64,000 nt of DNA from an uncultured Lachnospiraceae bacterium (GTDB lineage: Bacteria; Bacillota; Clostridia; Lachnospirales; Lachnospiraceae): contig CADBFZ010000001.1 in the NCBI GenBank assembly GCA_902794095.1, positions 1 through 64,000 on the forward strand, written 5' to 3'. Both the position numbers and the translations under genes were made by a program. Every line of letters begins with the position of its first letter. Positions within the stretch are counted from its first letter, which is position 1. Of this stretch, positions 1 to 64,000 are shown piece by piece. The notes under the pieces were generated by a model. That model made no database searches. It saw only the letters and a list, made by a program, of their open reading frames with translations, and had not been told where the DNA came from.

Positions 1-147
1 ATCGGCTGTTCGCTGCCGATCCTGGCAAAGGCGGTCCACCTGGACCCGGCTCTCATCGCTTCGCCGATGCTGACCACCATTGTGGATGCCGCAAGCCTGA
101 CCATATACTTTACGTTTGCCACCTGGATTCTCGGGCTGGCGGCGTAA
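1..147 (+). CDS. mgtE: Mg2+ transporter MgtE, C-terminal fragment
   Basis: Open from the left edge in frame 1 to a TAA at 145-147, giving the last 48 residues of a membrane protein. The segment LDPALIASPMLTT followed by a closing hydrophobic helix matches the conserved end of the MgtE divalent-cation channel, where a helix carrying a D-P-A motif lines the Mg pathway. The N-terminal regulatory and CBS domains lie outside the window. The DNA is GC-rich (hand count 39 of 60 bases in the first 60), unlike the main body of the window, so it may belong to a different source or replicon segment. No T-rich terminator is obvious before gltX; a weak GC stem sits at 171-190. Confidence 0.75.
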   Translation: MGCSLPILAKAVHLDPALIASPMLTTIVDAASLTIYFTFATWILGLAA

Positions 148-560
148 GGTCTGTCAATGTGAGAAAAGTTTCCGCCGCTTCGATGGCGGGAGTCTTTGAA
201 TATTAAATCATAAAGAAAAGAGTGACCAATCATGAACAAGATCAGAACGAGATACGCACCGAGCCCCACGGGGCGGATGCATGTGGGAAACCTCAGAACC
301 GCGCTTTACGCCTACCTGATTGCCAAGCATGAGGGCGGCGATTACCTGCTCCGAATCGAGGATACGGACCAGGAACGCTATGTGGAAGGCGCCGAGGAGA
401 TCATCTACAATACCCTGAAGGGCACGGGGCTGATTCATGATGAGGGACCGGATATCGGCGGACCGGTAGGCCCCTACGTCCAGAGTGTGCGCCAGAAGGA
501 AGGCATCTACATGAAGTATGCCAAGGAGCTTATCGAAAAGGGTGAGGCATATTATTGCTT
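1..560. other. GC-rich segment ending inside gltX (composition break)
   Basis: Hand counts give 39/60 G+C at 1-60 and 39/60 at 421-480, against 27/60 at 601-660 and 22/60 at 1021-1080. Codon choice switches with it: before about 540 leucine is mostly CTG/CTC and CGC/CGG arginines occur, after it leucine is almost always CTT and arginine AGA. The reading frame of gltX continues without a break. Either homologous recombination with a GC-rich relative or a misjoin during assembly would give this. Confidence 0.7.
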
Positions 561-1686
561 CTGCGATAAGGAAAGACTTGCTTCACTTAAGACTGCAGTA
601 TCTGAGGACGGAAAGACCATTACCGTATACGATAAGCATTGTCTCGGACTTTCCAAAGAGGAAGTTGAGAAGAACCTTGCTGAGGGCAAGCCTTTCGTAA
701 TCAGACAGAACATTCCCAATGAGGGAACCACCACATTTAAGGATGAGCTTTACGGTGATATTACCGTTGAGAATTCCGAGCTTGATGACATGATCCTTAT
801 CAAGTCCGACGGATATCCTACTTATAACTTTGCAAACGTTGTTGATGATCACACCATGAACATCACCCACGTTGTAAGAGGAAATGAGTATATCTCTTCA
901 TCACCCAAGTATCAGAGACTTTATGATGCTTTCGGATGGGAGAGCCCCGTATACATCCACCTTCCTCTTATCACCGATGAGAATCATAAGAAGCTTTCCA
1001 AGAGAAGCGGACATTCATCATTCGAAGATCTTATCGATCAGGGATTTATTTCAGAGGCAATCGTTAACTACATTGCACTTCTCGGATGGTCACCTGAGGA
1101 TAACAGAGAGATCTTCAGCCTTGATGAGCTTATCAAGGAGTTTGATTATCACAGAATTTCCAAGTCCCCCGCAGTATTCGACATTCAGAAGCTTAAGTGG
1201 ATGAACGGAGAGTATCTGAAGGCAATGGACGATGAGAAGTTCTTTGAGATGGCTAAGCCATATCTTGAGAAAGCATTGCCTGCAGGAATCGATGCGAAGA
1301 AGGTAGCATCCAAGGTTAAGACCCGTATTGAGATCTTTCCCGACATTGAGGAGCAGGTTGATTTCCTTACCGCTGTTCCCGAGTATTCAAACGAGCTTTA
1401 TACCAACAAGAAGAATAAGATTGATGAGGCAGGATCCAAGGCTGTCCTTACCGATCTCCTTCCCATCCTTGAGGCTCAGGATGATTACAGCAACGATGCA
1501 CTTTATGCAGAGCTCCTTAAGTATGCTGAGGGCAAGGGATATAAGAACGGATATGTAATGTGGCCTCTCAGAATAGCACTTTCCGGTAAGGCTATGACTC
1601 CCGCAGGTGCTACCGAGATTCTTGAGCTTCTCGGCAAGGAAGAGTCCGTAAAACGTGTTAAGGCAGCAATCGAGAAACTTTCATGA
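232..1686 (+). CDS. gltX: Glutamate--tRNA ligase
   Basis: Charges tRNA-Glu with glutamate using ATP; class I aminoacyl-tRNA synthetase in the cytoplasm. The N-terminus carries the start motif [13 protein letters not shown], with the HIGH-type signature at about residues 17-20. The KMSKS-type loop appears as KKLSKRSG near residue 254. The length of 484 residues is normal for bacterial GltX. The ATG at 232 follows a weak purine run (aaagaaaagag). The next gene overlaps by 4 bp, so the two are translationally coupled. Odd feature: the first roughly 100 codons have a GC-rich codon pattern while the rest matches the host, so the protein as read here may be a natural or artificial hybrid. Confidence 0.97.
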
Positions 1687-2162
1687 AATTACCTAAGATA
1701 TTCGAAATAGATGACAAGGGTGAAAAACTGGATCCCGGAAAGCTTGCGATAGCAGGGCTTTTAATCTGCGCCATTGTTATAGCTTTGGTGGTTTATTCCA
1801 AGAAGGGATATTACGATACCAAGTACTACACGTACAATGCATATGCGGATCTTGCGGATTGTTATTTGCACACCGTTATCAGTATCGCTCTTTCAATCAT
1901 TCCTTCGGTTTTGATGATTGTTTTTCATCTTATCGTCAAGATCAAAAATAAAACAAACAAGGCACTTGCGGTTCTTCTGCTCATTTCGGTGGTTTTACTC
2001 TGTGCCAACGGAATTTTCGAGACTTTTTCTCTTGTAAATGCAACTTTGACGGAGGATGAGCTTCGTAAGGATCTTTGTTTTGTTTTGCTCGGATGCCATA
2101 TTTTATCGGCAGGATCTGCGTCAAATGGCATCAAAATGCTCAAAATAGTGCCTCCTGCTTGA
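1683..2162 (+). CDS. Small membrane protein of unknown function
   Basis: 159 residues, not recognised as a named family. A short charged N-terminus is followed by a transmembrane helix at about residues 23-40, a tyrosine-rich loop (about 43-56), then two or three further hydrophobic segments (about 63-86, 93-115, 130-145). The ATG overlaps the gltX stop by 4 bp (ATGA), so it is probably translated from the gltX mRNA, and a good intrinsic terminator follows at 2206. Base use is like the host genome, unlike the start of gltX. No catalytic motif is visible, and coupling to gltX says little about role. Confidence 0.75.
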
Positions 2163-2205
2163 TTTTCAGCCGTATTTAAGGCATTATATATATGCAGGAC
2201 ATAAG

Positions 2206-2233
2206 GGAGCTTGTTAATGCAAGCTCCTTTTTA
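2206..2233 (+). terminator. Intrinsic terminator after gltX operon
   Basis: Perfect 8-bp stem GGAGCTTG / CAAGCTCC (2206-2213 and 2220-2227), 6-nt loop, then five T residues. Placed 43 bp after the membrane-protein stop. Confidence 0.9.
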
Positions 2234-2273
2234 TATGTAATTAAGTCCTGACTATTATGAAAGGAGGAAGCGA

Positions 2274-3161
2274 ATGTCTATTTTTTCAAGAAAGACCGAA
2301 GTGCAGGAACCTTTACAGGACCATACGGTGTACCTGATCGATACGGAGAACGTAAGGACTGTTTGGACCCTTCTTCTTGACAGGATGACTCTTAACGATA
2401 AGATTTATGTCTTCTATACGATGAATTCCGGAAACGTATCGTATGAGGACTTAAACGGCGTTATATCGTCCGGTAAGAATGTTGAGCTTATTCAGTGCCA
2501 TACAGGTAAGAACGGCCTTGATTTCCAGCTTGTTTCATATCTCGGATATCTGATCCAAAATAATGAAAATGCGGATTATTGCATAATTTCCGATGACAAC
2601 GGATATGATGCGGTTATCAAATTCTGGGAAGGCAGGGAAGTTAAAGTATCGAGAAAAACTGCTTTTCAGGTATCGGGAAAACAGGCTAAAGCACCCAAGA
2701 AATCATTGTTCGGGGTCAAGCCCAGAACAACTGCCAAAAAGAAGCCTGTAGAAAAAGCACCTAAAGAAGAGGCACCCAAGGCAGAAGCCACTAAACCTGC
2801 AGCTAAGCCTGCTACAAAACCGGCAGCACCCAAACAGGAAGCTAAGACTGAGACAAAACAGGAAACTAAGCCCGAGTCTAAGCAGACAAAAGCAAAGACT
2901 GCATCACCTAAGCCTGCTGCAAAACCTGCTGCATCCAAAAATGCTCCCGCTTCGGTAAATGTATCGGAAGATAAGCTCAGGGAATTTCTTCCCGATGAAT
3001 CCGATGACAATGTTCGTCAGATCTCGGATATCATCAAAAAGAGCGGCGGTAAAAAGGGACTTGCCGACATTCATGACGAGATAGAAAAACTCTATCGTAA
3101 TGAAAAAGCATCAGATATTTACCGCGTAGTCAGACACAATATCAAAGATATCTGTATCTGA
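2274..3161 (+). CDS. PIN/NYN-like domain protein with Lys/Ala/Pro-rich linker
   Basis: 295 residues in three parts. Residues 17-125 look like a PIN/NYN (LabA-like) nuclease fold: YLIDTEN (D23, E25), a lysine-glycine-leucine-D83-F-Q-L segment and SDDNGYD (D107, D108, D112) supply the acidic cluster expected for a metal-dependent RNase. Residues about 132-228 are a low-complexity Lys/Ala/Pro/Glu/Thr linker with repeated AAKPA-type units. Residues 229-295 form a small helical C-terminal domain of unknown type. A strong AAAGGAGG site precedes the ATG. It stands alone between two terminators. RNase activity is inference from the fold; the basic linker would suit nucleic-acid binding. Confidence 0.75.
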   Translation: MSIFSRKTEVQEPLQDHTVYLIDTENVRTVWTLLLDRMTLNDKIYVFYTMNSGNVSYEDLNGVISSGKNVELIQCHTGKNGLDFQLVSYLGYLIQNNENADYCIISDDNGYDAVIKFWEGREVKVSRKTAFQVSGKQAKAPKKSLFGVKPRTTAKKKPVEKAPKEEAPKAEATKPAAKPATKPAAPKQEAKTETKQETKPESKQTKAKTASPKPAAKPAASKNAPASVNVSEDKLREFLPDESDDNVRQISDIIKKSGGKKGLADIHDEIEKLYRNEKASDIYRVVRHNIKDICI

Positions 3162-3171
3162 TCACATTAGA

Positions 3172-3210
3172 ATAAAAAGGCTCTTGCCACTTATGTGGCA
3201 GGAGCTTTTT
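3172..3210. terminator. Bidirectional terminator between convergent genes
   Basis: Stem GCTCTTGCCAC / GTGGCAGGAGC with one G-T pair, 4-nt loop (3191-3194), a run of A before and T after. It can serve the PIN-like gene on the plus strand and the DUF3021 operon on the minus strand. Confidence 0.9.
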
Positions 3211-3214
3211 ATGT

Positions 3215-3601
3215 TTAAAAGTCATTTCTTATCAGGTCGTTAATTTCTTTTACTTTGGTTTTGATACTGAGCATATCCAGTAATTCGCACACGATCAAAA
3301 CGAAGAAAGTAAATGCTATCAGTACAGGTATCGATAAACTGTTATACCAGGAAAAGAGATTACCGAATATAAGAACAAGTATTACAGCGTATACGAATTT
3401 AATGCCTGTTTCCACCAGCGTTAAACTGATTTCAATCCTGCTTATAAGCTTGATTCCGGCATATATGAGAATGTTTACTCCAAGTGCCTGAAATACGGTT
3501 TCAAGACATAAGAAAGTTGCTTTGTATAAGAGTGCAATGGTTGAAAGCGCCACAAGGGTTATTCCGGTCATGGCAAATATATTGATTATTGTCTTTTTCA
3601 T
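3215..3601 (-). CDS. DUF3021 family membrane protein
   Basis: 128 residues with four predicted transmembrane helices (about 7-26, 32-50, 64-81, 89-108) and a short charged C-terminal tail. Size, topology and position directly after a LytTR regulator fit DUF3021, a family usually encoded beside a LytTR transcription factor. In better studied relatives the membrane partner restrains the LytTR protein; that role is inferred here. Its start overlaps the LytTR stop by 4 bp, so the pair is translationally coupled. It is the last gene of a three-gene minus-strand operon. Confidence 0.8.
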   Translation of the reverse strand: MKKTIINIFAMTGITLVALSTIALLYKATFLCLETVFQALGVNILIYAGIKLISRIEISLTLVETGIKFVYAVILVLIFGNLFSWYNSLSIPVLIAFTFFVLIVCELLDMLSIKTKVKEINDLIRNDF

Positions 3602-4047
3602 AATGAGTTCCTCCGAAGCAGTACGTCTCTGATATCATTCAAATAATTTCTGTTAACACAGATTCTTTCATCATTTATCAGTATCGCTTCGAGTTTCGAA
3701 TTGGGAAGATTTTTGATCCCCTTTAGCTTATCGACATTAATGATTACCGATCTGCTTACTCTTACGAATCCCGCACCGGATAACATTTTTTCAAGTTCGA
3801 GTAATCGGTGGGAAGTTTGATATACATCGGTTCCTGTGTAGATAAAGCCTTTCTTGTCCACGCTTTCCATATAATAGATCTCATTTATGGGAACGGAGTA
3901 TTCTTCGTTCTCTTTTTTACATGAGATGACCTTATCAACGGATCTTACATAATTAGAAACTCTTTTTACGTTAGCCGACAGTTCTTTGTACTCAATCGTA
4001 ACTTCAGGTTCCTGCTTGTTCGGGTTTTCTTTCATTATCAAGCGCAT
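3598..4047 (-). CDS. LytTR-family transcriptional regulator
   Basis: 149 residues with a LytTR DNA-binding domain at about 50-147. It contains the typical I-YYMES, a central RVSRSVIINVDKL segment and a V-NRNYL ending that marks the recognition region. There is no receiver domain, so it is a stand-alone LytTR protein of the kind paired with a DUF3021 membrane partner, which follows it. The ATG at 4047 has an AAGGCG site 8 nt upstream; an internal ATG at 4035 has none. It overlaps the end of the CPBP protease gene by 44 bp. Likely binds the 9-12-9 direct repeats at 4950-4979 and so controls its own operon. Confidence 0.88.
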   Translation of the reverse strand: MRLIMKENPNKQEPEVTIEYKELSANVKRVSNYVRSVDKVISCKKENEEYSVPINEIYYMESVDKKGFIYTGTDVYQTSHRLLELEKMLSGAGFVRVSRSVIINVDKLKGIKNLPNSKLEAILINDERICVNRNYLNDIRDVLLRRNSL

Positions 4048-4879
4048 TGTTTTTTCGCCTTATGAGGTAGCAGATAAGTACGATGGCGAATGAAACTGTC
4101 TGCGCAATTGTTACTCTGACAGTCATTAACTCGTCCGCACCTGTATCTGTTACTACGTGGAGTAGGTTTACTATTGTATTGTTGAAGAAATGATCGCCCA
4201 TGGAAAAATAAAGATTTCCGGACATCTTTGTCAACATAGTAAACTTTAAACCAACAAGTGCACTGGCGACAAGCATAAATATTGCACTGAATATCATTCC
4301 GTTAAAGCTTTGTTCACCGTCAATGTAGTTCCTTATGGGCCCAATCACATGCCAGAAACCGAACAAACATGATGAAATGACGGCAGCTTTGGTAAATGAA
4401 TGCTTTGATTCAAGAACTTTTATGAACAGTCCTCTGAAATTACCCTCTTCCATGATGACATTGATTATATTTCCGATAATGCAGATTACGAAGAAGATAA
4501 GTTCTGTTCTGTTTCCTACATTTTTATCGATTGCATATGCGCTGACATAGAGCTGCAGTGATCTGAAACTGCCTCCCGATACTGCAATCATGACCTCTAC
4601 TGTATAAGCAAGTAAAAATACACCTGCTCCGAATGCAAGTCCTTTAAGGATGCTGTAGAAATGTTTGCCGGTTCTAAATCCGATTTCTTTTAATGAAAAT
4701 CCGAATATCTTACATGAGATCACCAGGATCACGATTCCGAGTGTTTTGTGAATTACGGCTTCACCGATTATTGTCTGATCGGTTCTCAGAAAGAGAAATT
4801 CTGTGATATGAAGTGCCAGACAGATCAGATAAATGATCAGTACTGTAAGAAATGGATTTTTAATCTCTTTTTTGTTCAT
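4004..4879 (-). CDS. CPBP-family intramembrane metalloprotease
   Basis: 291 residues, about eight transmembrane helices. The CPBP (CAAX-protease and bacteriocin-processing) motifs are present: EEGNFR (E144, E145, R149), FGFWH (F173-H177), and a later HFFNN in the last third. These residues bind metal and form the active site in this family. Members in Firmicutes often act in bacteriocin immunity or prenyl-protein processing, but no substrate is visible here. A clear AGAGGT site precedes the ATG. First gene of the operon with the LytTR and DUF3021 genes, suggesting a regulated membrane proteolysis response. Confidence 0.85.
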   Translation of the reverse strand: MNKKEIKNPFLTVLIIYLICLALHITEFLFLRTDQTIIGEAVIHKTLGIVILVISCKIFGFSLKEIGFRTGKHFYSILKGLAFGAGVFLLAYTVEVMIAVSGGSFRSLQLYVSAYAIDKNVGNRTELIFFVICIIGNIINVIMEEGNFRGLFIKVLESKHSFTKAAVISSCLFGFWHVIGPIRNYIDGEQSFNGMIFSAIFMLVASALVGLKFTMLTKMSGNLYFSMGDHFFNNTIVNLLHVVTDTGADELMTVRVTIAQTVSFAIVLICYLIRRKNNALDNERKPEQAGT

Positions 4880-4949
4880 GATTTACCTCTTTTCATATGT
4901 TTGTGAGTGCAAAATAACACAGGATTAAGGCACATACAACGAAGGTGCT

Positions 4950-4979
4950 ACCGAATTACAAGAAACGGTTACCGAACTG
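4950..4979. promoter_or_regulatory. LytTR-type direct repeats (9-12-9) between divergent genes
   Basis: Two direct repeats, ACCGAATTA (4950-4958) and ACCGAACTG (4971-4979), separated by exactly 12 bp, a 21-bp period or two helical turns. LytTR regulators such as AgrA bind 9-bp direct repeats with this spacing. The site lies about 70 bp upstream of the CPBP-LytTR-DUF3021 operon start and also 65 bp before the solute-binding protein promoter. Confidence 0.65.
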
Positions 4980-5043
4980 CAAAATTCTTTTATTTTTCCT
5001 CAAATTATTTAAAGAAGTCTTAAATGAATCTGACTAAATTTGC

Positions 5044-5052
5044 TGTTATAAT
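5044..5052 (+). promoter_or_regulatory. Extended -10 promoter for solute-binding protein gene
   Basis: TGTTATAAT is a TGn-extended consensus -10 element 27 bp before the GTG start; no good -35 is visible, as expected for the extended class. Confidence 0.6.
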
Positions 5053-5078
5053 GTTTGTTGTAAGAAAATACGAAAGGT

Positions 5079-7589
5079 GTGATTTATACGAAGAACTTAA
5101 AGAAATATTTATCAGTACTGCTTATTTTCGGAATGCTTGTATCAATTGCAGGATGTAAAGGCTCAGGTGAGGTTGTGGCTCCCGATGAGAGCGGTGCAAA
5201 TGAACCGGTGGTACACATCGATCCGGAGACAGGAGAAGTAGTTAAATTTGTTAATTCCGATCTTGCCAAGGTCGGAGTATATGATATTTCGGAAACAGAT
5301 CTCGGTTTTACTGCTGAATCTTCTTATGCTGTGGGAAGCGGAAAGACAGATGACGGAGCGTTTTTTGTAGTATGCGACCGCAGTTATGAATATGACAATG
5401 AATACTACCTGGTTACCATGGATGATAAGGGAAGTCTTATTAAGAAGACTCCTTTGATCAAGCCTGTTGACAGTAATGATTTCGAACGCGATGAAGATGT
5501 TTCGGGCATATATTACAACAGTATCATCCAGTTCTTTGATGAGTATGATATCTCTGTAGATTACATTGACGGTGTTTTCTACGAGTATTTTCATTACGCG
5601 GGAGACGGTTTATTCGAAGGACTTCTCAGAATATACACCGGCGGATATGAAGCGAGCAGCAAAGAATACATATTTGACGTGCGTTGGAACGATGCCGGAG
5701 AATGCACAGATCTTATATATCTTCCCATTGAATATGGCGACGGATATATTGACCGCTTTGCTTATGCTCCCGATGGAAAGCTTGCATGCGTATATAACTG
5801 CGCTATGTGGGAAGACAATACATTCGCTGAAAAAGCAATTGTGTTTTCCGAGAACAGATTTGAAGATACTAAGAATATGGTTGTTGCCGAAAATGATGAT
5901 CTTTCCACATGGCTTAACAGTGTAGGAGAGTTCATGGCTTCAGGCGATAAGCTTATGGCAATCTACTGTTCCGTTGACGATCCTTACAGCACCACCGTAT
6001 CTGAAATTGATCTTGATACTTTTGAGCCTGTATCATCATATACTCTTGATCAGTTTGGTGCCGGTTCAACCTATCCTCTCGGAACTACGGATGATGAAGG
6101 TTTTATTTTCTATACCGGAAGCGGACTTGAGATCTGTAGAAAAGACTCAAAGGCTGAAGTATTATTTGACTACATCAATTCGGATTTCAGGGAAACCGGA
6201 TGCGCAAATTTCGTATGCATGAACGGAACCGATGAATTCTATCTTTCCTTTACTGACGGAAACGGCGGTCCTTATATTGCATTTTGTAAGCATGTTGCAC
6301 CCGAGGATGTTCCCGATTGTAACGTAGTTACTTTTGGCGCAACATCTTTATACGGTTCAATGTCCGATCTTATCATTGATTACAATACTAAGAATACCGG
6401 AACCAGGATCGTATATAAGGATTATCAGATCTACGAGAAATACACAGATTATAATGCCGACATCACCAAGCTTTACGAGGATATGATAAACGGTCGCATG
6501 CCCGATATCGTATTTGTTGAATCATATGACTATTTCGATTATGATACCCTTTCCCGTAAAGGAATACTGGCAGATATCGGATCACTTATCGATGAAGATC
6601 CCGAAATGTCACTTGAAGATTATCTTCCCAATGTTGTTGATGCCCTTAAGTTTGACGGAAAGATCTATCGTCTTGTTCCTTCATTCTCCGTAAATACAGC
6701 TTACGGAAGCGAAGAGTTCTTGTCCGGATACGAGAATTGGAACGTTGATACTTTCCTTGAGTATGTAAATGCACTCGATCCCGATGAAGCTATTCCTTTC
6801 AGTATGTTTGAGATCAGGGAAAACTTCCTCGATGATATGCTCAGATACAACGGTTATCTCTGGATTGACAGAGACGGCTATTCATGTGATTTTAACGATC
6901 CTTCATTCGGACGCCTTCTCGGGTTTGCAAAGACCATTCCTACAGACATTGATTATGAAAGCGTTCATATGCAGAATTACTGGGACGGTTCAGATAATAT
7001 GACCGCAACCGGTGAGATTAGAGTTAATCTTCACTATATGAGTAATTTTAAGGATTCGTATTTTGACAGCTATGCTGCCTGCGAAGGAAATGCGGTATTT
7101 GTAGGATTCCCTTCACCCAATTCCCGGAGCTCCGTGCTTTCTCAAATGAACAGTTACGCGATAAAGGCTGATTCCATAATGATCAAAGAGTCATGGGATT
7201 TCATTAAGCAGCTGCTTAAATACGATTATCAGACATCGGATAATATTCTTAATTTCCCCGTTCTTAAGGATGCATTTGAAGTAAGAATGGAAGATTGTTC
7301 TTCACCCTATGTCTATAAGAATGAAGACGGAGAAGAATACGAGTACAAACCCGTTTATTATAGTGGAGATAACGAGATTCCAATCCCCTTCATGACCGAT
7401 GACCAGATCAAGGCTGCGGAAGAATTTATCCTTGGTATAGACAGAGAAGAGTTCACCGATCCCGACCTCGAAAATCTTATTATTTGTGAGATCAATCTGG
7501 GATTCGAGAACGGAGATACTCCCGAGGAGATAGCTTCTTCGATCCAGGTACTCGTTCAGAATTATCTTGACGAGAAAAAAGCCGGTTAA
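5079..7589 (+). CDS. Large lipoprotein, extracellular solute-binding protein
   Basis: 836 residues. A lipoprotein signal peptide ends in the lipobox SIAGC (C26), so it is anchored on the outer face of the membrane. Residues about 40-410 are rich in short beta segments and resemble a propeller-like domain. From about residue 418 (NVVTFGATSLYG) to 800 the pattern matches a family 1 solute-binding protein, including MPDIVFVE and DGKIYRLVPSF. No permease or ATPase genes are adjacent, so it is an orphan binding protein, perhaps for an oligosaccharide. The start is GTG at 5079 with GAAAGG almost touching it; an ATT three bases on would have better spacing, so the exact start is uncertain. Confidence 0.8.
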   Translation: MIYTKNLKKYLSVLLIFGMLVSIAGCKGSGEVVAPDESGANEPVVHIDPETGEVVKFVNSDLAKVGVYDISETDLGFTAESSYAVGSGKTDDGAFFVVCDRSYEYDNEYYLVTMDDKGSLIKKTPLIKPVDSNDFERDEDVSGIYYNSIIQFFDEYDISVDYIDGVFYEYFHYAGDGLFEGLLRIYTGGYEASSKEYIFDVRWNDAGECTDLIYLPIEYGDGYIDRFAYAPDGKLACVYNCAMWEDNTFAEKAIVFSENRFEDTKNMVVAENDDLSTWLNSVGEFMASGDKLMAIYCSVDDPYSTTVSEIDLDTFEPVSSYTLDQFGAGSTYPLGTTDDEGFIFYTGSGLEICRKDSKAEVLFDYINSDFRETGCANFVCMNGTDEFYLSFTDGNGGPYIAFCKHVAPEDVPDCNVVTFGATSLYGSMSDLIIDYNTKNTGTRIVYKDYQIYEKYTDYNADITKLYEDMINGRMPDIVFVESYDYFDYDTLSRKGILADIGSLIDEDPEMSLEDYLPNVVDALKFDGKIYRLVPSFSVNTAYGSEEFLSGYENWNVDTFLEYVNALDPDEAIPFSMFEIRENFLDDMLRYNGYLWIDRDGYSCDFNDPSFGRLLGFAKTIPTDIDYESVHMQNYWDGSDNMTATGEIRVNLHYMSNFKDSYFDSYAACEGNAVFVGFPSPNSRSSVLSQMNSYAIKADSIMIKESWDFIKQLLKYDYQTSDNILNFPVLKDAFEVRMEDCSSPYVYKNEDGEEYEYKPVYYSGDNEIPIPFMTDDQIKAAEEFILGIDREEFTDPDLENLIICEINLGFENGDTPEEIASSIQVLVQNYLDEKKAG

Positions 7590-7621
7590 ACGGCAGTTTT
7601 ACGCGATTTTTATGTAAAAAC

Positions 7622-7650
7622 TTGCTTTTTTTCCAATCTTGTGATATCTT
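7622..7650 (+). promoter_or_regulatory. Promoter of secG
   Basis: TTGCTT (7622-7627), 17-bp spacer, TATCTT (7645-7650), about 50 bp before the secG ATG. Confidence 0.55.
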
Positions 7651-7700
7651 ATCAAAGTATGTGAAAATAAAGCATTTAATTGCATTAAAGAGGTTAGTAA

Positions 7701-7940
7701 ATGGGCGCACTTCGTATAGTACTTACAATACTTTTTATAATTGATTGCCTGGTTCTTACAGTTGTAGTTCTTATGCAGGAAGGCAAGTCTCAGGGATTGG
7801 GAGCAATTGCCGGAGCAGCAGAGACATATTGGGGTAAGAACAAGGGACGCAGCATGGAAGGATTTCTTGTTAAGCTTACAAGAGCTCTCGCAGTACTTTT
7901 CATGGTACTTGCAATCGTGCTGAACCTTAACACTTTTTGA
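7701..7940 (+). CDS. secG: Protein translocase subunit SecG
   Basis: 79 residues with two transmembrane helices (about 3-23 and 55-76) joined by the conserved loop containing MQEGKSQGLGAIAG, which is the SecG signature. It is an accessory subunit of the SecYEG channel and helps SecA-driven export. The ATG follows AGAGG. Placement just before rnr, smpB and ssrA is a widely conserved Firmicute order. A strong terminator separates it from rnr here, so it is probably monocistronic. Confidence 0.96.
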   Translation: MGALRIVLTILFIIDCLVLTVVVLMQEGKSQGLGAIAGAAETYWGKNKGRSMEGFLVKLTRALAVLFMVLAIVLNLNTF

Positions 7941-7953
7941 TATCGCGGATTTC

Positions 7954-7984
7954 GGGCGTCCGTTTATGCGGACGCCCTTTTTTT
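7954..7984 (+). terminator. Intrinsic terminator after secG
   Basis: Perfect 9-bp stem GGGCGTCCG / CGGACGCCC (7954-7962, 7969-7977) with a 6-nt loop, followed by seven T residues. Confidence 0.95.
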
Positions 7985-8002
7985 GTCTGATTCGGGTAAC
8001 TT

Positions 8003-10204
8003 ATGAAGAAAAAAGGAAACTACGGAAAACTGAATAAGAAAAGTACGGCTCCTTCCGCATCTTCCAAGACTCCCGTAAGACGCAAGAAGCAGACCAAGGT
8101 ACATTTGGGAAAAGCCAAGTCCGGCAAGGGTAAGCTTTTCAGATATGAAGGTACATTCTGCGCTACCGATAAGGGCTACGGATTCGTTAATGTAGAAGGT
8201 TTTACAAGGGATGTATTTATCTCCGAGAGATTTACAGGCTATGCATTCCACGGAGATAAGGTTCTGATCGAACTACTCACTCCCGGCCCCTTATATGACG
8301 GATCATCTGATGGTAACGGAAGACCTCCAAAGAGCCGCGAAGCCAAGGTTATTAAAGTTCTTGAACACTCCATTACCAGGATTGTGGGAACCTTTGAAGA
8401 GATCAGAAACGGCTACGGATTTGTAATTCCCGATAAGGGAACACTTGCTTCCGACCTTTATATTCCTAAGGGAAATACCATGGATGCCGTTACGGGACAA
8501 AAGGTCCTGGCAGAAATTTCGGATTACGGCGAATTCAAACGGTCTCCCGAAGGCAGGATCATAGAGATAATCGGTGATCTTGATGATGCAAGAACAGATG
8601 ATGTCAGCGTTATTTGTGCTCTTAACTTAAGGACTGATTTCCCTGAAGCTGCAATCCGTAACTGCGATGATATCTGCGGTGACGGTACAATTATCGGAAG
8701 CAGATCCGCATCTGAACTTGATGATCTTTATAAGATTGAAGCTTTATCCGATGTGTTTAAGGATTCTTTTTCCGGTAAGGGTAAGAGACTTGACCTTAGG
8801 GATATAGTTACATTTACCATTGACGGTGATGATTCCGGAGACTTTGATGATGCGGTAAGCTTGGAAGTTTTAAGTAATGATTCCGAAGAAGGCGGTGCAT
8901 ATATCGTCGGAGTTCATATTGCCGATGTTGCGGAATATGTCCGTGAAGATTCTCCCCTCGATGCTGAAGCGCTGGAGAGAGGATGCTCGGTTTATTTTCC
9001 GGGAAGGGTAATTCCCATGCTTCCCGAGAAGCTTTCAAACGGTCTTTGCTCGCTTAATCCGGACGAAGACAGGTTAAGCCTTTCCGCAATCATGCTTCTC
9101 GGAAGAGACGGTAAGACCATTGATCATGTAATCGCCGAGTCGGTTATCAGGTCTTCTAAGAGAATGACTTACGGAAATGTAGATAAGGTTCTTGAAGGCA
9201 CCGTTCCTGCAGGCTACGAAGCATTTGCGGATGAACTGGAGGATATGGCAGCTGTTTCGGAGATACTTCGTAAGAGAAGGTTTTCAAAGGGATCCGTTGA
9301 TTTCGATGTTGATGAGTGCGAGATCAGCGTTGATGATAACGGCAAAGTAACCGATATAAAGACCAGAGAAAGAAGTGCATCCAGATCTCTTATCGAGGAG
9401 TTCATGCTTCTTGCCAACAAGACCGTTGCAAAACAGTTTTGTAAGAAAAAGATTCCCTTTGCATACCGAGTTCATGAAGATCCCGATATGACCAAGATCA
9501 GAGACCTGGTAGAGACTTTCAAAAATCTCGGACTATCCGTCGACAGGAAGATCCTTAAGAAGGTTAACGGATCGGATGATGAAAGCATAAGCTCATTTGA
9601 GATTGCTAAGCTCATGGACGAAGCAAAGGGTTCTCCTTTTGAAATGCTTATTAAGACACTTACTTTAAGAAGCATGCAAAGGGCGGAGTATAAGCCTGAA
9701 TCGCTGGGGCATTACGGACTTGCGTTTAAGTATTATTGTCACTTCACATCGCCCATCCGCAGATATCCCGATCTTCAGATACACCGCATCATCAAGCAGA
9801 CTTTAAGAGGCAAGATGAAAGCGGAAGCCAAGGAGCATTATGCAAGCATACTTCCCGAAGTATGCAGGAAGTCATCCGTTTGCGAAAGAAGAGCTCAGGA
9901 AGCTGAGTATCAGGTCGACCGTCTTAAGATGATCAGATACATGGAAGACCATATGGGAGAAGAGTTTGAAGGCACCGTTTCGGGCGTTACCAGATACGGC
10001 GTATTCGTAAAACTTGATAACTCCATCGAAGGAATGATTAGCGTTTACGACCTTCCTTCGGATGATTATATCTATGAAGAATCACTGCTCAGACTTACCG
10101 GCAGACGCTCGAGAAGATATTACTCCATCGGCAAAAGAATGCGGGTTTCTGTAAGCGGTTGTGACTTGAACCAGAGGGTTATTGATTTCGTACCCGCAGA
10201 GTGA
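8003..10204 (+). CDS. rnr: Ribonuclease R
   Basis: 733 residues. A basic Lys/Ser-rich N-terminus (1-48) is followed by two cold-shock-type OB domains (about 49-95 and 125-190), the RNB catalytic domain (about 255-590) and a C-terminal S1 domain (about 650-730). The active-site stretch DGDDSGDFDDA near residue 274 holds the metal-binding aspartates. It is a processive 3'-5' exoribonuclease that can degrade structured RNA. With SmpB and tmRNA next to it, it removes defective mRNA during ribosome rescue. The ATG at 8003 has only a weak ribosome site (GGGTAAC), and no other start nearby is better. Confidence 0.97.
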   Translation: MKKKGNYGKLNKKSTAPSASSKTPVRRKKQTKVHLGKAKSGKGKLFRYEGTFCATDKGYGFVNVEGFTRDVFISERFTGYAFHGDKVLIELLTPGPLYDGSSDGNGRPPKSREAKVIKVLEHSITRIVGTFEEIRNGYGFVIPDKGTLASDLYIPKGNTMDAVTGQKVLAEISDYGEFKRSPEGRIIEIIGDLDDARTDDVSVICALNLRTDFPEAAIRNCDDICGDGTIIGSRSASELDDLYKIEALSDVFKDSFSGKGKRLDLRDIVTFTIDGDDSGDFDDAVSLEVLSNDSEEGGAYIVGVHIADVAEYVREDSPLDAEALERGCSVYFPGRVIPMLPEKLSNGLCSLNPDEDRLSLSAIMLLGRDGKTIDHVIAESVIRSSKRMTYGNVDKVLEGTVPAGYEAFADELEDMAAVSEILRKRRFSKGSVDFDVDECEISVDDNGKVTDIKTRERSASRSLIEEFMLLANKTVAKQFCKKKIPFAYRVHEDPDMTKIRDLVETFKNLGLSVDRKILKKVNGSDDESISSFEIAKLMDEAKGSPFEMLIKTLTLRSMQRAEYKPESLGHYGLAFKYYCHFTSPIRRYPDLQIHRIIKQTLRGKMKAEAKEHYASILPEVCRKSSVCERRAQEAEYQVDRLKMIRYMEDHMGEEFEGTVSGVTRYGVFVKLDNSIEGMISVYDLPSDDYIYEESLLRLTGRRSRRYYSIGKRMRVSVSGCDLNQRVIDFVPAE

Positions 10205-10216
10205 TAAAAGATTATT

Positions 10217-10690
10217 ATGGCTAACGAAAAAGAGCATACAAAGCTCATCGCAAACAATAAAAAAGCGTTTCATGACTATTTCATCGAAGAGCAGTATGAA
10301 TGCGGAATAGTCCTTGTGGGAACCGAGGTTAAATCCCTTCGTATGGGTAAGTGTTCCATCAAGGAAGCATGGGTTCGCATCGAAAAGGGCGAGCTTTGGA
10401 TCATGGGTATGAATATTTCTCCTTATGAGAAAGGTAATATTTTCAACGTTGATCCCATGCGTGTCCGCAAATTACTTGTTCATCGCTCTGAGATCAATAA
10501 GCTGGAGAATGCGGTATCAAGAGACGGTTATACACTTGTTCCGCTTGATGTATATTTTTCAAAGGGACGTGCTAAGGTTAAAATCGGTCTTGCCAAGGGT
10601 AAGAAGAATTATGATAAGCGCGAGACCATAGCAAAGAAGGATCGTGCACGCGAAGCTGAGAGAGACTTCAAAGTTAGAATAAAACAATAA
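10217..10690 (+). CDS. smpB: SsrA-binding protein SmpB
   Basis: 157 residues, normal for SmpB. It shows the conserved N-terminal [19 protein letters not shown] region, the core GTEVKSLR, and the basic C-terminal tail rich in Lys/Arg (residues about 125-157) that enters the empty mRNA channel. It binds tmRNA and delivers it to stalled ribosomes. It lies 12 bp after rnr, almost certainly in the same transcript, and about 100 bp before ssrA. The ribosome site is weak, so translation may be coupled to rnr. Confidence 0.97.
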
Positions 10691-10764
10691 CTTCGCACGA
10701 CCCGCTGCGGTATTTATTTGTTTTAACTTGATATGTGTATTACACGGCTGAAAGGTCTGTGTGA

Positions 10765-10770
10765 TATAAT
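10765..10770 (+). promoter_or_regulatory. -10 box of ssrA promoter
   Basis: Consensus TATAAT 18 bp before the mature tmRNA 5' end; only a poor -35 match is seen (TTACAC at 10740, 19-bp spacer). Confidence 0.5.
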
Positions 10771-10788
10771 ATATATATAATTAAATAT

Positions 10789-11160
10789 GGGGTAGTTAAG
10801 GTTTCGACAGGGAATTTGAAACTGGAGAAGCTGTCCGGTGCGAACCGTTAATCGCAACCTAAAATAAACGCTGATAACAATCAGTACGCACTCGCTGCCT
10901 AATAAGTAGCGCGTGACGCCCATTTAAGGGCTCGTCGGCCCATTGCACTCACGCTTTGGGGTTCCGGCGTCGCATCGTGAGAAACGGTGTATGGTAAGCT
11001 TTGCCCATGCATACGTATTATGAAGCTACTCCGCGAGTGAGTTTGTCAGGAGCGCTCATTTGCGGTGGAACGTGTCTGCAGAAGACGAAAGAACTGACTA
11101 TGACAGTAGAAGGACAGAGGGATGGTTCTTTGGACACGGGTTCGACTCCCGTCTACTCCA
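10789..11160 (+). ncRNA. ssrA: Transfer-messenger RNA (tmRNA)
   Basis: About 372 nt. The 5' GGGGTAG (10789-10795) pairs with CTACTCC near the 3' end to form the acceptor stem. GGTTTCGACAGG follows the 5' strand and GGGTTCGACTCCC gives the T arm. The tag reading frame runs from GCT at 10870 to TAA at 10900-10902 and encodes ADNNQYALAA after the charged alanine; the resume codon is inferred from the pattern of related clostridial tmRNAs. CCA is not encoded (the discriminator A is followed by CTA), so it must be added after processing. The molecule rescues stalled ribosomes with SmpB, encoded just upstream. Confidence 0.96.
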
Positions 11161-11162
11161 CT

Positions 11163-11202
11163 AAAGAGGCTGTTGCAATGATGATGCAACAGCCTCTTTT
11201 TT
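11163..11202 (+). terminator. Intrinsic terminator of ssrA
   Basis: 15-bp perfect stem (11163-11177 with 11185-11199) around GAGGCTGTTGCA, 7-nt loop, T run to 11202. It separates tmRNA from the MATE gene. Confidence 0.95.
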
Positions 11203-11246
11203 GTGATATACTTCGTTTATTTAGAGGAATAGGATTGGTTATAAAA

Positions 11247-12653
11247 ATGTCTTTTTTTAAAGATAATAAATTATTCGGCAACGGAAAATTTTACATAAAT
11301 GCACTTTCAATAGCTGTACCCATAATGCTCCAGGCTCTTATTCAGAGCCTTGTTTCGCTGGTTGATAATTTCATGGTTGCGGGCCTGGGTGATGTTTCTA
11401 TGGCTGGAGTTAATGTATCCGGCCAGATTCTTTTTGTATTCTTTGTATTTATCAATTCCATTTGCATGGCAGGCGGAATCTTTATGACTCAGTTCTTCGG
11501 AGCCAAGGATTCTTCCGGAATGCAACAGGCATTCAGATTTAAACTCATATTCGGATTCCTTGCGTTTATTCCCTATTTTCTGGTATGCATTGTTTTCCCT
11601 AAGCAGGTTATATACCTGATGCTTAACGGAAATCTTCAAAGGGATCTGATTCTTCCAGAGGCTGTAAGTTACATCAGGCTTATGTTCTTCATGGGACCTC
11701 AGCTTACATTTTCACTGAGTGCTGCCAGCTCGTTCAGAGATCTGGGAAGAGTAAAATTCCCTCTTGTAGTAACCATTATCGCAACACTTACCAACACTCT
11801 TTTTAACTGGCTCCTTATATACGGAAATCTCGGATTCCCCGCACTCGGTGTAAAGGGTGCTGCCATCGCTACGGTTATCGCAAGATCTCTTGAGTTTGTT
11901 ATCTTTGCCATAGCACTCCTTGTTAAAAAACCCGAATTTTCGGTTAAGATTAAGGAATTTTTCAAGGTTGACGGTAAACTGATAAAAGAGATCTTTAAGA
12001 AGGGCTCCCTTGTTTTATTTTGTGAGATGGTTTGGATTGCTTCAGAGACAATAACAAGCTGGATCTTTAACGGAAGAGGCGGAGCTGAAGTTGTATCGGG
12101 AATGTCCGCAGGTTTTGCAATCGCAAATCTCTTCTTTGTGGCCTTTGGCGGAATTTACAGTGCTACACAGGTTGTTATCGGTAAGACTCTCGGTGAGGGC
12201 AATCTTGATAAGGCTCGTACAGAGAAGACATGGCTATTGTCAGGATCTGCGATATTCGGTGTCATTATGATGCTGTTCGGATTTCTTACCGTACTCATCG
12301 TACCTTTTGTATTCGGAAAACTCAGTGCCGAAGCAATAACCATCTGCACCAGAATGGTTATCTTAATGGCTATTCTTACACCGGTTTGGGTATACATGAA
12401 CTCCCAGACTGCCATAGCAAGAGCGGGCGGCGATACCATGATGGGCGCCATTGCGGATGCACTTATCACTATTTTTATAATGATCCCGATGCTTCTCGGA
12501 CTCGGTTTTTTAACAAGTGTCGGACCTGTTGAAATATATCTTTGCGTAAAACTTCTTGATGTTGTTAAAGTAATTGTCTTTACATTTTGGCTTAAAAAGG
12601 AACGCTGGCTTAAGAATCTGACTGTTAAGGAGGAGAGCAATGAGTCTGCATAA
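11247..12653 (+). CDS. MATE-family multidrug efflux transporter
   Basis: 468 residues with about 12 transmembrane helices in two similar halves. LVDNFMVAGLGDVSMAGVNVSGQ near the N-terminus and the later NTLFNWLLIYG pattern are typical of MATE (DinF/NorM-like) antiporters. It should export cationic drugs or metabolites using an ion gradient. The open frame extends back into tmRNA, but the protein begins after the terminator. ATG at 11247 is used here; TTG at 11235, 6 nt after AGAGGA, is an equally credible start adding four residues. Its end overlaps the kinase gene by 14 bp, so exporter, kinase and regulator form one operon. Confidence 0.93.
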   Translation: MSFFKDNKLFGNGKFYINALSIAVPIMLQALIQSLVSLVDNFMVAGLGDVSMAGVNVSGQILFVFFVFINSICMAGGIFMTQFFGAKDSSGMQQAFRFKLIFGFLAFIPYFLVCIVFPKQVIYLMLNGNLQRDLILPEAVSYIRLMFFMGPQLTFSLSAASSFRDLGRVKFPLVVTIIATLTNTLFNWLLIYGNLGFPALGVKGAAIATVIARSLEFVIFAIALLVKKPEFSVKIKEFFKVDGKLIKEIFKKGSLVLFCEMVWIASETITSWIFNGRGGAEVVSGMSAGFAIANLFFVAFGGIYSATQVVIGKTLGEGNLDKARTEKTWLLSGSAIFGVIMMLFGFLTVLIVPFVFGKLSAEAITICTRMVILMAILTPVWVYMNSQTAIARAGGDTMMGAIADALITIFIMIPMLLGLGFLTSVGPVEIYLCVKLLDVVKVIVFTFWLKKERWLKNLTVKEESNESA

Positions 12654-15525
12654 CATATTACTGTTTGTTCAGATTGAGATCATAATCGGTCTTTTCATTG
12701 AGAGCTGGATTATTTTCAAGAAATTGAAAAACCCGCTTCATATCTACCTGTTATTAAGCTGCATATGCTCGCTTACGAACAACATCGGATATCTCCTTGA
12801 GCTGAAATCAAATACAGAAGATGCATACATAGCGGCTCTGAAGTTTTCTTATCTGGGACGTATATGGTATGTCTTTTTCCTGTTTATGTTCGTTGCGGAA
12901 CTGGTTAATGTTAAGATTCCCGAATTTTACCGCAAGGCCTTCATGGCTGTTCATGCGATCATCTATATTTCCATTTTCACTCTGGAAGACCATGATCTTT
13001 ATTACACATCAATGGAATTTCGCACTGACGGGGTGTTCCCTAAGTTAAATCACGGAAACGGTGTGTTCCATCATGTGACGGTCCTTATGGTAGTCTTTTA
13101 TGCTCTTATCGGAATGTGTATGCTTGTAAGAGCATATCGTAAGGAGAAAAAGACTAAGTCCGGCGGCCGTATTCTTACCGTAATGATTTCCTTTGTATTT
13201 CAGGGAGTATTTTTCTTGGTTCAGATCGTGGGTATTCCCGGCATTACATCTTATTATGATATTTCTATGGTGGGTTATTTCTTCGGAACCATCATAATGC
13301 TTATCGCTATTTTCACATTCGATCTTCTTGATACCGGCGATGTTGTTAAAGACTATGTTATTGACAGAATATCCGAAGGTATTATCGCAACCGATAACAA
13401 AGGTATCATTCAGTATTATAACGAGCCTGCGGTATCAATCCTTCCCGGAATAGCAAGAGAAGAAGATTCTTCAATTAATTTAACAGAAAACACCAGATCC
13501 CAGGTTCTGGTTATGAATACCATTAATACAGCTGTTTCTTCAGATTCGGATATCAGGATCAAAGATAAGATATATCGTCCTGAAGTAAGAGAACTCATTT
13601 ACAAGGGTGAAAGACTGGGTAATGTATATACCCTTGTTGATGAAACCGAGCATTTCCGTTACATGGAAGATCTCAAGGAACAAAGAGAGATTGCGGAAAG
13701 TGCAAGTAAGGCAAAGAGCCGTTTCCTTGCCAATATGTCTCATGAGATCAGAACACCCATTAATGCAGTTCTCGGTATGGATGAAATGATCTTAAGAGAA
13801 TCCGGTGAAAAGCATATCCGAGGATATGCCGCCAACATCATGTCTGCAGGAAGAACCCTCCTTTCACTTATCAATGACATTTTGGATCTGTCCAAAGTTG
13901 AAGAAGGTAAGATGGAGATCATACCCGTGCAGTATGAGCTTTCATCATTGTTAAACGATCTTGTAAATATGATCCGTGAAAGGGCGGAGAAGAAGGGGCT
14001 TGAGTTTAAACTCGAAGTCGATAATCATACTCCGCATATGCTTATCGGTGACGAGATTCGTGTAAGACAGTGTGTTATGAACATACTGACTAATGCAGTT
14101 AAGTATACTGAAAAAGGATCCGTATCTTTGTCAGTCGGATTTGATAAAGCGGGAGACAATAAGATCAAACTCAAGTTTACCGTTCGCGATACCGGCATTG
14201 GTATGAAGCAGGAAGATATGGATAAACTGTTTTCTCCTTACAGCCGTATCGAAGAAGGCAGGAACCGTAACATCGAAGGCACCGGCCTTGGTATGAGTAT
14301 TACCCTTCAGCTTCTCGAACTTATGGGTACTAAACTTGAAGTTGAAAGTGAGTACGGAAAGGGCTCAGTGTTCTCTTTTGCGGTTGAGCAGGAAGTTTCT
14401 TCCATGCAGGAGATCGGAAACTTCGCCGAAAAGGTCAGCATGTTTAGGGCGGAAGATTATTCGTACACCGAACTGTTCAGGGCACCTGATGCGAAGATTC
14501 TTGTAGTGGATGATACCGAGATGAACCTTACGGTTATCATGTCGCTTCTTAAGAAAACCAAGATTCAGATTGATACCGCCATGTCCGGTAAAGAAGCACT
14601 TATTCTTGCTGCAAAGAATAAATATGACATTGTGTTTATCGATCACATGATGTCCGAGATGGATGGTATCGAGACACTCCATAAGATGAGAGAAGAAGGC
14701 CTTAATACCGAAACTCCCGCCGTGGCACTTACCGCAAACGCTGTCTCGGGTGCAAGGGAGATGTATCTGGAAGCCGGCTTTACAAGTTATCTGTCCAAGC
14801 CTATAGATTCAGCTAAGCTTGAGATGATGATCAAGGAAATGCTTCCCGATGATAAGATTGAGAAAGTTACCATTAAGGAATCGGATTCCATGTCCGAGGA
14901 TTCTGTTCCCGAGAGTATAGAAACGGCAGAGCTTCCCGGCTGGCTTAAAGAGATTCCCGAACTCGATGTATTCAGCGGAATCAAATATTGCGGTTCCGTG
15001 GACGGATATATCAGTGTTCTTACGGTATATCATGAGACCTATCCCGTTAAGTCATCGGAGATCAAAGAGTTCTATGAAAAAGGTGATATAGAAAACTACA
15101 CCGTTAAGGTTCATGCTCTTAAGAGTTCTTCGAGAATAATCGGAGCATCAGAAATCTCTGCTCTTTCCGCTAAGCTTGAGGAAGCGGGTAAGATGAAGAA
15201 CTCCGAGTTCATTAATGAATACACGGATACACTGCTTTCAATGTATGGTTCGCTTGATGAAAAGCTTACACCTTTTGATAAGAAGGATGATTCACTTCCT
15301 CCTATTGATTCGAAGGTTCTTAAAGAGGCATATCAGACCATATATGAGATAGCGCAGTGTATGGACTTCTCACTTATGGATAATATTCTTACCGATCTTC
15401 AGAAGTACAGTTTTTCTAAAGAAGACGAGAAGATACTTTCCGAAATCAAGATGAAGTTTAATGAGCTTGAATGGGATGACATTTGTGAAATTGCAAGGAA
15501 AGCTCTTGCACTGAAAACTTTATAA
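12640..15525 (+). CDS. 7TM hybrid histidine kinase with receiver and HPt domains
   Basis: 961 residues. Order: seven-helix membrane sensor (about 5-230, HisKA_7TM type), PAS-like region (about 240-345), dimerisation domain with phospho-histidine H368 in NMSHEIRTP, ATP-binding domain (N box near VMNILTNAVKYT, G boxes DTGIGM and GTGLGM), receiver (KILVVDDTE, phospho-acceptor D668) and an HPt domain with H825 in VKVHALKSSS. All parts needed for a His-Asp-His relay are present in one chain. AAGGAGGAG precedes the ATG. The two-receiver regulator downstream is the likely relay target or modulator. The signal sensed is unknown; the 5' neighbour exporter suggests a membrane or toxic-compound cue. Confidence 0.93.
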   Translation: MSLHNILLFVQIEIIIGLFIESWIIFKKLKNPLHIYLLLSCICSLTNNIGYLLELKSNTEDAYIAALKFSYLGRIWYVFFLFMFVAELVNVKIPEFYRKAFMAVHAIIYISIFTLEDHDLYYTSMEFRTDGVFPKLNHGNGVFHHVTVLMVVFYALIGMCMLVRAYRKEKKTKSGGRILTVMISFVFQGVFFLVQIVGIPGITSYYDISMVGYFFGTIIMLIAIFTFDLLDTGDVVKDYVIDRISEGIIATDNKGIIQYYNEPAVSILPGIAREEDSSINLTENTRSQVLVMNTINTAVSSDSDIRIKDKIYRPEVRELIYKGERLGNVYTLVDETEHFRYMEDLKEQREIAESASKAKSRFLANMSHEIRTPINAVLGMDEMILRESGEKHIRGYAANIMSAGRTLLSLINDILDLSKVEEGKMEIIPVQYELSSLLNDLVNMIRERAEKKGLEFKLEVDNHTPHMLIGDEIRVRQCVMNILTNAVKYTEKGSVSLSVGFDKAGDNKIKLKFTVRDTGIGMKQEDMDKLFSPYSRIEEGRNRNIEGTGLGMSITLQLLELMGTKLEVESEYGKGSVFSFAVEQEVSSMQEIGNFAEKVSMFRAEDYSYTELFRAPDAKILVVDDTEMNLTVIMSLLKKTKIQIDTAMSGKEALILAAKNKYDIVFIDHMMSEMDGIETLHKMREEGLNTETPAVALTANAVSGAREMYLEAGFTSYLSKPIDSAKLEMMIKEMLPDDKIEKVTIKESDSMSEDSVPESIETAELPGWLKEIPELDVFSGIKYCGSVDGYISVLTVYHETYPVKSSEIKEFYEKGDIENYTVKVHALKSSSRIIGASEISALSAKLEEAGKMKNSEFINEYTDTLLSMYGSLDEKLTPFDKKDDSLPPIDSKVLKEAYQTIYEIAQCMDFSLMDNILTDLQKYSFSKEDEKILSEIKMKFNELEWDDICEIARKALALKTL

Positions 15526-15551
15526 TATGAGGGAATTGGGAGATTTTTAAA

Positions 15552-16322
15552 ATGGAATTTAATCGTGAGATTGGTAAAGTTGTGGTAGTGGGAATGAATG
15601 AGAGCTTTCTCGCAAAGAGTCTCATTACCAAGCTTGAAGAGGAGAATATTAAAGCAGAGTTTTCACTTGCCAATATTAAGGATCTGGAAAGATTATCTAC
15701 AAGTACCGAACTGATCGTTTTATTTATGAGTGAGGAACTTGGGACTGTTCCCGAGACGCTTGTTTATCTGAAAGATGCAATTGAGGATAAGAGTATCGGG
15801 CTTCTTCTTATTGGTGATCAGCCCCAGTATGAAACGGTAATTAAATCAATTCCTGAAACCGATGTTACGGAATGGTTTAAGAGGCCTCTTGATATCGAAA
15901 AGCTGATCAAGACTATCGGTAAATATCTGGATGAGAACACCGGAGAGATGCGTAAGAAGACTGTTCTTATCGTCGATGACGATATCACTTATATGAGAAC
16001 AATCTATGAGTGGCTCAAGGACAAATACCGCGTGGGTATGGCATCAAACGGAGTTCAGGCAATTTCGTATCTTGCAAAATATAAAGCCGACATGATCCTT
16101 CTTGATTATGAAATGCCTGTCGCAAACGGCCCACAGGTTTTATCAATGCTTAAGAACGATTCCGTTATGGGACAGATCCCTGTAATGTTCCTTACAGGAC
16201 ACGGTGATAAGGAGAGTGTTTTATCCGTTGTTGGATTAAACCCAGTTGATTACCTTCTTAAGACCATCGATAAGAATACGCTTTTATCCAAGATCGATAC
16301 ATACTTTGCAACACATAAATAA
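15552..16322 (+). CDS. Response regulator with pseudo-receiver plus receiver, no output domain
   Basis: 256 residues. Residues about 1-128 resemble a receiver fold (KVVVVG at the start, LIVLFMSEE in the middle) but lack the acidic pocket. Residues 137-256 are a complete receiver: VLIVDDD, phospho-acceptor D185 in ILLDYEMP, FLTGHGDK and the conserved Lys in YLLK. There is no DNA-binding or enzymatic domain, so it acts through protein contact or as a phosphate shuttle. It follows the hybrid kinase by 26 bp with a GGGAG site and is closed by a terminator. Probably part of the same phosphorelay. Confidence 0.88.
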   Translation: MEFNREIGKVVVVGMNESFLAKSLITKLEEENIKAEFSLANIKDLERLSTSTELIVLFMSEELGTVPETLVYLKDAIEDKSIGLLLIGDQPQYETVIKSIPETDVTEWFKRPLDIEKLIKTIGKYLDENTGEMRKKTVLIVDDDITYMRTIYEWLKDKYRVGMASNGVQAISYLAKYKADMILLDYEMPVANGPQVLSMLKNDSVMGQIPVMFLTGHGDKESVLSVVGLNPVDYLLKTIDKNTLLSKIDTYFATHK

Positions 16323-16324
16323 TA

Positions 16325-16373
16325 AAAAAGGAGTAGCTATGAGGTGACCCCCAAAAGTTAGCTACTCCTTTTT
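16325..16373. terminator. Bidirectional terminator with long loop
   Basis: 15-bp stem AAAAAGGAGTAGCTA / TAGCTACTCCTTTTT (16325-16339, 16359-16373) enclosing a 19-nt loop that contains GACCCCCAAAAG. A before and T after allow use in both directions between convergent genes. Confidence 0.85.
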
Positions 16374-16386
16374 CATATTTGTCACA

Positions 16387-19167
16387 TCAGTGTGTGAATT
16401 CGATTGACTTGAGACTGCATCCGCCTGTTCCCTTGAAAGTAAGATACAAAGGAAGAACTCCGGTGATTTTCTTATTGAATGTACAGGTTCTTTCCTGCCA
16501 TTCGTTGGAGTTGTCTCCGTGGATGGTTCCCAGTACTTCTCCGTCGATTGATGTTCTGATCTCGAAATCTCCGTTAAAATATGCCCTGGTCTTGATCTTA
16601 AGACCTGTTACATCCTTCATGTCAAAGTACTTAAATCCAATGGTGGTGGAATCGACTATGGCTTTGATATAGCCATCGTACTTATCATTGTCTTTGCCTT
16701 CCTGAACCACTCTGGGAGCATTGTCCTCTACATATACCTTGTGATCTTTGGTGAAGATATTACATGCAAGGTATGAAGGATATTCTCCGAAATCGGAGAG
16801 AGGTCCGCCGTTAAGTCCGCAGGATGTCATCTCAGCCTGGATGATATGTCCGTCATCGGTAAATGAAAGCTTCTCTGCACATCCCTGTCTTGAGAACCAG
16901 GTTCCGTTGGTGTGGCGATGATAGAAGATATACCAGTCATCACCGATCTGAACCATACTTCCGTGATTATTTCCGCCGTATGCCGAAGACTGATCTGCAG
17001 GTTTATAAGAATCGATGTGCATATCGTTATTACTTACGATAACACCGCCGTATACATAGGGACCTTCGGGATCTTTGGATGTAGCATAGCAGAGTTCGTG
17101 CATTACCTCTGAAGAGTAAATAAAGTAATAAATATCTCCGCGCTTTCTGATGGATGATGCTTCGAAGAAAGCGTGTCCTTCGAATCCTGATCCTTCCGAG
17201 TATTGAGCTCCGGGAACGACGATCTTGGGTGCCTTCTTAATGGTGAGCATGTCTTTATCAAGAACGGTAAGCATTGATCCGTGTCTTGATTTGTCTCCGT
17301 GTCCGCAGAATCCTGTGAAGAGATAAGTGGTATCACCTTCGGTAAGAACGCCGGGATCAAACTGAGGCTCATCGCCTTCCTTATCACCAAGCTTTGTTCC
17401 GTCTTCGTAGTGAACATATCCGTAGAATTTGTAAGGTCCTGCGGGAGTATCACTTACAGCAACGGATACAACGTTTACTCTATCGAGTACATAGTACAGA
17501 TAATATCTTCCGTCGGGGCCGACTGTTACATCGGGAGCATAGAGCTCCATGACACCGTCTTTATTCAGTGCATCAACATCCTTGGGGTAAATGATTCCTT
17601 CGTATTTCCAGTTGCCAAGATCATGAATATCAGCTGACCAGCATACATAATCGCCGAGACAGAATGTCTCACCGCCGTAGATATCATGTGATCCGTAGAC
17701 ATATACTCTGTCACCGAATACGTAAGGCTCTCCGTCGGGAACATACTCCCACGAAGGAAGATAAGGGTTAACAGCCTGCTTCTTGCTGTGCTGTCTGATA
17801 CCGCCTTCTTTCTTAGGCTGAGCACCGCTTCCTGTAAATTCCATTTCGTTACGGTCATCTTCGGTGAAAGGCTTCCACTCGGGGAGCTTCTTTCTGTCAA
17901 ATCCCAGGCCGTTGGGATTGCCGGTCTTAACAAAGTTTGCGATATAATCGCTCATCTGGTGAGCAAGATCGTAATGTCTTCCGGTATAAGGTCTGTGGCA
18001 CTTCTCGAGAGTATCAAAGAAGAACCAAAGATCGCATGAATGGAAGGTTCCGGGATAGCTGTCACCTTCGTGTCCGTCACCGGGAATATCGGGATCGAAA
18101 CGATAGTAGTAGAAATTCTGATCCGGTGATTTCTTCGCTGCCTGACCAAGGGCGGATTTAACCGAGAGCTCAACGGTATTTACTCCGTTAATGCTGAACT
18201 CGTCAGACGTGTTACCTGCAATCATGGGTACATTGGGACATTCTCTGTTTACGAATCTGTCGAAAGGGTCTCCGAGATAATGCTTTCCGTCGGTAATGGG
18301 GAAGAGCATGCGATACTTTTCACGGAACTTTCTATATCCGTCAAAGATTTCTTCGGATGAAAGCTTTCTTGCTTCTTCCAGACTCTTTACGCCCAGTATC
18401 TCAAAGAACTTTGCACCGAAATCCTCTGCCTGTTCAAAAGAAATGGGAGTGAAGATATCCTCTGCGGGATTCTCAACCTTAATGATACCGCTGAGTACAA
18501 CGGCACCTTTTACAATATTGAAATTATCGGGGCAGGTAAGCTGGTTCATTACGGAAGCTCCGCCTGCGGACTGCCCCATGATGGTGATCTTCTCGGGATC
18601 TCCGCCGAATGCGGCGATGTTGTCGTAAACCCAGTGAAGTCCTGCCTGCTGGTCGAGAAGTCCAAAGTTAGCGGGAGCGGAAGGGTTCTCGGCAGTGATC
18701 TCTTTATGAGCCATGAATCCGAAAATATTAAGTCTGTAGCCGATTGAAACTACGATGATTCCCTTTCTGGCAAGAGCTTCACCGTTAAATTCCATCTCTG
18801 CGGTATATCCCCACTGGAATCCGCCGCCGAAATACCATACGAGAACAGGAAGTTTCTCATCGGTCTTTTTGGCAGGAGTCCAGATATTCAGATAAAGACA
18901 ATCTTCATCCATGGGAATATCGGGATCTACATGCCATTCTCTGCAATAAATATCGGTTCCCACAGCAGGCTGATCCTGATATGAGATAGGTCCGAATTCG
19001 TGAGCCAGCAGTTCGCCTTCCCAGTTTTCGCAGAGCTGAGGAGCTCTCCATCTGTTTTCCCCGACAGGAGGAGCAGCAAAAGGTACACCCTTAAATACGG
19101 TAATTCTGGGATCATTTCCCGGCAAACCTGATATTTTGCCGTTTTTTACCTCTGTACTTCTAAGCAT
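16387..19167 (-). CDS. Carboxylesterase-GH43 fusion with C-terminal CBM-like domain
   Basis: 926 residues, no signal peptide, so probably cytoplasmic. Residues 1-455 are a type B carboxylesterase: oxyanion loop FGGGF (113-117), nucleophile S200 in GQSAGG, E323 in SDEF and H376 in FHSCDLW complete the triad. Residues about 466-785 are a GH43 five-bladed propeller (NPYLPSWEYVPDGEP, YGSHD, an ELYAPDV segment and SEGSGFEGHAFFEASSIRK). Residues about 800-926 look like a carbohydrate-binding beta sandwich (CBM6-like). It would remove acyl groups and arabinose or xylose from imported hemicellulose fragments. GGGGG lies 7 nt before the ATG. The joining of both enzymes in one cytoplasmic chain is unusual. 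Confidence 0.88.
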   Translation of the reverse strand: MLRSTEVKNGKISGLPGNDPRITVFKGVPFAAPPVGENRWRAPQLCENWEGELLAHEFGPISYQDQPAVGTDIYCREWHVDPDIPMDEDCLYLNIWTPAKKTDEKLPVLVWYFGGGFQWGYTAEMEFNGEALARKGIIVVSIGYRLNIFGFMAHKEITAENPSAPANFGLLDQQAGLHWVYDNIAAFGGDPEKITIMGQSAGGASVMNQLTCPDNFNIVKGAVVLSGIIKVENPAEDIFTPISFEQAEDFGAKFFEILGVKSLEEARKLSSEEIFDGYRKFREKYRMLFPITDGKHYLGDPFDRFVNRECPNVPMIAGNTSDEFSINGVNTVELSVKSALGQAAKKSPDQNFYYYRFDPDIPGDGHEGDSYPGTFHSCDLWFFFDTLEKCHRPYTGRHYDLAHQMSDYIANFVKTGNPNGLGFDRKKLPEWKPFTEDDRNEMEFTGSGAQPKKEGGIRQHSKKQAVNPYLPSWEYVPDGEPYVFGDRVYVYGSHDIYGGETFCLGDYVCWSADIHDLGNWKYEGIIYPKDVDALNKDGVMELYAPDVTVGPDGRYYLYYVLDRVNVVSVAVSDTPAGPYKFYGYVHYEDGTKLGDKEGDEPQFDPGVLTEGDTTYLFTGFCGHGDKSRHGSMLTVLDKDMLTIKKAPKIVVPGAQYSEGSGFEGHAFFEASSIRKRGDIYYFIYSSEVMHELCYATSKDPEGPYVYGGVIVSNNDMHIDSYKPADQSSAYGGNNHGSMVQIGDDWYIFYHRHTNGTWFSRQGCAEKLSFTDDGHIIQAEMTSCGLNGGPLSDFGEYPSYLACNIFTKDHKVYVEDNAPRVVQEGKDNDKYDGYIKAIVDSTTIGFKYFDMKDVTGLKIKTRAYFNGDFEIRTSIDGEVLGTIHGDNSNEWQERTCTFNKKITGVLPLYLTFKGTGGCSLKSIEFTH

Positions 19168-19206
19168 ATTAATACCCCCATATTGGTGTTTTGGAATACA
19201 TTTTCA

Positions 19207-19212
19207 ATTATA
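19207..19212 (-). promoter_or_regulatory. -10 box for esterase-GH43 gene
   Basis: TATAAT on the minus strand (ATTATA on plus), 39 bp before the ATG; -35 candidate TGAATT with a 17-bp spacer is weak. Confidence 0.45.
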
Positions 19213-19272
19213 TCTTTATTTGTCAGATAATTCATGTCAGAGTCTGCTGATTTATCGTCAAATTTACAATTA

Positions 19273-19281
19273 TGTTATAAT
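19273..19281 (+). promoter_or_regulatory. Extended -10 promoter very close to NagZ start
   Basis: TGTTATAAT, a TGn-extended -10, ends only 8 bp before the ATG at 19290. A start of transcription 6-8 bp downstream would give a leaderless or nearly leaderless mRNA. Confidence 0.5.
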
Positions 19282-19289
19282 AATCAGGT

Positions 19290-20690
19290 ATGAAAAGAGT
19301 AAGAATTTTATCTTTAATAATTTGCTTTACTTTGTTGATTTTTTCGGTGCCCGCATGCGGCCGCAATAACGGAGAACAGCCCGTTGATACAGTACCCGAA
19401 CAGGTGCTTACGGATGTCTCGGAAAATAGTACGAGCAACGTTTCGCAGCAACCTGATGCTGCAGTTAATGTAACTGATACAAACACTCAGGAAGACCCCG
19501 AACCCGATGAAGATGGTGCAAACACCCCCGGTGAAGAAGATCAGACAGCAGATGCTTCCGGTGATGAAGAAATAGCAGACGGTGATACATCGGAAAGTGA
19601 TCTAGGCAGCGTTGACGTGGGCGGAAATGACAGCGCTGAGACTCAGGAAGTTCATGTTCTGAGTTATTCCGACGATATAGATACCATGATCGCATCCATG
19701 ACACTTCGTGAGAAGATCTGTCAGATGATCATAGTAACTCCTGCAGTTCTTACAGGAAGCACCAAGGTTACTTCCGCAGATAACACCATGTACCTGGCCC
19801 TTCAGGAATACCCTGTGGGTGGCATGATACTGGATAAAAGCAATATCGTAAATGCAGGTCAGTTGTCAGGCATGATAACAACCGCACAGAGCTACGTAAC
19901 CATCCCAATGATCATGACCCTTGATGAAGAGGGCGGAAGAGTTACAAGACTCATGGGAACCGTTGGAACCACTCAGATAGGTCCCATGTATAACTATCAC
20001 GAACTCGGCCCCGATGTGGCTTCTTTTAACGCCATGACTATCGGAAACGATATTAAGAGATTCGGCTTTAATATGGATCTTGCTCCCGTTGCGGATGTCT
20101 GGTCAAATCCCGCAAATACCGTAATAGGGGATAGGGCATACAGCACGGATTTCGATGAAGCGGCAACACTTGTTGCAGCAGCTGTTTCAGGATTCCATAC
20201 AAGCGGAGTGGCGTGCTGCATTAAGCATTTCCCGGGGCACGGAGATACATCTGCCGATTCACATTACGGTTCGGTTTATGTATATAAGACGCTCGATGAG
20301 ATCAGAGCAAATGAGTTTAAGCCTTTTATAGCCGGAATAAATGCAGGTGCCGATGCGGTTATGATAGGACATCTTATTGTAGCCGATCAGGGCAATATAC
20401 CGGCTTTGTTTTCATATCCATTGCTTACGGGAGTCCTTCGAAATGAACTGGGCTTTAACGGAGTAATCATATCGGATTCACTTCAGATGAAGGCCATGAC
20501 CGATTACTACGGAGCAGGGGATATTCCCGTAATGGCGGTTGCCGCTGGGTGCGATATTCTTTTAATGCCCACGGATCTTGAAGTAACAGTAAGCAGTCTT
20601 GAAACTGCAGTCCAAAACGGAGTCATATCCGAAGAGCGTATCAATCAAAGCGTTCGCAGGATACTCCTCTTAAAAAAGCGATATATTTAA
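19290..20690 (+). CDS. NagZ-like beta-N-acetylhexosaminidase lipoprotein (GH3)
   Basis: 466 residues. A lipobox SVPAC (C23) ends the signal peptide. Residues about 28-120 are an acidic low-complexity spacer rich in Asp/Glu/Thr/Ser. Residues 125-466 are a GH3 barrel with DEEGGRVTRL, the NagZ hallmark KHFPGHGDTSADSH holding the Asp-His acid/base pair, and the nucleophile aspartate in ISDSLQM. It should release N-acetylglucosamine from muropeptides or chitin-type sugars on the cell surface. It lacks the second GH3 domain of beta-glucosidases, which fits NagZ. A REP-like palindrome begins at the base after the stop codon. Confidence 0.9.
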   Translation: MKRVRILSLIICFTLLIFSVPACGRNNGEQPVDTVPEQVLTDVSENSTSNVSQQPDAAVNVTDTNTQEDPEPDEDGANTPGEEDQTADASGDEEIADGDTSESDLGSVDVGGNDSAETQEVHVLSYSDDIDTMIASMTLREKICQMIIVTPAVLTGSTKVTSADNTMYLALQEYPVGGMILDKSNIVNAGQLSGMITTAQSYVTIPMIMTLDEEGGRVTRLMGTVGTTQIGPMYNYHELGPDVASFNAMTIGNDIKRFGFNMDLAPVADVWSNPANTVIGDRAYSTDFDEAATLVAAAVSGFHTSGVACCIKHFPGHGDTSADSHYGSVYVYKTLDEIRANEFKPFIAGINAGADAVMIGHLIVADQGNIPALFSYPLLTGVLRNELGFNGVIISDSLQMKAMTDYYGAGDIPVMAVAAGCDILLMPTDLEVTVSSLETAVQNGVISEERINQSVRRILLLKKRYI

Positions 20691-20719
20691 TGTGACAGAG
20701 GGTCCGACCCCTTGTCACA
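20691..20719. repeat. REP-like palindrome, copy 1
   Basis: 29 nt starting directly after the NagZ stop: outer arms TGTGACA / TGTCACA pair perfectly and an inner GGGTC / GACCC adds a second stem. A related 29-nt copy with the same GAGGG-CCGACCCC core lies at 62709-62737. The form resembles REP palindromes mobilised by RAYT transposases; none is encoded here. Confidence 0.6.
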
Positions 20720-20744
20720 TATTATGAGAATCATGGGGGCTTTT

Positions 20745-21311
20745 ATGGCTGAAGAAAGGGTTACGGCACTGGGTTACGAATTTGCATGTGTGGATGATGC
20801 GATTCTTGCACAGTCGGAGATTAAAAAAATCGATTATCTCAAAGCTCATTTGGACAGAGGTGATGCCGATACGGTAAAGGCTCTGTACGATAAAGCCATT
20901 GATGAGAAATTCTTTAAGACTCCCGTGGGAATAGGATTTCTTACCGAGATGAGGGAATATCTTATCGATACTCTCGATTATTCTGAGGATGAGGTAAGGG
21001 CCATTCCTCTTTACATGTTCTACGATACGACCAAAAAATCTGCTCCTAAGAAGGAAGAGAAGAAGAAAGAAAAGGTCGGTTTTCTTTTTACATCAATTGT
21101 ATTAAACATTGCTCTTATCGTTGCGGTTATAATAATGTTCTGGATTGCAACGCACACCGATAATCCAAACATCCTAAATTACGAAACCGTGATCACGGAT
21201 AAATATGCCACCTGGGAACAGGAACTGACCGAGAGAGAATCTGCGGTAAGACAGGCCGAGAGAGAACTGGGAATTAATAATTCCTTTGAATCGGAAGGAG
21301 AGGGAGAATGA
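20745..21311 (+). CDS. Single-pass membrane protein of unknown function
   Basis: 188 residues from ATG 20745, chosen because TGGGGGC lies 4-5 nt upstream; the frame runs back to 20712 inside the REP palindrome, with other ATGs at 20724 and 20733. Residues 1-110 are soluble and helical, then a Lys/Glu linker (about 103-115), one transmembrane helix (about 118-138) and a C-terminal charged segment (about 150-188) likely to form a coiled coil. No known family is recognised. It overlaps the next gene by 4 bp, so it probably works with that large membrane protein. Confidence 0.7.
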   Translation: MAEERVTALGYEFACVDDAILAQSEIKKIDYLKAHLDRGDADTVKALYDKAIDEKFFKTPVGIGFLTEMREYLIDTLDYSEDEVRAIPLYMFYDTTKKSAPKKEEKKKEKVGFLFTSIVLNIALIVAVIIMFWIATHTDNPNILNYETVITDKYATWEQELTERESAVRQAERELGINNSFESEGEGE

Positions 21312-23737
21312 AGCTTTCGTTTGAAAATGAAGAAGAACAGCTTGATTACGAGTTGGGATTCTTGATCGATCATTCCAAGGATCGTAAGTTCACCGGATAT
21401 CTGTATCAGCTTCGCGGCGAACTTTGCTGCAACCCTGAAAAAGCAAATGAACTTCGCAGGAAAGCCGTAGCCAACTATGACATCTATGTAAATAATATGG
21501 CTTCCCTCGGAAAGCCTGTGGAACCGTATTATTATGGTGCGATTTATAAGGGCATGGATTCGCCCGTTATCGGAAATGGCGCCGGATTATCGCCTCAGCC
21601 CGCAGTGACTCAGGCTCCGGTTTATGAAAGTCAGCCCGCACCTGCGCCTGAATATGTTCAGCCCGAAACTATTCAGCAGCAGGATTTTATTCAACAGCCA
21701 GAGCTTACACCTCAGCCCGAATTCGCACAGCAGCCTGAGCTTACACCTCAGCCCGAATTCGCACAGCAGCCTGAGACTATTCAGCAGCCCGATTTCATTC
21801 AGCAGCCTGTCTATAATCCTCAGCCTGCTTTTACTCCTCAGCCTCAGCCTGCATACTTTGCTAAGCCTGCAGCGCCCAAGGCGGAATACGCAGTCGGTGC
21901 TATTGTCATGTCAGTACTCGGTGCAGTGTTTTTGCTGACCGGTCTGGTTTATTTTGCAGTTAACTTCCTTGATACATTTATGCAGGGTATGCTGATGTAT
22001 CTTATCTGCATCGGAGTTTTGCTTGTTTCAGAACTTGTTATCAGAAAGCTTGTAGTTAAACTATCCTCCGTATTTACCGCAATCGGAATCAGCGGATTGT
22101 TCCTGGCTACCGTTGTTAACTACAGGTCCCTGGAAAATATATCCCTGCCCGCCTCGGCTGTCATCCTGGCACTATGTGCGGTAATGGTATGTCTCTTCGG
22201 TTATTACAGAAAGAGCAGGCTCTATTCCGCAATCGGATTCTTCGCGGCATTTGCTTCCTCTGCAGCGATCGGTTCCGATTCGACGCCCGCACAATACCTT
22301 GTGATCACCCTCGGAACGCTCCTTATTTCCTGCATATGGATGATCTTCCCTGTAGAAAAACAGTACAAGCTTGCCGATACATTCATGCTTTTGGCAGAAT
22401 TTATCTACTTTATTATCGGTGCATGCTTCTACATTATCTGCGACGATCCCCTTACGGTTAAGACCTGCAGATTTGTATTCGTCCTTTGCTCATGGTTTGT
22501 AATGCAGTTCATCTATTTCGGTACCGTCCGTAAAAAAGAAATCGAGTACTATCCCGAAACAGGTGTATCAGTCGCAAACAAGATTATTATGTGTGTGTCA
22601 GCCTGCATCTATATATTCTATTGCTTAGTGGGAATGATATTCTCCGATCTGGATACCGGAATACTTCTTGCCTCCGGAATCGCGTTGTATTTCGGATTTG
22701 TTATTCCTTCGGCGATATTTGCATTTATGCTTTATAAGGCCGGTAATAAGGACTGGATTATTTTCTATTTCATATTAAATATCACCGGACTTTTAGGATC
22801 CTTTGCATCGGGAAACGGATATGTTGTTGCGATTGTTTTCGCTGTACATGCGTTTATCGGAAGACTTCTTACTGCTAAAAATCCCGAGGACAACGGTCTT
22901 AAAGTACTTGATCTTCTTATTCAGTGCTTTATGGGATTTATACTTGTTTTCAGTTCGGACTTTTTCCGTTCCTCGGACGGGGAAGCCGCTTTCGAGATGT
23001 ATTTTGCCTGCGCAGTAATGACCATATCCTTTATTGCGGGACTCTTTATATCATCCGGATTCAAAAATGTGGTTCAGATCGTTACGGCATTTGCCGTTAC
23101 CATAGGTATTATGACTGTTTATCTGCCGGATGAACTCAGTGCGGTGGCAGGAATGGGATTAATCTTATTATTCACCTGCCTTATCAATAACGTAGGCAGA
23201 CTTAAACCCGATAATGAGAAGCTCTTTAACTGGTTTGCTGTTGTTATGGAGTGCCTCTTTATTCATGTAACCGCCATCGACAATAATCAATTTGTTGTTC
23301 AGGACAGCCTTATCTATATAATTGCTTTGCTTCTCGGACTTTGCTTTGTGATCCTGATGCTTAACAAAGACTACGGAATGCCTTTTGCCGGCAAGTACAT
23401 ATTAATTCCCGCATACCTGACCTGGGCATTTATAATTTCACCCTTGAATAAAGACTTCCTGCTCAGTATAATCCTCATGGCGGTTGCGGTTGCCAGCGTT
23501 GTATTCGGATTCATTCTTAAGGAAAAAGCCATTAGAGTGTATGGATTAGTGCTTTCAATCGTGGTTTGTGCTAAAATAGCTTTTATAGACTTCGTTACAT
23601 TGGACGATGTTATGTCCAAAACCATCATGTATATCATTGTCGGTGCTTTTGCACTCCTCATCGGAACCATCTATATGGTCCTCGAATCAAGGGAAAGCAA
23701 GGCGTCACTTAAAAAAACGGAACAAGGAGCTTCATAA
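21308..23737 (+). CDS. Large polytopic membrane protein (DUF2339-like)
   Basis: 809 residues. The N-terminal 90 residues are soluble and hold a short segment like the start of the upstream protein's soluble domain. Residues about 95-190 are a Pro/Gln-rich tract of QQPE-PQPEFA units, including two perfect 12-residue repeats. From residue 195 on there are some 20 transmembrane helices, which together with the length suggests the DUF2339 class of uncharacterised membrane proteins. The assignment rests on overall form, not a specific motif. It sits between two other envelope proteins in an operon (4-bp overlap before, 1-bp gap after), so the three probably form a complex. Confidence 0.7.
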   Translation: MKLSFENEEEQLDYELGFLIDHSKDRKFTGYLYQLRGELCCNPEKANELRRKAVANYDIYVNNMASLGKPVEPYYYGAIYKGMDSPVIGNGAGLSPQPAVTQAPVYESQPAPAPEYVQPETIQQQDFIQQPELTPQPEFAQQPELTPQPEFAQQPETIQQPDFIQQPVYNPQPAFTPQPQPAYFAKPAAPKAEYAVGAIVMSVLGAVFLLTGLVYFAVNFLDTFMQGMLMYLICIGVLLVSELVIRKLVVKLSSVFTAIGISGLFLATVVNYRSLENISLPASAVILALCAVMVCLFGYYRKSRLYSAIGFFAAFASSAAIGSDSTPAQYLVITLGTLLISCIWMIFPVEKQYKLADTFMLLAEFIYFIIGACFYIICDDPLTVKTCRFVFVLCSWFVMQFIYFGTVRKKEIEYYPETGVSVANKIIMCVSACIYIFYCLVGMIFSDLDTGILLASGIALYFGFVIPSAIFAFMLYKAGNKDWIIFYFILNITGLLGSFASGNGYVVAIVFAVHAFIGRLLTAKNPEDNGLKVLDLLIQCFMGFILVFSSDFFRSSDGEAAFEMYFACAVMTISFIAGLFISSGFKNVVQIVTAFAVTIGIMTVYLPDELSAVAGMGLILLFTCLINNVGRLKPDNEKLFNWFAVVMECLFIHVTAIDNNQFVVQDSLIYIIALLLGLCFVILMLNKDYGMPFAGKYILIPAYLTWAFIISPLNKDFLLSIILMAVAVASVVFGFILKEKAIRVYGLVLSIVVCAKIAFIDFVTLDDVMSKTIMYIIVGAFALLIGTIYMVLESRESKASLKKTEQGAS
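21701..21772 (+). repeat. Tandem 36-bp repeat in Pro/Gln tract
   Basis: Two identical 36-bp units (21701-21736 and 21737-21772), each encoding 12 residues of the form PELTPQPEFAQQ. Flanking units are diverged copies. In-frame length makes copy-number change harmless to the frame. Confidence 0.9.
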
Positions 23738-23738
23738 T

Positions 23739-24521
23739 ATGAAGTCTGGATTATCCCGTAAAATTATATCCTTAGCAATGGCAGGAGCGCTTCTTCTTGG
23801 AGGGTGCGGCTCAGAGATTGCTGAGATGACCGATGAGCAGCAGGCTCAGGTTGGAGAATATGCCGCTTTTGCCATGCTTCGCTATGATGCAGAACACAGA
23901 AGCAGACTTGTGGACTATTCGGAAGTTGAAGCTGCCGATGAAGCCTTAAGACGTGCTGCTGAGGCTGCAGCTGCTGCTGAGGAGGCCAGACAGACCGAAA
24001 CCGGAGAGAATCAAAATAACGGTGAGACCCTCGATGCAAACGGCAATCCCGTTGATGTTATCGATAATTCACAGGATGATGCGGGTTATGTCAGCGATAC
24101 CATGGAGGATTTCCTCGAACTTCCCAGCGGAGTTCTTCTTACCTACAGAGGATATACAATTCAGTCTTCCTATCCGGAAGATTCTGATGTTTCCGATTAT
24201 TTCGTAGTTGATGCTACAAACGGAAATAAATTCCTGGTTCTTTGGTACTCGATTTATAACGGTTCCGGCGCAGAGGCGCAGATTGATTTCCTTGAAGACA
24301 ATATCGCATTCAAGTGCAGGGTAAATGATTCAAATACAGCAACGGCTCTTGTTACGATGCTTGATGACGATATGTCCACTCTCAGAACAACCATGAGAGA
24401 CAATGACGAAATGGATTGTGTGCTTGTATTTGAGATTAATGAAGAACTTTCAAATAACGTAAATTCCATAGTCGTTAAGATGTCCAAGAACGGTGCGGAC
24501 TGGGAGAGAAAAGTACTTTGA
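23739..24521 (+). CDS. Lipoprotein of unknown function
   Basis: 260 residues from ATG 23739, which has AAGGAG 9 nt upstream and lies 1 bp after the previous stop. The signal peptide ends in LLLGGC (C23). Residues 25-90 are helical with an Ala/Glu-rich stretch, followed by a disordered Asn/Asp-rich linker and a beta-rich C-terminal domain (about 125-260) resembling the immunoglobulin-like domains of small Firmicute lipoproteins. No motif points to an activity. Third gene of the envelope operon started by the 188-residue protein, and followed by a terminator. Confidence 0.75.
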   Translation: MKSGLSRKIISLAMAGALLLGGCGSEIAEMTDEQQAQVGEYAAFAMLRYDAEHRSRLVDYSEVEAADEALRRAAEAAAAAEEARQTETGENQNNGETLDANGNPVDVIDNSQDDAGYVSDTMEDFLELPSGVLLTYRGYTIQSSYPEDSDVSDYFVVDATNGNKFLVLWYSIYNGSGAEAQIDFLEDNIAFKCRVNDSNTATALVTMLDDDMSTLRTTMRDNDEMDCVLVFEINEELSNNVNSIVVKMSKNGADWERKVL

Positions 24522-24528
24522 TATTATT

Positions 24529-24554
24529 AAAGCCCTCGCTTATGCGGGGGCTTT
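24529..24554. terminator. Bidirectional terminator between lipoprotein and EamA genes
   Basis: Stem AAAGCCCTCGC / GCGGGGGCTTT with one G-T pair and a 4-nt loop. It overlaps the last bases of the minus-strand EamA gene. Confidence 0.8.
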
Positions 24555-25409
24555 ATTTCTGGCTATATGCCATTTTATGACTGCGGCACCGATGATCACA
24601 ACATAGCCTATGATACTGTATATATCGGGGAATTCACATAAGAATACCATTCCAAGTATCGCCGCAAATATTACCTGAGTGTAATCAAATACGGATATAT
24701 CTTTGGCCGGTGCATTTTGATATGCAGCGGTTATATTAAACTGTCCGCCGCTTGCAGCAACTCCTGCGCCGATGAGGCATCCCCATTGAGCAAGGGTCAT
24801 CGGGTGCCAGTCGAAGATTAGGAAGGGCCCCGTAACAAGGCAGGAGAATAGTGAGAAATAGAAAACTATGGTCTTGCCCGGCTGTCCTGTTTTTCCCATC
24901 TTATGTACAAAAGCATATGCAGCGCCTGCACCGAATCCTCCGTATAGTCCGACAAGCGCCGGGATTACTGCAAGTCCCGTTGACGGCTTTATTATAAAAA
25001 GAGAACCGGTAAAAGCCATGATTACGCATGCCCAGTCGGTTTTGGAAGGAATCTCCTTCATGATGAAATAACTGACTATTATGGCAAAAAAGGGCGAGAG
25101 CTTATTGAGCATATTTGCATCAGCAATGCCCAGACGGTCTATTGCCCAGAAGTTTGCGATCATTCCGCTGGTTCCGAAGAGGCATCTCATCAGTACCGAT
25201 ATGCCGTTTCCTTTCCTGATGGAAAATCCCACTTTGTTTTTCAGGATGGATCCTGTGGCAATCAGAAGTGCAAAGAAGTTTCTGAAGAAAGCTTTCTGCA
25301 TGGTCGGCAGATCGCCTGATATCCTTACAAAGAAGGTCATCAGTGAGAAAAAGAAGGCTGCGAGCAGAAGATGAAGTATAGCTTTATGTAATTTGTTATT
25401 TTCTTGCAT
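24540..25409 (-). CDS. EamA/DMT-family transporter
   Basis: 289 residues with ten predicted transmembrane helices in two five-helix EamA repeats, the fold of the drug/metabolite transporter superfamily. Features include the RNFFALL segment in helix 2 and a repeat boundary near residue 145. Substrates of this family range from amino acids to nucleotides and cannot be told from sequence. The ATG has no visible ribosome site; a TATAAT ends only 8 bp before it, so the message may be leaderless. Transcribed alone, convergent with the lipoprotein operon. Confidence 0.88.
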   Translation of the reverse strand: MQENNKLHKAILHLLLAAFFFSLMTFFVRISGDLPTMQKAFFRNFFALLIATGSILKNKVGFSIRKGNGISVLMRCLFGTSGMIANFWAIDRLGIADANMLNKLSPFFAIIVSYFIMKEIPSKTDWACVIMAFTGSLFIIKPSTGLAVIPALVGLYGGFGAGAAYAFVHKMGKTGQPGKTIVFYFSLFSCLVTGPFLIFDWHPMTLAQWGCLIGAGVAASGGQFNITAAYQNAPAKDISVFDYTQVIFAAILGMVFLCEFPDIYSIIGYVVIIGAAVIKWHIARNKAPA

Positions 25410-25417
25410 AATACGCG

Positions 25418-25423
25418 ATTATA
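25418..25423 (-). promoter_or_regulatory. -10 box 8 bp before EamA start
   Basis: TATAAT on the minus strand, 17 bp from a weak TGGAAA -35. Only 8 bp separate it from the ATG, implying a leaderless transcript. Confidence 0.5.
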
Positions 25424-25473
25424 CTCTTTTCGTTTTCCGATTTCCATATCCGTATGTAACCAAAATTTCGGGA

Positions 25474-25507
25474 TATAAAAACGGGTGCAGGAGATTATCC
25501 TGCACCC
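25474..25507 (-). terminator. Intrinsic terminator after GH5 gene
   Basis: 9-bp perfect stem GGGTGCAGG / CCTGCACCC (25483-25491, 25499-25507), 7-nt loop, followed on the minus strand by a T-rich tract. Confidence 0.8.
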
Positions 25508-25516
25508 TTTATTTGT

Positions 25517-27634
25517 TTACTGCTGTGTACCGCTTTGATTATCTCTGAAAGCTTCGTCTTCAGATTTCATTCTTTCTTCGAACTCGCTGTCCAGTTTGTT
25601 TTTGTTATATTTTCTTACGTTCAGTACAATGATCACGATAAGAAGCAGAACCGATACAACGAGAAGACCGATTAATGTTCCTGAGTTGACGGATGAATCT
25701 TTGCTGCCGTTGTCACCGGAAGGTGTCTGGGCTGTGGGAGAGGCCTGAGTAGGATTTTCCGTTCCTGCAGTGGTTGTCTGGGTTTCGGTGGTTGTAGCAG
25801 TTGTGGTTTCGCTTCCGGTTTCGGTAACTACGGTATCCGGACTTGATGAACCTTCGTTAAGCACGGGAGTGGGAGCGTTGCCTGCATGATCTGAAAGGGA
25901 TATTCCGTTTGCTCCGAGTGCTACTTCGTGATCCAGGCCGATGAATTTACCTTCATCATTTTTCCAAAGAACAGTTTCTACAAGTGCGTATTTATCTTCA
26001 TCCCATGTGATGAAATCATCCTTAACAAGTCCGCCGGTATCACCTGAGTTTGCATTGAAACACCAGAAGGTGTGGTTAAGGTTTTCTTTTCCGATAAGGT
26101 CTCTTAAGTATTCCATCCACTTAAGATTGTCACCTGACATGAATCCGCCCCATTCGCCTATCAGTATGGGAGCGATGTCTTCCTCTGCAATGTAGAGCCA
26201 GTAATCATGCCATGCATCATTGTAGAGAGAGTCGTAAGTGAATCCGCCTGTAAACCAGGGCTGTTCATATACGAGAGGACCGTAATCGTGAGGGGAATAT
26301 ACTACCTGTCTGTTTCTGGTTTCGTCACCGAAGTCGATGGGGAAATCCTTAACAGCCATGAGGTTTCCGCCCCACCAGGTATTGTAGTAATCATTGTCGT
26401 TGGTTGAAGTGAAGTTGTTGGAGGAAATATCTGTAGGATAGATCTGAATTCCTTCAACAACAATCAGTGCATGAGGGTTGATATCAAGGATTGCATTACC
26501 TGCACGCTCGGCAACTCTTTTCCAGTTGTCCTTATCATCGGAGTTGTTCCAGATTGCATGCTGAGTTTCGCTTGCTTTTCCGTGAGGCTCATTATTAAGG
26601 TCATATGCAACGATGGTGTCGAAGTTTTTGTATCTTTCGGCAATCCACTTGAGGGCTTCGACGTACTGGTCCTCAGAGATTCTGTCGGTGTACCATACGG
26701 GATGGTTGTGACCGGATGCATCGGTGTTTGCCGAGTGAATGTCAATCATAACTTTGATTCCGTTCTGCTCGCAAAGAGTTAAAACGTAATCAAATATCTC
26801 CAAGGAGTTAAGTGAATTCAGATTTGAATTGTATGCGTGGTTGTAATTTGCGGTAGGGTAGCTTCCGCTTTTCCATTCGAGAAGAAGCTCAGCAGACATG
26901 GGGATTCGCATAAGGTTGAATCCGTGATCTGCAATGGCAACGATGGAAGATTCAAGCTGTGCGTTCCAGAGGCCGTCGAAGAGGTTAGTTCCGGTGTTGT
27001 ATCCGAACCAGTTAAGTCCGGTGAGCCATACCTGATTTCCGTTCATATCAACGATCTTTGATCCGTCTGTTGTAAGCCAGTCATCACCTACGGTTCCGTA
27101 AGTTGAAACAGCGGGAGATGAGAACTCGGGTCTTTCTTCGGAATTGTTATTCTGATTGTTTTGGTTATTCTGATTATTATTGTTGTTATTGTTATTATTG
27201 TTGTTTGCAGGCGCAGTATATGTTCCCGAACCTGTAACACTTATTACCTCTGCGGATGAAAGACCGGAACCTTCAACCTGGATACCTACGTTTGAATTAA
27301 ATCCCCAGGAGTTGGGACCGTCTGCTTTAACAACAGCGGTAACCTGCTTTCCGTTTGCGGTGTAGGAATCAAATCCCCAACCTGAAGGAGATTTAACATC
27401 TGAATTGAATTCTACGACAACAGTAATGGTCAGATATCCCGTGCAATTCTTCAGGTCAAAAGAAACCTGGCCGCCGTTTCCCCACATGTTGGTTTTAACA
27501 TTGGTTGCGGAAGGCGCTTCTGCAGCAGTGACCGTACCGGTTTTGGTATATGCGGAAAATGATAAAAGAACGATAAGTGAAACTAAGAGTACAGATAATA
27601 ATTGTTTGAATACTTTCTTACAGAACAAGTTCAT
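25517..27634 (-). CDS. Membrane-anchored GH5 endoglucanase with N-terminal CBM-like domain
   Basis: 705 residues. A signal peptide (about 1-38) is followed by a beta-sandwich resembling a cellulose-binding module (about 44-140) with aromatic surface residues, a poly-Asn/Gln linker (144-164), and a GH5 barrel (about 178-570). The acid/base is E349 in LNNEPH and the nucleophile E494 in IGEWGG. A Thr-rich spacer (600-640) leads to a transmembrane helix (652-673) and a charged cytoplasmic tail. It should cut beta-1,4-glucan at the cell surface while tethered to the membrane, an arrangement that differs from sortase or dockerin anchoring. GAGGGG lies before the ATG. Confidence 0.93.
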   Translation of the reverse strand: MNLFCKKVFKQLLSVLLVSLIVLLSFSAYTKTGTVTAAEAPSATNVKTNMWGNGGQVSFDLKNCTGYLTITVVVEFNSDVKSPSGWGFDSYTANGKQVTAVVKADGPNSWGFNSNVGIQVEGSGLSSAEVISVTGSGTYTAPANNNNNNNNNNNQNNQNNQNNNSEERPEFSSPAVSTYGTVGDDWLTTDGSKIVDMNGNQVWLTGLNWFGYNTGTNLFDGLWNAQLESSIVAIADHGFNLMRIPMSAELLLEWKSGSYPTANYNHAYNSNLNSLNSLEIFDYVLTLCEQNGIKVMIDIHSANTDASGHNHPVWYTDRISEDQYVEALKWIAERYKNFDTIVAYDLNNEPHGKASETQHAIWNNSDDKDNWKRVAERAGNAILDINPHALIVVEGIQIYPTDISSNNFTSTNDNDYYNTWWGGNLMAVKDFPIDFGDETRNRQVVYSPHDYGPLVYEQPWFTGGFTYDSLYNDAWHDYWLYIAEEDIAPILIGEWGGFMSGDNLKWMEYLRDLIGKENLNHTFWCFNANSGDTGGLVKDDFITWDEDKYALVETVLWKNDEGKFIGLDHEVALGANGISLSDHAGNAPTPVLNEGSSSPDTVVTETGSETTTATTTETQTTTAGTENPTQASPTAQTPSGDNGSKDSSVNSGTLIGLLVVSVLLLIVIIVLNVRKYNKNKLDSEFEERMKSEDEAFRDNQSGTQQ
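27143..27205 (-). repeat. Asn/Gln codon repeat in GH5 linker
   Basis: Mixed AAC/AAT/CAG triplets encode 21 residues, eleven Asn followed by Asn-Asn-Gln units. It is a flexible linker between the binding module and catalytic domain and prone to slippage in whole codons. Confidence 0.85.
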
Positions 27635-27676
27635 TATTAACCCCTCAAATAAAATAATGATTTGACTAACATAAGT

Positions 27677-27706
27677 ATTTTACTCTTTCGTAGCTGTATT
27701 TTCCAA
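27677..27706 (-). promoter_or_regulatory. Promoter of GH5 gene
   Basis: On the minus strand TTGGAA (27701-27706), 18-bp spacer, TAAAAT (27677-27682), 43 bp before the ATG. Confidence 0.5.
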
Positions 27707-27708
27707 TA

Positions 27709-29586
27709 TTATTGAATCAAACCGTTTTCTTTTTTATGCATATTGTTCTTTAGGAGAGGGGTAAGGAATCTGCTTGGCAGCGTCTTTCCGTTTTCTCTGC
27801 CATTTAAGTAAAACAGATATAGGCATTTCTCGGCTCTGGTCATGGCAACATAAAATATTCGTCTTTCTTCTTCGGTAGCGTCTTCATCAGGCATTTTGCC
27901 GTGGGGGAACATTCCCTCGTTTACATTCGGGATTATTACGGTTTTAAACTCAAGGCCTTTAGATGCATGCACTGTCATCAGATCTACATTTGCGTCGGAA
28001 GGTTTTGATCTGGATCTTCCGAGGGATTTCTCGTATTTTGTTTTGATAAGTTCGAGATCATCCATGCCTTCAGCATCACCGAACATGGACATGGCCAAAT
28101 TCAGCATGTTTTGATACTCGCTTTTTTTATCCTCATCTGCTGCTTTTGATAATATGTATTTTTCATATCCGATCTTTTTATAGAGATAGGTTATGGCACT
28201 TCGAACGGACATAGATCTCATAAATGACAGATCTTTCTTAAGTTCTGAAAGTGTCTTAAATTCCTTGCCTGAGACTCTTGCAATCACTGAATCCAAATTT
28301 CCGTCTGTCCCTATGAGGTATTCGTGGTCAATGAATCTCGGAGGCTTGTTAGTTATCTCTTTGAGAGTTTCTTCATCCGGGATTCCGTAAGCACAGGTAA
28401 GGTATGCATAGATTTGCCTGATGATAAAATGCTCGAATATACTTATTTGCTTTTCTCGGATGCGATACCTGATGTTTTGAGCAGAGAGGTATGTGGCAAA
28501 TGACTGCATATCAATATTTGTTCTGAAAAGTACGGCAAGGGAAGAGGCTGCTGTTTTGATGAGCTTAAGTATTTCTTTGTACTCAGATAGTTTGGAGTCA
28601 AATCCCTGTAAGATGATTTTTCCTTCGCTTGCACCATCTTTGCTTGTGAGTTTTTTTACGATCCTGTTTTTGTTCTCGGATATGACAGAAAGCGAAGCTT
28701 CGACTATTGCTTTGTCCGACCTGTAATTTGTATTTAAATGCAGAAGAGCAGCTTTTCTTTCTTCGAGATATCTGTTTAGCACGGCGGGCTCAGATCCTCT
28801 GAATCCGTATATCGATTGATCGTCATCGCCAACTGCGAAGATTTCGGATCTGCTGCCTGCAAGGAGTTTTACGGTTTCATATTGAACCTGATTGATGTCC
28901 TGAAATTCATCTATCAAAATATGGGCAAATCTTCCGGACCATTTTCTGATAAATCCGCGGTCATGAAGAAGCAGATTTCTGCAATCGTAAACCATATCGT
29001 CAAAATCCATCAGATTACTTTTCCTGCGGATATTTTCATAGTATTTGAACATGTCCGGAAATAGGGTGGTAATATCTTCGAAATCGCCTGCTTTGTTTTC
29101 TTTTTCCGAAGCGAAAACTTCGGATGCCTTCTCGTAATCCAGGGTGTTTTTATATACCGAGACGGCTTTTATGAATGACTGATGGATCAAGGCGTTTTCT
29201 TCAAAGATTTCGCTTCCAAGAAATTTCTTTATTACGCTTGATGTAATCTTGGTTTTGTTTCTGTCGTATAAGATTACGGGTGGGGCGGATTTTTTGTATT
29301 CCCTTATCATGTTATAGAAAACGGAATGGAAGGTGCCGAAAGCTACAGGCATGGGTAATTCGGATGCGGCATTAAATCTTCTCTGCATGCCCATTGCAGC
29401 ATCTTTGGTATATGTTATGACAAGGATTTTGGAAGGATCGACTCCGCATTCGGAAGTCAGATAAAGGATTCTTGCAGTCATGGTGTGGGTTTTGCCCGAG
29501 CCGGGGCCTGCAGCCAAGAGAATGTCGCAGCCGGTAAGAGTAGCTGCAGATAGTTGTTCAGGGTTTAACTTGCTTGGATCAAACAT
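27709..29586 (-). CDS. UvrD/Rep-family ATP-dependent DNA helicase
   Basis: 625 residues from ATG 29586, chosen because GGAGG lies 7 nt upstream; the open frame extends 18 codons further back through a hairpin. Superfamily 1 motifs are complete: Walker A GPGSGKT, motif Ia with ITYTKDAA, Walker B ILIDEFQD, DDQSIYGFRG (motif III), motif V VHASKGLEF and motif VI VAMTRAEK. It should unwind DNA 3'-5' in repair or restart. It is about 100 residues shorter than PcrA/UvrD and lacks their extended C-terminus, so it is probably a second, accessory helicase. No partner nuclease gene is next to it. Confidence 0.9.
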   Translation of the reverse strand: MFDPSKLNPEQLSAATLTGCDILLAAGPGSGKTHTMTARILYLTSECGVDPSKILVITYTKDAAMGMQRRFNAASELPMPVAFGTFHSVFYNMIREYKKSAPPVILYDRNKTKITSSVIKKFLGSEIFEENALIHQSFIKAVSVYKNTLDYEKASEVFASEKENKAGDFEDITTLFPDMFKYYENIRRKSNLMDFDDMVYDCRNLLLHDRGFIRKWSGRFAHILIDEFQDINQVQYETVKLLAGSRSEIFAVGDDDQSIYGFRGSEPAVLNRYLEERKAALLHLNTNYRSDKAIVEASLSVISENKNRIVKKLTSKDGASEGKIILQGFDSKLSEYKEILKLIKTAASSLAVLFRTNIDMQSFATYLSAQNIRYRIREKQISIFEHFIIRQIYAYLTCAYGIPDEETLKEITNKPPRFIDHEYLIGTDGNLDSVIARVSGKEFKTLSELKKDLSFMRSMSVRSAITYLYKKIGYEKYILSKAADEDKKSEYQNMLNLAMSMFGDAEGMDDLELIKTKYEKSLGRSRSKPSDANVDLMTVHASKGLEFKTVIIPNVNEGMFPHGKMPDEDATEEERRIFYVAMTRAEKCLYLFYLNGRENGKTLPSRFLTPLLKNNMHKKENGLIQ

Positions 29587-29636
29587 AAAAAAGCCTCCGG
29601 AAGTTATGTAAAAACAAGCCTTCTCCGGGGGCTTTT
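29587..29636 (-). promoter_or_regulatory. Terminator-like hairpin that masks the helicase ribosome site
   Basis: On the minus strand AAAAAGCCCCCGG pairs with CCGGAGGCTTTTT around a loop of about 24 nt. The 3' arm contains the GGAGG ribosome site, and its T run is followed at once by the ATG at 29586. It could act as an attenuator, a ribosome-site lock, or both. Confidence 0.6.
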
Positions 29637-29744
29637 TCATATAATATCATCCGGTCGAAGATATTAAAACAAAATTCGAAATTTTATATGATCTGCGGCA
29701 TCAAAAAAAGCCCGTATTTATAGGCTCAAAATGCTCAAAAAACC

Positions 29745-29773
29745 TTGTAAATAAAGCATTTTCGCGATATAAT
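29745..29773 (+). promoter_or_regulatory. Promoter of the GlgX-like to yajC gene run
   Basis: TTGTAA (29745-29750), 17-bp spacer, TATAAT (29768-29773), 26 bp before the ATG at 29800. Confidence 0.7.
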
Positions 29774-29799
29774 TTATAAGATTATGGAGTACCTTGCGC

Positions 29800-31647
29800 A
29801 TGAATAAGATCGGGACCAATTATATATTCCCACTCATCACACAGGAGACCGAAGACGGAATCAGATTTTGCCTTGAAAATAAGGCCTCTGATTGCGGAAT
29901 TATCCTATATGACAGAGCGTCCGGTCGCGAACTTAAGAAAATCCCTTTTGAAGAGGGTGATCGTATCGGTAATCTGTATTGTAAAACAGTACAGGGATTT
30001 AATGCATCCGATATTTCATATCTTTATTACGCAGGCTCCAAACATATTACAGATTCAAGGGCTACTGGTCTGTTATCCGGTAGAGAATACGGAAGCGTAG
30101 TTAAAGAGCCTTTAAAAGCTGTTATAAATGATTCGGAGTATGACTGGGAATCCGATAAACATCCCCGACTTAAGTTCGAAGACAGTTTCTTTTATCTGCT
30201 CCATGTAAGGGGATTTACCAAATCCCCCACTTCGGGAGTTAAGCATAAGGGAACTTTTGCGGGAATTGCCGAAAAGCTGGATCACATAAGTTCACTTGGT
30301 GTTACAACCATAGAACTTCAGCCCGCATACGAGTTTATAGAAACCGAATGCAAACCCGGAATCGAACCTTCATACGGCTACGGTTCATCTAAGCCTTTAC
30401 AGGTGATTCCCGGCAAGCTTAATTACTGGGGATACAAGCCCGGATATTATTACGCACCCAAGGAAAGCTATTCATCGTCCGAGGATGTATCAAGGGAATT
30501 TAAAAACCTTGTCAAAGAACTTCATAAACGCGGAATGGAGCTTTGCATGCAGTTTTATTTTGCTCCTGATTTTCCGGAGTCCGAAGTTCTTGAGGTTTTA
30601 AGATATTGGGTTATCAATTACCACGTTGACGGATTCCACTTGATGGGAATGAACATCCCCATGAGACTTGTTTCATCAGATTCACTCCTTGCGGGAACCA
30701 AGCTTTTGAACGACCATCTGGACAATGTGGATTTCGAAGCACTCAGAGAATCCGGTTACGGAAGATTCATCGGATTATACACCGATGATTTCAGATATCC
30801 GCTCAGAAGACTTCTTAAGAGTGATGAAGGTCAGGTATCGGATACGCTTTCATTCTTAAGATCCAATCCCGAAGATTTCGGACGAATCAATTTCTTCTCG
30901 GATTATCAGGGATTTACTCTTATGGATACGGTTAGTTATGACCGTAAGCATAATGAGGAAAACGGAGAAGACGGAAGAGACGGAAGTGATTATAACTTCA
31001 GCTGGAACTGCGGTGAGGAAGGACCTACCCGTAAGAAGAAGATAAGAGATCTTCGTTTCAGACAGATAAAGAATGCATACAGTTTATTGATGCTCGGTGC
31101 CGGTACTCCTTTGATATTCATGGGAGACGAATTCGGAAATTCCCAGAGCGGAAACAACAATCCCTACTGCATCGATTCGCAGGTCACCTGGCTTGACTGG
31201 AAGGATGCCAAGAAGAATTCCGAGCTCACCGATTATCTTAAAGAGATGGTAAAGCTTCGCAGCGACCATAAGCTCCTTAAGAGCAGTCGCGAGCTGTACA
31301 TGATAGATACGGAAAATTGCGGATATCCCGAGATGAGTTATCATTCCGACACCGCATACAGAGTATCCTGCGAGTATTACTCCAGATCCTTTGGAATCAT
31401 GTATTGCGAGGACAAGGGAGAATCCCTGATGTATGCCGCTGTAAATATGGGATGGGAGAATACGTGTCTTGCGCTTCCCAGACCGCCCAAAGGATTTGAC
31501 TGGAGCATTAAATATTCAACAGATCCCGAAGCCTTTGGCAAAGCACTCACACAGCAACTTGAAAAGACTATTCCCGGCAGGACCGTAACAATATTCGAAA
31601 CGGTCAAAACTCCTTCGGGAAAGAAAACCGGGAAGAAAGTTAAATGA
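29800..31647 (+). CDS. GlgX-like GH13 protein lacking catalytic residues
   Basis: 615 residues from ATG 29800 (GGAG 10 nt upstream; TTG at 29794 is possible). An N-terminal beta domain (about 1-110) precedes a barrel related to glycogen debranching enzymes; the stretch GDEFGNSQSGNNNPYC is near-identical in type to GlgX/isoamylase. The three GH13 carboxylates are missing: DGFRFD reads DGFHLM (position 282), the acid-bearing IAE strand reads IGLYTD, and AHDGFTL reads DYQGFTL. It should therefore not hydrolyse glucan. It may bind glycogen or regulate a partner. It overlaps the DUF5662 gene by 4 bp and heads a long run of genes. Confidence 0.82.
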   Translation: MNKIGTNYIFPLITQETEDGIRFCLENKASDCGIILYDRASGRELKKIPFEEGDRIGNLYCKTVQGFNASDISYLYYAGSKHITDSRATGLLSGREYGSVVKEPLKAVINDSEYDWESDKHPRLKFEDSFFYLLHVRGFTKSPTSGVKHKGTFAGIAEKLDHISSLGVTTIELQPAYEFIETECKPGIEPSYGYGSSKPLQVIPGKLNYWGYKPGYYYAPKESYSSSEDVSREFKNLVKELHKRGMELCMQFYFAPDFPESEVLEVLRYWVINYHVDGFHLMGMNIPMRLVSSDSLLAGTKLLNDHLDNVDFEALRESGYGRFIGLYTDDFRYPLRRLLKSDEGQVSDTLSFLRSNPEDFGRINFFSDYQGFTLMDTVSYDRKHNEENGEDGRDGSDYNFSWNCGEEGPTRKKKIRDLRFRQIKNAYSLLMLGAGTPLIFMGDEFGNSQSGNNNPYCIDSQVTWLDWKDAKKNSELTDYLKEMVKLRSDHKLLKSSRELYMIDTENCGYPEMSYHSDTAYRVSCEYYSRSFGIMYCEDKGESLMYAAVNMGWENTCLALPRPPKGFDWSIKYSTDPEAFGKALTQQLEKTIPGRTVTIFETVKTPSGKKTGKKVK

Positions 31648-32240
31648 GTACACCTTACTTTTACAGATTCATACAGCATTTTGTGACCATTACAAAACAC
31701 AGAATACTTGTCTGCAAAGGATGTTTTAAGATCGGTTTGTATTACCAGGGACTGACCCACGATCTTTCCAAGTATTCTCCGGATGAATTCCTCGTAGGCG
31801 TCAAGTATTATCAGGGTACCAGAAGTCCCAATAATGCAGAGCGTGAGGATATCGGTTATTCATCCGCATGGCTCCATCATAAGGGCAGGAACAAGCATCA
31901 TTACGAATACTGGATCGATTACAACACCAGAGGTGAGATGCCGGGTGAAGATGTATTGATTCCCGTTGAGATGCCCGACAGATATCTTGCAGAGATGGTC
32001 ATGGACCGTATCGCAGCATCCAAGGTTTATAAGGGAAAAGCGTACAAAGATTCGGATTCACTTGAATATTTCCTCAGCGGTATCGAGGCGGTTCCCATGC
32101 ATCCGAATACCAAGAAGAAGCTTTACAGATATCTCAAGATCCTTGCCAAGTACGGTGAGGAAAAGACCTGTAAACTTATCAAATACGAGCTGAAACACGG
32201 ACGCTACATCCCTAAGTCAAAAAGGTCCGTATCAAACTAA
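31644..32240 (+). CDS. DUF5662 family protein
   Basis: 198 residues, soluble. Contains THDLSKYSPDEF near residue 38 and a histidine-rich HHKGRNKHHYEYW near residue 73, which together could bind a metal as in HD-like proteins. The overall pattern fits the uncharacterised DUF5662 family common in clostridia. Overlaps the GlgX-like gene by 4 bp (ATGA) and is 16 bp before aroC, so it is co-transcribed with both. Function is unknown; the metal-site idea is inference from the spacing of His and Asp. Confidence 0.75.
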   Translation: MSTPYFYRFIQHFVTITKHRILVCKGCFKIGLYYQGLTHDLSKYSPDEFLVGVKYYQGTRSPNNAEREDIGYSSAWLHHKGRNKHHYEYWIDYNTRGEMPGEDVLIPVEMPDRYLAEMVMDRIAASKVYKGKAYKDSDSLEYFLSGIEAVPMHPNTKKKLYRYLKILAKYGEEKTCKLIKYELKHGRYIPKSKRSVSN

Positions 32241-32256
32241 AGGAATTTAAGAACAT

Positions 32257-33357
32257 ATGGCAGGTTCTTCATTCGGTAAAATATTTAGAATAACCACCTG
32301 GGGTGAATCCCACGGTCCCGCGCTCGGATGTGTGATTGACGGATGCCCTGCAGGCGTTGAGTTATCGGAAGCTGACATTCAGCCCTTCCTCGACAGGAGA
32401 AAACCGGGCAACCCCGCAGTAGCCACTGCGAGAAAAGAATCCGATATATGCGAGATCTTATCCGGAGTTTTCGAAGGTAAAACAACCGGTACACCAATCT
32501 CTGTCATAATCAGAAATTCCGACCAGCACTCCCGTGACTATGACAATATCAAGGATATTTACAGACCCGGACATGCGGATTACACATTCGATGCCAAGTA
32601 TGGTTTCAGGGATTATCGCGGCGGCGGAAGATCATCAGGAAGAGAAACCGCAGCAAGGGTAATCGCAGGAGCGGTTGCCATCAAGGTATTAAGCTCACTC
32701 GGAATCAGGGTTGAAGCTTACACCAGAGCAATCGGACCTGTTGAAGCAGATCTTTCAGAGTATTCAAGAAGTGCCGTTCTTGCAAATGCAACGGCAATGC
32801 CGGACATAGACGCCAATGCAAGAGCTCTTGAATATATCGCCGATATGAAAAATAAATCGGATTCCTGCGGCGGTGTAATGGAATGCATTATAAGCGGTGT
32901 TCCCGCAGGTGTGGGAGATCCCGTATTCGATAAATTGGATGCTTTACTTGCACAGGCAGTAATGAGCATCGGTGCCGTCAAAGCAGTTGAGATCGGTGAC
33001 GGATGCAAAGTTGCTAAGGCAGTCGGAAGTAAAAACAACGATCAGTTCAAGTCATCCAAAGAAGGTATTGTTAAGAAAACAAACCATTCGGGTGGTATCC
33101 TCGGAGGCATAAGTGATTCGTCGGACATCATCGTCAGAGCTTCCGTAAAACCCACACCGTCCATAGCAAGAAGTCAGAAGACGGTAGATGTTAACGGTAA
33201 CAATACCGATATCGAGATTTTGGGAAGACACGATCCCGTAATCGTACCCAGAGCGGTAGTGGTAATGGAGAGCATGTGTGCAATAACAATACTCGATGCT
33301 CTTATGAACGGAATGACATCCAGGATAGAAAATCTTGTCACAATATACAATAAGTGA
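32257..33357 (+). CDS. aroC: Chorismate synthase
   Basis: 366 residues. Converts 5-enolpyruvylshikimate-3-phosphate to chorismate with reduced FMN, the last common step to aromatic amino acids. Signatures are the N-terminal GKIFRITTWGESHG, the RHADYTF-like RPGHADYTFDAKYG, and the FMN/substrate motif GGGRSSGRETAARV (about residues 126-139). Length is typical of the bacterial enzyme. No other shikimate genes are adjacent; it sits in a mixed housekeeping operon between DUF5662 and a lactonase-type gene. AAGGAAT is the likely ribosome site. Confidence 0.97.
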   Translation: MAGSSFGKIFRITTWGESHGPALGCVIDGCPAGVELSEADIQPFLDRRKPGNPAVATARKESDICEILSGVFEGKTTGTPISVIIRNSDQHSRDYDNIKDIYRPGHADYTFDAKYGFRDYRGGGRSSGRETAARVIAGAVAIKVLSSLGIRVEAYTRAIGPVEADLSEYSRSAVLANATAMPDIDANARALEYIADMKNKSDSCGGVMECIISGVPAGVGDPVFDKLDALLAQAVMSIGAVKAVEIGDGCKVAKAVGSKNNDQFKSSKEGIVKKTNHSGGILGGISDSSDIIVRASVKPTPSIARSQKTVDVNGNNTDIEILGRHDPVIVPRAVVVMESMCAITILDALMNGMTSRIENLVTIYNK

Positions 33358-33368
33358 GGGAACCGGAA

Positions 33369-34469
33369 ATGGCAGAAGAAAAAAAGAAAGCTAAGGCTTC
33401 AAAGGAAAATCAGGACAAGTATGTCGCTTATATTTCCACCTACACCAGAGGAGATAATCATGGAATCAAGATCTATGATGTAGACATGGAAACAGGACGC
33501 TTCAAGGAGAAGGATGAAGTCGATATTTCCAACTCATCATATGTAACCGTTTCTCACAACGGCAAATATCTTTATTCCATAACAGACCTCGGTGTTGAGT
33601 CTTATAAGATTGCTCCCGACGGAACACTCGATCTTATCAACTTCGCACCCATCAACGGGATGAGAGGATGCTATCTTGCTACCGACTATACTGACAGATA
33701 TCTTATGGTCGCAGGTTATCATGACGGTAAGCTTACCGTTCTTCATATCAAGGATAACGGCGGCGTAGGTAAGATCACTGATGAAGTATTCCACAAGGGT
33801 CTCGGATCCATGGCGGACAGAAACTTCAGACCTCATATCGCAAGTGCGAGAATGACTCACGACAACAGATACATTCTCGTTGCCGATCAGGGAATGGATC
33901 ACGTTAATGTCTACGAGCTTAATCAGGAGACCGGTAAGATCAAGCTTGTTGATATCATCAGATGCGAACTTGAATCATCCCCCCGTCAGATCAAGCTTTC
34001 CAAGGACGGAAGATTTATCTATATTTGCCTTGAGGCAACATGTAAGATTGACGTATATGAATATACCTTCGACGGAAAGGCTCCTTCTTTTGAGAAGATC
34101 CAGACCGTTGATGTAATTAAGTTTGAGGACGGTGCTCCTTCTGCACTCAGCGCGCTTTCTTTCTCAAGCGATTATAAGTACATCCTCACAACTGTTGCCG
34201 GAGATAATTCCGTAGCAATCTTTGCGGCCGATGAGAAGACAGGACTTCTTACAAAGAAGCTTATCCTTCCCGTATCCGGCGATTATCCCAAGGATGCCGA
34301 GATTCTTCCCGGAAATAAGTTCCTTGTTTCACTCAATCATGAATCCAATGAGATGTCATTCTTTAAACTGGACATTGAAAACGGAACCATGATCATGAAC
34401 GGTGATTTTGTTAAGGTTAATACCCCTAACTGCATTCTGATCCATAAGCTTAATCAAGAGAACGCCTAA
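33369..34469 (+). CDS. Lactonase-family seven-bladed beta-propeller protein
   Basis: 366 residues from ATG 33369, with GAGGG 8 nt upstream; the frame extends back to a GTG that overlaps the aroC stop. A short Lys/Glu N-terminus is followed by repeated blades of about 45-50 residues, with HDNRYILVADQGMDHVNVYELN and later S-D-KYILTT units typical of the 6-phosphogluconolactonase (YbhE/Lactonase) propeller. It may hydrolyse a sugar-acid lactone in the cytoplasm, but proteins of this fold include non-enzymes. Lies 11 bp after aroC in the same operon. Confidence 0.85.
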   Translation: MAEEKKKAKASKENQDKYVAYISTYTRGDNHGIKIYDVDMETGRFKEKDEVDISNSSYVTVSHNGKYLYSITDLGVESYKIAPDGTLDLINFAPINGMRGCYLATDYTDRYLMVAGYHDGKLTVLHIKDNGGVGKITDEVFHKGLGSMADRNFRPHIASARMTHDNRYILVADQGMDHVNVYELNQETGKIKLVDIIRCELESSPRQIKLSKDGRFIYICLEATCKIDVYEYTFDGKAPSFEKIQTVDVIKFEDGAPSALSALSFSSDYKYILTTVAGDNSVAIFAADEKTGLLTKKLILPVSGDYPKDAEILPGNKFLVSLNHESNEMSFFKLDIENGTMIMNGDFVKVNTPNCILIHKLNQENA

Positions 34470-34492
34470 AATAATCTATCCGAAAGGTTTAT

Positions 34493-35596
34493 ATGGCAAT
34501 GCTTAATCTTTCCCGTAAGGAAATGGTCTCCGAGGAGATCAGAAGACGTGGAAAAAAGAATAAGGCATTTAAGTTTTTCTCTCCGGTTATTAAAGGAGTC
34601 TTGTTTGCGTGGATAGGAATCTGCGATTTTTGCCTGGGACATTTGATCAAGTTTGTGCTTCTGTGTACCTCGGGACTTTGCTTTATTGCATTCTGCAGTT
34701 TTTCCTTCCCTCTTTTCACAGGCTCTGTTACCAACCTCGGTATCATTGACTTTAATGAACTGGATGAATCAATCTCTCTTGCAGAGGATTCTGATGATTT
34801 CCTTACCGCCGATGAGGCAAGACAGATTTTCTATGATGATTTCAGAGGAGAGGACGGTTCTCTTTATACCGGATATGTAAGCGTTAACTCCGAAGGTCAG
34901 GAAGTTATCGCCATCAGAACCGATGACATTCTCGATGATGTGGCATCGTATGAAGTAGCCGGCAATGATGAAGATACAATGTATTCCGAGCTCTATGAAG
35001 AATATGATCTGGACAGTCTTGTTTTTGACAGAAACGATTGGAGACTTATTCTCGTTAATAAAGCTCATTCCGTTCCTGAGGGTTATGAGTTCCCTCTGGG
35101 TGAACTCGCAGCCAATGTTCAGTGTGATGAGAGAGTAATCGATGATCTTGTCATGATGCTTCGCGATGCCAGAAATGCAGGTATGAATATCTGGATCGTA
35201 TCCCCTTACAGATCCGGCGAGAAGCAGGAGAATCTTTTTAACTACGACCTTACCAAATATATCAATTCCGGTATGAATTATTATGATGCATACCAGCTTG
35301 CCGCAGAAGCAGTAACACTTCCCGGAACCAGTGAGCATCAGATTGGACTTGCGTTTGATATCGTAAATAACGAATATGCGCATCTTGGAGAAGGCTTCGG
35401 TGAAACACCCGAGGGAATCTGGCTTGCGGAAAATTGCTATAAGTATGGCTTTATCCTCAGATATCCTGAAGATAAAGAATATATAACCACTATTGAATAT
35501 GAACCCTGGCATTTCAGATATGTAGGCAGAGAGGCTGCCGCATATATGACATTAAAGGGTTTAACTCTTGAAGAGTTCTGGGAGACAGTATTTTGA
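34493..35596 (+). CDS. VanY-type D-alanyl-D-alanine carboxypeptidase, membrane-bound
   Basis: 367 residues. Basic N-terminus, then one or two membrane helices (about 33-75) and an extracellular part. The peptidase domain (about 205-360) has the zinc site of the VanY/M15 family: SEHQIGLAFD supplies His and Asp, and EPWHFRYVG gives the catalytic base region and the last His. It trims the terminal D-Ala from peptidoglycan stem peptides. AAAGG precedes the ATG. Its stop overlaps the tgt start by 4 bp. The acidic segment between membrane and enzyme (about 85-170) has no known domain. Confidence 0.9.
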   Translation: MAMLNLSRKEMVSEEIRRRGKKNKAFKFFSPVIKGVLFAWIGICDFCLGHLIKFVLLCTSGLCFIAFCSFSFPLFTGSVTNLGIIDFNELDESISLAEDSDDFLTADEARQIFYDDFRGEDGSLYTGYVSVNSEGQEVIAIRTDDILDDVASYEVAGNDEDTMYSELYEEYDLDSLVFDRNDWRLILVNKAHSVPEGYEFPLGELAANVQCDERVIDDLVMMLRDARNAGMNIWIVSPYRSGEKQENLFNYDLTKYINSGMNYYDAYQLAAEAVTLPGTSEHQIGLAFDIVNNEYAHLGEGFGETPEGIWLAENCYKYGFILRYPEDKEYITTIEYEPWHFRYVGREAAAYMTLKGLTLEEFWETVF

Positions 35597-36732
35597 GTTC
35601 ATGTTTTAAACTTATTAAAAAAGATGGGGAAGCCAGAAGGGGAGAGCTGACAACGGTACATGGTACGGTGCAGACTCCCCTTTTTATGAATGTTGGAACC
35701 GTTGCAGCCATTAAGGGCGGAGTTTCATCGGAAGACCTGGAAAACATCGGATGTCAGGTGGAACTTTCCAATACATATCATCTTCATGTAAGAACCGGAG
35801 ATGACCTTATCAAACGCTACGGCGGACTCCATAAGTTCATGGATTGGCATAAGCCCATCCTTACAGATTCGGGCGGATTCCAGGTGTTTTCACTTGCGTC
35901 CATGAGAAAAATCAAAGAAGAAGGAGTTACCTTCAGAAGTCATATCGATGGACACAAGATCTTCATGGGCCCCGAAGAGAGCATGCAGATTCAGAGTAAT
36001 CTGGGATCTACAATTGCCATGGCTTTTGATGAATGCCCTCCGGCAAAAGCTGCAAGAGAGTATGTTCTTCCTTCAGTACAGAGAACCGAAAGATGGCTCG
36101 TCAGATGTAAAGCCGAAATGGATAGACTTAATTCTCTTGAAGATACCATCAATAAGAATCAGCTTCTGTTCGGCATCAATCAGGGTGCGGTTTATAACGA
36201 TATTCGAATTGAGAATGCCAAGAGGATTTCCGAACTTGATCTTCCCGGATATGCACTGGGCGGACTTGCAGTCGGTGAGACTCATGAGGAAATGTATGAT
36301 GTTATCGAGCATACGGCACCTTTCCTTCCCACTGATAAGCCCAGATATTTGATGGGAGTCGGAACTCCTGCAAATATTCTTGAAGCCGTGGACCGCGGTA
36401 TTGATATGTTCGACTGCGTATATCCTTCAAGAAACGGAAGACACGGTCATCTCTATACACACTTTGGTAAGATCAATATCAACAATGCCAAGTATGCTGA
36501 GGACGACAGACCTATCGAAGAAGGATGTCAGTGCCCCGCATGCAGAAGATATTCAAGAGCTTATATCCGCCATCTTCACAAAGCAGGCGAGATGCTGGGA
36601 CTAAGGCTTTGCGTATTGCATAATCTGTATTTCTATAATCATCTCATGGAAGAAATCAGACTTGCGATTGATGAAGACAGATATTCATCATTTAAGAAAG
36701 ATCTGCTTGAAAAACTCGAATCAGAAAAATAA
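35593..36732 (+). CDS. tgt: tRNA-guanine transglycosylase (queuine tRNA-ribosyltransferase)
   Basis: 379 residues. Exchanges guanine-34 for preQ1 in tRNAs with GUN anticodons on the way to queuosine. It shows TDSGGFQVFSL (catalytic Asp region), SHIDGHKIFMGPEESM, FDECPP, GGLAVGE, the nucleophilic Asp in GIDMFDCVYPSRNGRHG and the zinc site GCQCPAC with a later His. The start is TTG at 35593, overlapping the VanY stop as TTGA with GGGAG upstream; the encoded N-terminus aligns well with other Tgt proteins. It is 700 bp from yajC, an order often conserved in bacteria (tgt-yajC). Confidence 0.97.
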   Translation: MSSCFKLIKKDGEARRGELTTVHGTVQTPLFMNVGTVAAIKGGVSSEDLENIGCQVELSNTYHLHVRTGDDLIKRYGGLHKFMDWHKPILTDSGGFQVFSLASMRKIKEEGVTFRSHIDGHKIFMGPEESMQIQSNLGSTIAMAFDECPPAKAAREYVLPSVQRTERWLVRCKAEMDRLNSLEDTINKNQLLFGINQGAVYNDIRIENAKRISELDLPGYALGGLAVGETHEEMYDVIEHTAPFLPTDKPRYLMGVGTPANILEAVDRGIDMFDCVYPSRNGRHGHLYTHFGKININNAKYAEDDRPIEEGCQCPACRRYSRAYIRHLHKAGEMLGLRLCVLHNLYFYNHLMEEIRLAIDEDRYSSFKKDLLEKLESEK

Positions 36733-36755
36733 AACGAGTTCAAGGAGGAACCAAT

Positions 36756-37586
36756 ATGAATCTTAAAAAATCACTTATCTCATTATCGGCAGCGCTTATG
36801 GCCGCAGTTGCAATATTTGCAATTGATGTCAAAGTAGAAGCTGCTCCCAAGACAATGCCCGACGGTACTGTTTTTGACGCAGAGTTTTATGCTGCTTCTT
36901 ACCCTGATGTCGTAGCTGCTTTCGGAAACAATGCTGACATTATGTATGTGCACTATGTGCTCTTCGGAAAAGCTGAAGGCAGACTTGCCGTAGCTCCCGG
37001 AACAGCAGTTCCCACCGCATCTGCCGGATCATTTGATGCAGCTTACTATGCAGCAAGATATCCCGATGTAGCAAACTGCCTTGGATACGATCCTAATCTT
37101 CTTAAACTTCATTATGATCTTTACGGCAAGAATGAGGGAAGATTTGCAAATGCCGCTGAAGAAGCGGCTGCAACCGGAACTTCAGTAACTCCTGCCGTAA
37201 CTACCGCCATTGATAACTCATTTGAAATGCAGGTTTTGAATCTTTGCAATGCTGAGCGCGCTAAGTACGGACTTGCTCCTTTGACATGGGATGCGACTAA
37301 CCTTGCTCCCGGTGCTGCAATAAGAGCGCAGGAAATTACTGTTTATTTCAGTCACACCAGACCTGACGGAAGCAGATGCTTCACCGCAATTACCAATCCC
37401 GGATGGGTCGGAGAGAACATCGCAGCCGGTCAGAGGACTCCCGAAGAGGTTGTAAATACCTGGATGAACAGTTCGGGACACAGAGCAAATATCCTTAACG
37501 CGAATTTCAGAAAACTCGGAGTCGGATATGTTTATGTTCCCGGAAGCATGTACGGACATTATTGGGTTCAGATGTTCTCATCATAA
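36756..37586 (+). CDS. Secreted CAP-domain protein with two YPDV repeats
   Basis: 276 residues. A signal peptide (about 1-29) is followed by two 40-residue repeats, FDAEFYAASYPDV...GKAEGR (about 40-78) and FDAAYYAARYPDV...GKNEGR (about 89-127), a unit common on surface proteins of Lachnospiraceae but not named. Residues about 155-276 are a CAP/SCP domain with LNLCNAERAKYGL, FSHTRPDGS, VGENIAAG and SGHRANIL. CAP proteins bind ligands such as lipids or cell-wall material outside the cell. AAGGAGG lies before the ATG. It separates tgt from yajC. Confidence 0.88.
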   Translation: MNLKKSLISLSAALMAAVAIFAIDVKVEAAPKTMPDGTVFDAEFYAASYPDVVAAFGNNADIMYVHYVLFGKAEGRLAVAPGTAVPTASAGSFDAAYYAARYPDVANCLGYDPNLLKLHYDLYGKNEGRFANAAEEAAATGTSVTPAVTTAIDNSFEMQVLNLCNAERAKYGLAPLTWDATNLAPGAAIRAQEITVYFSHTRPDGSRCFTAITNPGWVGENIAAGQRTPEEVVNTWMNSSGHRANILNANFRKLGVGYVYVPGSMYGHYWVQMFSS

Positions 37587-37603
37587 ATATTTTATTTGAT
37601 ACT

Positions 37604-37649
37604 TTGACCGATATCGTGTATCATCAGAAAATGTGTGATGACACATTTG
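37604..37649 (+). promoter_or_regulatory. Possible yajC promoter with overlapping dyad
   Basis: TTGACC (37604-37609), 17 bp, GAAAAT (37627-37632). A perfect 8-bp hairpin AAATGTGT-gatg-ACACATTT (37629-37648) begins in the -10, and TATCATCA / TGATGACA forms an alternative, imperfect dyad. The -10 is poor, so confidence is limited. Confidence 0.35.
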
Positions 37650-37679
37650 AATTTTCAAATATGATCGGAGGATATAATA

Positions 37680-38048
37680 ATGAAATTTTTGCTTCTTACA
37701 GCTGAAGAAGCTGCCGCAGCTGCAGAAGAGGGCAGCCTTGTAGGCGGATTACTTCCTGTTGTTATCATGTACGGTATCATCATCTTCGCACTCTGGTTCT
37801 TCTTCATGAGACCTCAGAGCAAGGAGAGAAAGAAGACCCAGGAGATGCTTTCCGGTCTTGAGAACGGAGATATCGTTTGCACCACTTCAGGTTTCTACGG
37901 AACCATCATTGATATCCAGGACGATATGGTAATCGTTGAGTTCGGAAACAACCGCAACTGCCGTATCCCTATGGAGAAGAGCGCAATCGCTAAGGTTGAG
38001 AAGCCCGGCCAGGCTACCGAAACCGAACCCAAGAAGAAAGAGAAGTAA
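37680..38048 (+). CDS. yajC: Sec translocon accessory protein YajC
   Basis: 122 residues. After a short Ala/Glu-rich extracellular N-terminus, one transmembrane helix (about 20-42) leads to FFMRPQSKERKK, the YajC signature, and a small cytoplasmic domain with LENGDIVCTTSGFYGTI. The C-terminus is a Lys/Glu tail. It associates with SecDF and SecYEG in protein export. CGGAGG precedes the ATG. A very strong terminator follows at 38061, ending the run that began with the GlgX-like gene. Confidence 0.95.
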   Translation: MKFLLLTAEEAAAAAEEGSLVGGLLPVVIMYGIIIFALWFFFMRPQSKERKKTQEMLSGLENGDIVCTTSGFYGTIIDIQDDMVIVEFGNNRNCRIPMEKSAIAKVEKPGQATETEPKKKEK

Positions 38049-38060
38049 GATTTATCTAAC

Positions 38061-38097
38061 ATAAGCCTACGGAAATATTTCCGTAGGCTTATTTTTT
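38061..38097 (+). terminator. Intrinsic terminator after yajC
   Basis: 15-bp stem (38061-38075 with 38078-38092) around AAGCCTACGG / CCGTAGGCTT, followed by TTTTTT. Confidence 0.95.
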
Positions 38098-38146
38098 CAG
38101 ATTTTGCTTATCACATAGTTTATTTCGAACTGTGAAGAGAGATTAG

Positions 38147-38272
38147 CTGTTCTTAGGAATACATTGTTGTAAGCACAATTTCACCCGGATGGTGAAATTA
38201 GCAGGCATTGAGACAGGATGTCGAATGCCTGCGGTGCGTAGCCATAGTATATATGTGTATTCCTTAGAACAG
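38147..38272 (+). ncRNA. Candidate structured RNA or MITE-like element upstream of leuB
   Basis: 126 nt closed by a 17-bp stem with one mismatch (38147-38163 with 38256-38272; CTGTTCTTAGGAATACA on the left). Inside are two perfect hairpins: AATTTCACC / GGTGAAATT (38177-38185, 38191-38199) and GCAGGCATT / AATGCCTGC (38201-38209, 38224-38232), the latter capped by GACA-gga-TGTC. This gives a multi-branched fold. It does not match T-box, c-di-GMP or other riboswitch patterns known to me. It lies 177 bp before leuB, outside any gene; the rest of 38098-38449 is AT-rich with no ORF. Strand is assumed from the operon. Confidence 0.45.
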
Positions 38273-38339
38273 TTTAGCGAACGTAACCGTGAGAAAGAAA
38301 ATATGTGATATGCAAAATTTATATGAATAAATGTATAAA

Positions 38340-38412
38340 TATACGAAAATAGCAATTATTAGATGAAAATAGATACATTAGAACCTTGAAAAATGCTATT
38401 TATTCGTATAAA
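38340..38412 (+). promoter_or_regulatory. leuB operon promoter region with inverted repeat
   Basis: TTGAAA (38386-38391) and TATAAA (38407-38412) with a 15-bp spacer, 38 bp before leuB. An imperfect inverted repeat, TATACGAAAATAGCA (38340-38354) and TGCTATTTATTCGTATA (38394-38410), overlaps the promoter and could be an operator. Confidence 0.4.
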
Positions 38413-38449
38413 TTAGAAATGTCGCACTTTTAATAGAAGGAGATATGCC

Positions 38450-39535
38450 ATGAAGCTTAATATTGTATGCATTCCCGGTGACGGAATCGGCCCTGAAATT
38501 GTGACTCAGGCCAAGAAAGTTCTTGAGAAAGTCGCATCCGTTTACGGACATGAAATTATATTCAAAGATATATTAATGGGCGGTGCATCAATTGATGCAT
38601 GCGGTGAGCCCCTTACACAGGAAGCAATCGATACCGCAAAGGCTGCTGATGCAGTTCTTATGGGTTCCATCGGCGGCAACACAACCACCAGCCCCTGGTA
38701 TAAACTTCCTCCCGAGAAGAGACCCGAAGCAGGTCTTCTTAAGATCAGAAAAGAGCTCGGATTATTTGCAAATTTAAGACCTGCATATTTATTCCCTGAA
38801 CTTGCAGCCAGCTGTCCTCTTGCAAGCGAGACCTCCGATAAGGGCTTTGATCTTCTTATTATGAGAGAACTCACCGGCGGACTCTATTTTGGAGAAAGAC
38901 ATACAGAAGTTGTTAACGGACTCAGAACTGCCGTTGATACACTTACATATAATGAAGAAGAGATCAGAAGAATCGCAATCAAGGCTTTCGAAGCTGCAAG
39001 AATCCGCAGAGGTAAAGTTACTTCCGTAGATAAAGCTAACGTACTTGATTCTTCCAGACTCTGGAGAGCGGTAACCGCAGAGGTTGCTAAGGATTATCCC
39101 GATGTAGAACTTGAGAATATGCTCGTTGATAACTGTGCAATGCAGCTTGTCAAAGATCCCGCTCAGTTCGATGTAGTTCTTACCGAGAACATGTTCGGAG
39201 ATATCCTTTCAGATGAAGCAAGTATGATCACAGGATCCATCGGAATGCTTTCATCCGCATCTCTTAACGAAACCAAGTTCGGACTCTATGAGCCCAGCCA
39301 CGGATCTGCTCCCGATATTGCAGGACAGGATATTGCAAATCCCATCGCAACAATTCTTTCAGCTGCAATGATGCTGAAGTTCTCTTTTGACCTTAATAAA
39401 GAAGGGGAAGCAATTGAAGCGGCAGTAAAGCAGGTTCTCAAAGACGGTTTCAGAACCGGAGATATTTATTCCGACGGATGCACCAAGGTAGGATGCACCA
39501 AGATGGGTGATCTTATCTGTGAGAGAATAAAATAA
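38450..39535 (+). CDS. leuB: 3-isopropylmalate dehydrogenase
   Basis: 361 residues. Oxidises and decarboxylates 3-isopropylmalate to 2-oxoisocaproate using NAD in leucine synthesis. Typical features are [11 protein letters not shown] at the N-terminus, the [11 protein letters not shown] loop, substrate arginines and a conserved lysine-aspartate core ending with [14 protein letters not shown] and [22 protein letters not shown] precedes the ATG. First gene of leuB-ilvD-ilvB; leuA and leuCD are not in the window. The structured leader and inverted repeat upstream suggest dedicated control. Confidence 0.96.
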
Positions 39536-39573
39536 AACAGTATTACTGATTAAATTGTGTAGGAGATAAAACT

Positions 39574-41247
39574 ATGAGAAGTGATTCCGTAATGGTTGGT
39601 GACGCACAGGCGCCCCACAGAAGTCTTTTTAATGCACTCGGATTTACCGAAGAGGAGAGAAAGCGTCCCCTTATCGGTATCGTAACCTCATATAACGAGA
39701 TCGTACCCGGCCATATGAACCTTGATAAGATCGCTGAAGCTGTAAAGCTCGGTGTTGCAATGGCAGGCGGTACTCCCGTTCTTTTCCCTGCGATTGCTGT
39801 TTGCGACGGTATCGCAATGGGACATATCGGAATGAAATACAGCCTTGTCACCAGAGATCTTATTGCTGACTCAACAGAGTGTATGGCAATGGCTCACGGT
39901 TTTGACGGACTTGTTTGCATCCCCAACTGCGATAAGAACGTTCCCGGACTTCTCATGGCAGCTGCAAGAGTAAATATCCCCACCGTATTCGTATCCGGTG
40001 GCCCCATGCTTGCAGGACACGTTCACGGATGCAAGAGAAGCCTTTCTTCAATGTTTGAAGCAGTAGGAAGCTACGCAGCAGGAAGTATAACCAAGGAAGA
40101 ACTCACCGAGTTCGAAGAGAAGGTTTGCCCTACCTGCGGATCATGCTCAGGTATGTACACCGCTAACTCAATGAATTGCCTTACCGAAGCAATCGGTATG
40201 GGACTTAAGGGTAACGGAACCATCCCTGCTGTATATTCAGAAAGAATCAGACTTGCTAAACATGCAGGTATGAAAATCATGGAGCTCGTTGAGAAGAACA
40301 TTTGTCCCAGAGACATCATGACCGATAAGGCATTTAAGAATGCTCTTACCGTTGACATGGCTCTCGGATGTTCCACCAACACCATGCTTCATATTCCCGC
40401 TATCGCTAAAGAAGCAGGAGTTGAACTTAACATGGAAATGGTTAACGATCTTTCAGCTAAGACTCCCAACCTTTGCCACCTTGCTCCTGCAGGTCCTACT
40501 TATATGGAAGACCTCAATGAGGCGGGAGGTGTTTATGCCGTAATGAACGAACTCTCCAAGAAGGGACTTATCGAAGAAGATTGCATGACCGTAAATGCAA
40601 CCACCATCGGAGAGAATATTAAGGCTTGCATCAACAAGAATCCCGAGGTCATCAGACCTATCGATAATCCTTATCAGGCAACCGGCGGCATCGCTGTTCT
40701 TAAGGGTAACCTTGCTCCCGACACCGGCGTTGTTAAGCAGTCAGCCGTTGCTCCCGAGATGCTTGTACACGAAGGACCCGCAAGAGTATTTGATTGTGAG
40801 GAAGATGCAATCGCAGCTATCAAGGGCGGCAAAATCGTTGCAGGAGACGTTGTAGTCATCAGATACGAAGGACCTAAGGGCGGTCCCGGAATGAGAGAGA
40901 TGCTCAATCCTACTTCTGCAATCGCAGGTATGGGTCTCGGATCAACCGTAGCACTTATTACCGACGGACGTTTCTCCGGTGCATCCAGAGGTGCATCCAT
41001 CGGACATGTATCCCCTGAAGCTGCGGTAGGCGGACCTATTGCACTTGTTCAGGAAGGCGACATCATTTCAATCGATATCCCTAACAGAAAGCTTGATGTT
41101 AAGGTATCAGATGAAGAGATGGCTAAGCGCCGCGAAGCTTGGACTCCCAGAGAGCCTAAGATTACCACCGGATATCTTGCTCGTTACAGAGAACTCGTAA
41201 CCAGCGGAAACCGTGGCGCAGTTCTTGAGATTCCCGGAAAGAAATAA
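39574..41247 (+). CDS. ilvD: Dihydroxy-acid dehydratase
   Basis: 557 residues. Dehydrates 2,3-dihydroxy acids to 2-oxo acids in valine, isoleucine and leucine synthesis; carries an Fe-S cluster. Cluster cysteines are visible in [11 protein letters not shown] and [17 protein letters not shown]. The C-terminal [15 protein letters not shown]-type motif is also present. It lies 38 bp after leuB with TAGGAG upstream, in the same operon. Length and motifs are standard for the bacterial enzyme. Confidence 0.97.
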
Positions 41248-41298
41248 TCGGGAACGGAAGAATATCTTATTAGAAAGTAAGTAGGAGAATTACGGACT

Positions 41299-42975
41299 AT
41301 GGAAATGAACGGTTCTGAAATAGTAATCGCCTGTCTCAAAGAGCAGGGAGTTGATACCGTATTCGGATATCCCGGCGGTACCATCCTTAATATCTATGAT
41401 GCACTTTACAAGCATCAGGATGAGATCAGACACGTGCTTACCAGCCATGAGCAGGGTGCTGCACATGCTGCTGACGGATATGCAAGAGCTACCGGCAAGG
41501 TCGGAGTTTGTATGGCTACTTCAGGCCCCGGAGCAACCAATCTCGTAACCGGTATTGCAACCGCATATATGGACTCTGTTCCTCTTGTTGCAATCACTGC
41601 AAATGTTAATCTTCCCGCTCTCGGAAAAGATTCATTCCAGGAGATCGATATTGTTGGTGTTACTATGCCAATTACCAAGCATGGTTTTATCGTAAAGAAC
41701 ATTAACGATCTTGCACCCACCATCCGTAAGGCATTTAAGATTGCCAAGACCGGTCGTCCCGGCCCTGTTCTCGTAGATATTACAAAGGATGTAACCGCAG
41801 CCGTTTGTGATTACGAGCCCGTAAACCCTGCAGAGCCTGAGAAGGTTATCAAGTTTAACGATAAGGATCTTACTGAAGTTGCTGAGATGCTCTGCAAAGC
41901 TAAGAAGCCTTTTATTTATGTGGGCGGCGGTGCGATCATTTCCGATGCATCCGCAGAAGTTGCAGAACTTGCAGAACTCCTTGATGCACCTGTATGTGAC
42001 ACTCTTATGGGTAAGGGCGCATTTGACGGACACTCCAAGCGTTATACCGGAATGATAGGTATGCATGGAACAAAGGCTTCCAACCTCGGTGTAACTGAGT
42101 GTGATCTTCTTGTTGCACTCGGAGCAAGATTCTCTGACCGAGTTATCGGTAACCCTAAGAAATTCGCTGAAGGCGCAAAGATCGTTCATATCGATGTAGA
42201 TGCTGCCGAAATCAGCAAGAATATTTGTGTTGATGCTTCTTTGGTAGGTGACCTTAAAGTTACCCTTCAGAAGCTTAATCCTCTTATCACCAAGCAGAAC
42301 CATACCGATTGGATGAAACATATCGAAGAGCTTAAAGCAAAGTATCCTCTCGGATATGATGACAGTAAGCTTACCTGTCCTTACATAATTTCTGAGATTG
42401 ACCGTATTACCGAAGGTAAAGCAGTTATCTCTACCGATGTAGGTCAGCATCAGATGTGGGCTGCTCAGCATTATCTCTATTCAAAGCCCAGAACATTCCT
42501 TTCATCCGGCGGACTCGGAACAATGGGATATGGCCTCGGTGCTTGTATCGGTGCTCAGGTAGGACGTCCCGATGATATCTGCATCAATATTGCAGGTGAC
42601 GGATGTTTCAGAATGAACATGAATGAGCTGGCAACAGCTTCCAGATATAACATTCCCATCATCCAGGTTGTTATCAACAACCATGTACTCGGAATGGTTC
42701 GTCAGTGGCAGACTCTTTTCTATGGAAAGAGATATTCCCAGACCGTTCTCAATGATGCGGTTGATTTCTGCAAAGTTGCAGAAGGTCTCGGATGTAAGGC
42801 TATTAAGATCACCAAGAAGGAAGAGGTTGAGCCCGCACTTAAAGAAGCTATCGCTGCGAAGTGCCCCGTTCTTCTCGAGTGCATCATTGAAGAGGACGAT
42901 AAGGTATTCCCTATGGTTCCTGCAGGAAAGCCTCTCAGCGAAGTATTTGACGAAAAGGATATGAAAGAAGAGTAA
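41299..42975 (+). CDS. ilvB: Acetolactate synthase, large (catalytic) subunit
   Basis: 558 residues. Thiamine-diphosphate enzyme joining two pyruvates, or pyruvate and 2-oxobutyrate, as the first step to branched-chain amino acids. The N-terminal domain has FGYPGGT and the catalytic Glu in SHEQGAAHAADGYAR; the C-terminal domain has the ThDP motif beginning GDGCFRMNMNELATA. TAGGAG precedes the ATG. The usual small regulatory subunit gene (ilvN) does not follow; a cell-wall gene begins 2 bp after the stop, so the regulatory subunit must be encoded elsewhere or be absent. Confidence 0.95.
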   Translation: MEMNGSEIVIACLKEQGVDTVFGYPGGTILNIYDALYKHQDEIRHVLTSHEQGAAHAADGYARATGKVGVCMATSGPGATNLVTGIATAYMDSVPLVAITANVNLPALGKDSFQEIDIVGVTMPITKHGFIVKNINDLAPTIRKAFKIAKTGRPGPVLVDITKDVTAAVCDYEPVNPAEPEKVIKFNDKDLTEVAEMLCKAKKPFIYVGGGAIISDASAEVAELAELLDAPVCDTLMGKGAFDGHSKRYTGMIGMHGTKASNLGVTECDLLVALGARFSDRVIGNPKKFAEGAKIVHIDVDAAEISKNICVDASLVGDLKVTLQKLNPLITKQNHTDWMKHIEELKAKYPLGYDDSKLTCPYIISEIDRITEGKAVISTDVGQHQMWAAQHYLYSKPRTFLSSGGLGTMGYGLGACIGAQVGRPDDICINIAGDGCFRMNMNELATASRYNIPIIQVVINNHVLGMVRQWQTLFYGKRYSQTVLNDAVDFCKVAEGLGCKAIKITKKEEVEPALKEAIAAKCPVLLECIIEEDDKVFPMVPAGKPLSEVFDEKDMKEE

Positions 42976-42977
42976 TT

Positions 42978-44420
42978 ATGTCCTCCCTCAAAGAAAAGCT
43001 AATACAGAATAAAAAGAAGGTCATATGCACCTGCGTTGTTCTGATAATACTTCTTGCTGTTTACTTAGGTACGGCGTTTTATTTTAGAAACAGATTCCTT
43101 CCAAATACGTGGATCGGGGATGTGTATTGTACCGGCAGAAGTACCCAGGCAGTTGCTTACGATCTTAAAGAAAAAATAGTAATGCCCGAGATCAGGATAA
43201 GCTGGGGTGAAGAGGGATACGAAGATTCCTTCATTAAGCCCGAAGATATTTCCTACAGCTATAACCTGACTTCCTCAGTTGTTAAAGCGGTTGAGTCACA
43301 GAATATCTTCTCATGGCCCGCATGTCTGTTTACCAAGCAGTCCCTTCAGCTTGAACCTGTTATTGATTTTGATCAGGAACTTTTGAGAAGACATTTTTCT
43401 CAGCTTGAAAGAGTCAGAACAGAAACTGCTCAGGCTCCCGAGTATTCCATCAAGTTCGATTATGAGACCGGTTATTACGTATATGATAACCATGCAGGCA
43501 GACTGGATACCGAGAAAGCGCTTCAGGCCCTCAGCGATTCGCTTACAAAGGGAAGACTCTCATTAACTCTTGATGAATCGTTTTATTACGATGCACCCTA
43601 TACCACAGAAGAAAATGCGGATATAGCAGAGTGGAATAAGCTTAATTCATTCCTCACCACAGACCTTGTGTATGATATGGGTGCTGAGAAGATTGCTTTT
43701 GATTCCGAGGTAATGAGTTTTCTGATAGTAACGGAAAGAGATCATACTCCCGTTAAAGACGAAGACGGTTCATACATCATTGATGATGAAGCCGTTGCAA
43801 AATGGGTTGATGATCTTTGCGCAGCTTACAATACCTACGGACTCGACAGAGAATTTGTTTCTACAACAGGTAAGACAGTTATCATACCTGCCACATACAG
43901 CAATTACGGTACGGAATTAAATCACGATGCCGAGCTCAGATTCCTGAGTAATTATCTTCATTCTGAAGAGCCTTGGGACGGAACGGCTGATGAACACATT
44001 CCCGAATATAATGTGGAAGCTACCGTAAGAGGCCTTAATGATATCGGCGATACATTCGTTGAAGTCGATCTTTCCGATCAGTACATGTACTATTACAAAA
44101 ACGGTGAACTGATCGTTGAGACAGATATAGTATCCGGAGATATACCCAAAGGTTGGACCACTCCCAGAGGAGTATTTGCAATCTACGGTAAGTACACGGA
44201 TCAATATCTCTACGGTAAGGATTACATTGATTTCGTATCATACTGGATGCCTTATTTCAGAGGATACGGACTCCACGATTCGGACTGGAGAGATGAATGG
44301 GGCGGCGACATATATACATACGACGGATCACACGGATGTATCAATATGGATAAGGATCCTGCCCGCATTATTTTCGAAAACATTGAGATAGGTACACCCG
44401 TAGTCGTTTACGATTATTGA
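42978..44420 (+). CDS. L,D-transpeptidase (YkuD), membrane-anchored
   Basis: 480 residues. A cytoplasmic Lys-rich start and one membrane helix (about 15-36) lead to a long extracellular part. Residues about 45-320 contain peptidoglycan-binding-type (PG_binding_4-like) domains; the YkuD catalytic domain is at about 345-480, with DGSHGCINM holding the active cysteine and the upstream catalytic His. It makes 3-3 cross-links in peptidoglycan. It begins 2 bp after ilvB, so it is probably transcribed with the branched-chain genes, although it has no functional link with them. A new promoter follows its stop. Confidence 0.92.
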   Translation: MSSLKEKLIQNKKKVICTCVVLIILLAVYLGTAFYFRNRFLPNTWIGDVYCTGRSTQAVAYDLKEKIVMPEIRISWGEEGYEDSFIKPEDISYSYNLTSSVVKAVESQNIFSWPACLFTKQSLQLEPVIDFDQELLRRHFSQLERVRTETAQAPEYSIKFDYETGYYVYDNHAGRLDTEKALQALSDSLTKGRLSLTLDESFYYDAPYTTEENADIAEWNKLNSFLTTDLVYDMGAEKIAFDSEVMSFLIVTERDHTPVKDEDGSYIIDDEAVAKWVDDLCAAYNTYGLDREFVSTTGKTVIIPATYSNYGTELNHDAELRFLSNYLHSEEPWDGTADEHIPEYNVEATVRGLNDIGDTFVEVDLSDQYMYYYKNGELIVETDIVSGDIPKGWTTPRGVFAIYGKYTDQYLYGKDYIDFVSYWMPYFRGYGLHDSDWRDEWGGDIYTYDGSHGCINMDKDPARIIFENIEIGTPVVVYDY

Positions 44421-44421
44421 G

Positions 44422-44450
44422 TTGACTTAAAGGTCTCAAAAGTTTATTTT
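44422..44450 (+). promoter_or_regulatory. Promoter of serC-serA
   Basis: TTGACT (44422-44427), 17-bp spacer, TATTTT (44445-44450), starting 2 bp after the transpeptidase stop and 43 bp before serC. Confidence 0.6.
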
Positions 44451-44492
44451 ATTTTTTAAGTTCTTATTAATTTACCAGGAGGAGAATTAGAA

Positions 44493-45575
44493 ATGTCCAG
44501 AGTTTACAATTTTTCGGCAGGACCTGCTGTACTGCCCGAAGAAGTACTGAAGGAAGCTGCAGAGGAGATGCTTGATTATAAGGGATCAGGCCAGTCAGTA
44601 ATGGAGATGAGCCACAGATCCAAGGTGTATGACACCATTATCAAGGAAGCTGAAGCCGATCTTCGCGAACTCATGAATATTCCTGACAACTACAAGGTAC
44701 TGTTCCTTCAGGGCGGTGCTTCCCAGTTCTTCGCAGAAGTTCCCATGAACATGATGAAGAATAAGAAAGCCGGATACATCATCACCGGTCAGTGGGCTAA
44801 GAAGGCATTTCAGGAAGCTAAGATCTATGGTGAGGCTGTTGAACTTGCTTCATCCGCTGATAAGACCTTCAGCTATATCCCTGATTGCTCCGATCTTCCT
44901 ATCACCGATGATATGGACTATGTCTACATCTGTGAGAACAATACCATCTACGGAACCAAGTATAAGACTCTTCCCAACACCAAGGGCAAGATTCTTGTTT
45001 CCGATGTTTCCTCCTGTTTCCTTTCAGAGCCCGTTGATGTAACCAAGTACGGCGTAATCTACGGCGGCGTTCAGAAGAATGTCGGACCTGCAGGCTGCGT
45101 AATCGCAATCATCAGAGAAGACCTCATCACCGACGAGTGCCTTCCCGGAACTCCCACCATGCTTAAGTGGAAGACTCAGGCTGACAACGATTCACTCTAC
45201 AACACTCCTCCCTGCTACACTATCTACATCTGTGGCAAGGTATTCAAGTGGCTTAAGAAGATGGGCGGACTTGAGGAGATGAAGAAGAGAAACGAAGAGA
45301 AGGCTAAGATTCTCTATGATTTCCTTGATTCTTCAAAGCTTTTCAAGGGCACTGTCGTAAAAGAAGACAGATCCCTTATGAACGTTCCTTTCGTAACCGG
45401 CAACGAAGAGCTTGATGCTAAGTTCGTTAAAGAAGCTACCGAGGCTGGATTTGTTAACCTTAAGGGTCACAGAACCGTTGGCGGTATGAGAGCATCCATC
45501 TACAATGCTATGCCTAAGGAAGGCGTTGAGAAGCTTGTTGAGTTCATGAAGAAGTTCGAGGCAGAGAACGCGTAA
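44493..45575 (+). CDS. serC: Phosphoserine aminotransferase
   Basis: 360 residues. PLP enzyme converting 3-phosphohydroxypyruvate to phosphoserine with glutamate. The start VYNFSAGPAVLPEEVL and MEMSHRSK are SerC signatures, and the PLP lysine lies in YGGVQKNVGPAG. AGGAGGAG precedes the ATG. Its codon use is highly biased (CTT, AAG, GTT), suggesting strong expression. serA follows 26 bp later, so the two serine-synthesis steps are co-transcribed. It may also serve vitamin B6 synthesis, as in other bacteria. Confidence 0.97.
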   Translation: MSRVYNFSAGPAVLPEEVLKEAAEEMLDYKGSGQSVMEMSHRSKVYDTIIKEAEADLRELMNIPDNYKVLFLQGGASQFFAEVPMNMMKNKKAGYIITGQWAKKAFQEAKIYGEAVELASSADKTFSYIPDCSDLPITDDMDYVYICENNTIYGTKYKTLPNTKGKILVSDVSSCFLSEPVDVTKYGVIYGGVQKNVGPAGCVIAIIREDLITDECLPGTPTMLKWKTQADNDSLYNTPPCYTIYICGKVFKWLKKMGGLEEMKKRNEEKAKILYDFLDSSKLFKGTVVKEDRSLMNVPFVTGNEELDAKFVKEATEAGFVNLKGHRTVGGMRASIYNAMPKEGVEKLVEFMKKFEAENA

Positions 45576-45601
45576 GTCGCCTCTTTGAAAGGAGTTTTCA
45601 G

Positions 45602-46768
45602 ATGTTTAAGATCAATTGCCTTAATCCCATTTCTCAGGTAGGCCTTGCAGGTCTTACCGATGATTTCCAGATAACCGACAAGACCGAAGAGGCTGAAGGT
45701 ATCCTTGTAAGAAGTGCTGCAATGCACGACATGGATCTTCCCGATTCACTCCTTGCAGTAGCAAGAGCAGGAGCCGGTGTTAACAATATCCCTCTTGATA
45801 AATGTGCTGAGAAAGGTATCGTTGTATTCAATACCCCCGGTGCAAATGCAAACGGTGTTAAAGAGCTTGTTATCGCAGGTATGCTTCTTGCAGCAAGAGA
45901 TGTCGTAGGCGGTATCGAGTGGTGTAAAGAGAATGCATCCGATGCAGATATTGCAAAGACTGCTGAGAAGCAGAAGAAAAACTATGCAGGAACCGAGATT
46001 GCAGGCAAGAAGCTTGGTGTTATCGGACTCGGAGCTATCGGTGTTAAGGTAGCTAACGCAGCTCACAATCTCGGAATGGAAGTTTACGGATACGATCCTT
46101 ACCTTTCCGTAAATGCTGCATGGAATCTTTCCAGAAGCGTACATCACGTAGAGAAGGTAGAGGATATCTACAAAGAGTGTGATTACATCACCATCCATGT
46201 ACCTCTTCTTGATTCAACCAAGGGAACCATCAATCGTGAAGCTATCTCCATGATGAAGGACGGTGTTGTAGTTCTTAACTATGCTCGTGACCTTCTTGTA
46301 TCAGAGACCGATATGCTTGAGGCTCTCAAGAACGGTAAGGTAGCAAGATACGTAACCGATTTCCCTAATCCTACCACCGCAGGACAGCCCGGAGTTATCC
46401 TTACTCCTCACCTTGGAGCAAGCACCGAAGAGTCCGAAGACAACTGCGCTAAGATGGCAGTTGAGGAGATCATGGATTACCTCAACAACGGAAACATCAG
46501 AAATTCCGTTAACTATCCCGCACTTGATATGGGCGTATGCGACAAGGCAGGAAGAATTGAAGTATTCCACAAGAATCAGGCTAACATGATCACTCAGTTC
46601 ACCGCAGTTATCGGTGCAGAGAAGATCAACATCTCCGACATGATGAACAAGTCCAGAGGAGATTATGCAGTAACCATGCTTGATCTTGATGATGCTCCCA
46701 CTGCTCAGCTCGTTGAGAAGCTTTCAGCTGCTGAAGGCGTTCTTCGCGTAAGAGTAGTAAAGGGATGA
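45602..46768 (+). CDS. serA: D-3-phosphoglycerate dehydrogenase
   Basis: 388 residues. Oxidises 3-phosphoglycerate with NAD, the first step to serine. The nucleotide-binding site is GVIGLGAIGVKVAN, the catalytic His-Glu pair lies around LTPHLGASTEESEDN, and residues about 315-388 form a C-terminal ACT-type domain (NMITQFTAVIGAEKINI) for serine feedback. It is the short form without the extra intervening domain of the long enzymes. GAAAGGAG precedes the ATG. A perfect terminator follows, closing the serC-serA operon. Confidence 0.96.
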   Translation: MFKINCLNPISQVGLAGLTDDFQITDKTEEAEGILVRSAAMHDMDLPDSLLAVARAGAGVNNIPLDKCAEKGIVVFNTPGANANGVKELVIAGMLLAARDVVGGIEWCKENASDADIAKTAEKQKKNYAGTEIAGKKLGVIGLGAIGVKVANAAHNLGMEVYGYDPYLSVNAAWNLSRSVHHVEKVEDIYKECDYITIHVPLLDSTKGTINREAISMMKDGVVVLNYARDLLVSETDMLEALKNGKVARYVTDFPNPTTAGQPGVILTPHLGASTEESEDNCAKMAVEEIMDYLNNGNIRNSVNYPALDMGVCDKAGRIEVFHKNQANMITQFTAVIGAEKINISDMMNKSRGDYAVTMLDLDDAPTAQLVEKLSAAEGVLRVRVVKG

Positions 46769-46780
46769 TTTGAGCAATAT

Positions 46781-46814
46781 AAAACGGGTGTACATGATGT
46801 ACACCCGTTTTTTA
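46781..46814 (+). terminator. Intrinsic terminator after serA
   Basis: 15-bp perfect palindrome AAAACGGGTGTACAT / ATGTACACCCGTTTT with one base between, followed by more T. The flanking A run lets it also end the minus-strand gene at 46856. Confidence 0.95.
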
Positions 46815-46855
46815 GTATAAAGAAAGAGCAGACAAATATGACTGCTCTCGGTAAT

Positions 46856-47119
46856 TCACTTTTTATCTGTATCATCGAGATCTTTGAGTGAATCCTGAAG
46901 CTTTTGCTCCATCTCGGTAGCAGCTTCACTTGCAAGATCCATGTACTCGATAAAGATATCGCTGAGGGATTTATCCTGCTCTTCACCGATTTCTTTCATG
47001 ATCGGAGTAAGCTTCTCGAGCTGATATGAAATGGGTGTATGCTGGGGATCGATATCCGGCATTACAGCCTCTGCATAATCGTTTATTCTTTTGAGCATTG
47101 CTCTTTGTTCGTCTGTCAT
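46856..47119 (-). CDS. Small acidic helical protein of unknown function
   Basis: 87 residues from ATG 47119, which has AGAGG upstream and begins MTDEQRAML; the open frame runs 19 codons further back without a ribosome site. It is predicted to be nearly all helix, acidic, without membrane segments, cysteines or known motifs. It is transcribed away from the DUF1015 gene from a TGn-extended TATAAT promoter at 47163 and ends at the shared serA terminator. Small size and good codon fit argue for a real gene, but nothing shows its role. Confidence 0.7.
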   Translation of the reverse strand: MTDEQRAMLKRINDYAEAVMPDIDPQHTPISYQLEKLTPIMKEIGEEQDKSLSDIFIEYMDLASEAATEMEQKLQDSLKDLDDTDKK

Positions 47120-47162
47120 AATAACCTCTTCATCTACGCATATTTGCGTTCCCACCGAGTGC

Positions 47163-47171
47163 ATTATAGCA
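47163..47171 (-). promoter_or_regulatory. Extended -10 promoter of small acidic protein gene
   Basis: Minus-strand TGCTATAAT, a TGn-extended -10, 43 bp before the ATG at 47119. A small hairpin ACGCA-aata-TGCGT lies in the leader. Confidence 0.55.
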
Positions 47172-47181
47172 CACATGAAAC

Positions 47182-47210
47182 TTGTTTGTATAAGCTGATA
47201 ATGCTAAAAT
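47182..47210 (+). promoter_or_regulatory. Promoter of DUF1015 gene
   Basis: TTGTTT (47182-47187), 17-bp spacer, TAAAAT (47205-47210), 57 bp before the ATG. Confidence 0.5.
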
Positions 47211-47267
47211 AATTTTAAAATTTTGCGGATATTCTTATAACGCATATTATAAAATTGGAGTAAAAAA

Positions 47268-48506
47268 ATGGCAGATGTAAGACCTTTTAACGCATACAGA
47301 CCCCGCAAGGGAATGGAGTCTGTGATTGCGGCACTTCCCTATGATGTTTATAACAGAGCTGAGAGCGTGGAGGTTGTCAAAGGCAATCCCGAATCGTTTC
47401 TTGCCATTGACAGAGCAGAGACTCAGTTCTCCGATGATGTCGATACATACGATCCCAGAGTTTATGACAAAGCAAGAGATATGATCCGTGAGAGGATCGA
47501 AGACGGAAGATTTGTTCAGGATGAAGGCGAACCCGGATATTATCTCTACGAGCTTACAATGGACGGACGTGTTCAGAACGGAATCGTTGCATGTGCTTCA
47601 ATCGATGACTACATGAACGGTGTTATCAAGAAGCATGAAAACACCCGTGCAGATAAAGAAGTTGACCGTATTAATCACGTTGATAAAACAGGGTTTCAGA
47701 CCGGTCCTATTTTCCTCGCATACAGACATAATGATGTTCTTGCATCCGTTATCGAGTCCGTTAAAAAGAATACGGCAGACTGCGACTTCACTTCCGATGA
47801 CGGAATCAGACACAGAGTCTTCTCAATAAATGATCCCGATAAAGTAAAAACAATCAGAGACGAGTTCTCCGGAACTGATGCACTTTATATTGCAGACGGC
47901 CATCACAGATGCGCGTCCGCTGTTAAAGTCGGACTTAAGAGAAGAGAGGAAAATCCCGGGTACACGGGAGATGAAGAGTTTAACTATTTCCTCAGTGTAA
48001 TTTTCCCTGGAGACGAACTTAAGATTCTTGATTACAACAGAGTTGTCAAAGATCTTAACGGTCTTACAGAGGTGCAGTTCTTCAATGAAGTCATCGACAG
48101 ATTTGAAGTATGTGATGCAAAGAAGCATTATTCACCGGAAGACAAAGGTCTCTTCGGTATGTATATAAGCGGTAAGTGGTATAAGCTCAGAGCTCACCAC
48201 GATATTAAATCCGATGATCCCGTAAAGGGACTTGATGTATCCGTTCTTCAGGACGGACTTCTCGGACCTGTTCTCGGAATCGGAGATCCCAGAACCGATA
48301 AGAGAATCGACTTTGTCGGCGGTATCAGAGGATTGGGCGAACTTGAGAAGAGATGCAGCGAAGATATGCAGGTTGCTTTCTCAATGTTCCCTACTTCGAT
48401 TGAAGAGCTCTTCAAAGTAGCCGATGAAGGACTTCTTATGCCTCCAAAGTCCACTTGGTTCGAGCCCAAGCTTCGCAGCGGATTATTCTTACATAAGATC
48501 GATTAA
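47268..48506 (+). CDS. DUF1015 family protein
   Basis: 412 residues, soluble. VRPFNAYRP at the start, AALPYDV, KHENT and ADGHHRCASA near residue 210 are the family signature. DUF1015 genes are regularly found beside serC and serA in clostridia, as here, and the family has been linked with serine metabolism (some members act as ATP-dependent serine kinases); that activity is not shown by this sequence alone. ATTGGAG precedes the ATG. The degenerate GlgB-like gene follows after 26 bp, probably in the same transcript. Confidence 0.88.
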   Translation: MADVRPFNAYRPRKGMESVIAALPYDVYNRAESVEVVKGNPESFLAIDRAETQFSDDVDTYDPRVYDKARDMIRERIEDGRFVQDEGEPGYYLYELTMDGRVQNGIVACASIDDYMNGVIKKHENTRADKEVDRINHVDKTGFQTGPIFLAYRHNDVLASVIESVKKNTADCDFTSDDGIRHRVFSINDPDKVKTIRDEFSGTDALYIADGHHRCASAVKVGLKRREENPGYTGDEEFNYFLSVIFPGDELKILDYNRVVKDLNGLTEVQFFNEVIDRFEVCDAKKHYSPEDKGLFGMYISGKWYKLRAHHDIKSDDPVKGLDVSVLQDGLLGPVLGIGDPRTDKRIDFVGGIRGLGELEKRCSEDMQVAFSMFPTSIEELFKVADEGLLMPPKSTWFEPKLRSGLFLHKID

Positions 48507-48532
48507 ATCATATATAAGAGGGGATTGATGAT

Positions 48533-50740
48533 ATGAATAAGAGACTTTATAAGCTTATGGATTGGGCCTTTATCGAAGAGGTTATCTATTCCGAGTGCTC
48601 ACATCCTCAGGATCTTCTCGGACCTCATGTCAAAGGTCAGACCATGTTGCTCCAGGCATATTTTCCCGGAGCTCAGTCCGTAGTTGTAAAGTGGAAAGAC
48701 AGGGGAGAACCCGGTAAGCCTTCAGAGACTGAAATGGAAGTTGCGGATGATGACGGATTTTTCGCACAGCTCCTTCCCACCCAAGATCCCGGTGTCTATT
48801 CATACGTTGTAACTTATGAGGAAAGACAGGCAGGCGGAAAGACACTCAAGAAAAAAGTCTTAAGATGTGGGGACCCCTACAGACATATTAATGTTTTAAA
48901 TGATAAGGACATTGCAAAATTCATAGAAGGCAAGTGTCTTAATGCTGCAGATATTCTCGGTTCTCATTATATGGAGCATGACGGTGAGGAAGGTACTCTT
49001 TTTGCAGTATATGCACCTAATGCAATGAGGATCAGCGTAGTCGGTGATTTCAATTCCTGGGACGGAAGACTTGCTCAGATGTGTAAGAGAGAGGATTCCG
49101 GAGTCTTTGAATTATTCATTCCCGGAGTTAAGCCCGGCGATAAGTATCAATACGAGATCAAGTTCAAGAATTACGATATCTGCAGAAAAGCAGATCCTTA
49201 CGCATCAGAGCTTCTTACCGAAAACAGCGGAGTATCCGTTGTTGCAGAAGCAGGTTCTGTTAAATGTAAGACCATCCTGACTAAGAAGAATGTAGATAAA
49301 AACTCTGCTCTTTGTATCTGGCAGGTTAATCCTTTCGATTATGTAAATGAAGAGTCATCGGCATTTGCAAAGATGGCAGCAGAGATTCCCGCAGCTTGTG
49401 AAGCATCAGGTTATACTCATGTATGCATCGGAAATGTTCTTACTTCATCATTCGGTGTTATCGATAAAACAGTATCTTACTATGCAATCGATAAAAGACT
49501 CGGTTCTTCCGATGAGTTAAAGATATTTGTAAATAAGCTCCATGACGCAGGTGTAGGCGTGGTCTTTGACTGGATCCCGTCTTATTTTGCCCATGATGAG
49601 GGAGGACTTGCTCTCTTTGACGGAACCGGACTCTATGAGCATATCGATCCCAGACAGGGTTATGCTGCGGATATCGATGCGTGCCTGTTTAACTATTCTT
49701 CGAAGACCGTCAGCAATTTCTTAATGTCATCCGCTTTCAGATATGCTGATGAATTTGCTGCTGACGGAATCAGAGTATGCGGCATCGCAAGAATGCTTTA
49801 TCTTGATTACAGCAAGACGGAATGGGTTCCCAATATCTATGGCGGAAATGAGAACCTTGATGCGATTTCTTTTATCAGAGATTTAAATACTCAGATCAAA
49901 TCCAAATATCCCGGAATGCTTCTGATTGCCGAGGATTCCTCACTTCATCAGGGAATCACCGACAGCGTGAGTGATAACGGTCTCGGATTTGACTATAAGT
50001 GGAACGAAGTATTCTTCGATGATTTCAGAAACTTTATCTGCATGGATCCTTTGTTCAGAGGCAGAAATCTTCACCTCCTTCCCGATGAACTTACCTATGC
50101 ATTCGTAGAGGATTTCATTCTTCCCTTTGCAGGAAAAGAAAAAACTGCGGAGATTGGAAGGCTCTATGACCTTCTTCCCGGTGATGAGGGGATGAAGAAG
50201 GCTCAGATGAAACTTGCTGCAGGATATCTATTTGCACATCCGGGTAAGAAAGTTATCGGGGCTGCGGATGAGATCACGGGCAAGCTTCTCAAGGATCTTA
50301 ACGAACTGTATGCTAAGGAACCTGCTCTTAACCGTAACGAGAACGATCCTGAGAACTTCGAGTGGCTCAGCAACATGAACGAGGATCAGGCCTGTGTTTC
50401 TTTTGTGAGAAAAACGGACGATCCCGAAGATATGCTTGTTTTCATAGCAAACTTCTCAGGAATCGAGCAGTCATTCCAGACCGGTGTTCCTTACGAAGGT
50501 AAATACAAAGAGATCTTCACCACCGATGATAAGGCTTACGGCGGAACTTCATCCGTATCAAAGACCGTAAGAAAAGCAACCGATAAGAGATTGGACGGAA
50601 GAACACAGTCCATCGCGGTTAAGATCAGACCTTTGAGCATGATTATCATGAAGTTTATTCCTTATACCGAAGCTGAACTTGAGAAGGTTATCGAGCAGAG
50701 GATCAGGAATTATACTCCCATCAAGAAAACCAAGAAATGA
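48533..50740 (+). CDS. GlgB-like GH13 protein lacking the catalytic nucleophile
   Basis: 735 residues with the layout of a glycogen branching enzyme: two N-terminal CBM48-type domains (about 35-118 and 150-240), a GH13 barrel (about 255-620) and a C-terminal beta domain. The scaffold is well kept (DPRQGYAAD, MLYLDYSK, NIYGGNENLDAI). Catalytic residues are not: the nucleophile in DGxRVD is C416, and the stabilising HD of LSHDE reads GK (534-535). The acid/base E467 in LLIAEDSS remains. It probably cannot branch glycogen but may bind it. The usual glgC/glgA partners are absent. Follows DUF1015. Confidence 0.83.
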   Translation: MNKRLYKLMDWAFIEEVIYSECSHPQDLLGPHVKGQTMLLQAYFPGAQSVVVKWKDRGEPGKPSETEMEVADDDGFFAQLLPTQDPGVYSYVVTYEERQAGGKTLKKKVLRCGDPYRHINVLNDKDIAKFIEGKCLNAADILGSHYMEHDGEEGTLFAVYAPNAMRISVVGDFNSWDGRLAQMCKREDSGVFELFIPGVKPGDKYQYEIKFKNYDICRKADPYASELLTENSGVSVVAEAGSVKCKTILTKKNVDKNSALCIWQVNPFDYVNEESSAFAKMAAEIPAACEASGYTHVCIGNVLTSSFGVIDKTVSYYAIDKRLGSSDELKIFVNKLHDAGVGVVFDWIPSYFAHDEGGLALFDGTGLYEHIDPRQGYAADIDACLFNYSSKTVSNFLMSSAFRYADEFAADGIRVCGIARMLYLDYSKTEWVPNIYGGNENLDAISFIRDLNTQIKSKYPGMLLIAEDSSLHQGITDSVSDNGLGFDYKWNEVFFDDFRNFICMDPLFRGRNLHLLPDELTYAFVEDFILPFAGKEKTAEIGRLYDLLPGDEGMKKAQMKLAAGYLFAHPGKKVIGAADEITGKLLKDLNELYAKEPALNRNENDPENFEWLSNMNEDQACVSFVRKTDDPEDMLVFIANFSGIEQSFQTGVPYEGKYKEIFTTDDKAYGGTSSVSKTVRKATDKRLDGRTQSIAVKIRPLSMIIMKFIPYTEAELEKVIEQRIRNYTPIKKTKK

Positions 50741-50755
50741 CGGTCAAACTCTGAC

Positions 50756-50784
50756 TTGATTTTTAAGGCCCTAATCTATATAAT
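50756..50784 (+). promoter_or_regulatory. Promoter of tRNA-Thr
   Basis: TTGATT (50756-50761), 17-bp spacer, TATAAT (50779-50784). Confidence 0.75.
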
Positions 50785-50791
50785 CAGACAA

Positions 50792-50821
50792 GTGAGTCAG
50801 GAGAGAATTCTCTTGACTCAC
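50792..50821 (+). other. 5' leader hairpin of pre-tRNA-Thr
   Basis: GTGAGTCAGGAGA pairs with TTCTCTTGACTCAC (12-13 bp with one G-T pair). It begins about 7 bp after the -10 box, so it would be at the very 5' end of the primary transcript, 13 nt before the tRNA. Confidence 0.65.
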
Positions 50822-50834
50822 AGTTACTGAAAAC

Positions 50835-50907
<73 letters not shown>

Positions 50908-50908
50908 T

Positions 50909-50948
50909 AAAGACCCGAAATCGGAAATCTGATTTCGGGTCTTTTTTT
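50909..50948 (+). terminator. Intrinsic terminator after tRNA-Thr
   Basis: 14-bp perfect stem AAAGACCCGAAATC / GATTTCGGGTCTTT (50909-50922, 50931-50944), 8-nt loop, T run. Confidence 0.95.
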
Positions 50949-51021
50949 ATCCGGATATGAGCCTTGTGGCAAATATGTAAAAATATAACGTTTTCCTAAG
51001 GGTTTAAGGCAAATTTTTGTG

Positions 51022-51050
51022 TTGACAATGAGTGTCAAATTGCCGAAAAT
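51022..51050 (+). promoter_or_regulatory. argH promoter with palindrome on the -35 box
   Basis: TTGACA (51022-51027), 17 bp, GAAAAT (51045-51050). TTGACA-atgag-TGTCAA (51022-51038) is a perfect inverted repeat that would place a dimeric regulator over the -35. It does not resemble the usual ArgR box. Confidence 0.5.
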
Positions 51051-51084
51051 AAATAGGATTATATTAAAAGGGGCAGGTGGCTTT

Positions 51085-52500
51085 ATGGCACAATTATGGG
51101 GCGGAAGATTTACCAAGCCTACCGATGAAAAAGTATACGCTTTTAATGCATCTGTTAATTTCGATAAGAGGATGCTTAAGCAGGATGTCTGCGGAAGTAT
51201 TGCACACTCTGCAATGCTTGCAAAGCAGGGAATTATATCCGAAGCTGATGGCAAAGCTATCGCCGAGGGACTTAAAGGCATTTATGCCGATGTAACCTCC
51301 GGAAAGCTTGAGATCACCGATCAGTATGAAGATATTCATTCTTTTTGCGAAGCAGTTCTGACAGAAAGAGTCGGAGACGCCGGTAAGAGACTTCACACCG
51401 GAAGAAGCCGTAACGACCAGGTTGCTCTTGATATGAGGATGTATGTAAGAGGTGAGGTTTGCATCGCAGATGCGCTTCTTGATAAGCTCCTTGTCACTAT
51501 CCTCGATATCATGAAGGCAAACACCAAGACCTTTATGCCCGGTTTCACACATCTCCAGAAGGCACAGCCCGTAACACTGGCTCACCACATGGGCGCATAC
51601 TTCGAGATGTTTAAGAGAGACAGAAAGAGACTTCATGACATCTATACCAGAATGAATGAATGTCCTCTGGGTTCCGGAGCACTTGCGGGAACCACTTATC
51701 CTCTCGACAGAGAATTTACAGCCGGGCAGCTCGGATTTGACAGAGCTACCGATAATTCCATGGATTCCGTATCCGACAGAGATTATCTTATTGAATTCCT
51801 GGATGCACTTTGCATCATCATGATGCATATGTCCAGATCCTGTGAAGAGATAATCACATGGAATACCAATGAATACAGATTCGTCGAGATAGATGATGCA
51901 TATTCAACCGGATCCAGCATCATGCCTCAGAAGAAGAATCCTGATATTGCGGAACTTATCAGAGGAAAGACCGGAAGAGTATACGGAAGCCTGATGGGAC
52001 TTCTCACCACCATGAAGGGTCTTCCCCTTGCATATAACAAGGATATGCAGGAAGACAAAGAAGGTGCTTTCGATGCAATGGATACCGCTTGTTCATGCCT
52101 TGATCTTTACGAAGGAATGCTTCGCAGCATGAAGTTCAACAACGAGATCATGGAAAAGAGCGCAGCCGGCGGATTCACTAACGCTACAGATGCCGCTGAT
52201 TATCTCGTAGGAAAGGGAATGCCTTTCAGAGATGCTCATTCCGTAGTCGGAAGAATGGTTCTTGAATGTATCGATAAGGGAATCACCATTGATGAGATGA
52301 GCCTTGACGATCTTAAGAAGCTTTCGGATATCATCGAAGAAGATTTCTATGAAGCCGTCAGCATTGAGACATGTGTTCTTAAGCGTTCCACAAAGGGAGC
52401 TCCCGGACCCGATGCCATGGCTGAAGAGATTAAGAGCTGTGAGAAATTCATATCGGATACCAAAGCTTTGGTCGATCCCCTTGATGATTTTTTGAAATGA
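51085..52500 (+). CDS. argH: Argininosuccinate lyase
   Basis: 471 residues from ATG 51085 (MAQLWGGRF, the standard N-terminus of ArgH); the frame runs back to 51019 but that part has no start with a good site. Cleaves argininosuccinate to arginine and fumarate, the last step in arginine synthesis. It has HTGRSRNDQVA, GFTHLQ and the flexible catalytic loop GSSIMPQKKNPD with the active serine. AGGTGG lies 4 nt upstream. argG is not adjacent; asd follows after 39 bp. Confidence 0.97.
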   Translation: MAQLWGGRFTKPTDEKVYAFNASVNFDKRMLKQDVCGSIAHSAMLAKQGIISEADGKAIAEGLKGIYADVTSGKLEITDQYEDIHSFCEAVLTERVGDAGKRLHTGRSRNDQVALDMRMYVRGEVCIADALLDKLLVTILDIMKANTKTFMPGFTHLQKAQPVTLAHHMGAYFEMFKRDRKRLHDIYTRMNECPLGSGALAGTTYPLDREFTAGQLGFDRATDNSMDSVSDRDYLIEFLDALCIIMMHMSRSCEEIITWNTNEYRFVEIDDAYSTGSSIMPQKKNPDIAELIRGKTGRVYGSLMGLLTTMKGLPLAYNKDMQEDKEGAFDAMDTACSCLDLYEGMLRSMKFNNEIMEKSAAGGFTNATDAADYLVGKGMPFRDAHSVVGRMVLECIDKGITIDEMSLDDLKKLSDIIEEDFYEAVSIETCVLKRSTKGAPGPDAMAEEIKSCEKFISDTKALVDPLDDFLK

Positions 52501-52539
52501 TATTTTCCGGTTAATAAAGCCGGTGTAGGAGGAGATATT

Positions 52540-53625
52540 ATGAGTGATAAGTTAAAAGTAGGTATTCTGGGCGGAACCGGAATGGTTGGACAGAGATTCA
52601 TCTCTCTTCTTGAGAACCATCCTTGGTTTGAGGTTGTTACCATCGCTGCATCACCCCGCAGTGCAGGTAAGACTTATGAAGAAGCAATCGGTGACAGATG
52701 GAAGATGACCACTCCCATGCCCGAAGCCGTTAAGAAGATAGTCGTAAAGGATGTATCAAATGTTGAAGACGTAATCGCTGATGTTGATTTCGTATTCAGC
52801 GCAGTTGATATGACCAAGGACGAGATCAAAGCTATCGAGGAGAAGTATGCTAAGGCAGAAATCCCCGTTGTTTCCAATAACAGCGCACATCGTTGGACTC
52901 CCGACGTTCCCATGATTGTTCCCGAGATCAACGCAGCACACGCTGATGTGATCGAGTTCCAGAAGAAGAGACTCGGAACCAAGAGAGGATTTATCGCAGT
53001 TAAGCCTAACTGCTCAATCCAGTCCTATGCTCCTGTTCTTACCGCATGGAAAGAGTTCGAGCCTACCCAGGTTGTAGTATCCACCTATCAGGCAATCTCC
53101 GGTGCAGGAAAGACCTTCAAGGATTGGCCCGAGATGGTTGAGAACGTAATTCCTTACATCGGTGGTGAGGAAGAGAAGAGTGAGAAGGAGCCCCTCAGAC
53201 TTTGGGGTAAGATTGAGAACGGCGTTATCGTTCCCGAGACCGCTCCTCTTATCACTTCACAGTGCATCAGAGTTCCCGTTCTTAACGGACATACCGCTTC
53301 CGTATTTGTAAACCTTGGCAAGAAAGCTACCAAGGAACAGCTCATCGAGAAGATGGTTACTTTCTCAGGCGAGCCTCAGAAGCTTGGTCTTCCCAGCGCT
53401 CCCAAGCAGTTCATCCAGTACCTTGAGGATGACAACAGACCTCAGGTTAAGCTTGATGTAGATTTCGAAAACGGAATGGGCATCAGCATCGGAAGACTTC
53501 GTGAGGATACCCTTTTCGATTGGAAGTTCGTAGGACTTTCACATAATACCGTAAGAGGTGCCGCAGGAGGTGCTGTTCTTTGTGCAGAGCTCCTCAAGGC
53601 TAAGGGATATATCGATAAGAAATAA
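52540..53625 (+). CDS. asd: Aspartate-semialdehyde dehydrogenase, archaeal/fungal type
   Basis: 361 residues. Reduces aspartyl phosphate to aspartate semialdehyde for lysine, threonine, methionine and diaminopimelate synthesis. NADP site GILGGTGMVGQRF at the N-terminus, active cysteine in VKPNCSIQS, and STYQAISGAGK and GHTASVFV as expected. Length and motifs fit the branch of the family named for archaea and fungi, which is also common in clostridia, rather than the E. coli type. TAGGAGGAG precedes the ATG. It is probably co-transcribed with argH. Confidence 0.95.
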   Translation: MSDKLKVGILGGTGMVGQRFISLLENHPWFEVVTIAASPRSAGKTYEEAIGDRWKMTTPMPEAVKKIVVKDVSNVEDVIADVDFVFSAVDMTKDEIKAIEEKYAKAEIPVVSNNSAHRWTPDVPMIVPEINAAHADVIEFQKKRLGTKRGFIAVKPNCSIQSYAPVLTAWKEFEPTQVVVSTYQAISGAGKTFKDWPEMVENVIPYIGGEEEKSEKEPLRLWGKIENGVIVPETAPLITSQCIRVPVLNGHTASVFVNLGKKATKEQLIEKMVTFSGEPQKLGLPSAPKQFIQYLEDDNRPQVKLDVDFENGMGISIGRLREDTLFDWKFVGLSHNTVRGAAGGAVLCAELLKAKGYIDKK

Positions 53626-53661
53626 TCAATAGTTTTGCTTTTGAAGCCTGTCGAGGACGTA

Positions 53662-55389
53662 ATGGAAGAAAAAAGTTACCGTATTGATCTGCTTGAAGCA
53701 CAAAACGCAAAATTAACCAAGAGTGAACGCATCTACAGAATGATCTGTGAGTCGTCGGATTTTGGATATATCTATCAGAATCTGACATGTGATGAGATTC
53801 AGACATTCGGTGCATTTGAAAACCTTTTCGGTATTAAGATGCAGCGCACCAGGGATTTCGATCTTCTTTATGACAAGATCTTTGAAGAAGACAGACATAT
53901 CGTTGCCGATACGTTCTTTCCCGAAAAAGAAAACAATAATTTTGCGACATGTGAATGCAGGTCGATCAACGACCACGTCTGGTACAGGATCATAACCCGT
54001 ATTGCAACTGAAGAAGATACGGGAGCCGTCGATAAGATCATTACCATCATGAATATAACCAAAGAGAAGGCCCAACATTCGGACCTTCTCTATATGGCTT
54101 ATTATGACATCACTACGGGAATCTATAACCGTAATTATTTCGTCTCACTTCTGACCGAATTCCTGGCAAGAGCCGATCGTGAAAAGTGCAGAGTTTCACT
54201 TATGATGATAGACATCGATGATTTTAAGAAAATCAACGATGTCCAGGGTATTATTGTGGGCGATGAACTCTTGCAGCAGGTAGGTTCTTATCTCAAGACC
54301 CACATGGTCAAGGATAAGGTCATTTGCTCGCATGTAAACAACGACATTTTCTGTGTTGCGATTTACGATCCTGTCGGCAAATATTCGGTAGAGAATTTCT
54401 ATCAGACTATTAAGAAAAGATTTGCCGATTCTTTCTTAATGAGTACCGGCCAGGAGATCAGCATTACTGCATCAGTAGGTGTTGCTGAGTTCCCCGATGC
54501 AGGCGGTTCGGCACTTGATCTTATTAACTGTGCCGACATTGTTGTATATAACTGTAAGAAGATGGGCAAGAACATACTTCAGTATTTCGAAGCGCCCATT
54601 CTTGATGACTTCCTTAAGAATGTCGACATCGAAAACAAACTCAAGGAAGCTGCATTTAACAATAACTTTGTAATGTATTACCAGCCTCAGTATTATGCAT
54701 CCGACAGAAAGCTCAGAGGCGTGGAAGCTCTCATCCGCTGGAGAGACGGTAAGGGAATGCTTATTCCTCCCTCAATATTTATCCCCATTGCGGAGAAGAA
54801 CGGACTTATCGATTCAATCGGTCAGTTCGTTGTAGAAGAGTCTATTAAACAGTATAAAAAATGGTGCGATTTTTACGGAGTACAATTCAAAATCTCCATA
54901 AACATCTCATCACTTCAATATAAAAAAGATGATTTCGTCGACAGTATCATGTCCATAATAGACAAGTACTGTGTCGACCCTTCTGAGGTTGAACTCGAGA
55001 TAACCGAGAGCATCCTGATAGATGACTTTGAAGCGGTTACCGCTAAACTTACCAGGATTAGAAATTTCGGAGTCAGCATTTCACTTGATGATTTCGGAAC
55101 CGGTTACTCGTCCCTTTCATACCTTAAGAAGTTCCCCATCGATACTCTTAAAGTAGATAAGAGTTTTATCGATACCGTACTCGATGATGCATCCACCAGG
55201 ATCATTACCGAATCAATTCTCAATATGTCTCATGCAATGGGATTTGAAACCATAGCCGAGGGTGTTGAGAACGAGAAGCAGTATAATTATCTATGCGAGG
55301 CGGGCTGCGATGTGATTCAGGGATTCTATCTCGGAAAACCCATCCCCGCCGAGAAGATAGATGAGCTTCTTTCATTCATGAAAAGATAA
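53662..55389 (+). CDS. GGDEF-EAL protein, degenerate cyclase with intact phosphodiesterase motifs
   Basis: 575 residues from ATG 53662 with GAGG upstream; the frame starts at a TTG 27 bp earlier. A PAS-like domain (about 15-140) is followed by a GGDEF domain (about 150-310) and an EAL domain (about 320-575). The GGDEF signature reads VNNDIF, so cyclase activity is probably lost and the domain may sense GTP. The EAL part has VEALIRW, the loop DDFGTGYSSL, KVDKSFI and EGVE intact, so it should degrade c-di-GMP. No membrane helix is seen. It is a soluble phosphodiesterase controlled by its PAS and GGDEF parts. Confidence 0.92.
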   Translation: MEEKSYRIDLLEAQNAKLTKSERIYRMICESSDFGYIYQNLTCDEIQTFGAFENLFGIKMQRTRDFDLLYDKIFEEDRHIVADTFFPEKENNNFATCECRSINDHVWYRIITRIATEEDTGAVDKIITIMNITKEKAQHSDLLYMAYYDITTGIYNRNYFVSLLTEFLARADREKCRVSLMMIDIDDFKKINDVQGIIVGDELLQQVGSYLKTHMVKDKVICSHVNNDIFCVAIYDPVGKYSVENFYQTIKKRFADSFLMSTGQEISITASVGVAEFPDAGGSALDLINCADIVVYNCKKMGKNILQYFEAPILDDFLKNVDIENKLKEAAFNNNFVMYYQPQYYASDRKLRGVEALIRWRDGKGMLIPPSIFIPIAEKNGLIDSIGQFVVEESIKQYKKWCDFYGVQFKISINISSLQYKKDDFVDSIMSIIDKYCVDPSEVELEITESILIDDFEAVTAKLTRIRNFGVSISLDDFGTGYSSLSYLKKFPIDTLKVDKSFIDTVLDDASTRIITESILNMSHAMGFETIAEGVENEKQYNYLCEAGCDVIQGFYLGKPIPAEKIDELLSFMKR

Positions 55390-55400
55390 AGGACTTTATA

Positions 55401-57461
55401 TTGTCTAAAAATCTATACATAACCGAAAAACCATCTGTGGCTGCTCAGTTCTCCCAGGCTCTTCATGAGAACATGAAAAGAGGGGACGGATTCTTCGAAG
55501 GTGATAACAGTGTGATCACATGGTGCGTAGGTCATCTTGTTTCAATGAGTTATCCCGAAGAGTACGATCCGGCTCTTAAAATGTGGAGATATGACACAAT
55601 CCCTTTTATTCCCGATACTTACAAATATCAGGTTATTGCTGATGTAAAAAAACAGTTCGAGATAGTTAAGAGACTGTTATCAAGGGAAGACATATCCTGT
55701 ATCTATATATGCACCGACTCGGGACGAGAAGGAGAATATATATACAGGCTTGTTGATATGCAAGCTCAGGTTCCCGAAGACAGACAGCGTAAAAGAGTCT
55801 GGATCGATTCCCAGACCGAGGAAGAGATTGCAAGAGGAATAAGGGAAGCCAAGGACTGGTCAGCTTATGATAATCTTTCCAGCGCAGCATACTTAAGAGC
55901 GCAGGAAGATTATCTGATGGGTATCAATTTCACCCGTGCACTTACCCTTAAGTATTCCAAGAAATGCGCGGAGCTTCTCGGAATGGATCGCCTTACCGTA
56001 ACCGTCGGACGTGTTATGACCTGCGTTCTCGGAATTGTTGTAAGACGTGAACAGGAGATAAGAAACTTCGTCAAAACTCCTTTCTATAAAGTTTTGATGA
56101 ATACCAATATCGGAGATGCATCGGCTCAACTTCTTTGGAAAGTATGTGATACATCAGCCTATGCCGGATCTCCCAAGCTTTATAAGGACAATGGCTTTAA
56201 GGAAAAAGAAATCGCAGAAAAGCTGATTTCAGATCTTGAAAGTACCGGCGATAAGAAAGCTGAGATTATTGAGATCTCACGTAAAACTGAGAAGAAAAAT
56301 CCTCCGCTTTTATTCAACCTTGCAGAGCTCCAGAATGTCTGCTCTAAGCTGTTTAAGATAAGCCCTGCGGAGACTTTAAACATTGCTCAGGAACTGTATG
56401 AGAAAAAACTCACCACCTATCCCAGAACGGATGCGAGAGTTTTATCAACAGCAGTTTGTAAAGAAATCAATAAGAACATAAACGGTCTTAAGGGATATAA
56501 TGTCGTATCTGCCGAGGCTGCTCAGGTTCTTGCGGGAGATTCCTGGAAGACAATAGCCAAGACAAAATATTGCAATGATAAAGCAATCACAGATCACTAT
56601 GCGATTATTCCTACCGGACAGGGGTTGGGAAATCTCTCTTCACTTAATAAGCTCTCGGTTGATGTGTATGAGCTTATCTGCAGACGATTTCTATCCATCT
56701 TTTATCCTGCAGCCGTATATAAGAAAACTCTTATTTCGGCAATGGAAGGAAAGGAGCTTTTTACCGCATCCTATAAGGTTCTTCAGGATGAAGGTTATAT
56801 GAAAGTCTTTAACTGCTCGTTCCAGAATAAGAAGGATGAACAGGAGACTCAGGAAGGCCAGGAGGGTAAATCCGAAGGTGAAGCTGAAGGCGATGAAGAT
56901 CAGGCAGCTGATGACTCCTTGGGCCAAGCGCTTGAAACCCTTAAAAAGGGAGATATCATAGAAGTAGCATCTCACGAGATAAAGGAAGGAGAAACCGCTC
57001 CACCCAAGAGATATACTTCAGGTAGCATTATCCTTACAATGGAAAATGCGGGACAGTTTATTGAAGATGAGGAATTAAGGGCTCAGATAAAAGGAAGCGG
57101 TATCGGAACCAGTGCTACCAGAGCTGAGATACTTACCAAACTTCAGAATATCAATTATCTGAATCTCAATAAGAAAACACAGATCATAACGCCCACGATC
57201 CTCGGAGAAATGATCTACTATATTGTCAACGGTTCGATTCCCGCACTTCTTGATGCAAAGCTTACCGCAAGCTGGGAGAAGGGATTATCCGGAGTTGCTG
57301 ACGGTTCTATTACAAGCGATGATTATAAGCAGAAGCTTAATAATTTCGTTACCGTTAAAACCAATGAAGTAAAGAGTAAGTTTAATGTCTCGGGACTTGA
57401 TGCGGTATATGCCGCAGTCAGCCCGTATTATAAGAAAGAGACAGCGAAAGGGAAGAAATGA
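55401..57461 (+). CDS. topB: DNA topoisomerase III
   Basis: 686 residues. Type IA topoisomerase: Toprim domain with LYITEKPSVA and CTDSGREGEYIYR, MGINFTRALT, and the active tyrosine in TTYPRTDARVLS. It decatenates DNA during replication and recombination. The start is TTG at 55401 with AAAGGA upstream; no ATG fits. Odd feature: an acidic Gln/Glu/Gly insertion (about residues 483-510) within the C-terminal half. No C-terminal zinc ribbons are seen. It overlaps the next gene by 4 bp. Plasmid- or ICE-borne TopB-like forms exist, but nothing else here suggests a mobile element. Confidence 0.93.
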   Translation: MSKNLYITEKPSVAAQFSQALHENMKRGDGFFEGDNSVITWCVGHLVSMSYPEEYDPALKMWRYDTIPFIPDTYKYQVIADVKKQFEIVKRLLSREDISCIYICTDSGREGEYIYRLVDMQAQVPEDRQRKRVWIDSQTEEEIARGIREAKDWSAYDNLSSAAYLRAQEDYLMGINFTRALTLKYSKKCAELLGMDRLTVTVGRVMTCVLGIVVRREQEIRNFVKTPFYKVLMNTNIGDASAQLLWKVCDTSAYAGSPKLYKDNGFKEKEIAEKLISDLESTGDKKAEIIEISRKTEKKNPPLLFNLAELQNVCSKLFKISPAETLNIAQELYEKKLTTYPRTDARVLSTAVCKEINKNINGLKGYNVVSAEAAQVLAGDSWKTIAKTKYCNDKAITDHYAIIPTGQGLGNLSSLNKLSVDVYELICRRFLSIFYPAAVYKKTLISAMEGKELFTASYKVLQDEGYMKVFNCSFQNKKDEQETQEGQEGKSEGEAEGDEDQAADDSLGQALETLKKGDIIEVASHEIKEGETAPPKRYTSGSIILTMENAGQFIEDEELRAQIKGSGIGTSATRAEILTKLQNINYLNLNKKTQIITPTILGEMIYYIVNGSIPALLDAKLTASWEKGLSGVADGSITSDDYKQKLNNFVTVKTNEVKSKFNVSGLDAVYAAVSPYYKKETAKGKK

Positions 57462-58126
57462 GCGATAAGATAAAGATTACAGATCTCTACGATCTTAATG
57501 AAACAATAGCTGCTGATTACCTTAAAGGATTTGAATATCCCTGGGAAGCACTTGCAGGTATCAAGGAATTTATTCTTAAACTGGGTGCGACTCTTTCCGA
57601 AGAGAAGTTTGAGAAAAAGGGAGAGGATATCTGGATTGCAAAGTCTGCAAAGGTTGCTCCCACAGCTTGCCTTAACGGACCTCTTATAGTTGATGAGGAT
57701 GCTGAAATTCGTCATTGCGCATTTGTAAGAGGATCTGCGATTGTCGGCAAGAACAGCGTTGTCGGTAACTCAACCGAGCTTAAGAATGTAATCCTGTTTA
57801 ATAACGTACAGGTTCCTCATTACAATTATGTGGGTGATTCAATCCTCGGATTTAAATCCCATATGGGAGCGGGTTCCATTACATCCAATGTTAAGTCTGA
57901 TAAAAAGCTCGTTGTTGTAAAGGGTGAAGAGAATTACGAGACCGGACTTAAGAAGTTCGGAGCAATGCTGGGCGACAGAGTAGAAGTCGGATGCAACAGC
58001 GTTCTTAATCCCGGAAGTGTTCTCGGAAGAGATTGCATAGTATATCCCACCAGTTGTTTCAGAGGAGTTCTTCCCGAGAATCATATCTTTAAGAAATCCG
58101 GTGAGATGGTTCCAAGAATAGACTAA
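57458..58126 (+). CDS. Left-handed beta-helix (hexapeptide repeat) protein
   Basis: 222 residues. Residues 1-60 are helical; from about 62 on, hexapeptide repeats (VAPTACLNGPLIVDEDAEI, VVGNSTELKN, VGCNSVLNPGSVLGRDC) form a left-handed beta helix as in GlmU and other acyl- or nucleotidyltransferases. The repeat order resembles the C-terminal half of GlmU, but no nucleotidyltransferase domain is attached. It may be an acetyltransferase or a scaffold. Its ATG overlaps the topB stop by 4 bp, so the two are translationally coupled, an association with no obvious reason. Confidence 0.85.
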   Translation: MSDKIKITDLYDLNETIAADYLKGFEYPWEALAGIKEFILKLGATLSEEKFEKKGEDIWIAKSAKVAPTACLNGPLIVDEDAEIRHCAFVRGSAIVGKNSVVGNSTELKNVILFNNVQVPHYNYVGDSILGFKSHMGAGSITSNVKSDKKLVVVKGEENYETGLKKFGAMLGDRVEVGCNSVLNPGSVLGRDCIVYPTSCFRGVLPENHIFKKSGEMVPRID

Positions 58127-58150
58127 AAAAATTTAATATGCACAGTGAAT

Positions 58151-58192
58151 ATAGGGCAAGTTTTCCGTTGACAGGAGACTTGCCCTATTGTA
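58151..58192 (+). terminator. Probable terminator after topB operon
   Basis: 11-bp perfect stem ATAGGGCAAGT / ACTTGCCCTAT (58151-58161, 58178-58188) with an internal CC/GG extension; the following tract is only moderately T-rich. Confidence 0.7.
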
Positions 58193-58211
58193 TTATTGTA
58201 TACAGTTTAAT

Positions 58212-58229
58212 ACTTTAACCGTTTAAAGT
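58212..58229. promoter_or_regulatory. 18-bp palindrome upstream of ABC operon
   Basis: ACTTTAA-ccgt-TTAAAGT is a perfect inverted repeat 34 bp before the binding-protein ATG, well placed for an operator. A further TTAAA follows. Confidence 0.5.
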
Positions 58230-58262
58230 GTTAAACCAAATGTTTTATTTTGGAGGAAAATT

Positions 58263-59231
58263 ATGAAAAAGAAGATCGTAAGCCTAATGCTGACCGCAGT
58301 TCTTGCAATGAGCCTTGCAGGATGCGGAGAGGCAGCATCCGACGGAACCTACAAAGTCGGTGTATGCCAGATTGTAGAGCATCCCGCACTTGATGCAGCA
58401 ACTCAGGGATTTGAAGATGCTCTCAAAGAGAAGCTCGGAGAAGACAAAGTTACTTTTGATGTTCAGAACGCTCAGGGTGAGCAGCCTGCAGCAGCAACCA
58501 TCTGCAACGGATTCGTATCTGCAAACGTTGATCTTATCCTTGCAAATGCAACCACACCTCTTCAGTGTGCAGCAGCAGCTACCAGTACCATTCCCGTTCT
58601 CGGAACTTCAATCACCGATTACGCAACCGCTCTTGAGGTTCCCGTAGAAGAGTGGACCGGAACTACCGGAAGAAACATTTCAGGAACCAGCGACCTTGCT
58701 CCCATTGATGAGCAGGAGAACATGATCCTTGAGCTCTTCCCCAATGTTCAGACTGTAGGTCTTATGTACTGCAGCGCAGAAGCTAACTCCAAGTATCAGA
58801 TCCAGCTTATCGAGGCTGAGCTTGATGCTGACGGAATTGCTTACAAAGAGTACTCAGTTGCAGACTCTAACGATATCGTTTCTGTATTCTCAACTGCAGT
58901 AACCGAGTGTGATGTTCTTTACATCCCCACCGACAACACTCTTGCTAACTCAACCGAGACCATCAGAAACATCGTTGTTCCTGCAGGTATCCCTGTTGTT
59001 GCGGGTGAAGAAGGAATTTGCGCTGTTTGCGGTGTAGCAACTCTTTCCATCAGCTACTATGATCTCGGATATGCTACCGGACTTATGGCAGCAGAGATTC
59101 TTCTTGAGGGCAAGGACATCTCCACCATGGAGATCCAGTATGCTCCTTCTGTTACCAAGGAATACAATGCAGAGCTCTGTGAGCAGCTCGGTGTCGGCGT
59201 TCCTTCCGATTATGTTGCCATCGGCGAATAA
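58263..59231 (+). CDS. TrpX-like ABC transporter substrate-binding lipoprotein
   Basis: 322 residues. Lipobox SLAGC (C21). The mature part has two Rossmann-like lobes starting KVGVCQIVEHPALDAATQGF, the signature of the ABC_sub_bind family (COG2984) whose members include the tryptophan-binding protein TrpX. Later motifs are ATTPLQCAAAATSTIP and PTDNTLANS. GGAGG precedes the ATG. Permease and ATPase genes follow, making a complete importer. The substrate may be tryptophan or another aromatic compound; the sequence does not settle it. Very biased codon use suggests high expression. Confidence 0.9.
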   Translation: MKKKIVSLMLTAVLAMSLAGCGEAASDGTYKVGVCQIVEHPALDAATQGFEDALKEKLGEDKVTFDVQNAQGEQPAAATICNGFVSANVDLILANATTPLQCAAAATSTIPVLGTSITDYATALEVPVEEWTGTTGRNISGTSDLAPIDEQENMILELFPNVQTVGLMYCSAEANSKYQIQLIEAELDADGIAYKEYSVADSNDIVSVFSTAVTECDVLYIPTDNTLANSTETIRNIVVPAGIPVVAGEEGICAVCGVATLSISYYDLGYATGLMAAEILLEGKDISTMEIQYAPSVTKEYNAELCEQLGVGVPSDYVAIGE

Positions 59232-59266
59232 TTTGTAGACCGATTCGGCAAAAATGTGTTAGTATG

Positions 59267-59293
59267 TAGGCTGTGTTTTTTAAGCACAGCCTA
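59267..59293 (+). other. Hairpin between binding-protein and permease genes
   Basis: 9-bp perfect stem TAGGCTGTG / CACAGCCTA with a 9-nt loop, followed by an AT-rich but not T-only tract. It may shield the upstream mRNA or end part of the transcripts, favouring the binding protein over the membrane parts. Confidence 0.65.
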
Positions 59294-59323
59294 TTATTAA
59301 ATTAGGTTACGGAGTAAATATTT

Positions 59324-60277
59324 ATGGTTCAGTATTTTTCATCTCTAGATCCTATAACACTATTAAAGTCATTTCCCGGATCCATAGCCCAGGGGATGGT
59401 ATGGTGCGTTCTGGCTCTCGGTGTATATATCACATTCAGGATCCTTGATTTTGCGGATCTTACCGTTGACGGTTCCATTGCATTCGGCGGAGCTGTTTGC
59501 GTTATGCTTATCAGAGCCGGCATTTCCCCCATTGTAGCGACAATCGTTTCGTTTTTTGCCGGAATGGTTGCAGGTATTATAACAGGACTTCTTACGACAC
59601 TTCTCGGAATACCGGGAATATTGGCTTCGATTCTTACGCAGATTTCACTTTATTCGATCAACCTGCATATTATGGGACAGTCCAATATGCCCGTATCCGT
59701 TGATAAGTATCCCTTACTTGTATCTCTCAGATATGTTACGGACTCCACTCAGTCGGCTGTTCTCTTTTTCGTAGGAATGATCATATTCATATTCCTTCTT
59801 ATAGGAGTACTTTATAACTTCTTCGGAACAGAAGTCGGTGCATCCATCAGAGCTACAGGATGCAATCCCAATATGGCAAGAGCTCAGGGAATAAATACCA
59901 ATTACATTAAGGTACTTACTCTCGGAATTGCCAACGGACTTGTAGGTCTTTCGGGGGCACTTTGCGGACAGTTTTCCGGAGCTGCCGATGTTAATATGGG
60001 ACGTGGTGCCATTGTTATCGGTCTTGCGGCGGTTATTATCGGAGAAGTTATCTTCGGTAAGTTTGCATCCAAGAGAAAAGCTGCTTTTGCATGGACCATG
60101 GGCGCTGTTGTATGTGGCTCCATTATCTATTACATGGTTTATCAGTTTGTACTTTGGCTCAAGTTCCCTTCAGACGATATGAAGATACTTACCGCAGCGG
60201 TTGTTGCTGCGTTCCTTGCAATTCCTTATCTTAAGGAGAAGAGTTCCGTTAAGAAAGGAGCAGCTAAACATGAATAA
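59324..60277 (+). CDS. ABC transporter permease (COG4120, TrpY-like)
   Basis: 317 residues with about nine transmembrane helices. It shows GVYITFRILDFADLTVDGS and GLLTTLLGIPGILASILT, characteristic of the permease that works with COG2984 binding proteins, and a cytoplasmic coupling stretch (SIRATGCNPNMARAQGIN). It forms the membrane channel of the importer, probably as a homodimer. ACGGAG lies before the ATG. Its end overlaps the ATPase start by 8 bp. Confidence 0.92.
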   Translation: MVQYFSSLDPITLLKSFPGSIAQGMVWCVLALGVYITFRILDFADLTVDGSIAFGGAVCVMLIRAGISPIVATIVSFFAGMVAGIITGLLTTLLGIPGILASILTQISLYSINLHIMGQSNMPVSVDKYPLLVSLRYVTDSTQSAVLFFVGMIIFIFLLIGVLYNFFGTEVGASIRATGCNPNMARAQGINTNYIKVLTLGIANGLVGLSGALCGQFSGAADVNMGRGAIVIGLAAVIIGEVIFGKFASKRKAAFAWTMGAVVCGSIIYYMVYQFVLWLKFPSDDMKILTAAVVAAFLAIPYLKEKSSVKKGAAKHE

Positions 60278-61073
60278 GGCACTTGAACTTAGAGATATTC
60301 ATAAGGTATTCAATAAGGGAACCGTTAATGAAAAAGTTGCTCTTAACGGCCTTTCGCTTGAACTTGAACCCGGCGATTTCGTGACCATCATCGGTGGTAA
60401 CGGTGCCGGTAAATCCACAATGCTTAATGCCGTTGCAGGTGTATGGCCCGTTGATTCAGGCCAGATCATTGTTAACGGTGAAGATATCACAATGCTTCCT
60501 GAGCATAAGAGAGCTACATATCTGGGCAGAGTATTCCAGGATCCCATGACCGGAACCGCTGCTACCATGGATATCGAAGAGAATATGGCTCTTGCGTACA
60601 GAAGAGGAAGGAAGCGTACTCTTAAGCGCGGTCTTACCAATGAAGAGCGTGATTTGTTCAGAGAAAAGCTTGCGACTCTTGATCTCGGACTTGAAGACAG
60701 AATGACTACAAAGGTTGGTTTATTGTCGGGCGGTCAGAGACAGGCGGTAACACTTCTCATGGCTTCACTTAAAAAGCCTGAACTGCTTCTTCTTGATGAG
60801 CATACCGCAGCACTGGATCCCAAGACGGCAGCAAAGGTTCTTGAGATCTCCGATCAAATAATAAACGAATATCATCTTACGGCTATGATGGTTACACATA
60901 ATATGAAAGATGCCATTGTTCACGGAAATCGTCTTATAATGATGAATGAAGGCCGTATAATATATGATGTTCGTGGCGAGGAGAAGAAGAATCTGCACGT
61001 TAAGGATCTTCTTGCTAAGTTCGAAGAAATCAGCGGCTCTGAATTTGCCAATGACAGAATGATGCTCTCGTAA
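60270..61073 (+). CDS. ABC transporter ATP-binding protein (COG1101, TrpZ-like)
   Basis: 267 residues from ATG 60270, with AAAGGAG 11 nt upstream inside the permease gene; the frame extends back but the encoded N-terminus (MNKALELRDIHKVF) is standard. Walker A GGNGAGKST, signature LLSGGQRQA, Walker B LLLLDEHTAAL and switch His in MVTHNM are all present. It powers the importer of the two upstream genes. The overlap with the permease couples their translation. Confidence 0.94.
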   Translation: MNKALELRDIHKVFNKGTVNEKVALNGLSLELEPGDFVTIIGGNGAGKSTMLNAVAGVWPVDSGQIIVNGEDITMLPEHKRATYLGRVFQDPMTGTAATMDIEENMALAYRRGRKRTLKRGLTNEERDLFREKLATLDLGLEDRMTTKVGLLSGGQRQAVTLLMASLKKPELLLLDEHTAALDPKTAAKVLEISDQIINEYHLTAMMVTHNMKDAIVHGNRLIMMNEGRIIYDVRGEEKKNLHVKDLLAKFEEISGSEFANDRMMLS

Positions 61074-61094
61074 TTAAACAGATAGGAGACAGAA

Positions 61095-61670
61095 ATGGAT
61101 TACAACAATCAGAACTCAAATAATGACGCTAATCAGCAGTCCACAGTAGGCCAGTACAGCAATCAGTATTCACAGCCCGCTTCACCTCAGTATTCTCAGC
61201 AGTACGGACAGCCTCAGTACTCACAGCCTAATTACAATCAGCAGGGAGCAGGTCAGTACAGCTCACAGCAGTTCGGACCTCAGCAGCCTCACATGTCTTC
61301 ACAGAAGGGCAATTATTCCGATCCTTATGCATATCAGCCTCAGGGACAGTTTAACAGCCCTTATAATGCACCTGTACAGAAGCCCGGCCCCAACGGTTTC
61401 CAGATTGCTTCACTTATCGTAGGTATTCTTTCAATCGTATGTTGTTGCTGGGGACTTTTCAGCATCATACTTGCTATAGCAGGTATTATCCTTGCGATTG
61501 TAGGAAACAAGAAGGGTAAGCACGGTGTAGGTACCGGAGGACTTGCATGTTCCATTATCGGACTTGTACTTGCTGTAATTCTTTTTGCATTCAGTTATTT
61601 CACATTTATATCTCTTCCCAGAAATATAAACGACCTCAACCAGTGGATTGAAGATCTTGAAGACTTTTAA
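61095..61670 (+). CDS. DUF4190 membrane protein with Gln/Tyr/Ser-rich N-terminus
   Basis: 191 residues. Residues 1-98 are low complexity, rich in Gln, Tyr, Ser, Pro and Asn in units such as YSQQYGQPQYSQ, with no structure expected. Residues about 103-175 are a DUF4190 domain: two transmembrane helices joined by a short loop with NKKGKHG. TAGGAGA precedes the ATG. A perfect terminator follows. The role is unknown; proteins of this type often lie next to DUF2752 genes, as here, and are thought to be envelope factors. Confidence 0.85.
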   Translation: MDYNNQNSNNDANQQSTVGQYSNQYSQPASPQYSQQYGQPQYSQPNYNQQGAGQYSSQQFGPQQPHMSSQKGNYSDPYAYQPQGQFNSPYNAPVQKPGPNGFQIASLIVGILSIVCCCWGLFSIILAIAGIILAIVGNKKGKHGVGTGGLACSIIGLVLAVILFAFSYFTFISLPRNINDLNQWIEDLEDF

Positions 61671-61674
61671 TAAT

Positions 61675-61707
61675 AAAAAGCCATTCTCTATAAGAGAATG
61701 GCTTTTT
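61675..61707 (+). terminator. Intrinsic terminator between DUF4190 and DUF2752 genes
   Basis: 15-bp perfect stem AAAAAGCCATTCTCT / AGAGAATGGCTTTTT (61675-61689, 61693-61707) with a 3-nt loop. Confidence 0.92.
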
Positions 61708-61728
61708 GGTCTCACAATTGACAGAAGG

Positions 61729-62112
61729 ATGTTTGTATACGGACTTGTTTTCGGCTTGCCCGCAATCATCCTTGTATTTATATATCCTTATCTTGCTCCG
61801 TTCATAGGACCTGATCAATGCAGATTCCTGTCGGTTACCGGATTCTATTGCCCCGGTTGCGGTTGTACGAGAGCGGTCAGGGCAATGACACACGGTCATT
61901 TTATTGCTTCATTCCTGTACAATCCCACAGTGCTGTACTGTATGGTTATCTGGATCTTATATGAAGGATCCCATTTGCTTGAGATCTTACATGTTCCTCA
62001 TATAAAAGGGTTGAAGTTCAGATACGGATATATATATGCCGGAATAGTTGTTCTTTTCGGCAACTGGATCATTAAGAATATACTTTTGTATATCGTTAAT
62101 TATCGGTTTTAG
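61729..62112 (+). CDS. DUF2752 family membrane protein
   Basis: 127 residues from ATG 61729. The signature CPGCGCTRA (residues 41-49) between the first and second membrane helices defines DUF2752; about three helices in all. AGAAGG directly abuts the ATG, which is too close for a normal ribosome site, and the open frame continues upstream through the terminator to TTG 61648, so the true start and the mode of expression are uncertain. The two conserved Cys could bind metal or be redox active. Its stop overlaps that of the convergent lipoprotein gene by 4 bp. Confidence 0.8.
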   Translation: MFVYGLVFGLPAIILVFIYPYLAPFIGPDQCRFLSVTGFYCPGCGCTRAVRAMTHGHFIASFLYNPTVLYCMVIWILYEGSHLLEILHVPHIKGLKFRYGYIYAGIVVLFGNWIIKNILLYIVNYRF

Positions 62113-62633
62113 GGTTCGGGATCCGTGAGGGTTCCGCTTTCACCGGATGTGACGTTTGCATCTTCAGAGGTTTCACCGTTGAGGAATGTCATGATTACCT
62201 TGATCCTCTTAAATGCGCTGTCGTAGTATTCGGTAGCGTGGTCAAATTCCGTCTGCATCTGATCTGCGGTAAGAGTATTGTCGGTGTAAACCTTGGTGTA
62301 TCCGGATACCGCGGTATTCATATAATCCGATGCTTCGTCGGCAAGATGCTCCAGATAATCGAATTCTGCCGGAAAATCCACATTGGCAAAGTCTGAAAAT
62401 GCGGTATTGAGGGAATTTAAATCGGTCAAGAGCTCTGTGGTATAGTTAGCCGGATCTGAAGTGTTTACCGAGTTGATCTTGGTATCGATTTCGGCTATTG
62501 TCTGACAGAACGTATCTACCGTAGTTCTGAACTGAGTCATTTCTTCTGAAGAATCAGGTTCTGAATTATGGGAACATGCAGCAAGGAGCGCTGCAGCGAG
62601 TATTAATGATATTGCATTTATACGGATCTTCAT
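62109..62633 (-). CDS. Small lipoprotein of unknown function
   Basis: 174 residues from ATG 62633 (GGAG about 10 nt upstream; ATG at 62648 is in frame but adds residues before a normal signal peptide). Lipobox LLAAC (C20). The mature part is acidic and helical, with three long helices (about 35-75, 80-115, 120-160), probably a helical bundle. No known family is identified. It is transcribed toward DUF2752 and their stop codons overlap, with no terminator between. Confidence 0.75.
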   Translation of the reverse strand: MKIRINAISLILAAALLAACSHNSEPDSSEEMTQFRTTVDTFCQTIAEIDTKINSVNTSDPANYTTELLTDLNSLNTAFSDFANVDFPAEFDYLEHLADEASDYMNTAVSGYTKVYTDNTLTADQMQTEFDHATEYYDSAFKRIKVIMTFLNGETSEDANVTSGESGTLTDPEP

Positions 62634-62708
62634 AATATAATGCTCCATGTATTTTGATCCTAATCATCCTAACAATATTAGAATTAAGCGTCAAGTAAGG
62701 AGCGGAAA

Positions 62709-62737
62709 TGAGACAGAGGGGCCGACCCCGTTTCACA
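62709..62737. repeat. REP-like palindrome, copy 2
   Basis: 29 nt aligned with the copy at 20691-20719: the core GAGGG-CCGACCCC and the ends TG-GACA and TCACA are shared. The outer arms have lost part of their pairing, the inner GGGG / CCCC stem remains. It lies between the small lipoprotein and rpmF promoters. Confidence 0.6.
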
Positions 62738-62757
62738 AAAATATTTTTGATAATTAC

Positions 62758-62786
62758 TTGACATAATAAGACCGACTATATATAAT
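62758..62786 (+). promoter_or_regulatory. Consensus promoter of rpmF
   Basis: Perfect TTGACA (62758-62763), 17-bp spacer, TATAAT (62781-62786); the strongest vegetative promoter in the window. Confidence 0.92.
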
Positions 62787-62790
62787 CTCT

Positions 62791-62809
62791 AATTGTGTGT
62801 CGCACAATT
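62791..62809 (+). other. 5' end hairpin of rpmF transcript
   Basis: AATTGTG-tgtcg-CACAATT, a perfect 7-bp stem that begins about where transcription should start (5 bp after the -10). It may protect the mRNA 5' end. Confidence 0.6.
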
Positions 62810-62863
62810 GATGACGACATACCCTGAATTATAGAAAATTTAATGGATAAGGAGGTGTTTCAA

Positions 62864-63043
62864 ATGTCCATTTGTCCTAAGAATAAATCATCCAAAGGTC
62901 ACAGAGACCAGAGAAGAGCTAACTGGAAGATGTCCGCACCCACTCTCGTAAAGTGCAGCAAGTGTGGAGCTCTTATGGTACCTCACAGAGTTTGCAAGAA
63001 CTGTGGTTCTTACAACAAGAAGCAGATCGTAGAGGCTGACTGA
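62864..63043 (+). CDS. rpmF: Ribosomal protein bL32
   Basis: 59 residues from ATG 62864, which has AAGGAGGTG 6 nt upstream; the open frame starts 21 bp earlier. Small basic protein of the large ribosomal subunit. The sequence KCSKCGALMVPHRVCKNCG gives two CxxC pairs, so this is the zinc-binding form of L32. Gene order rpmF-plsX is conserved in many bacteria and links ribosome and phospholipid synthesis. A terminator separates the two here. Confidence 0.96.
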   Translation: MSICPKNKSSKGHRDQRRANWKMSAPTLVKCSKCGALMVPHRVCKNCGSYNKKQIVEAD

Positions 63044-63069
63044 TAGTACCTGAATAGTTGTATTTTATC

Positions 63070-63099
63070 AATAGAGCATGTTTGTCATGCTCTATTTTT
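63070..63099 (+). terminator. Intrinsic terminator after rpmF
   Basis: 11-bp perfect stem AATAGAGCATG / CATGCTCTATT (63070-63080, 63086-63096), 5-nt loop, T run. Confidence 0.92.
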
Positions 63100-63218
63100 G
63101 TTGTCTCTAAAACTCTTACCCGAAATGGCAAAATACAAACGTTTTCTTATATATAATATGTTGATTTTTGAATCTTTGCCTTGTATATTAAACTATGTTG
63201 TTAGTATAAGGAGTTTAT

Positions 63219-64000
63219 ATGGCTGAACTGGTTAATATAGCGGTCGATGCTATGGGTGGGGACAATGCCCCTGCCGAGATCGTAAAAGGTGCTGTCGAAT
63301 CTCTCGATAAGGCTAAGAATCTTAAGGTTACTTTAGTCGGAAGAGAAGATGATGTTCGTGCTGAACTTTCCAAATATACATACGATCCCAATCGTATCGA
63401 TGTGATCCATGCATCAGAAGTCATCGAGATGGCTGAGCCTCCCGTAATGGCTGTCAGGAACAAGAGGGATTCGTCCCTTGTAAAGTGCATGTATCTTGTT
63501 AAGGAAGGCAAGTGTGATGCACTTGTAACCGCAGGTTCAACCGGAGCATTCCTTGTCGGCGGACAGATAATTGTCGGAAGGATCAAAGGAGTTGAAAGAC
63601 CACCTCTTGCTCCCTTTATCCCTACCGTTAACGGAAGATGTCTTCTTCTGGATTGCGGTGCCAATGTCGATGCCAGACCTTCACAGCTGGTTCAGTTTGC
63701 CAAGATCGGTTCTGCATATGTTAAGAAGGTTTGCGGAATTGATAATCCCAGAGTCGGTATTGTCAATATCGGAGCTGAGGAAGAGAAGGGTAATGCACTT
63801 GTTAAAGAGACTTTCCCTCTTCTCAAGGCAACACCCGAGATCAACTTTATCGGAAGCGTTGAAGCCAGGGATATCCCTTACGGCGGAGCCGATGTAGTTG
63901 TCTGCGAAGCATTTGTCGGTAATGTTATCCTTAAGATGTATGAAGGTGTCGGAACGGCTCTTCTTAAATCTATGAAGGAAGCATTCATGTCAAGCACGAG
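63219..64000 (+). CDS. plsX: Phosphate acyltransferase PlsX (3' end beyond window)
   Basis: At least 260 residues, open at the right edge. Converts acyl-ACP to acyl phosphate, which PlsY then uses for glycerol-3-phosphate acylation in phospholipid synthesis. It begins AELVNIAVDAMGGDNAP, the PlsX signature, with later VTAGSTGAFLVGG, LLLDCGANVDARP, GIVNIGAEEEKGN and CEAFVGNVILKMYEG. The ATG at 63219 has AAGGAG upstream. A TATAAT at 63152-63157 with no clear -35 may be its promoter, since a terminator follows rpmF. About 70 residues are missing compared with full-length PlsX. Confidence 0.96.
   Translation, partial: MAELVNIAVDAMGGDNAPAEIVKGAVESLDKAKNLKVTLVGREDDVRAELSKYTYDPNRIDVIHASEVIEMAEPPVMAVRNKRDSSLVKCMYLVKEGKCDALVTAGSTGAFLVGGQIIVGRIKGVERPPLAPFIPTVNGRCLLLDCGANVDARPSQLVQFAKIGSAYVKKVCGIDNPRVGIVNIGAEEEKGNALVKETFPLLKATPEINFIGSVEARDIPYGGADVVVCEAFVGNVILKMYEGVGTALLKSMKEAFMSST

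Follow-up and report, generated by a model that had tools for sequence, protein, structure and literature searches.

The gene at 48533-50740 of the window, by which we mean the whole 64,000-nucleotide stretch analysed here, encodes a GlgB-like protein with broken catalytic motifs and lies in a genome that carries an intact GlgB elsewhere. We asked whether this protein is a true GlgB ortholog that has lost catalysis, where and how often such losses took place, and what might keep the gene in the population.

Catalytic motifs and origin of the GlgB-like gene

The features of the window that bear on these questions are as follows.

29794..31647 (+): GlgX-like pseudoenzyme, TTG at 29794, ATG at 29800 (profile matches, alignment)
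44493..48506 (+): upstream syntenic anchors serC, a serA-like gene and a DUF1015 gene (profile matches, locus comparison)
48533..50740 (+): GlgB-like pseudoenzyme, 735 aa, ATG start (ORF list, profile matches, alignment)
48563..48829 (+): GlgB_N domain, aa 11-99 (PF22019, 74.3 bits)
48956..49204 (+): CBM48, aa 142-224 (PF02922, 84.7 bits)
49583..49585 (+): Y351 replacing the region I His (GlgB alignment)
49778..49780 (+): C416 replacing the Asp nucleophile (GlgB alignment)
49928..49948 (+): region III AEDSSLH, aa 466-472, acid E467 retained (GlgB alignment)
50132..50137 (+): G534-K535 replacing the region IV His-Asp (GlgB alignment)
50363..50653 (+): Alpha-amylase C-terminal domain, aa 611-707 (PF02806)
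51019..53625 (+): downstream syntenic anchors argH and asd (profile matches, locus comparison)

For the motif comparison, 59 GlgB rows were aligned, the window protein among them. Region I reads VVFDWIPSYF in the window protein vs VILDWVPAHF in intact rows (His to Y351), region II DGIRVCGI vs DGIRVDAV (nucleophile Asp to C416), region III AEDSS vs AEEST, with E467 kept, and region IV FAGKEK vs LSHDEV (His to G534, stabilizing Asp to K535). The preliminary description of this DNA had reported DGIRVC with C416 at the nucleophile and FAGKE in place of LSHDE, and had noted that E467 and CBM48 remain; letters and positions were read correctly, E467 aligns in region III and two CBM_48 stretches exceed the Pfam cut-off. 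GlgB_N and Alpha-amylase_C also pass their Pfam cut-offs, whereas the catalytic-domain model stays under its own (13.3 bits vs 22). None of the NCBIfam GlgB models listed matches the protein at its curated cut-off: TIGR01515 is missed narrowly (459.7 vs 463.95 bits), and the score for PRK05402 is 497.5 vs 741. PHROGs gave no match. Its closest sequence relatives are GlgB proteins, and its AlphaFold2 model (32 rows; pLDDT 84.8, pTM 0.86) matches 3k1d in Foldseek (TM 0.82, 30% identity); by prediction, the fold is that of GlgB. Within CBM48, W176 and K210 are invariant across 17 congeneric rows, a domain with the conserved core looked for in the sequence of a putative CBM48 glycogen binder. On its motifs, the window protein is a GlgB ortholog that is catalytically dead.

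The same pattern extends through the genus, surveyed in 31 genomes including the one studied here. The dead GlgB was matched in 30 (in G024 by a fragment), with no match in G016, a genome ~80% complete. The Asp-Glu-Asp triad is broken in all 29 congeneric rows read, both motif His are absent and the acid Glu is kept in every one; with the break repeated in 29 rows, the catalytic losses cannot be put down to sequencing error. Identical losses occur in the congeneric isolate genomes P6A3 and AC2028. At the nucleophile column the 29 rows carry S (8), C (7), I (4), Y (3), E (3) and V, F, A and D (one each), a lack of conservation that rules out Cys as a substitute nucleophile. The one row with Asp at this site (L039) has lost the stabilizer, and the region IV Asp still aligns in 8 of the 29, seven with Ser and one with Ala at the nucleophile.

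To place the gene, we compared 80 named loci, the best 80 of the 177 relatives found (26 of the genus and 54 others). Among these best 80, all 26 genus loci are dead and 53 of the 54 others retain Asp-Glu-Asp, the exception being L165, with Asn at the nucleophile; one or more of serC, serA, DUF1015 and argH turned up in the sequence fetched for 26/26 genus loci and 51/54 others. DUF1015 was found in 17/26 genus loci vs 51/54 others and argH in 23/26 vs 31/54, short contigs counting as misses. The gene order serC-serA-DUF1015-glgB-argH is common to intact orthologs in other Lachnospiraceae, indicating that catalysis was lost in place, and on the tree the intact ortholog closest to the dead clade is L135. 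Motifs, tree and synteny together show that the long Lachnospiraceae GlgB became, by all sequence signs, a pseudoenzyme without leaving its locus, on the stem branch of the genus; synteny and tree also rule out a separate old paralog in the case of the genus. At the same locus, a 106-aa ORF (46856-47176, -) lies between serA and DUF1015 on the strand opposite to theirs; it has matches at the equivalent place in most fetched orthologous loci and no NCBIfam match.

Apparent recurrent loss across the family and intact glycogen genes

The family sample comprised 150 genomes from 149 genera. Long GlgB sequences were taken from 60 further genera, best matches first, of ~84 genomes listing one, and this sampling is therefore biased to close relatives. 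Judged by the triad, 12 of the 60 are dead (L191, L192, L193, L197, L200, L203, L206, L208, L210, L221, L227 and L249), as is the long GlgB of G034 (L076), so that dead long GlgB was found in 14 of the 63 genera sampled, our own genus and G033 included, or 13 of the 62 other genera. Within L191-L250, where 12 rows are dead, seven of these 12 (L191, L193, L203, L208, L210, L221 and L227) have at least one anchor gene in the fetched stretch and the other five have none there. In a gene tree of 95 rows built with the motif columns omitted, the 26 dead rows require seven changes, five of them forced by starred branches. Six dead rows form very long branches, two of which meet on the tree; once these six are removed, four changes remain on a quick tree (20 dead among 89 rows), and on the same reduced set the hypothesis that all dead rows form one clade is rejected (p-AU 9.6e-40). 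We read this as at least four apparent losses of catalysis, counted on the gene tree. Separately, L165 (L165:10001-12229), an Acetatifactor long GlgB, has Asn at the nucleophile while its remaining motifs are intact, which may represent a very recent loss.

Further glycogen genes lie elsewhere in the genome. The second GlgB of the genome (L071:3508-5502, 665 aa) has all motifs and passes three GlgB cut-offs, and its GlgX (L074, 815 aa) reads VVFNH, DGFRFD, AEAWD and CHDG and lies just over the TIGR02100 cut-off (641.5 vs 640.9). On contig C5 lie two separate gene pairs (2188-4472 and 58588-60904), in each of which glgC precedes a weaker match to glgC that we take to be probably glgD. GlgA was not found in this genome, which is 80% complete; it is over the cut-off in 8/8 relatives searched, and the gap is therefore probably one of assembly. 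The intact short GlgB has a 966-aa frame to either side on its own strand (L071:531-3428 and L071:5516-8413), neither with an NCBIfam match.

A second GlgB with intact motifs is present in all 14 dead lineages, the G064 copy lying in two frames and the G190 copy reaching the contig end. A restriction of catalytic loss to genomes with a second GlgB is weakly suggested by the counts (0/10 vs 14/53, p 0.10), in which the second GlgB was for most genomes taken from the genome match listing rather than from gene-by-gene reading.

Constraint on the retained gene and its proposed function

The window gene is under purifying selection. Against eight congeners, whole-gene dN/dS is 0.070-0.152 (NG86), values that are rough given a whole-gene dS of 1.1-1.8 and one infinite domain estimate. 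By domain, the same comparisons gave 0.029-0.066 for the C-terminal domain, the slowest-evolving part of the gene, and 0.072-0.235 for the barrel; for comparison, the short GlgB gave 0.023-0.105 (four pairs) and four neighbour genes 0-0.115 where the estimate was finite. The dN of the window gene is higher than that of its neighbours, and such faster evolution of the dead copies fits relaxed constraint and a new role equally.

In 14 intact relatives the barrel leads in conservation (mean identity 80.5%, vs 69.8% for CBM48, 55.1% for the C-domain and 54.9% for GlgB_N), whereas in the dead clade of 13 genus rows and L191 it comes last (43.2%, vs 51.5% for CBM48, 59.0% for GlgB_N and 61.3% for the C-domain). 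Measured against the nearest intact ortholog, picked by the flanking domains alone, the barrel/(N+C) identity ratio is 0.64-1.10 in 26 dead rows vs 1.01-1.61 in 66 intact ones, a comparison that may be shifted by the greater distance of dead rows from the intact reference. Half of the dead rows (13/26) come from one genus; the other 13 range from 0.75 to 1.10, four of them at or above 1, and the highest ratio belongs to L192, in which D to N is the only triad change. The lowest-ratio intact row, L198:2856-5285 (G095), has an intact triad, LSIDDI in region IV and an odd region I stretch; it has lost the region IV His, its conservation pattern resembles that of dead copies, and it may be dead as well. 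At the level of sites, intact rows show 98% identity or more at 95 barrel positions; 32 of these are kept in 13/13 genus rows and 30 in at most 3/13. In CBM48, 29 sites are near-invariant among intact rows, and every one of the 13 genus rows retains the same 15 of them.

We regard the window protein as an in-place GlgB pseudoenzyme that is probably, if by no wide measure, kept for an ancestral non-catalytic job of its flanking domains around glycogen. We propose that the ancestral long GlgB would already have had such a job, which is the most likely reason why the gene was kept. Glycogen would be bound via CBM48 and GlgB_N and other glycogen enzymes thereby positioned, a step modelled on plant ISA2; the GlgX-like protein would be a possible, non-obligate partner, and the barrel would stay as a scaffold with its cleft largely dismantled. 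What we infer is thus a selected job without catalysis, residing largely in the flanking domains, with glycogen binding and enzyme positioning as its most economical form. As a counterpoint, the conservation of E467 in 29/29 rows and the low dN/dS of the barrel indicate that the barrel still matters.

The flanking domains could instead serve a non-catalytic role outside glycogen, with the protein acting as a protein-protein scaffold or regulator through its C-terminal and GlgB_N domains. These two are better conserved in the dead clade than CBM48, and in the window the dead glgB is not within a glycogen operon; however, the retention of 15/29 near-invariant CBM48 sites argues against this reading, and the locus was inherited from intact GlgB, so that the neighbours say little on function. 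We consider such a role unlikely.

The second gene to be weighed is that of the GlgX-like protein, 16.9 kb upstream on the same strand. The preliminary description had placed it 17 kb away and counted two GH13 pseudoenzymes in one genome, an assessment with which our results agree: both proteins are dead by motif, and the intact GlgB and GlgX are encoded elsewhere. The window GlgX-like protein is without nucleophile, acid, and region I and IV motifs. The region II nucleophile block and the region I His are missing from all 38 GlgX-like rows read (31 genera); some of these rows, though not the window protein, have a Glu aligned at the acid position. GlgX-like matches were found in 31/31 genus genomes (some by fragments, in G022 over ~100 residues) and, by score, in at least 112 of the 150 family genomes, a count that excludes the weaker matches in 11 more genomes, among them G201, whose protein was read and proved GlgX-like.

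Co-occurrence of the two pseudoenzymes had been put forward as the check on a paired non-catalytic system peculiar to this lineage. Both are indeed in nearly all genus genomes (30/31 and 31/31), but the GlgX-like protein is found family-wide, beside intact long GlgB in 47/49 cases and beside dead GlgB in 13/14, which does not support a lineage-specific pair; these counts score G200 as lacking the GlgX-like protein despite a partial match. Its equal frequency beside dead and intact GlgB marks it as an old pseudoenzyme whose history is separate. Some link between long GlgB and the GlgX-like protein is nevertheless likely. With relatedness ignored, their presence is associated (75/84 vs 37/66, p 4e-6), also when the 11 weaker GlgX-like matches are added (76/84 vs 47/66, p 0.003). 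They lie on one contig in 24/75 genomes, on the same strand in 23 of these 24, and at most 45 kb apart in 18/75, vs 0/53 for short GlgB, which has a contig in common with the GlgX-like gene in two of 53 genomes, none within 1 Mb. In G170 (L247:2071-6429), the GlgX-like stop is followed after 3 bases by the start of an intact long GlgB on one strand, and the two likely form an operon. Lys-rich tails extend past the C-domain in long GlgB orthologs (e.g. L146, L217 and L203); as a mark common to the pair they are unsupported, a net charge of at least 8 in the last 40 residues being found in 28/92 long GlgB rows vs 2/38 GlgX-like rows.

A family-wide extension of the favoured non-catalytic role, in which long GlgB would act together with the GlgX-like protein as a scaffold of the glycogen particle, a bacterial counterpart of ISA1/ISA2, is a tentative idea that we hold to be possible yet rather doubtful; if true, it would account for repeated catalytic loss without gene loss. 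Less likely than either this or a role outside glycogen is that the dead GlgB and the dead GlgX-like protein form one obligate non-catalytic complex of the lineage. Their joint presence across the genus, their linkage on the same strand and the 3-base spacing in G170 would suit such a complex, but the GlgX-like protein is just as frequent beside intact GlgB, its neighbour in G170 is an intact GlgB and G034 has a dead GlgB without it, leaving obligate pairing unsupported.

The retained acid raises the prospect of new chemistry in the old cleft, built on E467 and newly fixed D468, S470 and H472. The acid Glu is conserved in all 29 rows, and in the 13 genus rows compared only three sites are fixed for a residue that departs from the consensus of intact rows: E to D468, T to S470 and W to H472. 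Against this stand the erosion of the rest of the cleft, with 30/95 near-invariant barrel sites kept in at most 3/13 genus rows, the poor modelling of region IV (pLDDT <50 at residues 535-540) and the absence of the three changes from other dead lineages, and we judge new chemistry improbable. A decaying pseudogene, to which the lost motifs and the evolution faster than that of neighbour genes might point, is ruled out for all practical purposes by open frames (no internal stop codon in any long genus match), by dN/dS values far under 1 wherever a domain gave a finite estimate, a mark of purifying selection, and by the identical losses in P6A3 and AC2028.

Comparison with known systems

GH13 pseudoenzymes are known. 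In the open-licence literature, at the level of titles and abstract openings, we found no dead GlgB in Lachnospiraceae and no account of free-standing, repeatedly arisen bacterial GlgB pseudoenzymes. With bacterial GlgB of the N1-N2 type, which we take to be GH13_9, the window protein has in common its domain order, fold, acid Glu and synteny with intact orthologs, but it is without nucleophile, stabilizing Asp and motif His, and its cleft is eroded. The Lachnospiraceae GlgX-like protein, encoded in the same genome, likewise belongs to GH13 and has no nucleophile, but it is old, family-wide and GlgX-derived, whereas the dead GlgB has another parent enzyme. Lachnospiraceae genes annotated glgB or glgX can thus not all be counted as enzymes. 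The several apparent catalytic losses with flanking domains kept amount to a natural experiment that may separate the catalytic from the non-catalytic job of GlgB.

Chlamydial GlgA-GlgB fusions offer a bacterial likeness: the passages cited here from PMC11046441 describe an inactive GlgB domain in genomes that have a further GlgB. That case, however, is a fusion in a defective pathway, whereas the window gene is free-standing and under selection. A second parallel is plant ISA2. According to the cited part of PMC12510319, its catalytic sites vary, ISA1 binds to it and it influences the glucan without catalysis; its retention is there said to be not understood. ISA2 and the window protein are both GH13 paralogs that have lost catalytic residues and are selected beside an active pathway enzyme, and the clade-wide loss of catalytic residues, open frame and purifying selection of the window gene are what the sequence of a putative ISA2-like protein would be expected to display. 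ISA2, as described in that source, descends from a debranching enzyme and binds ISA1, whereas the window protein descends from a branching enzyme, with recurrent losses and a partner that is only putative. With these differences, the dead GlgB may be viewed as a bacterial parallel to plant ISA2.
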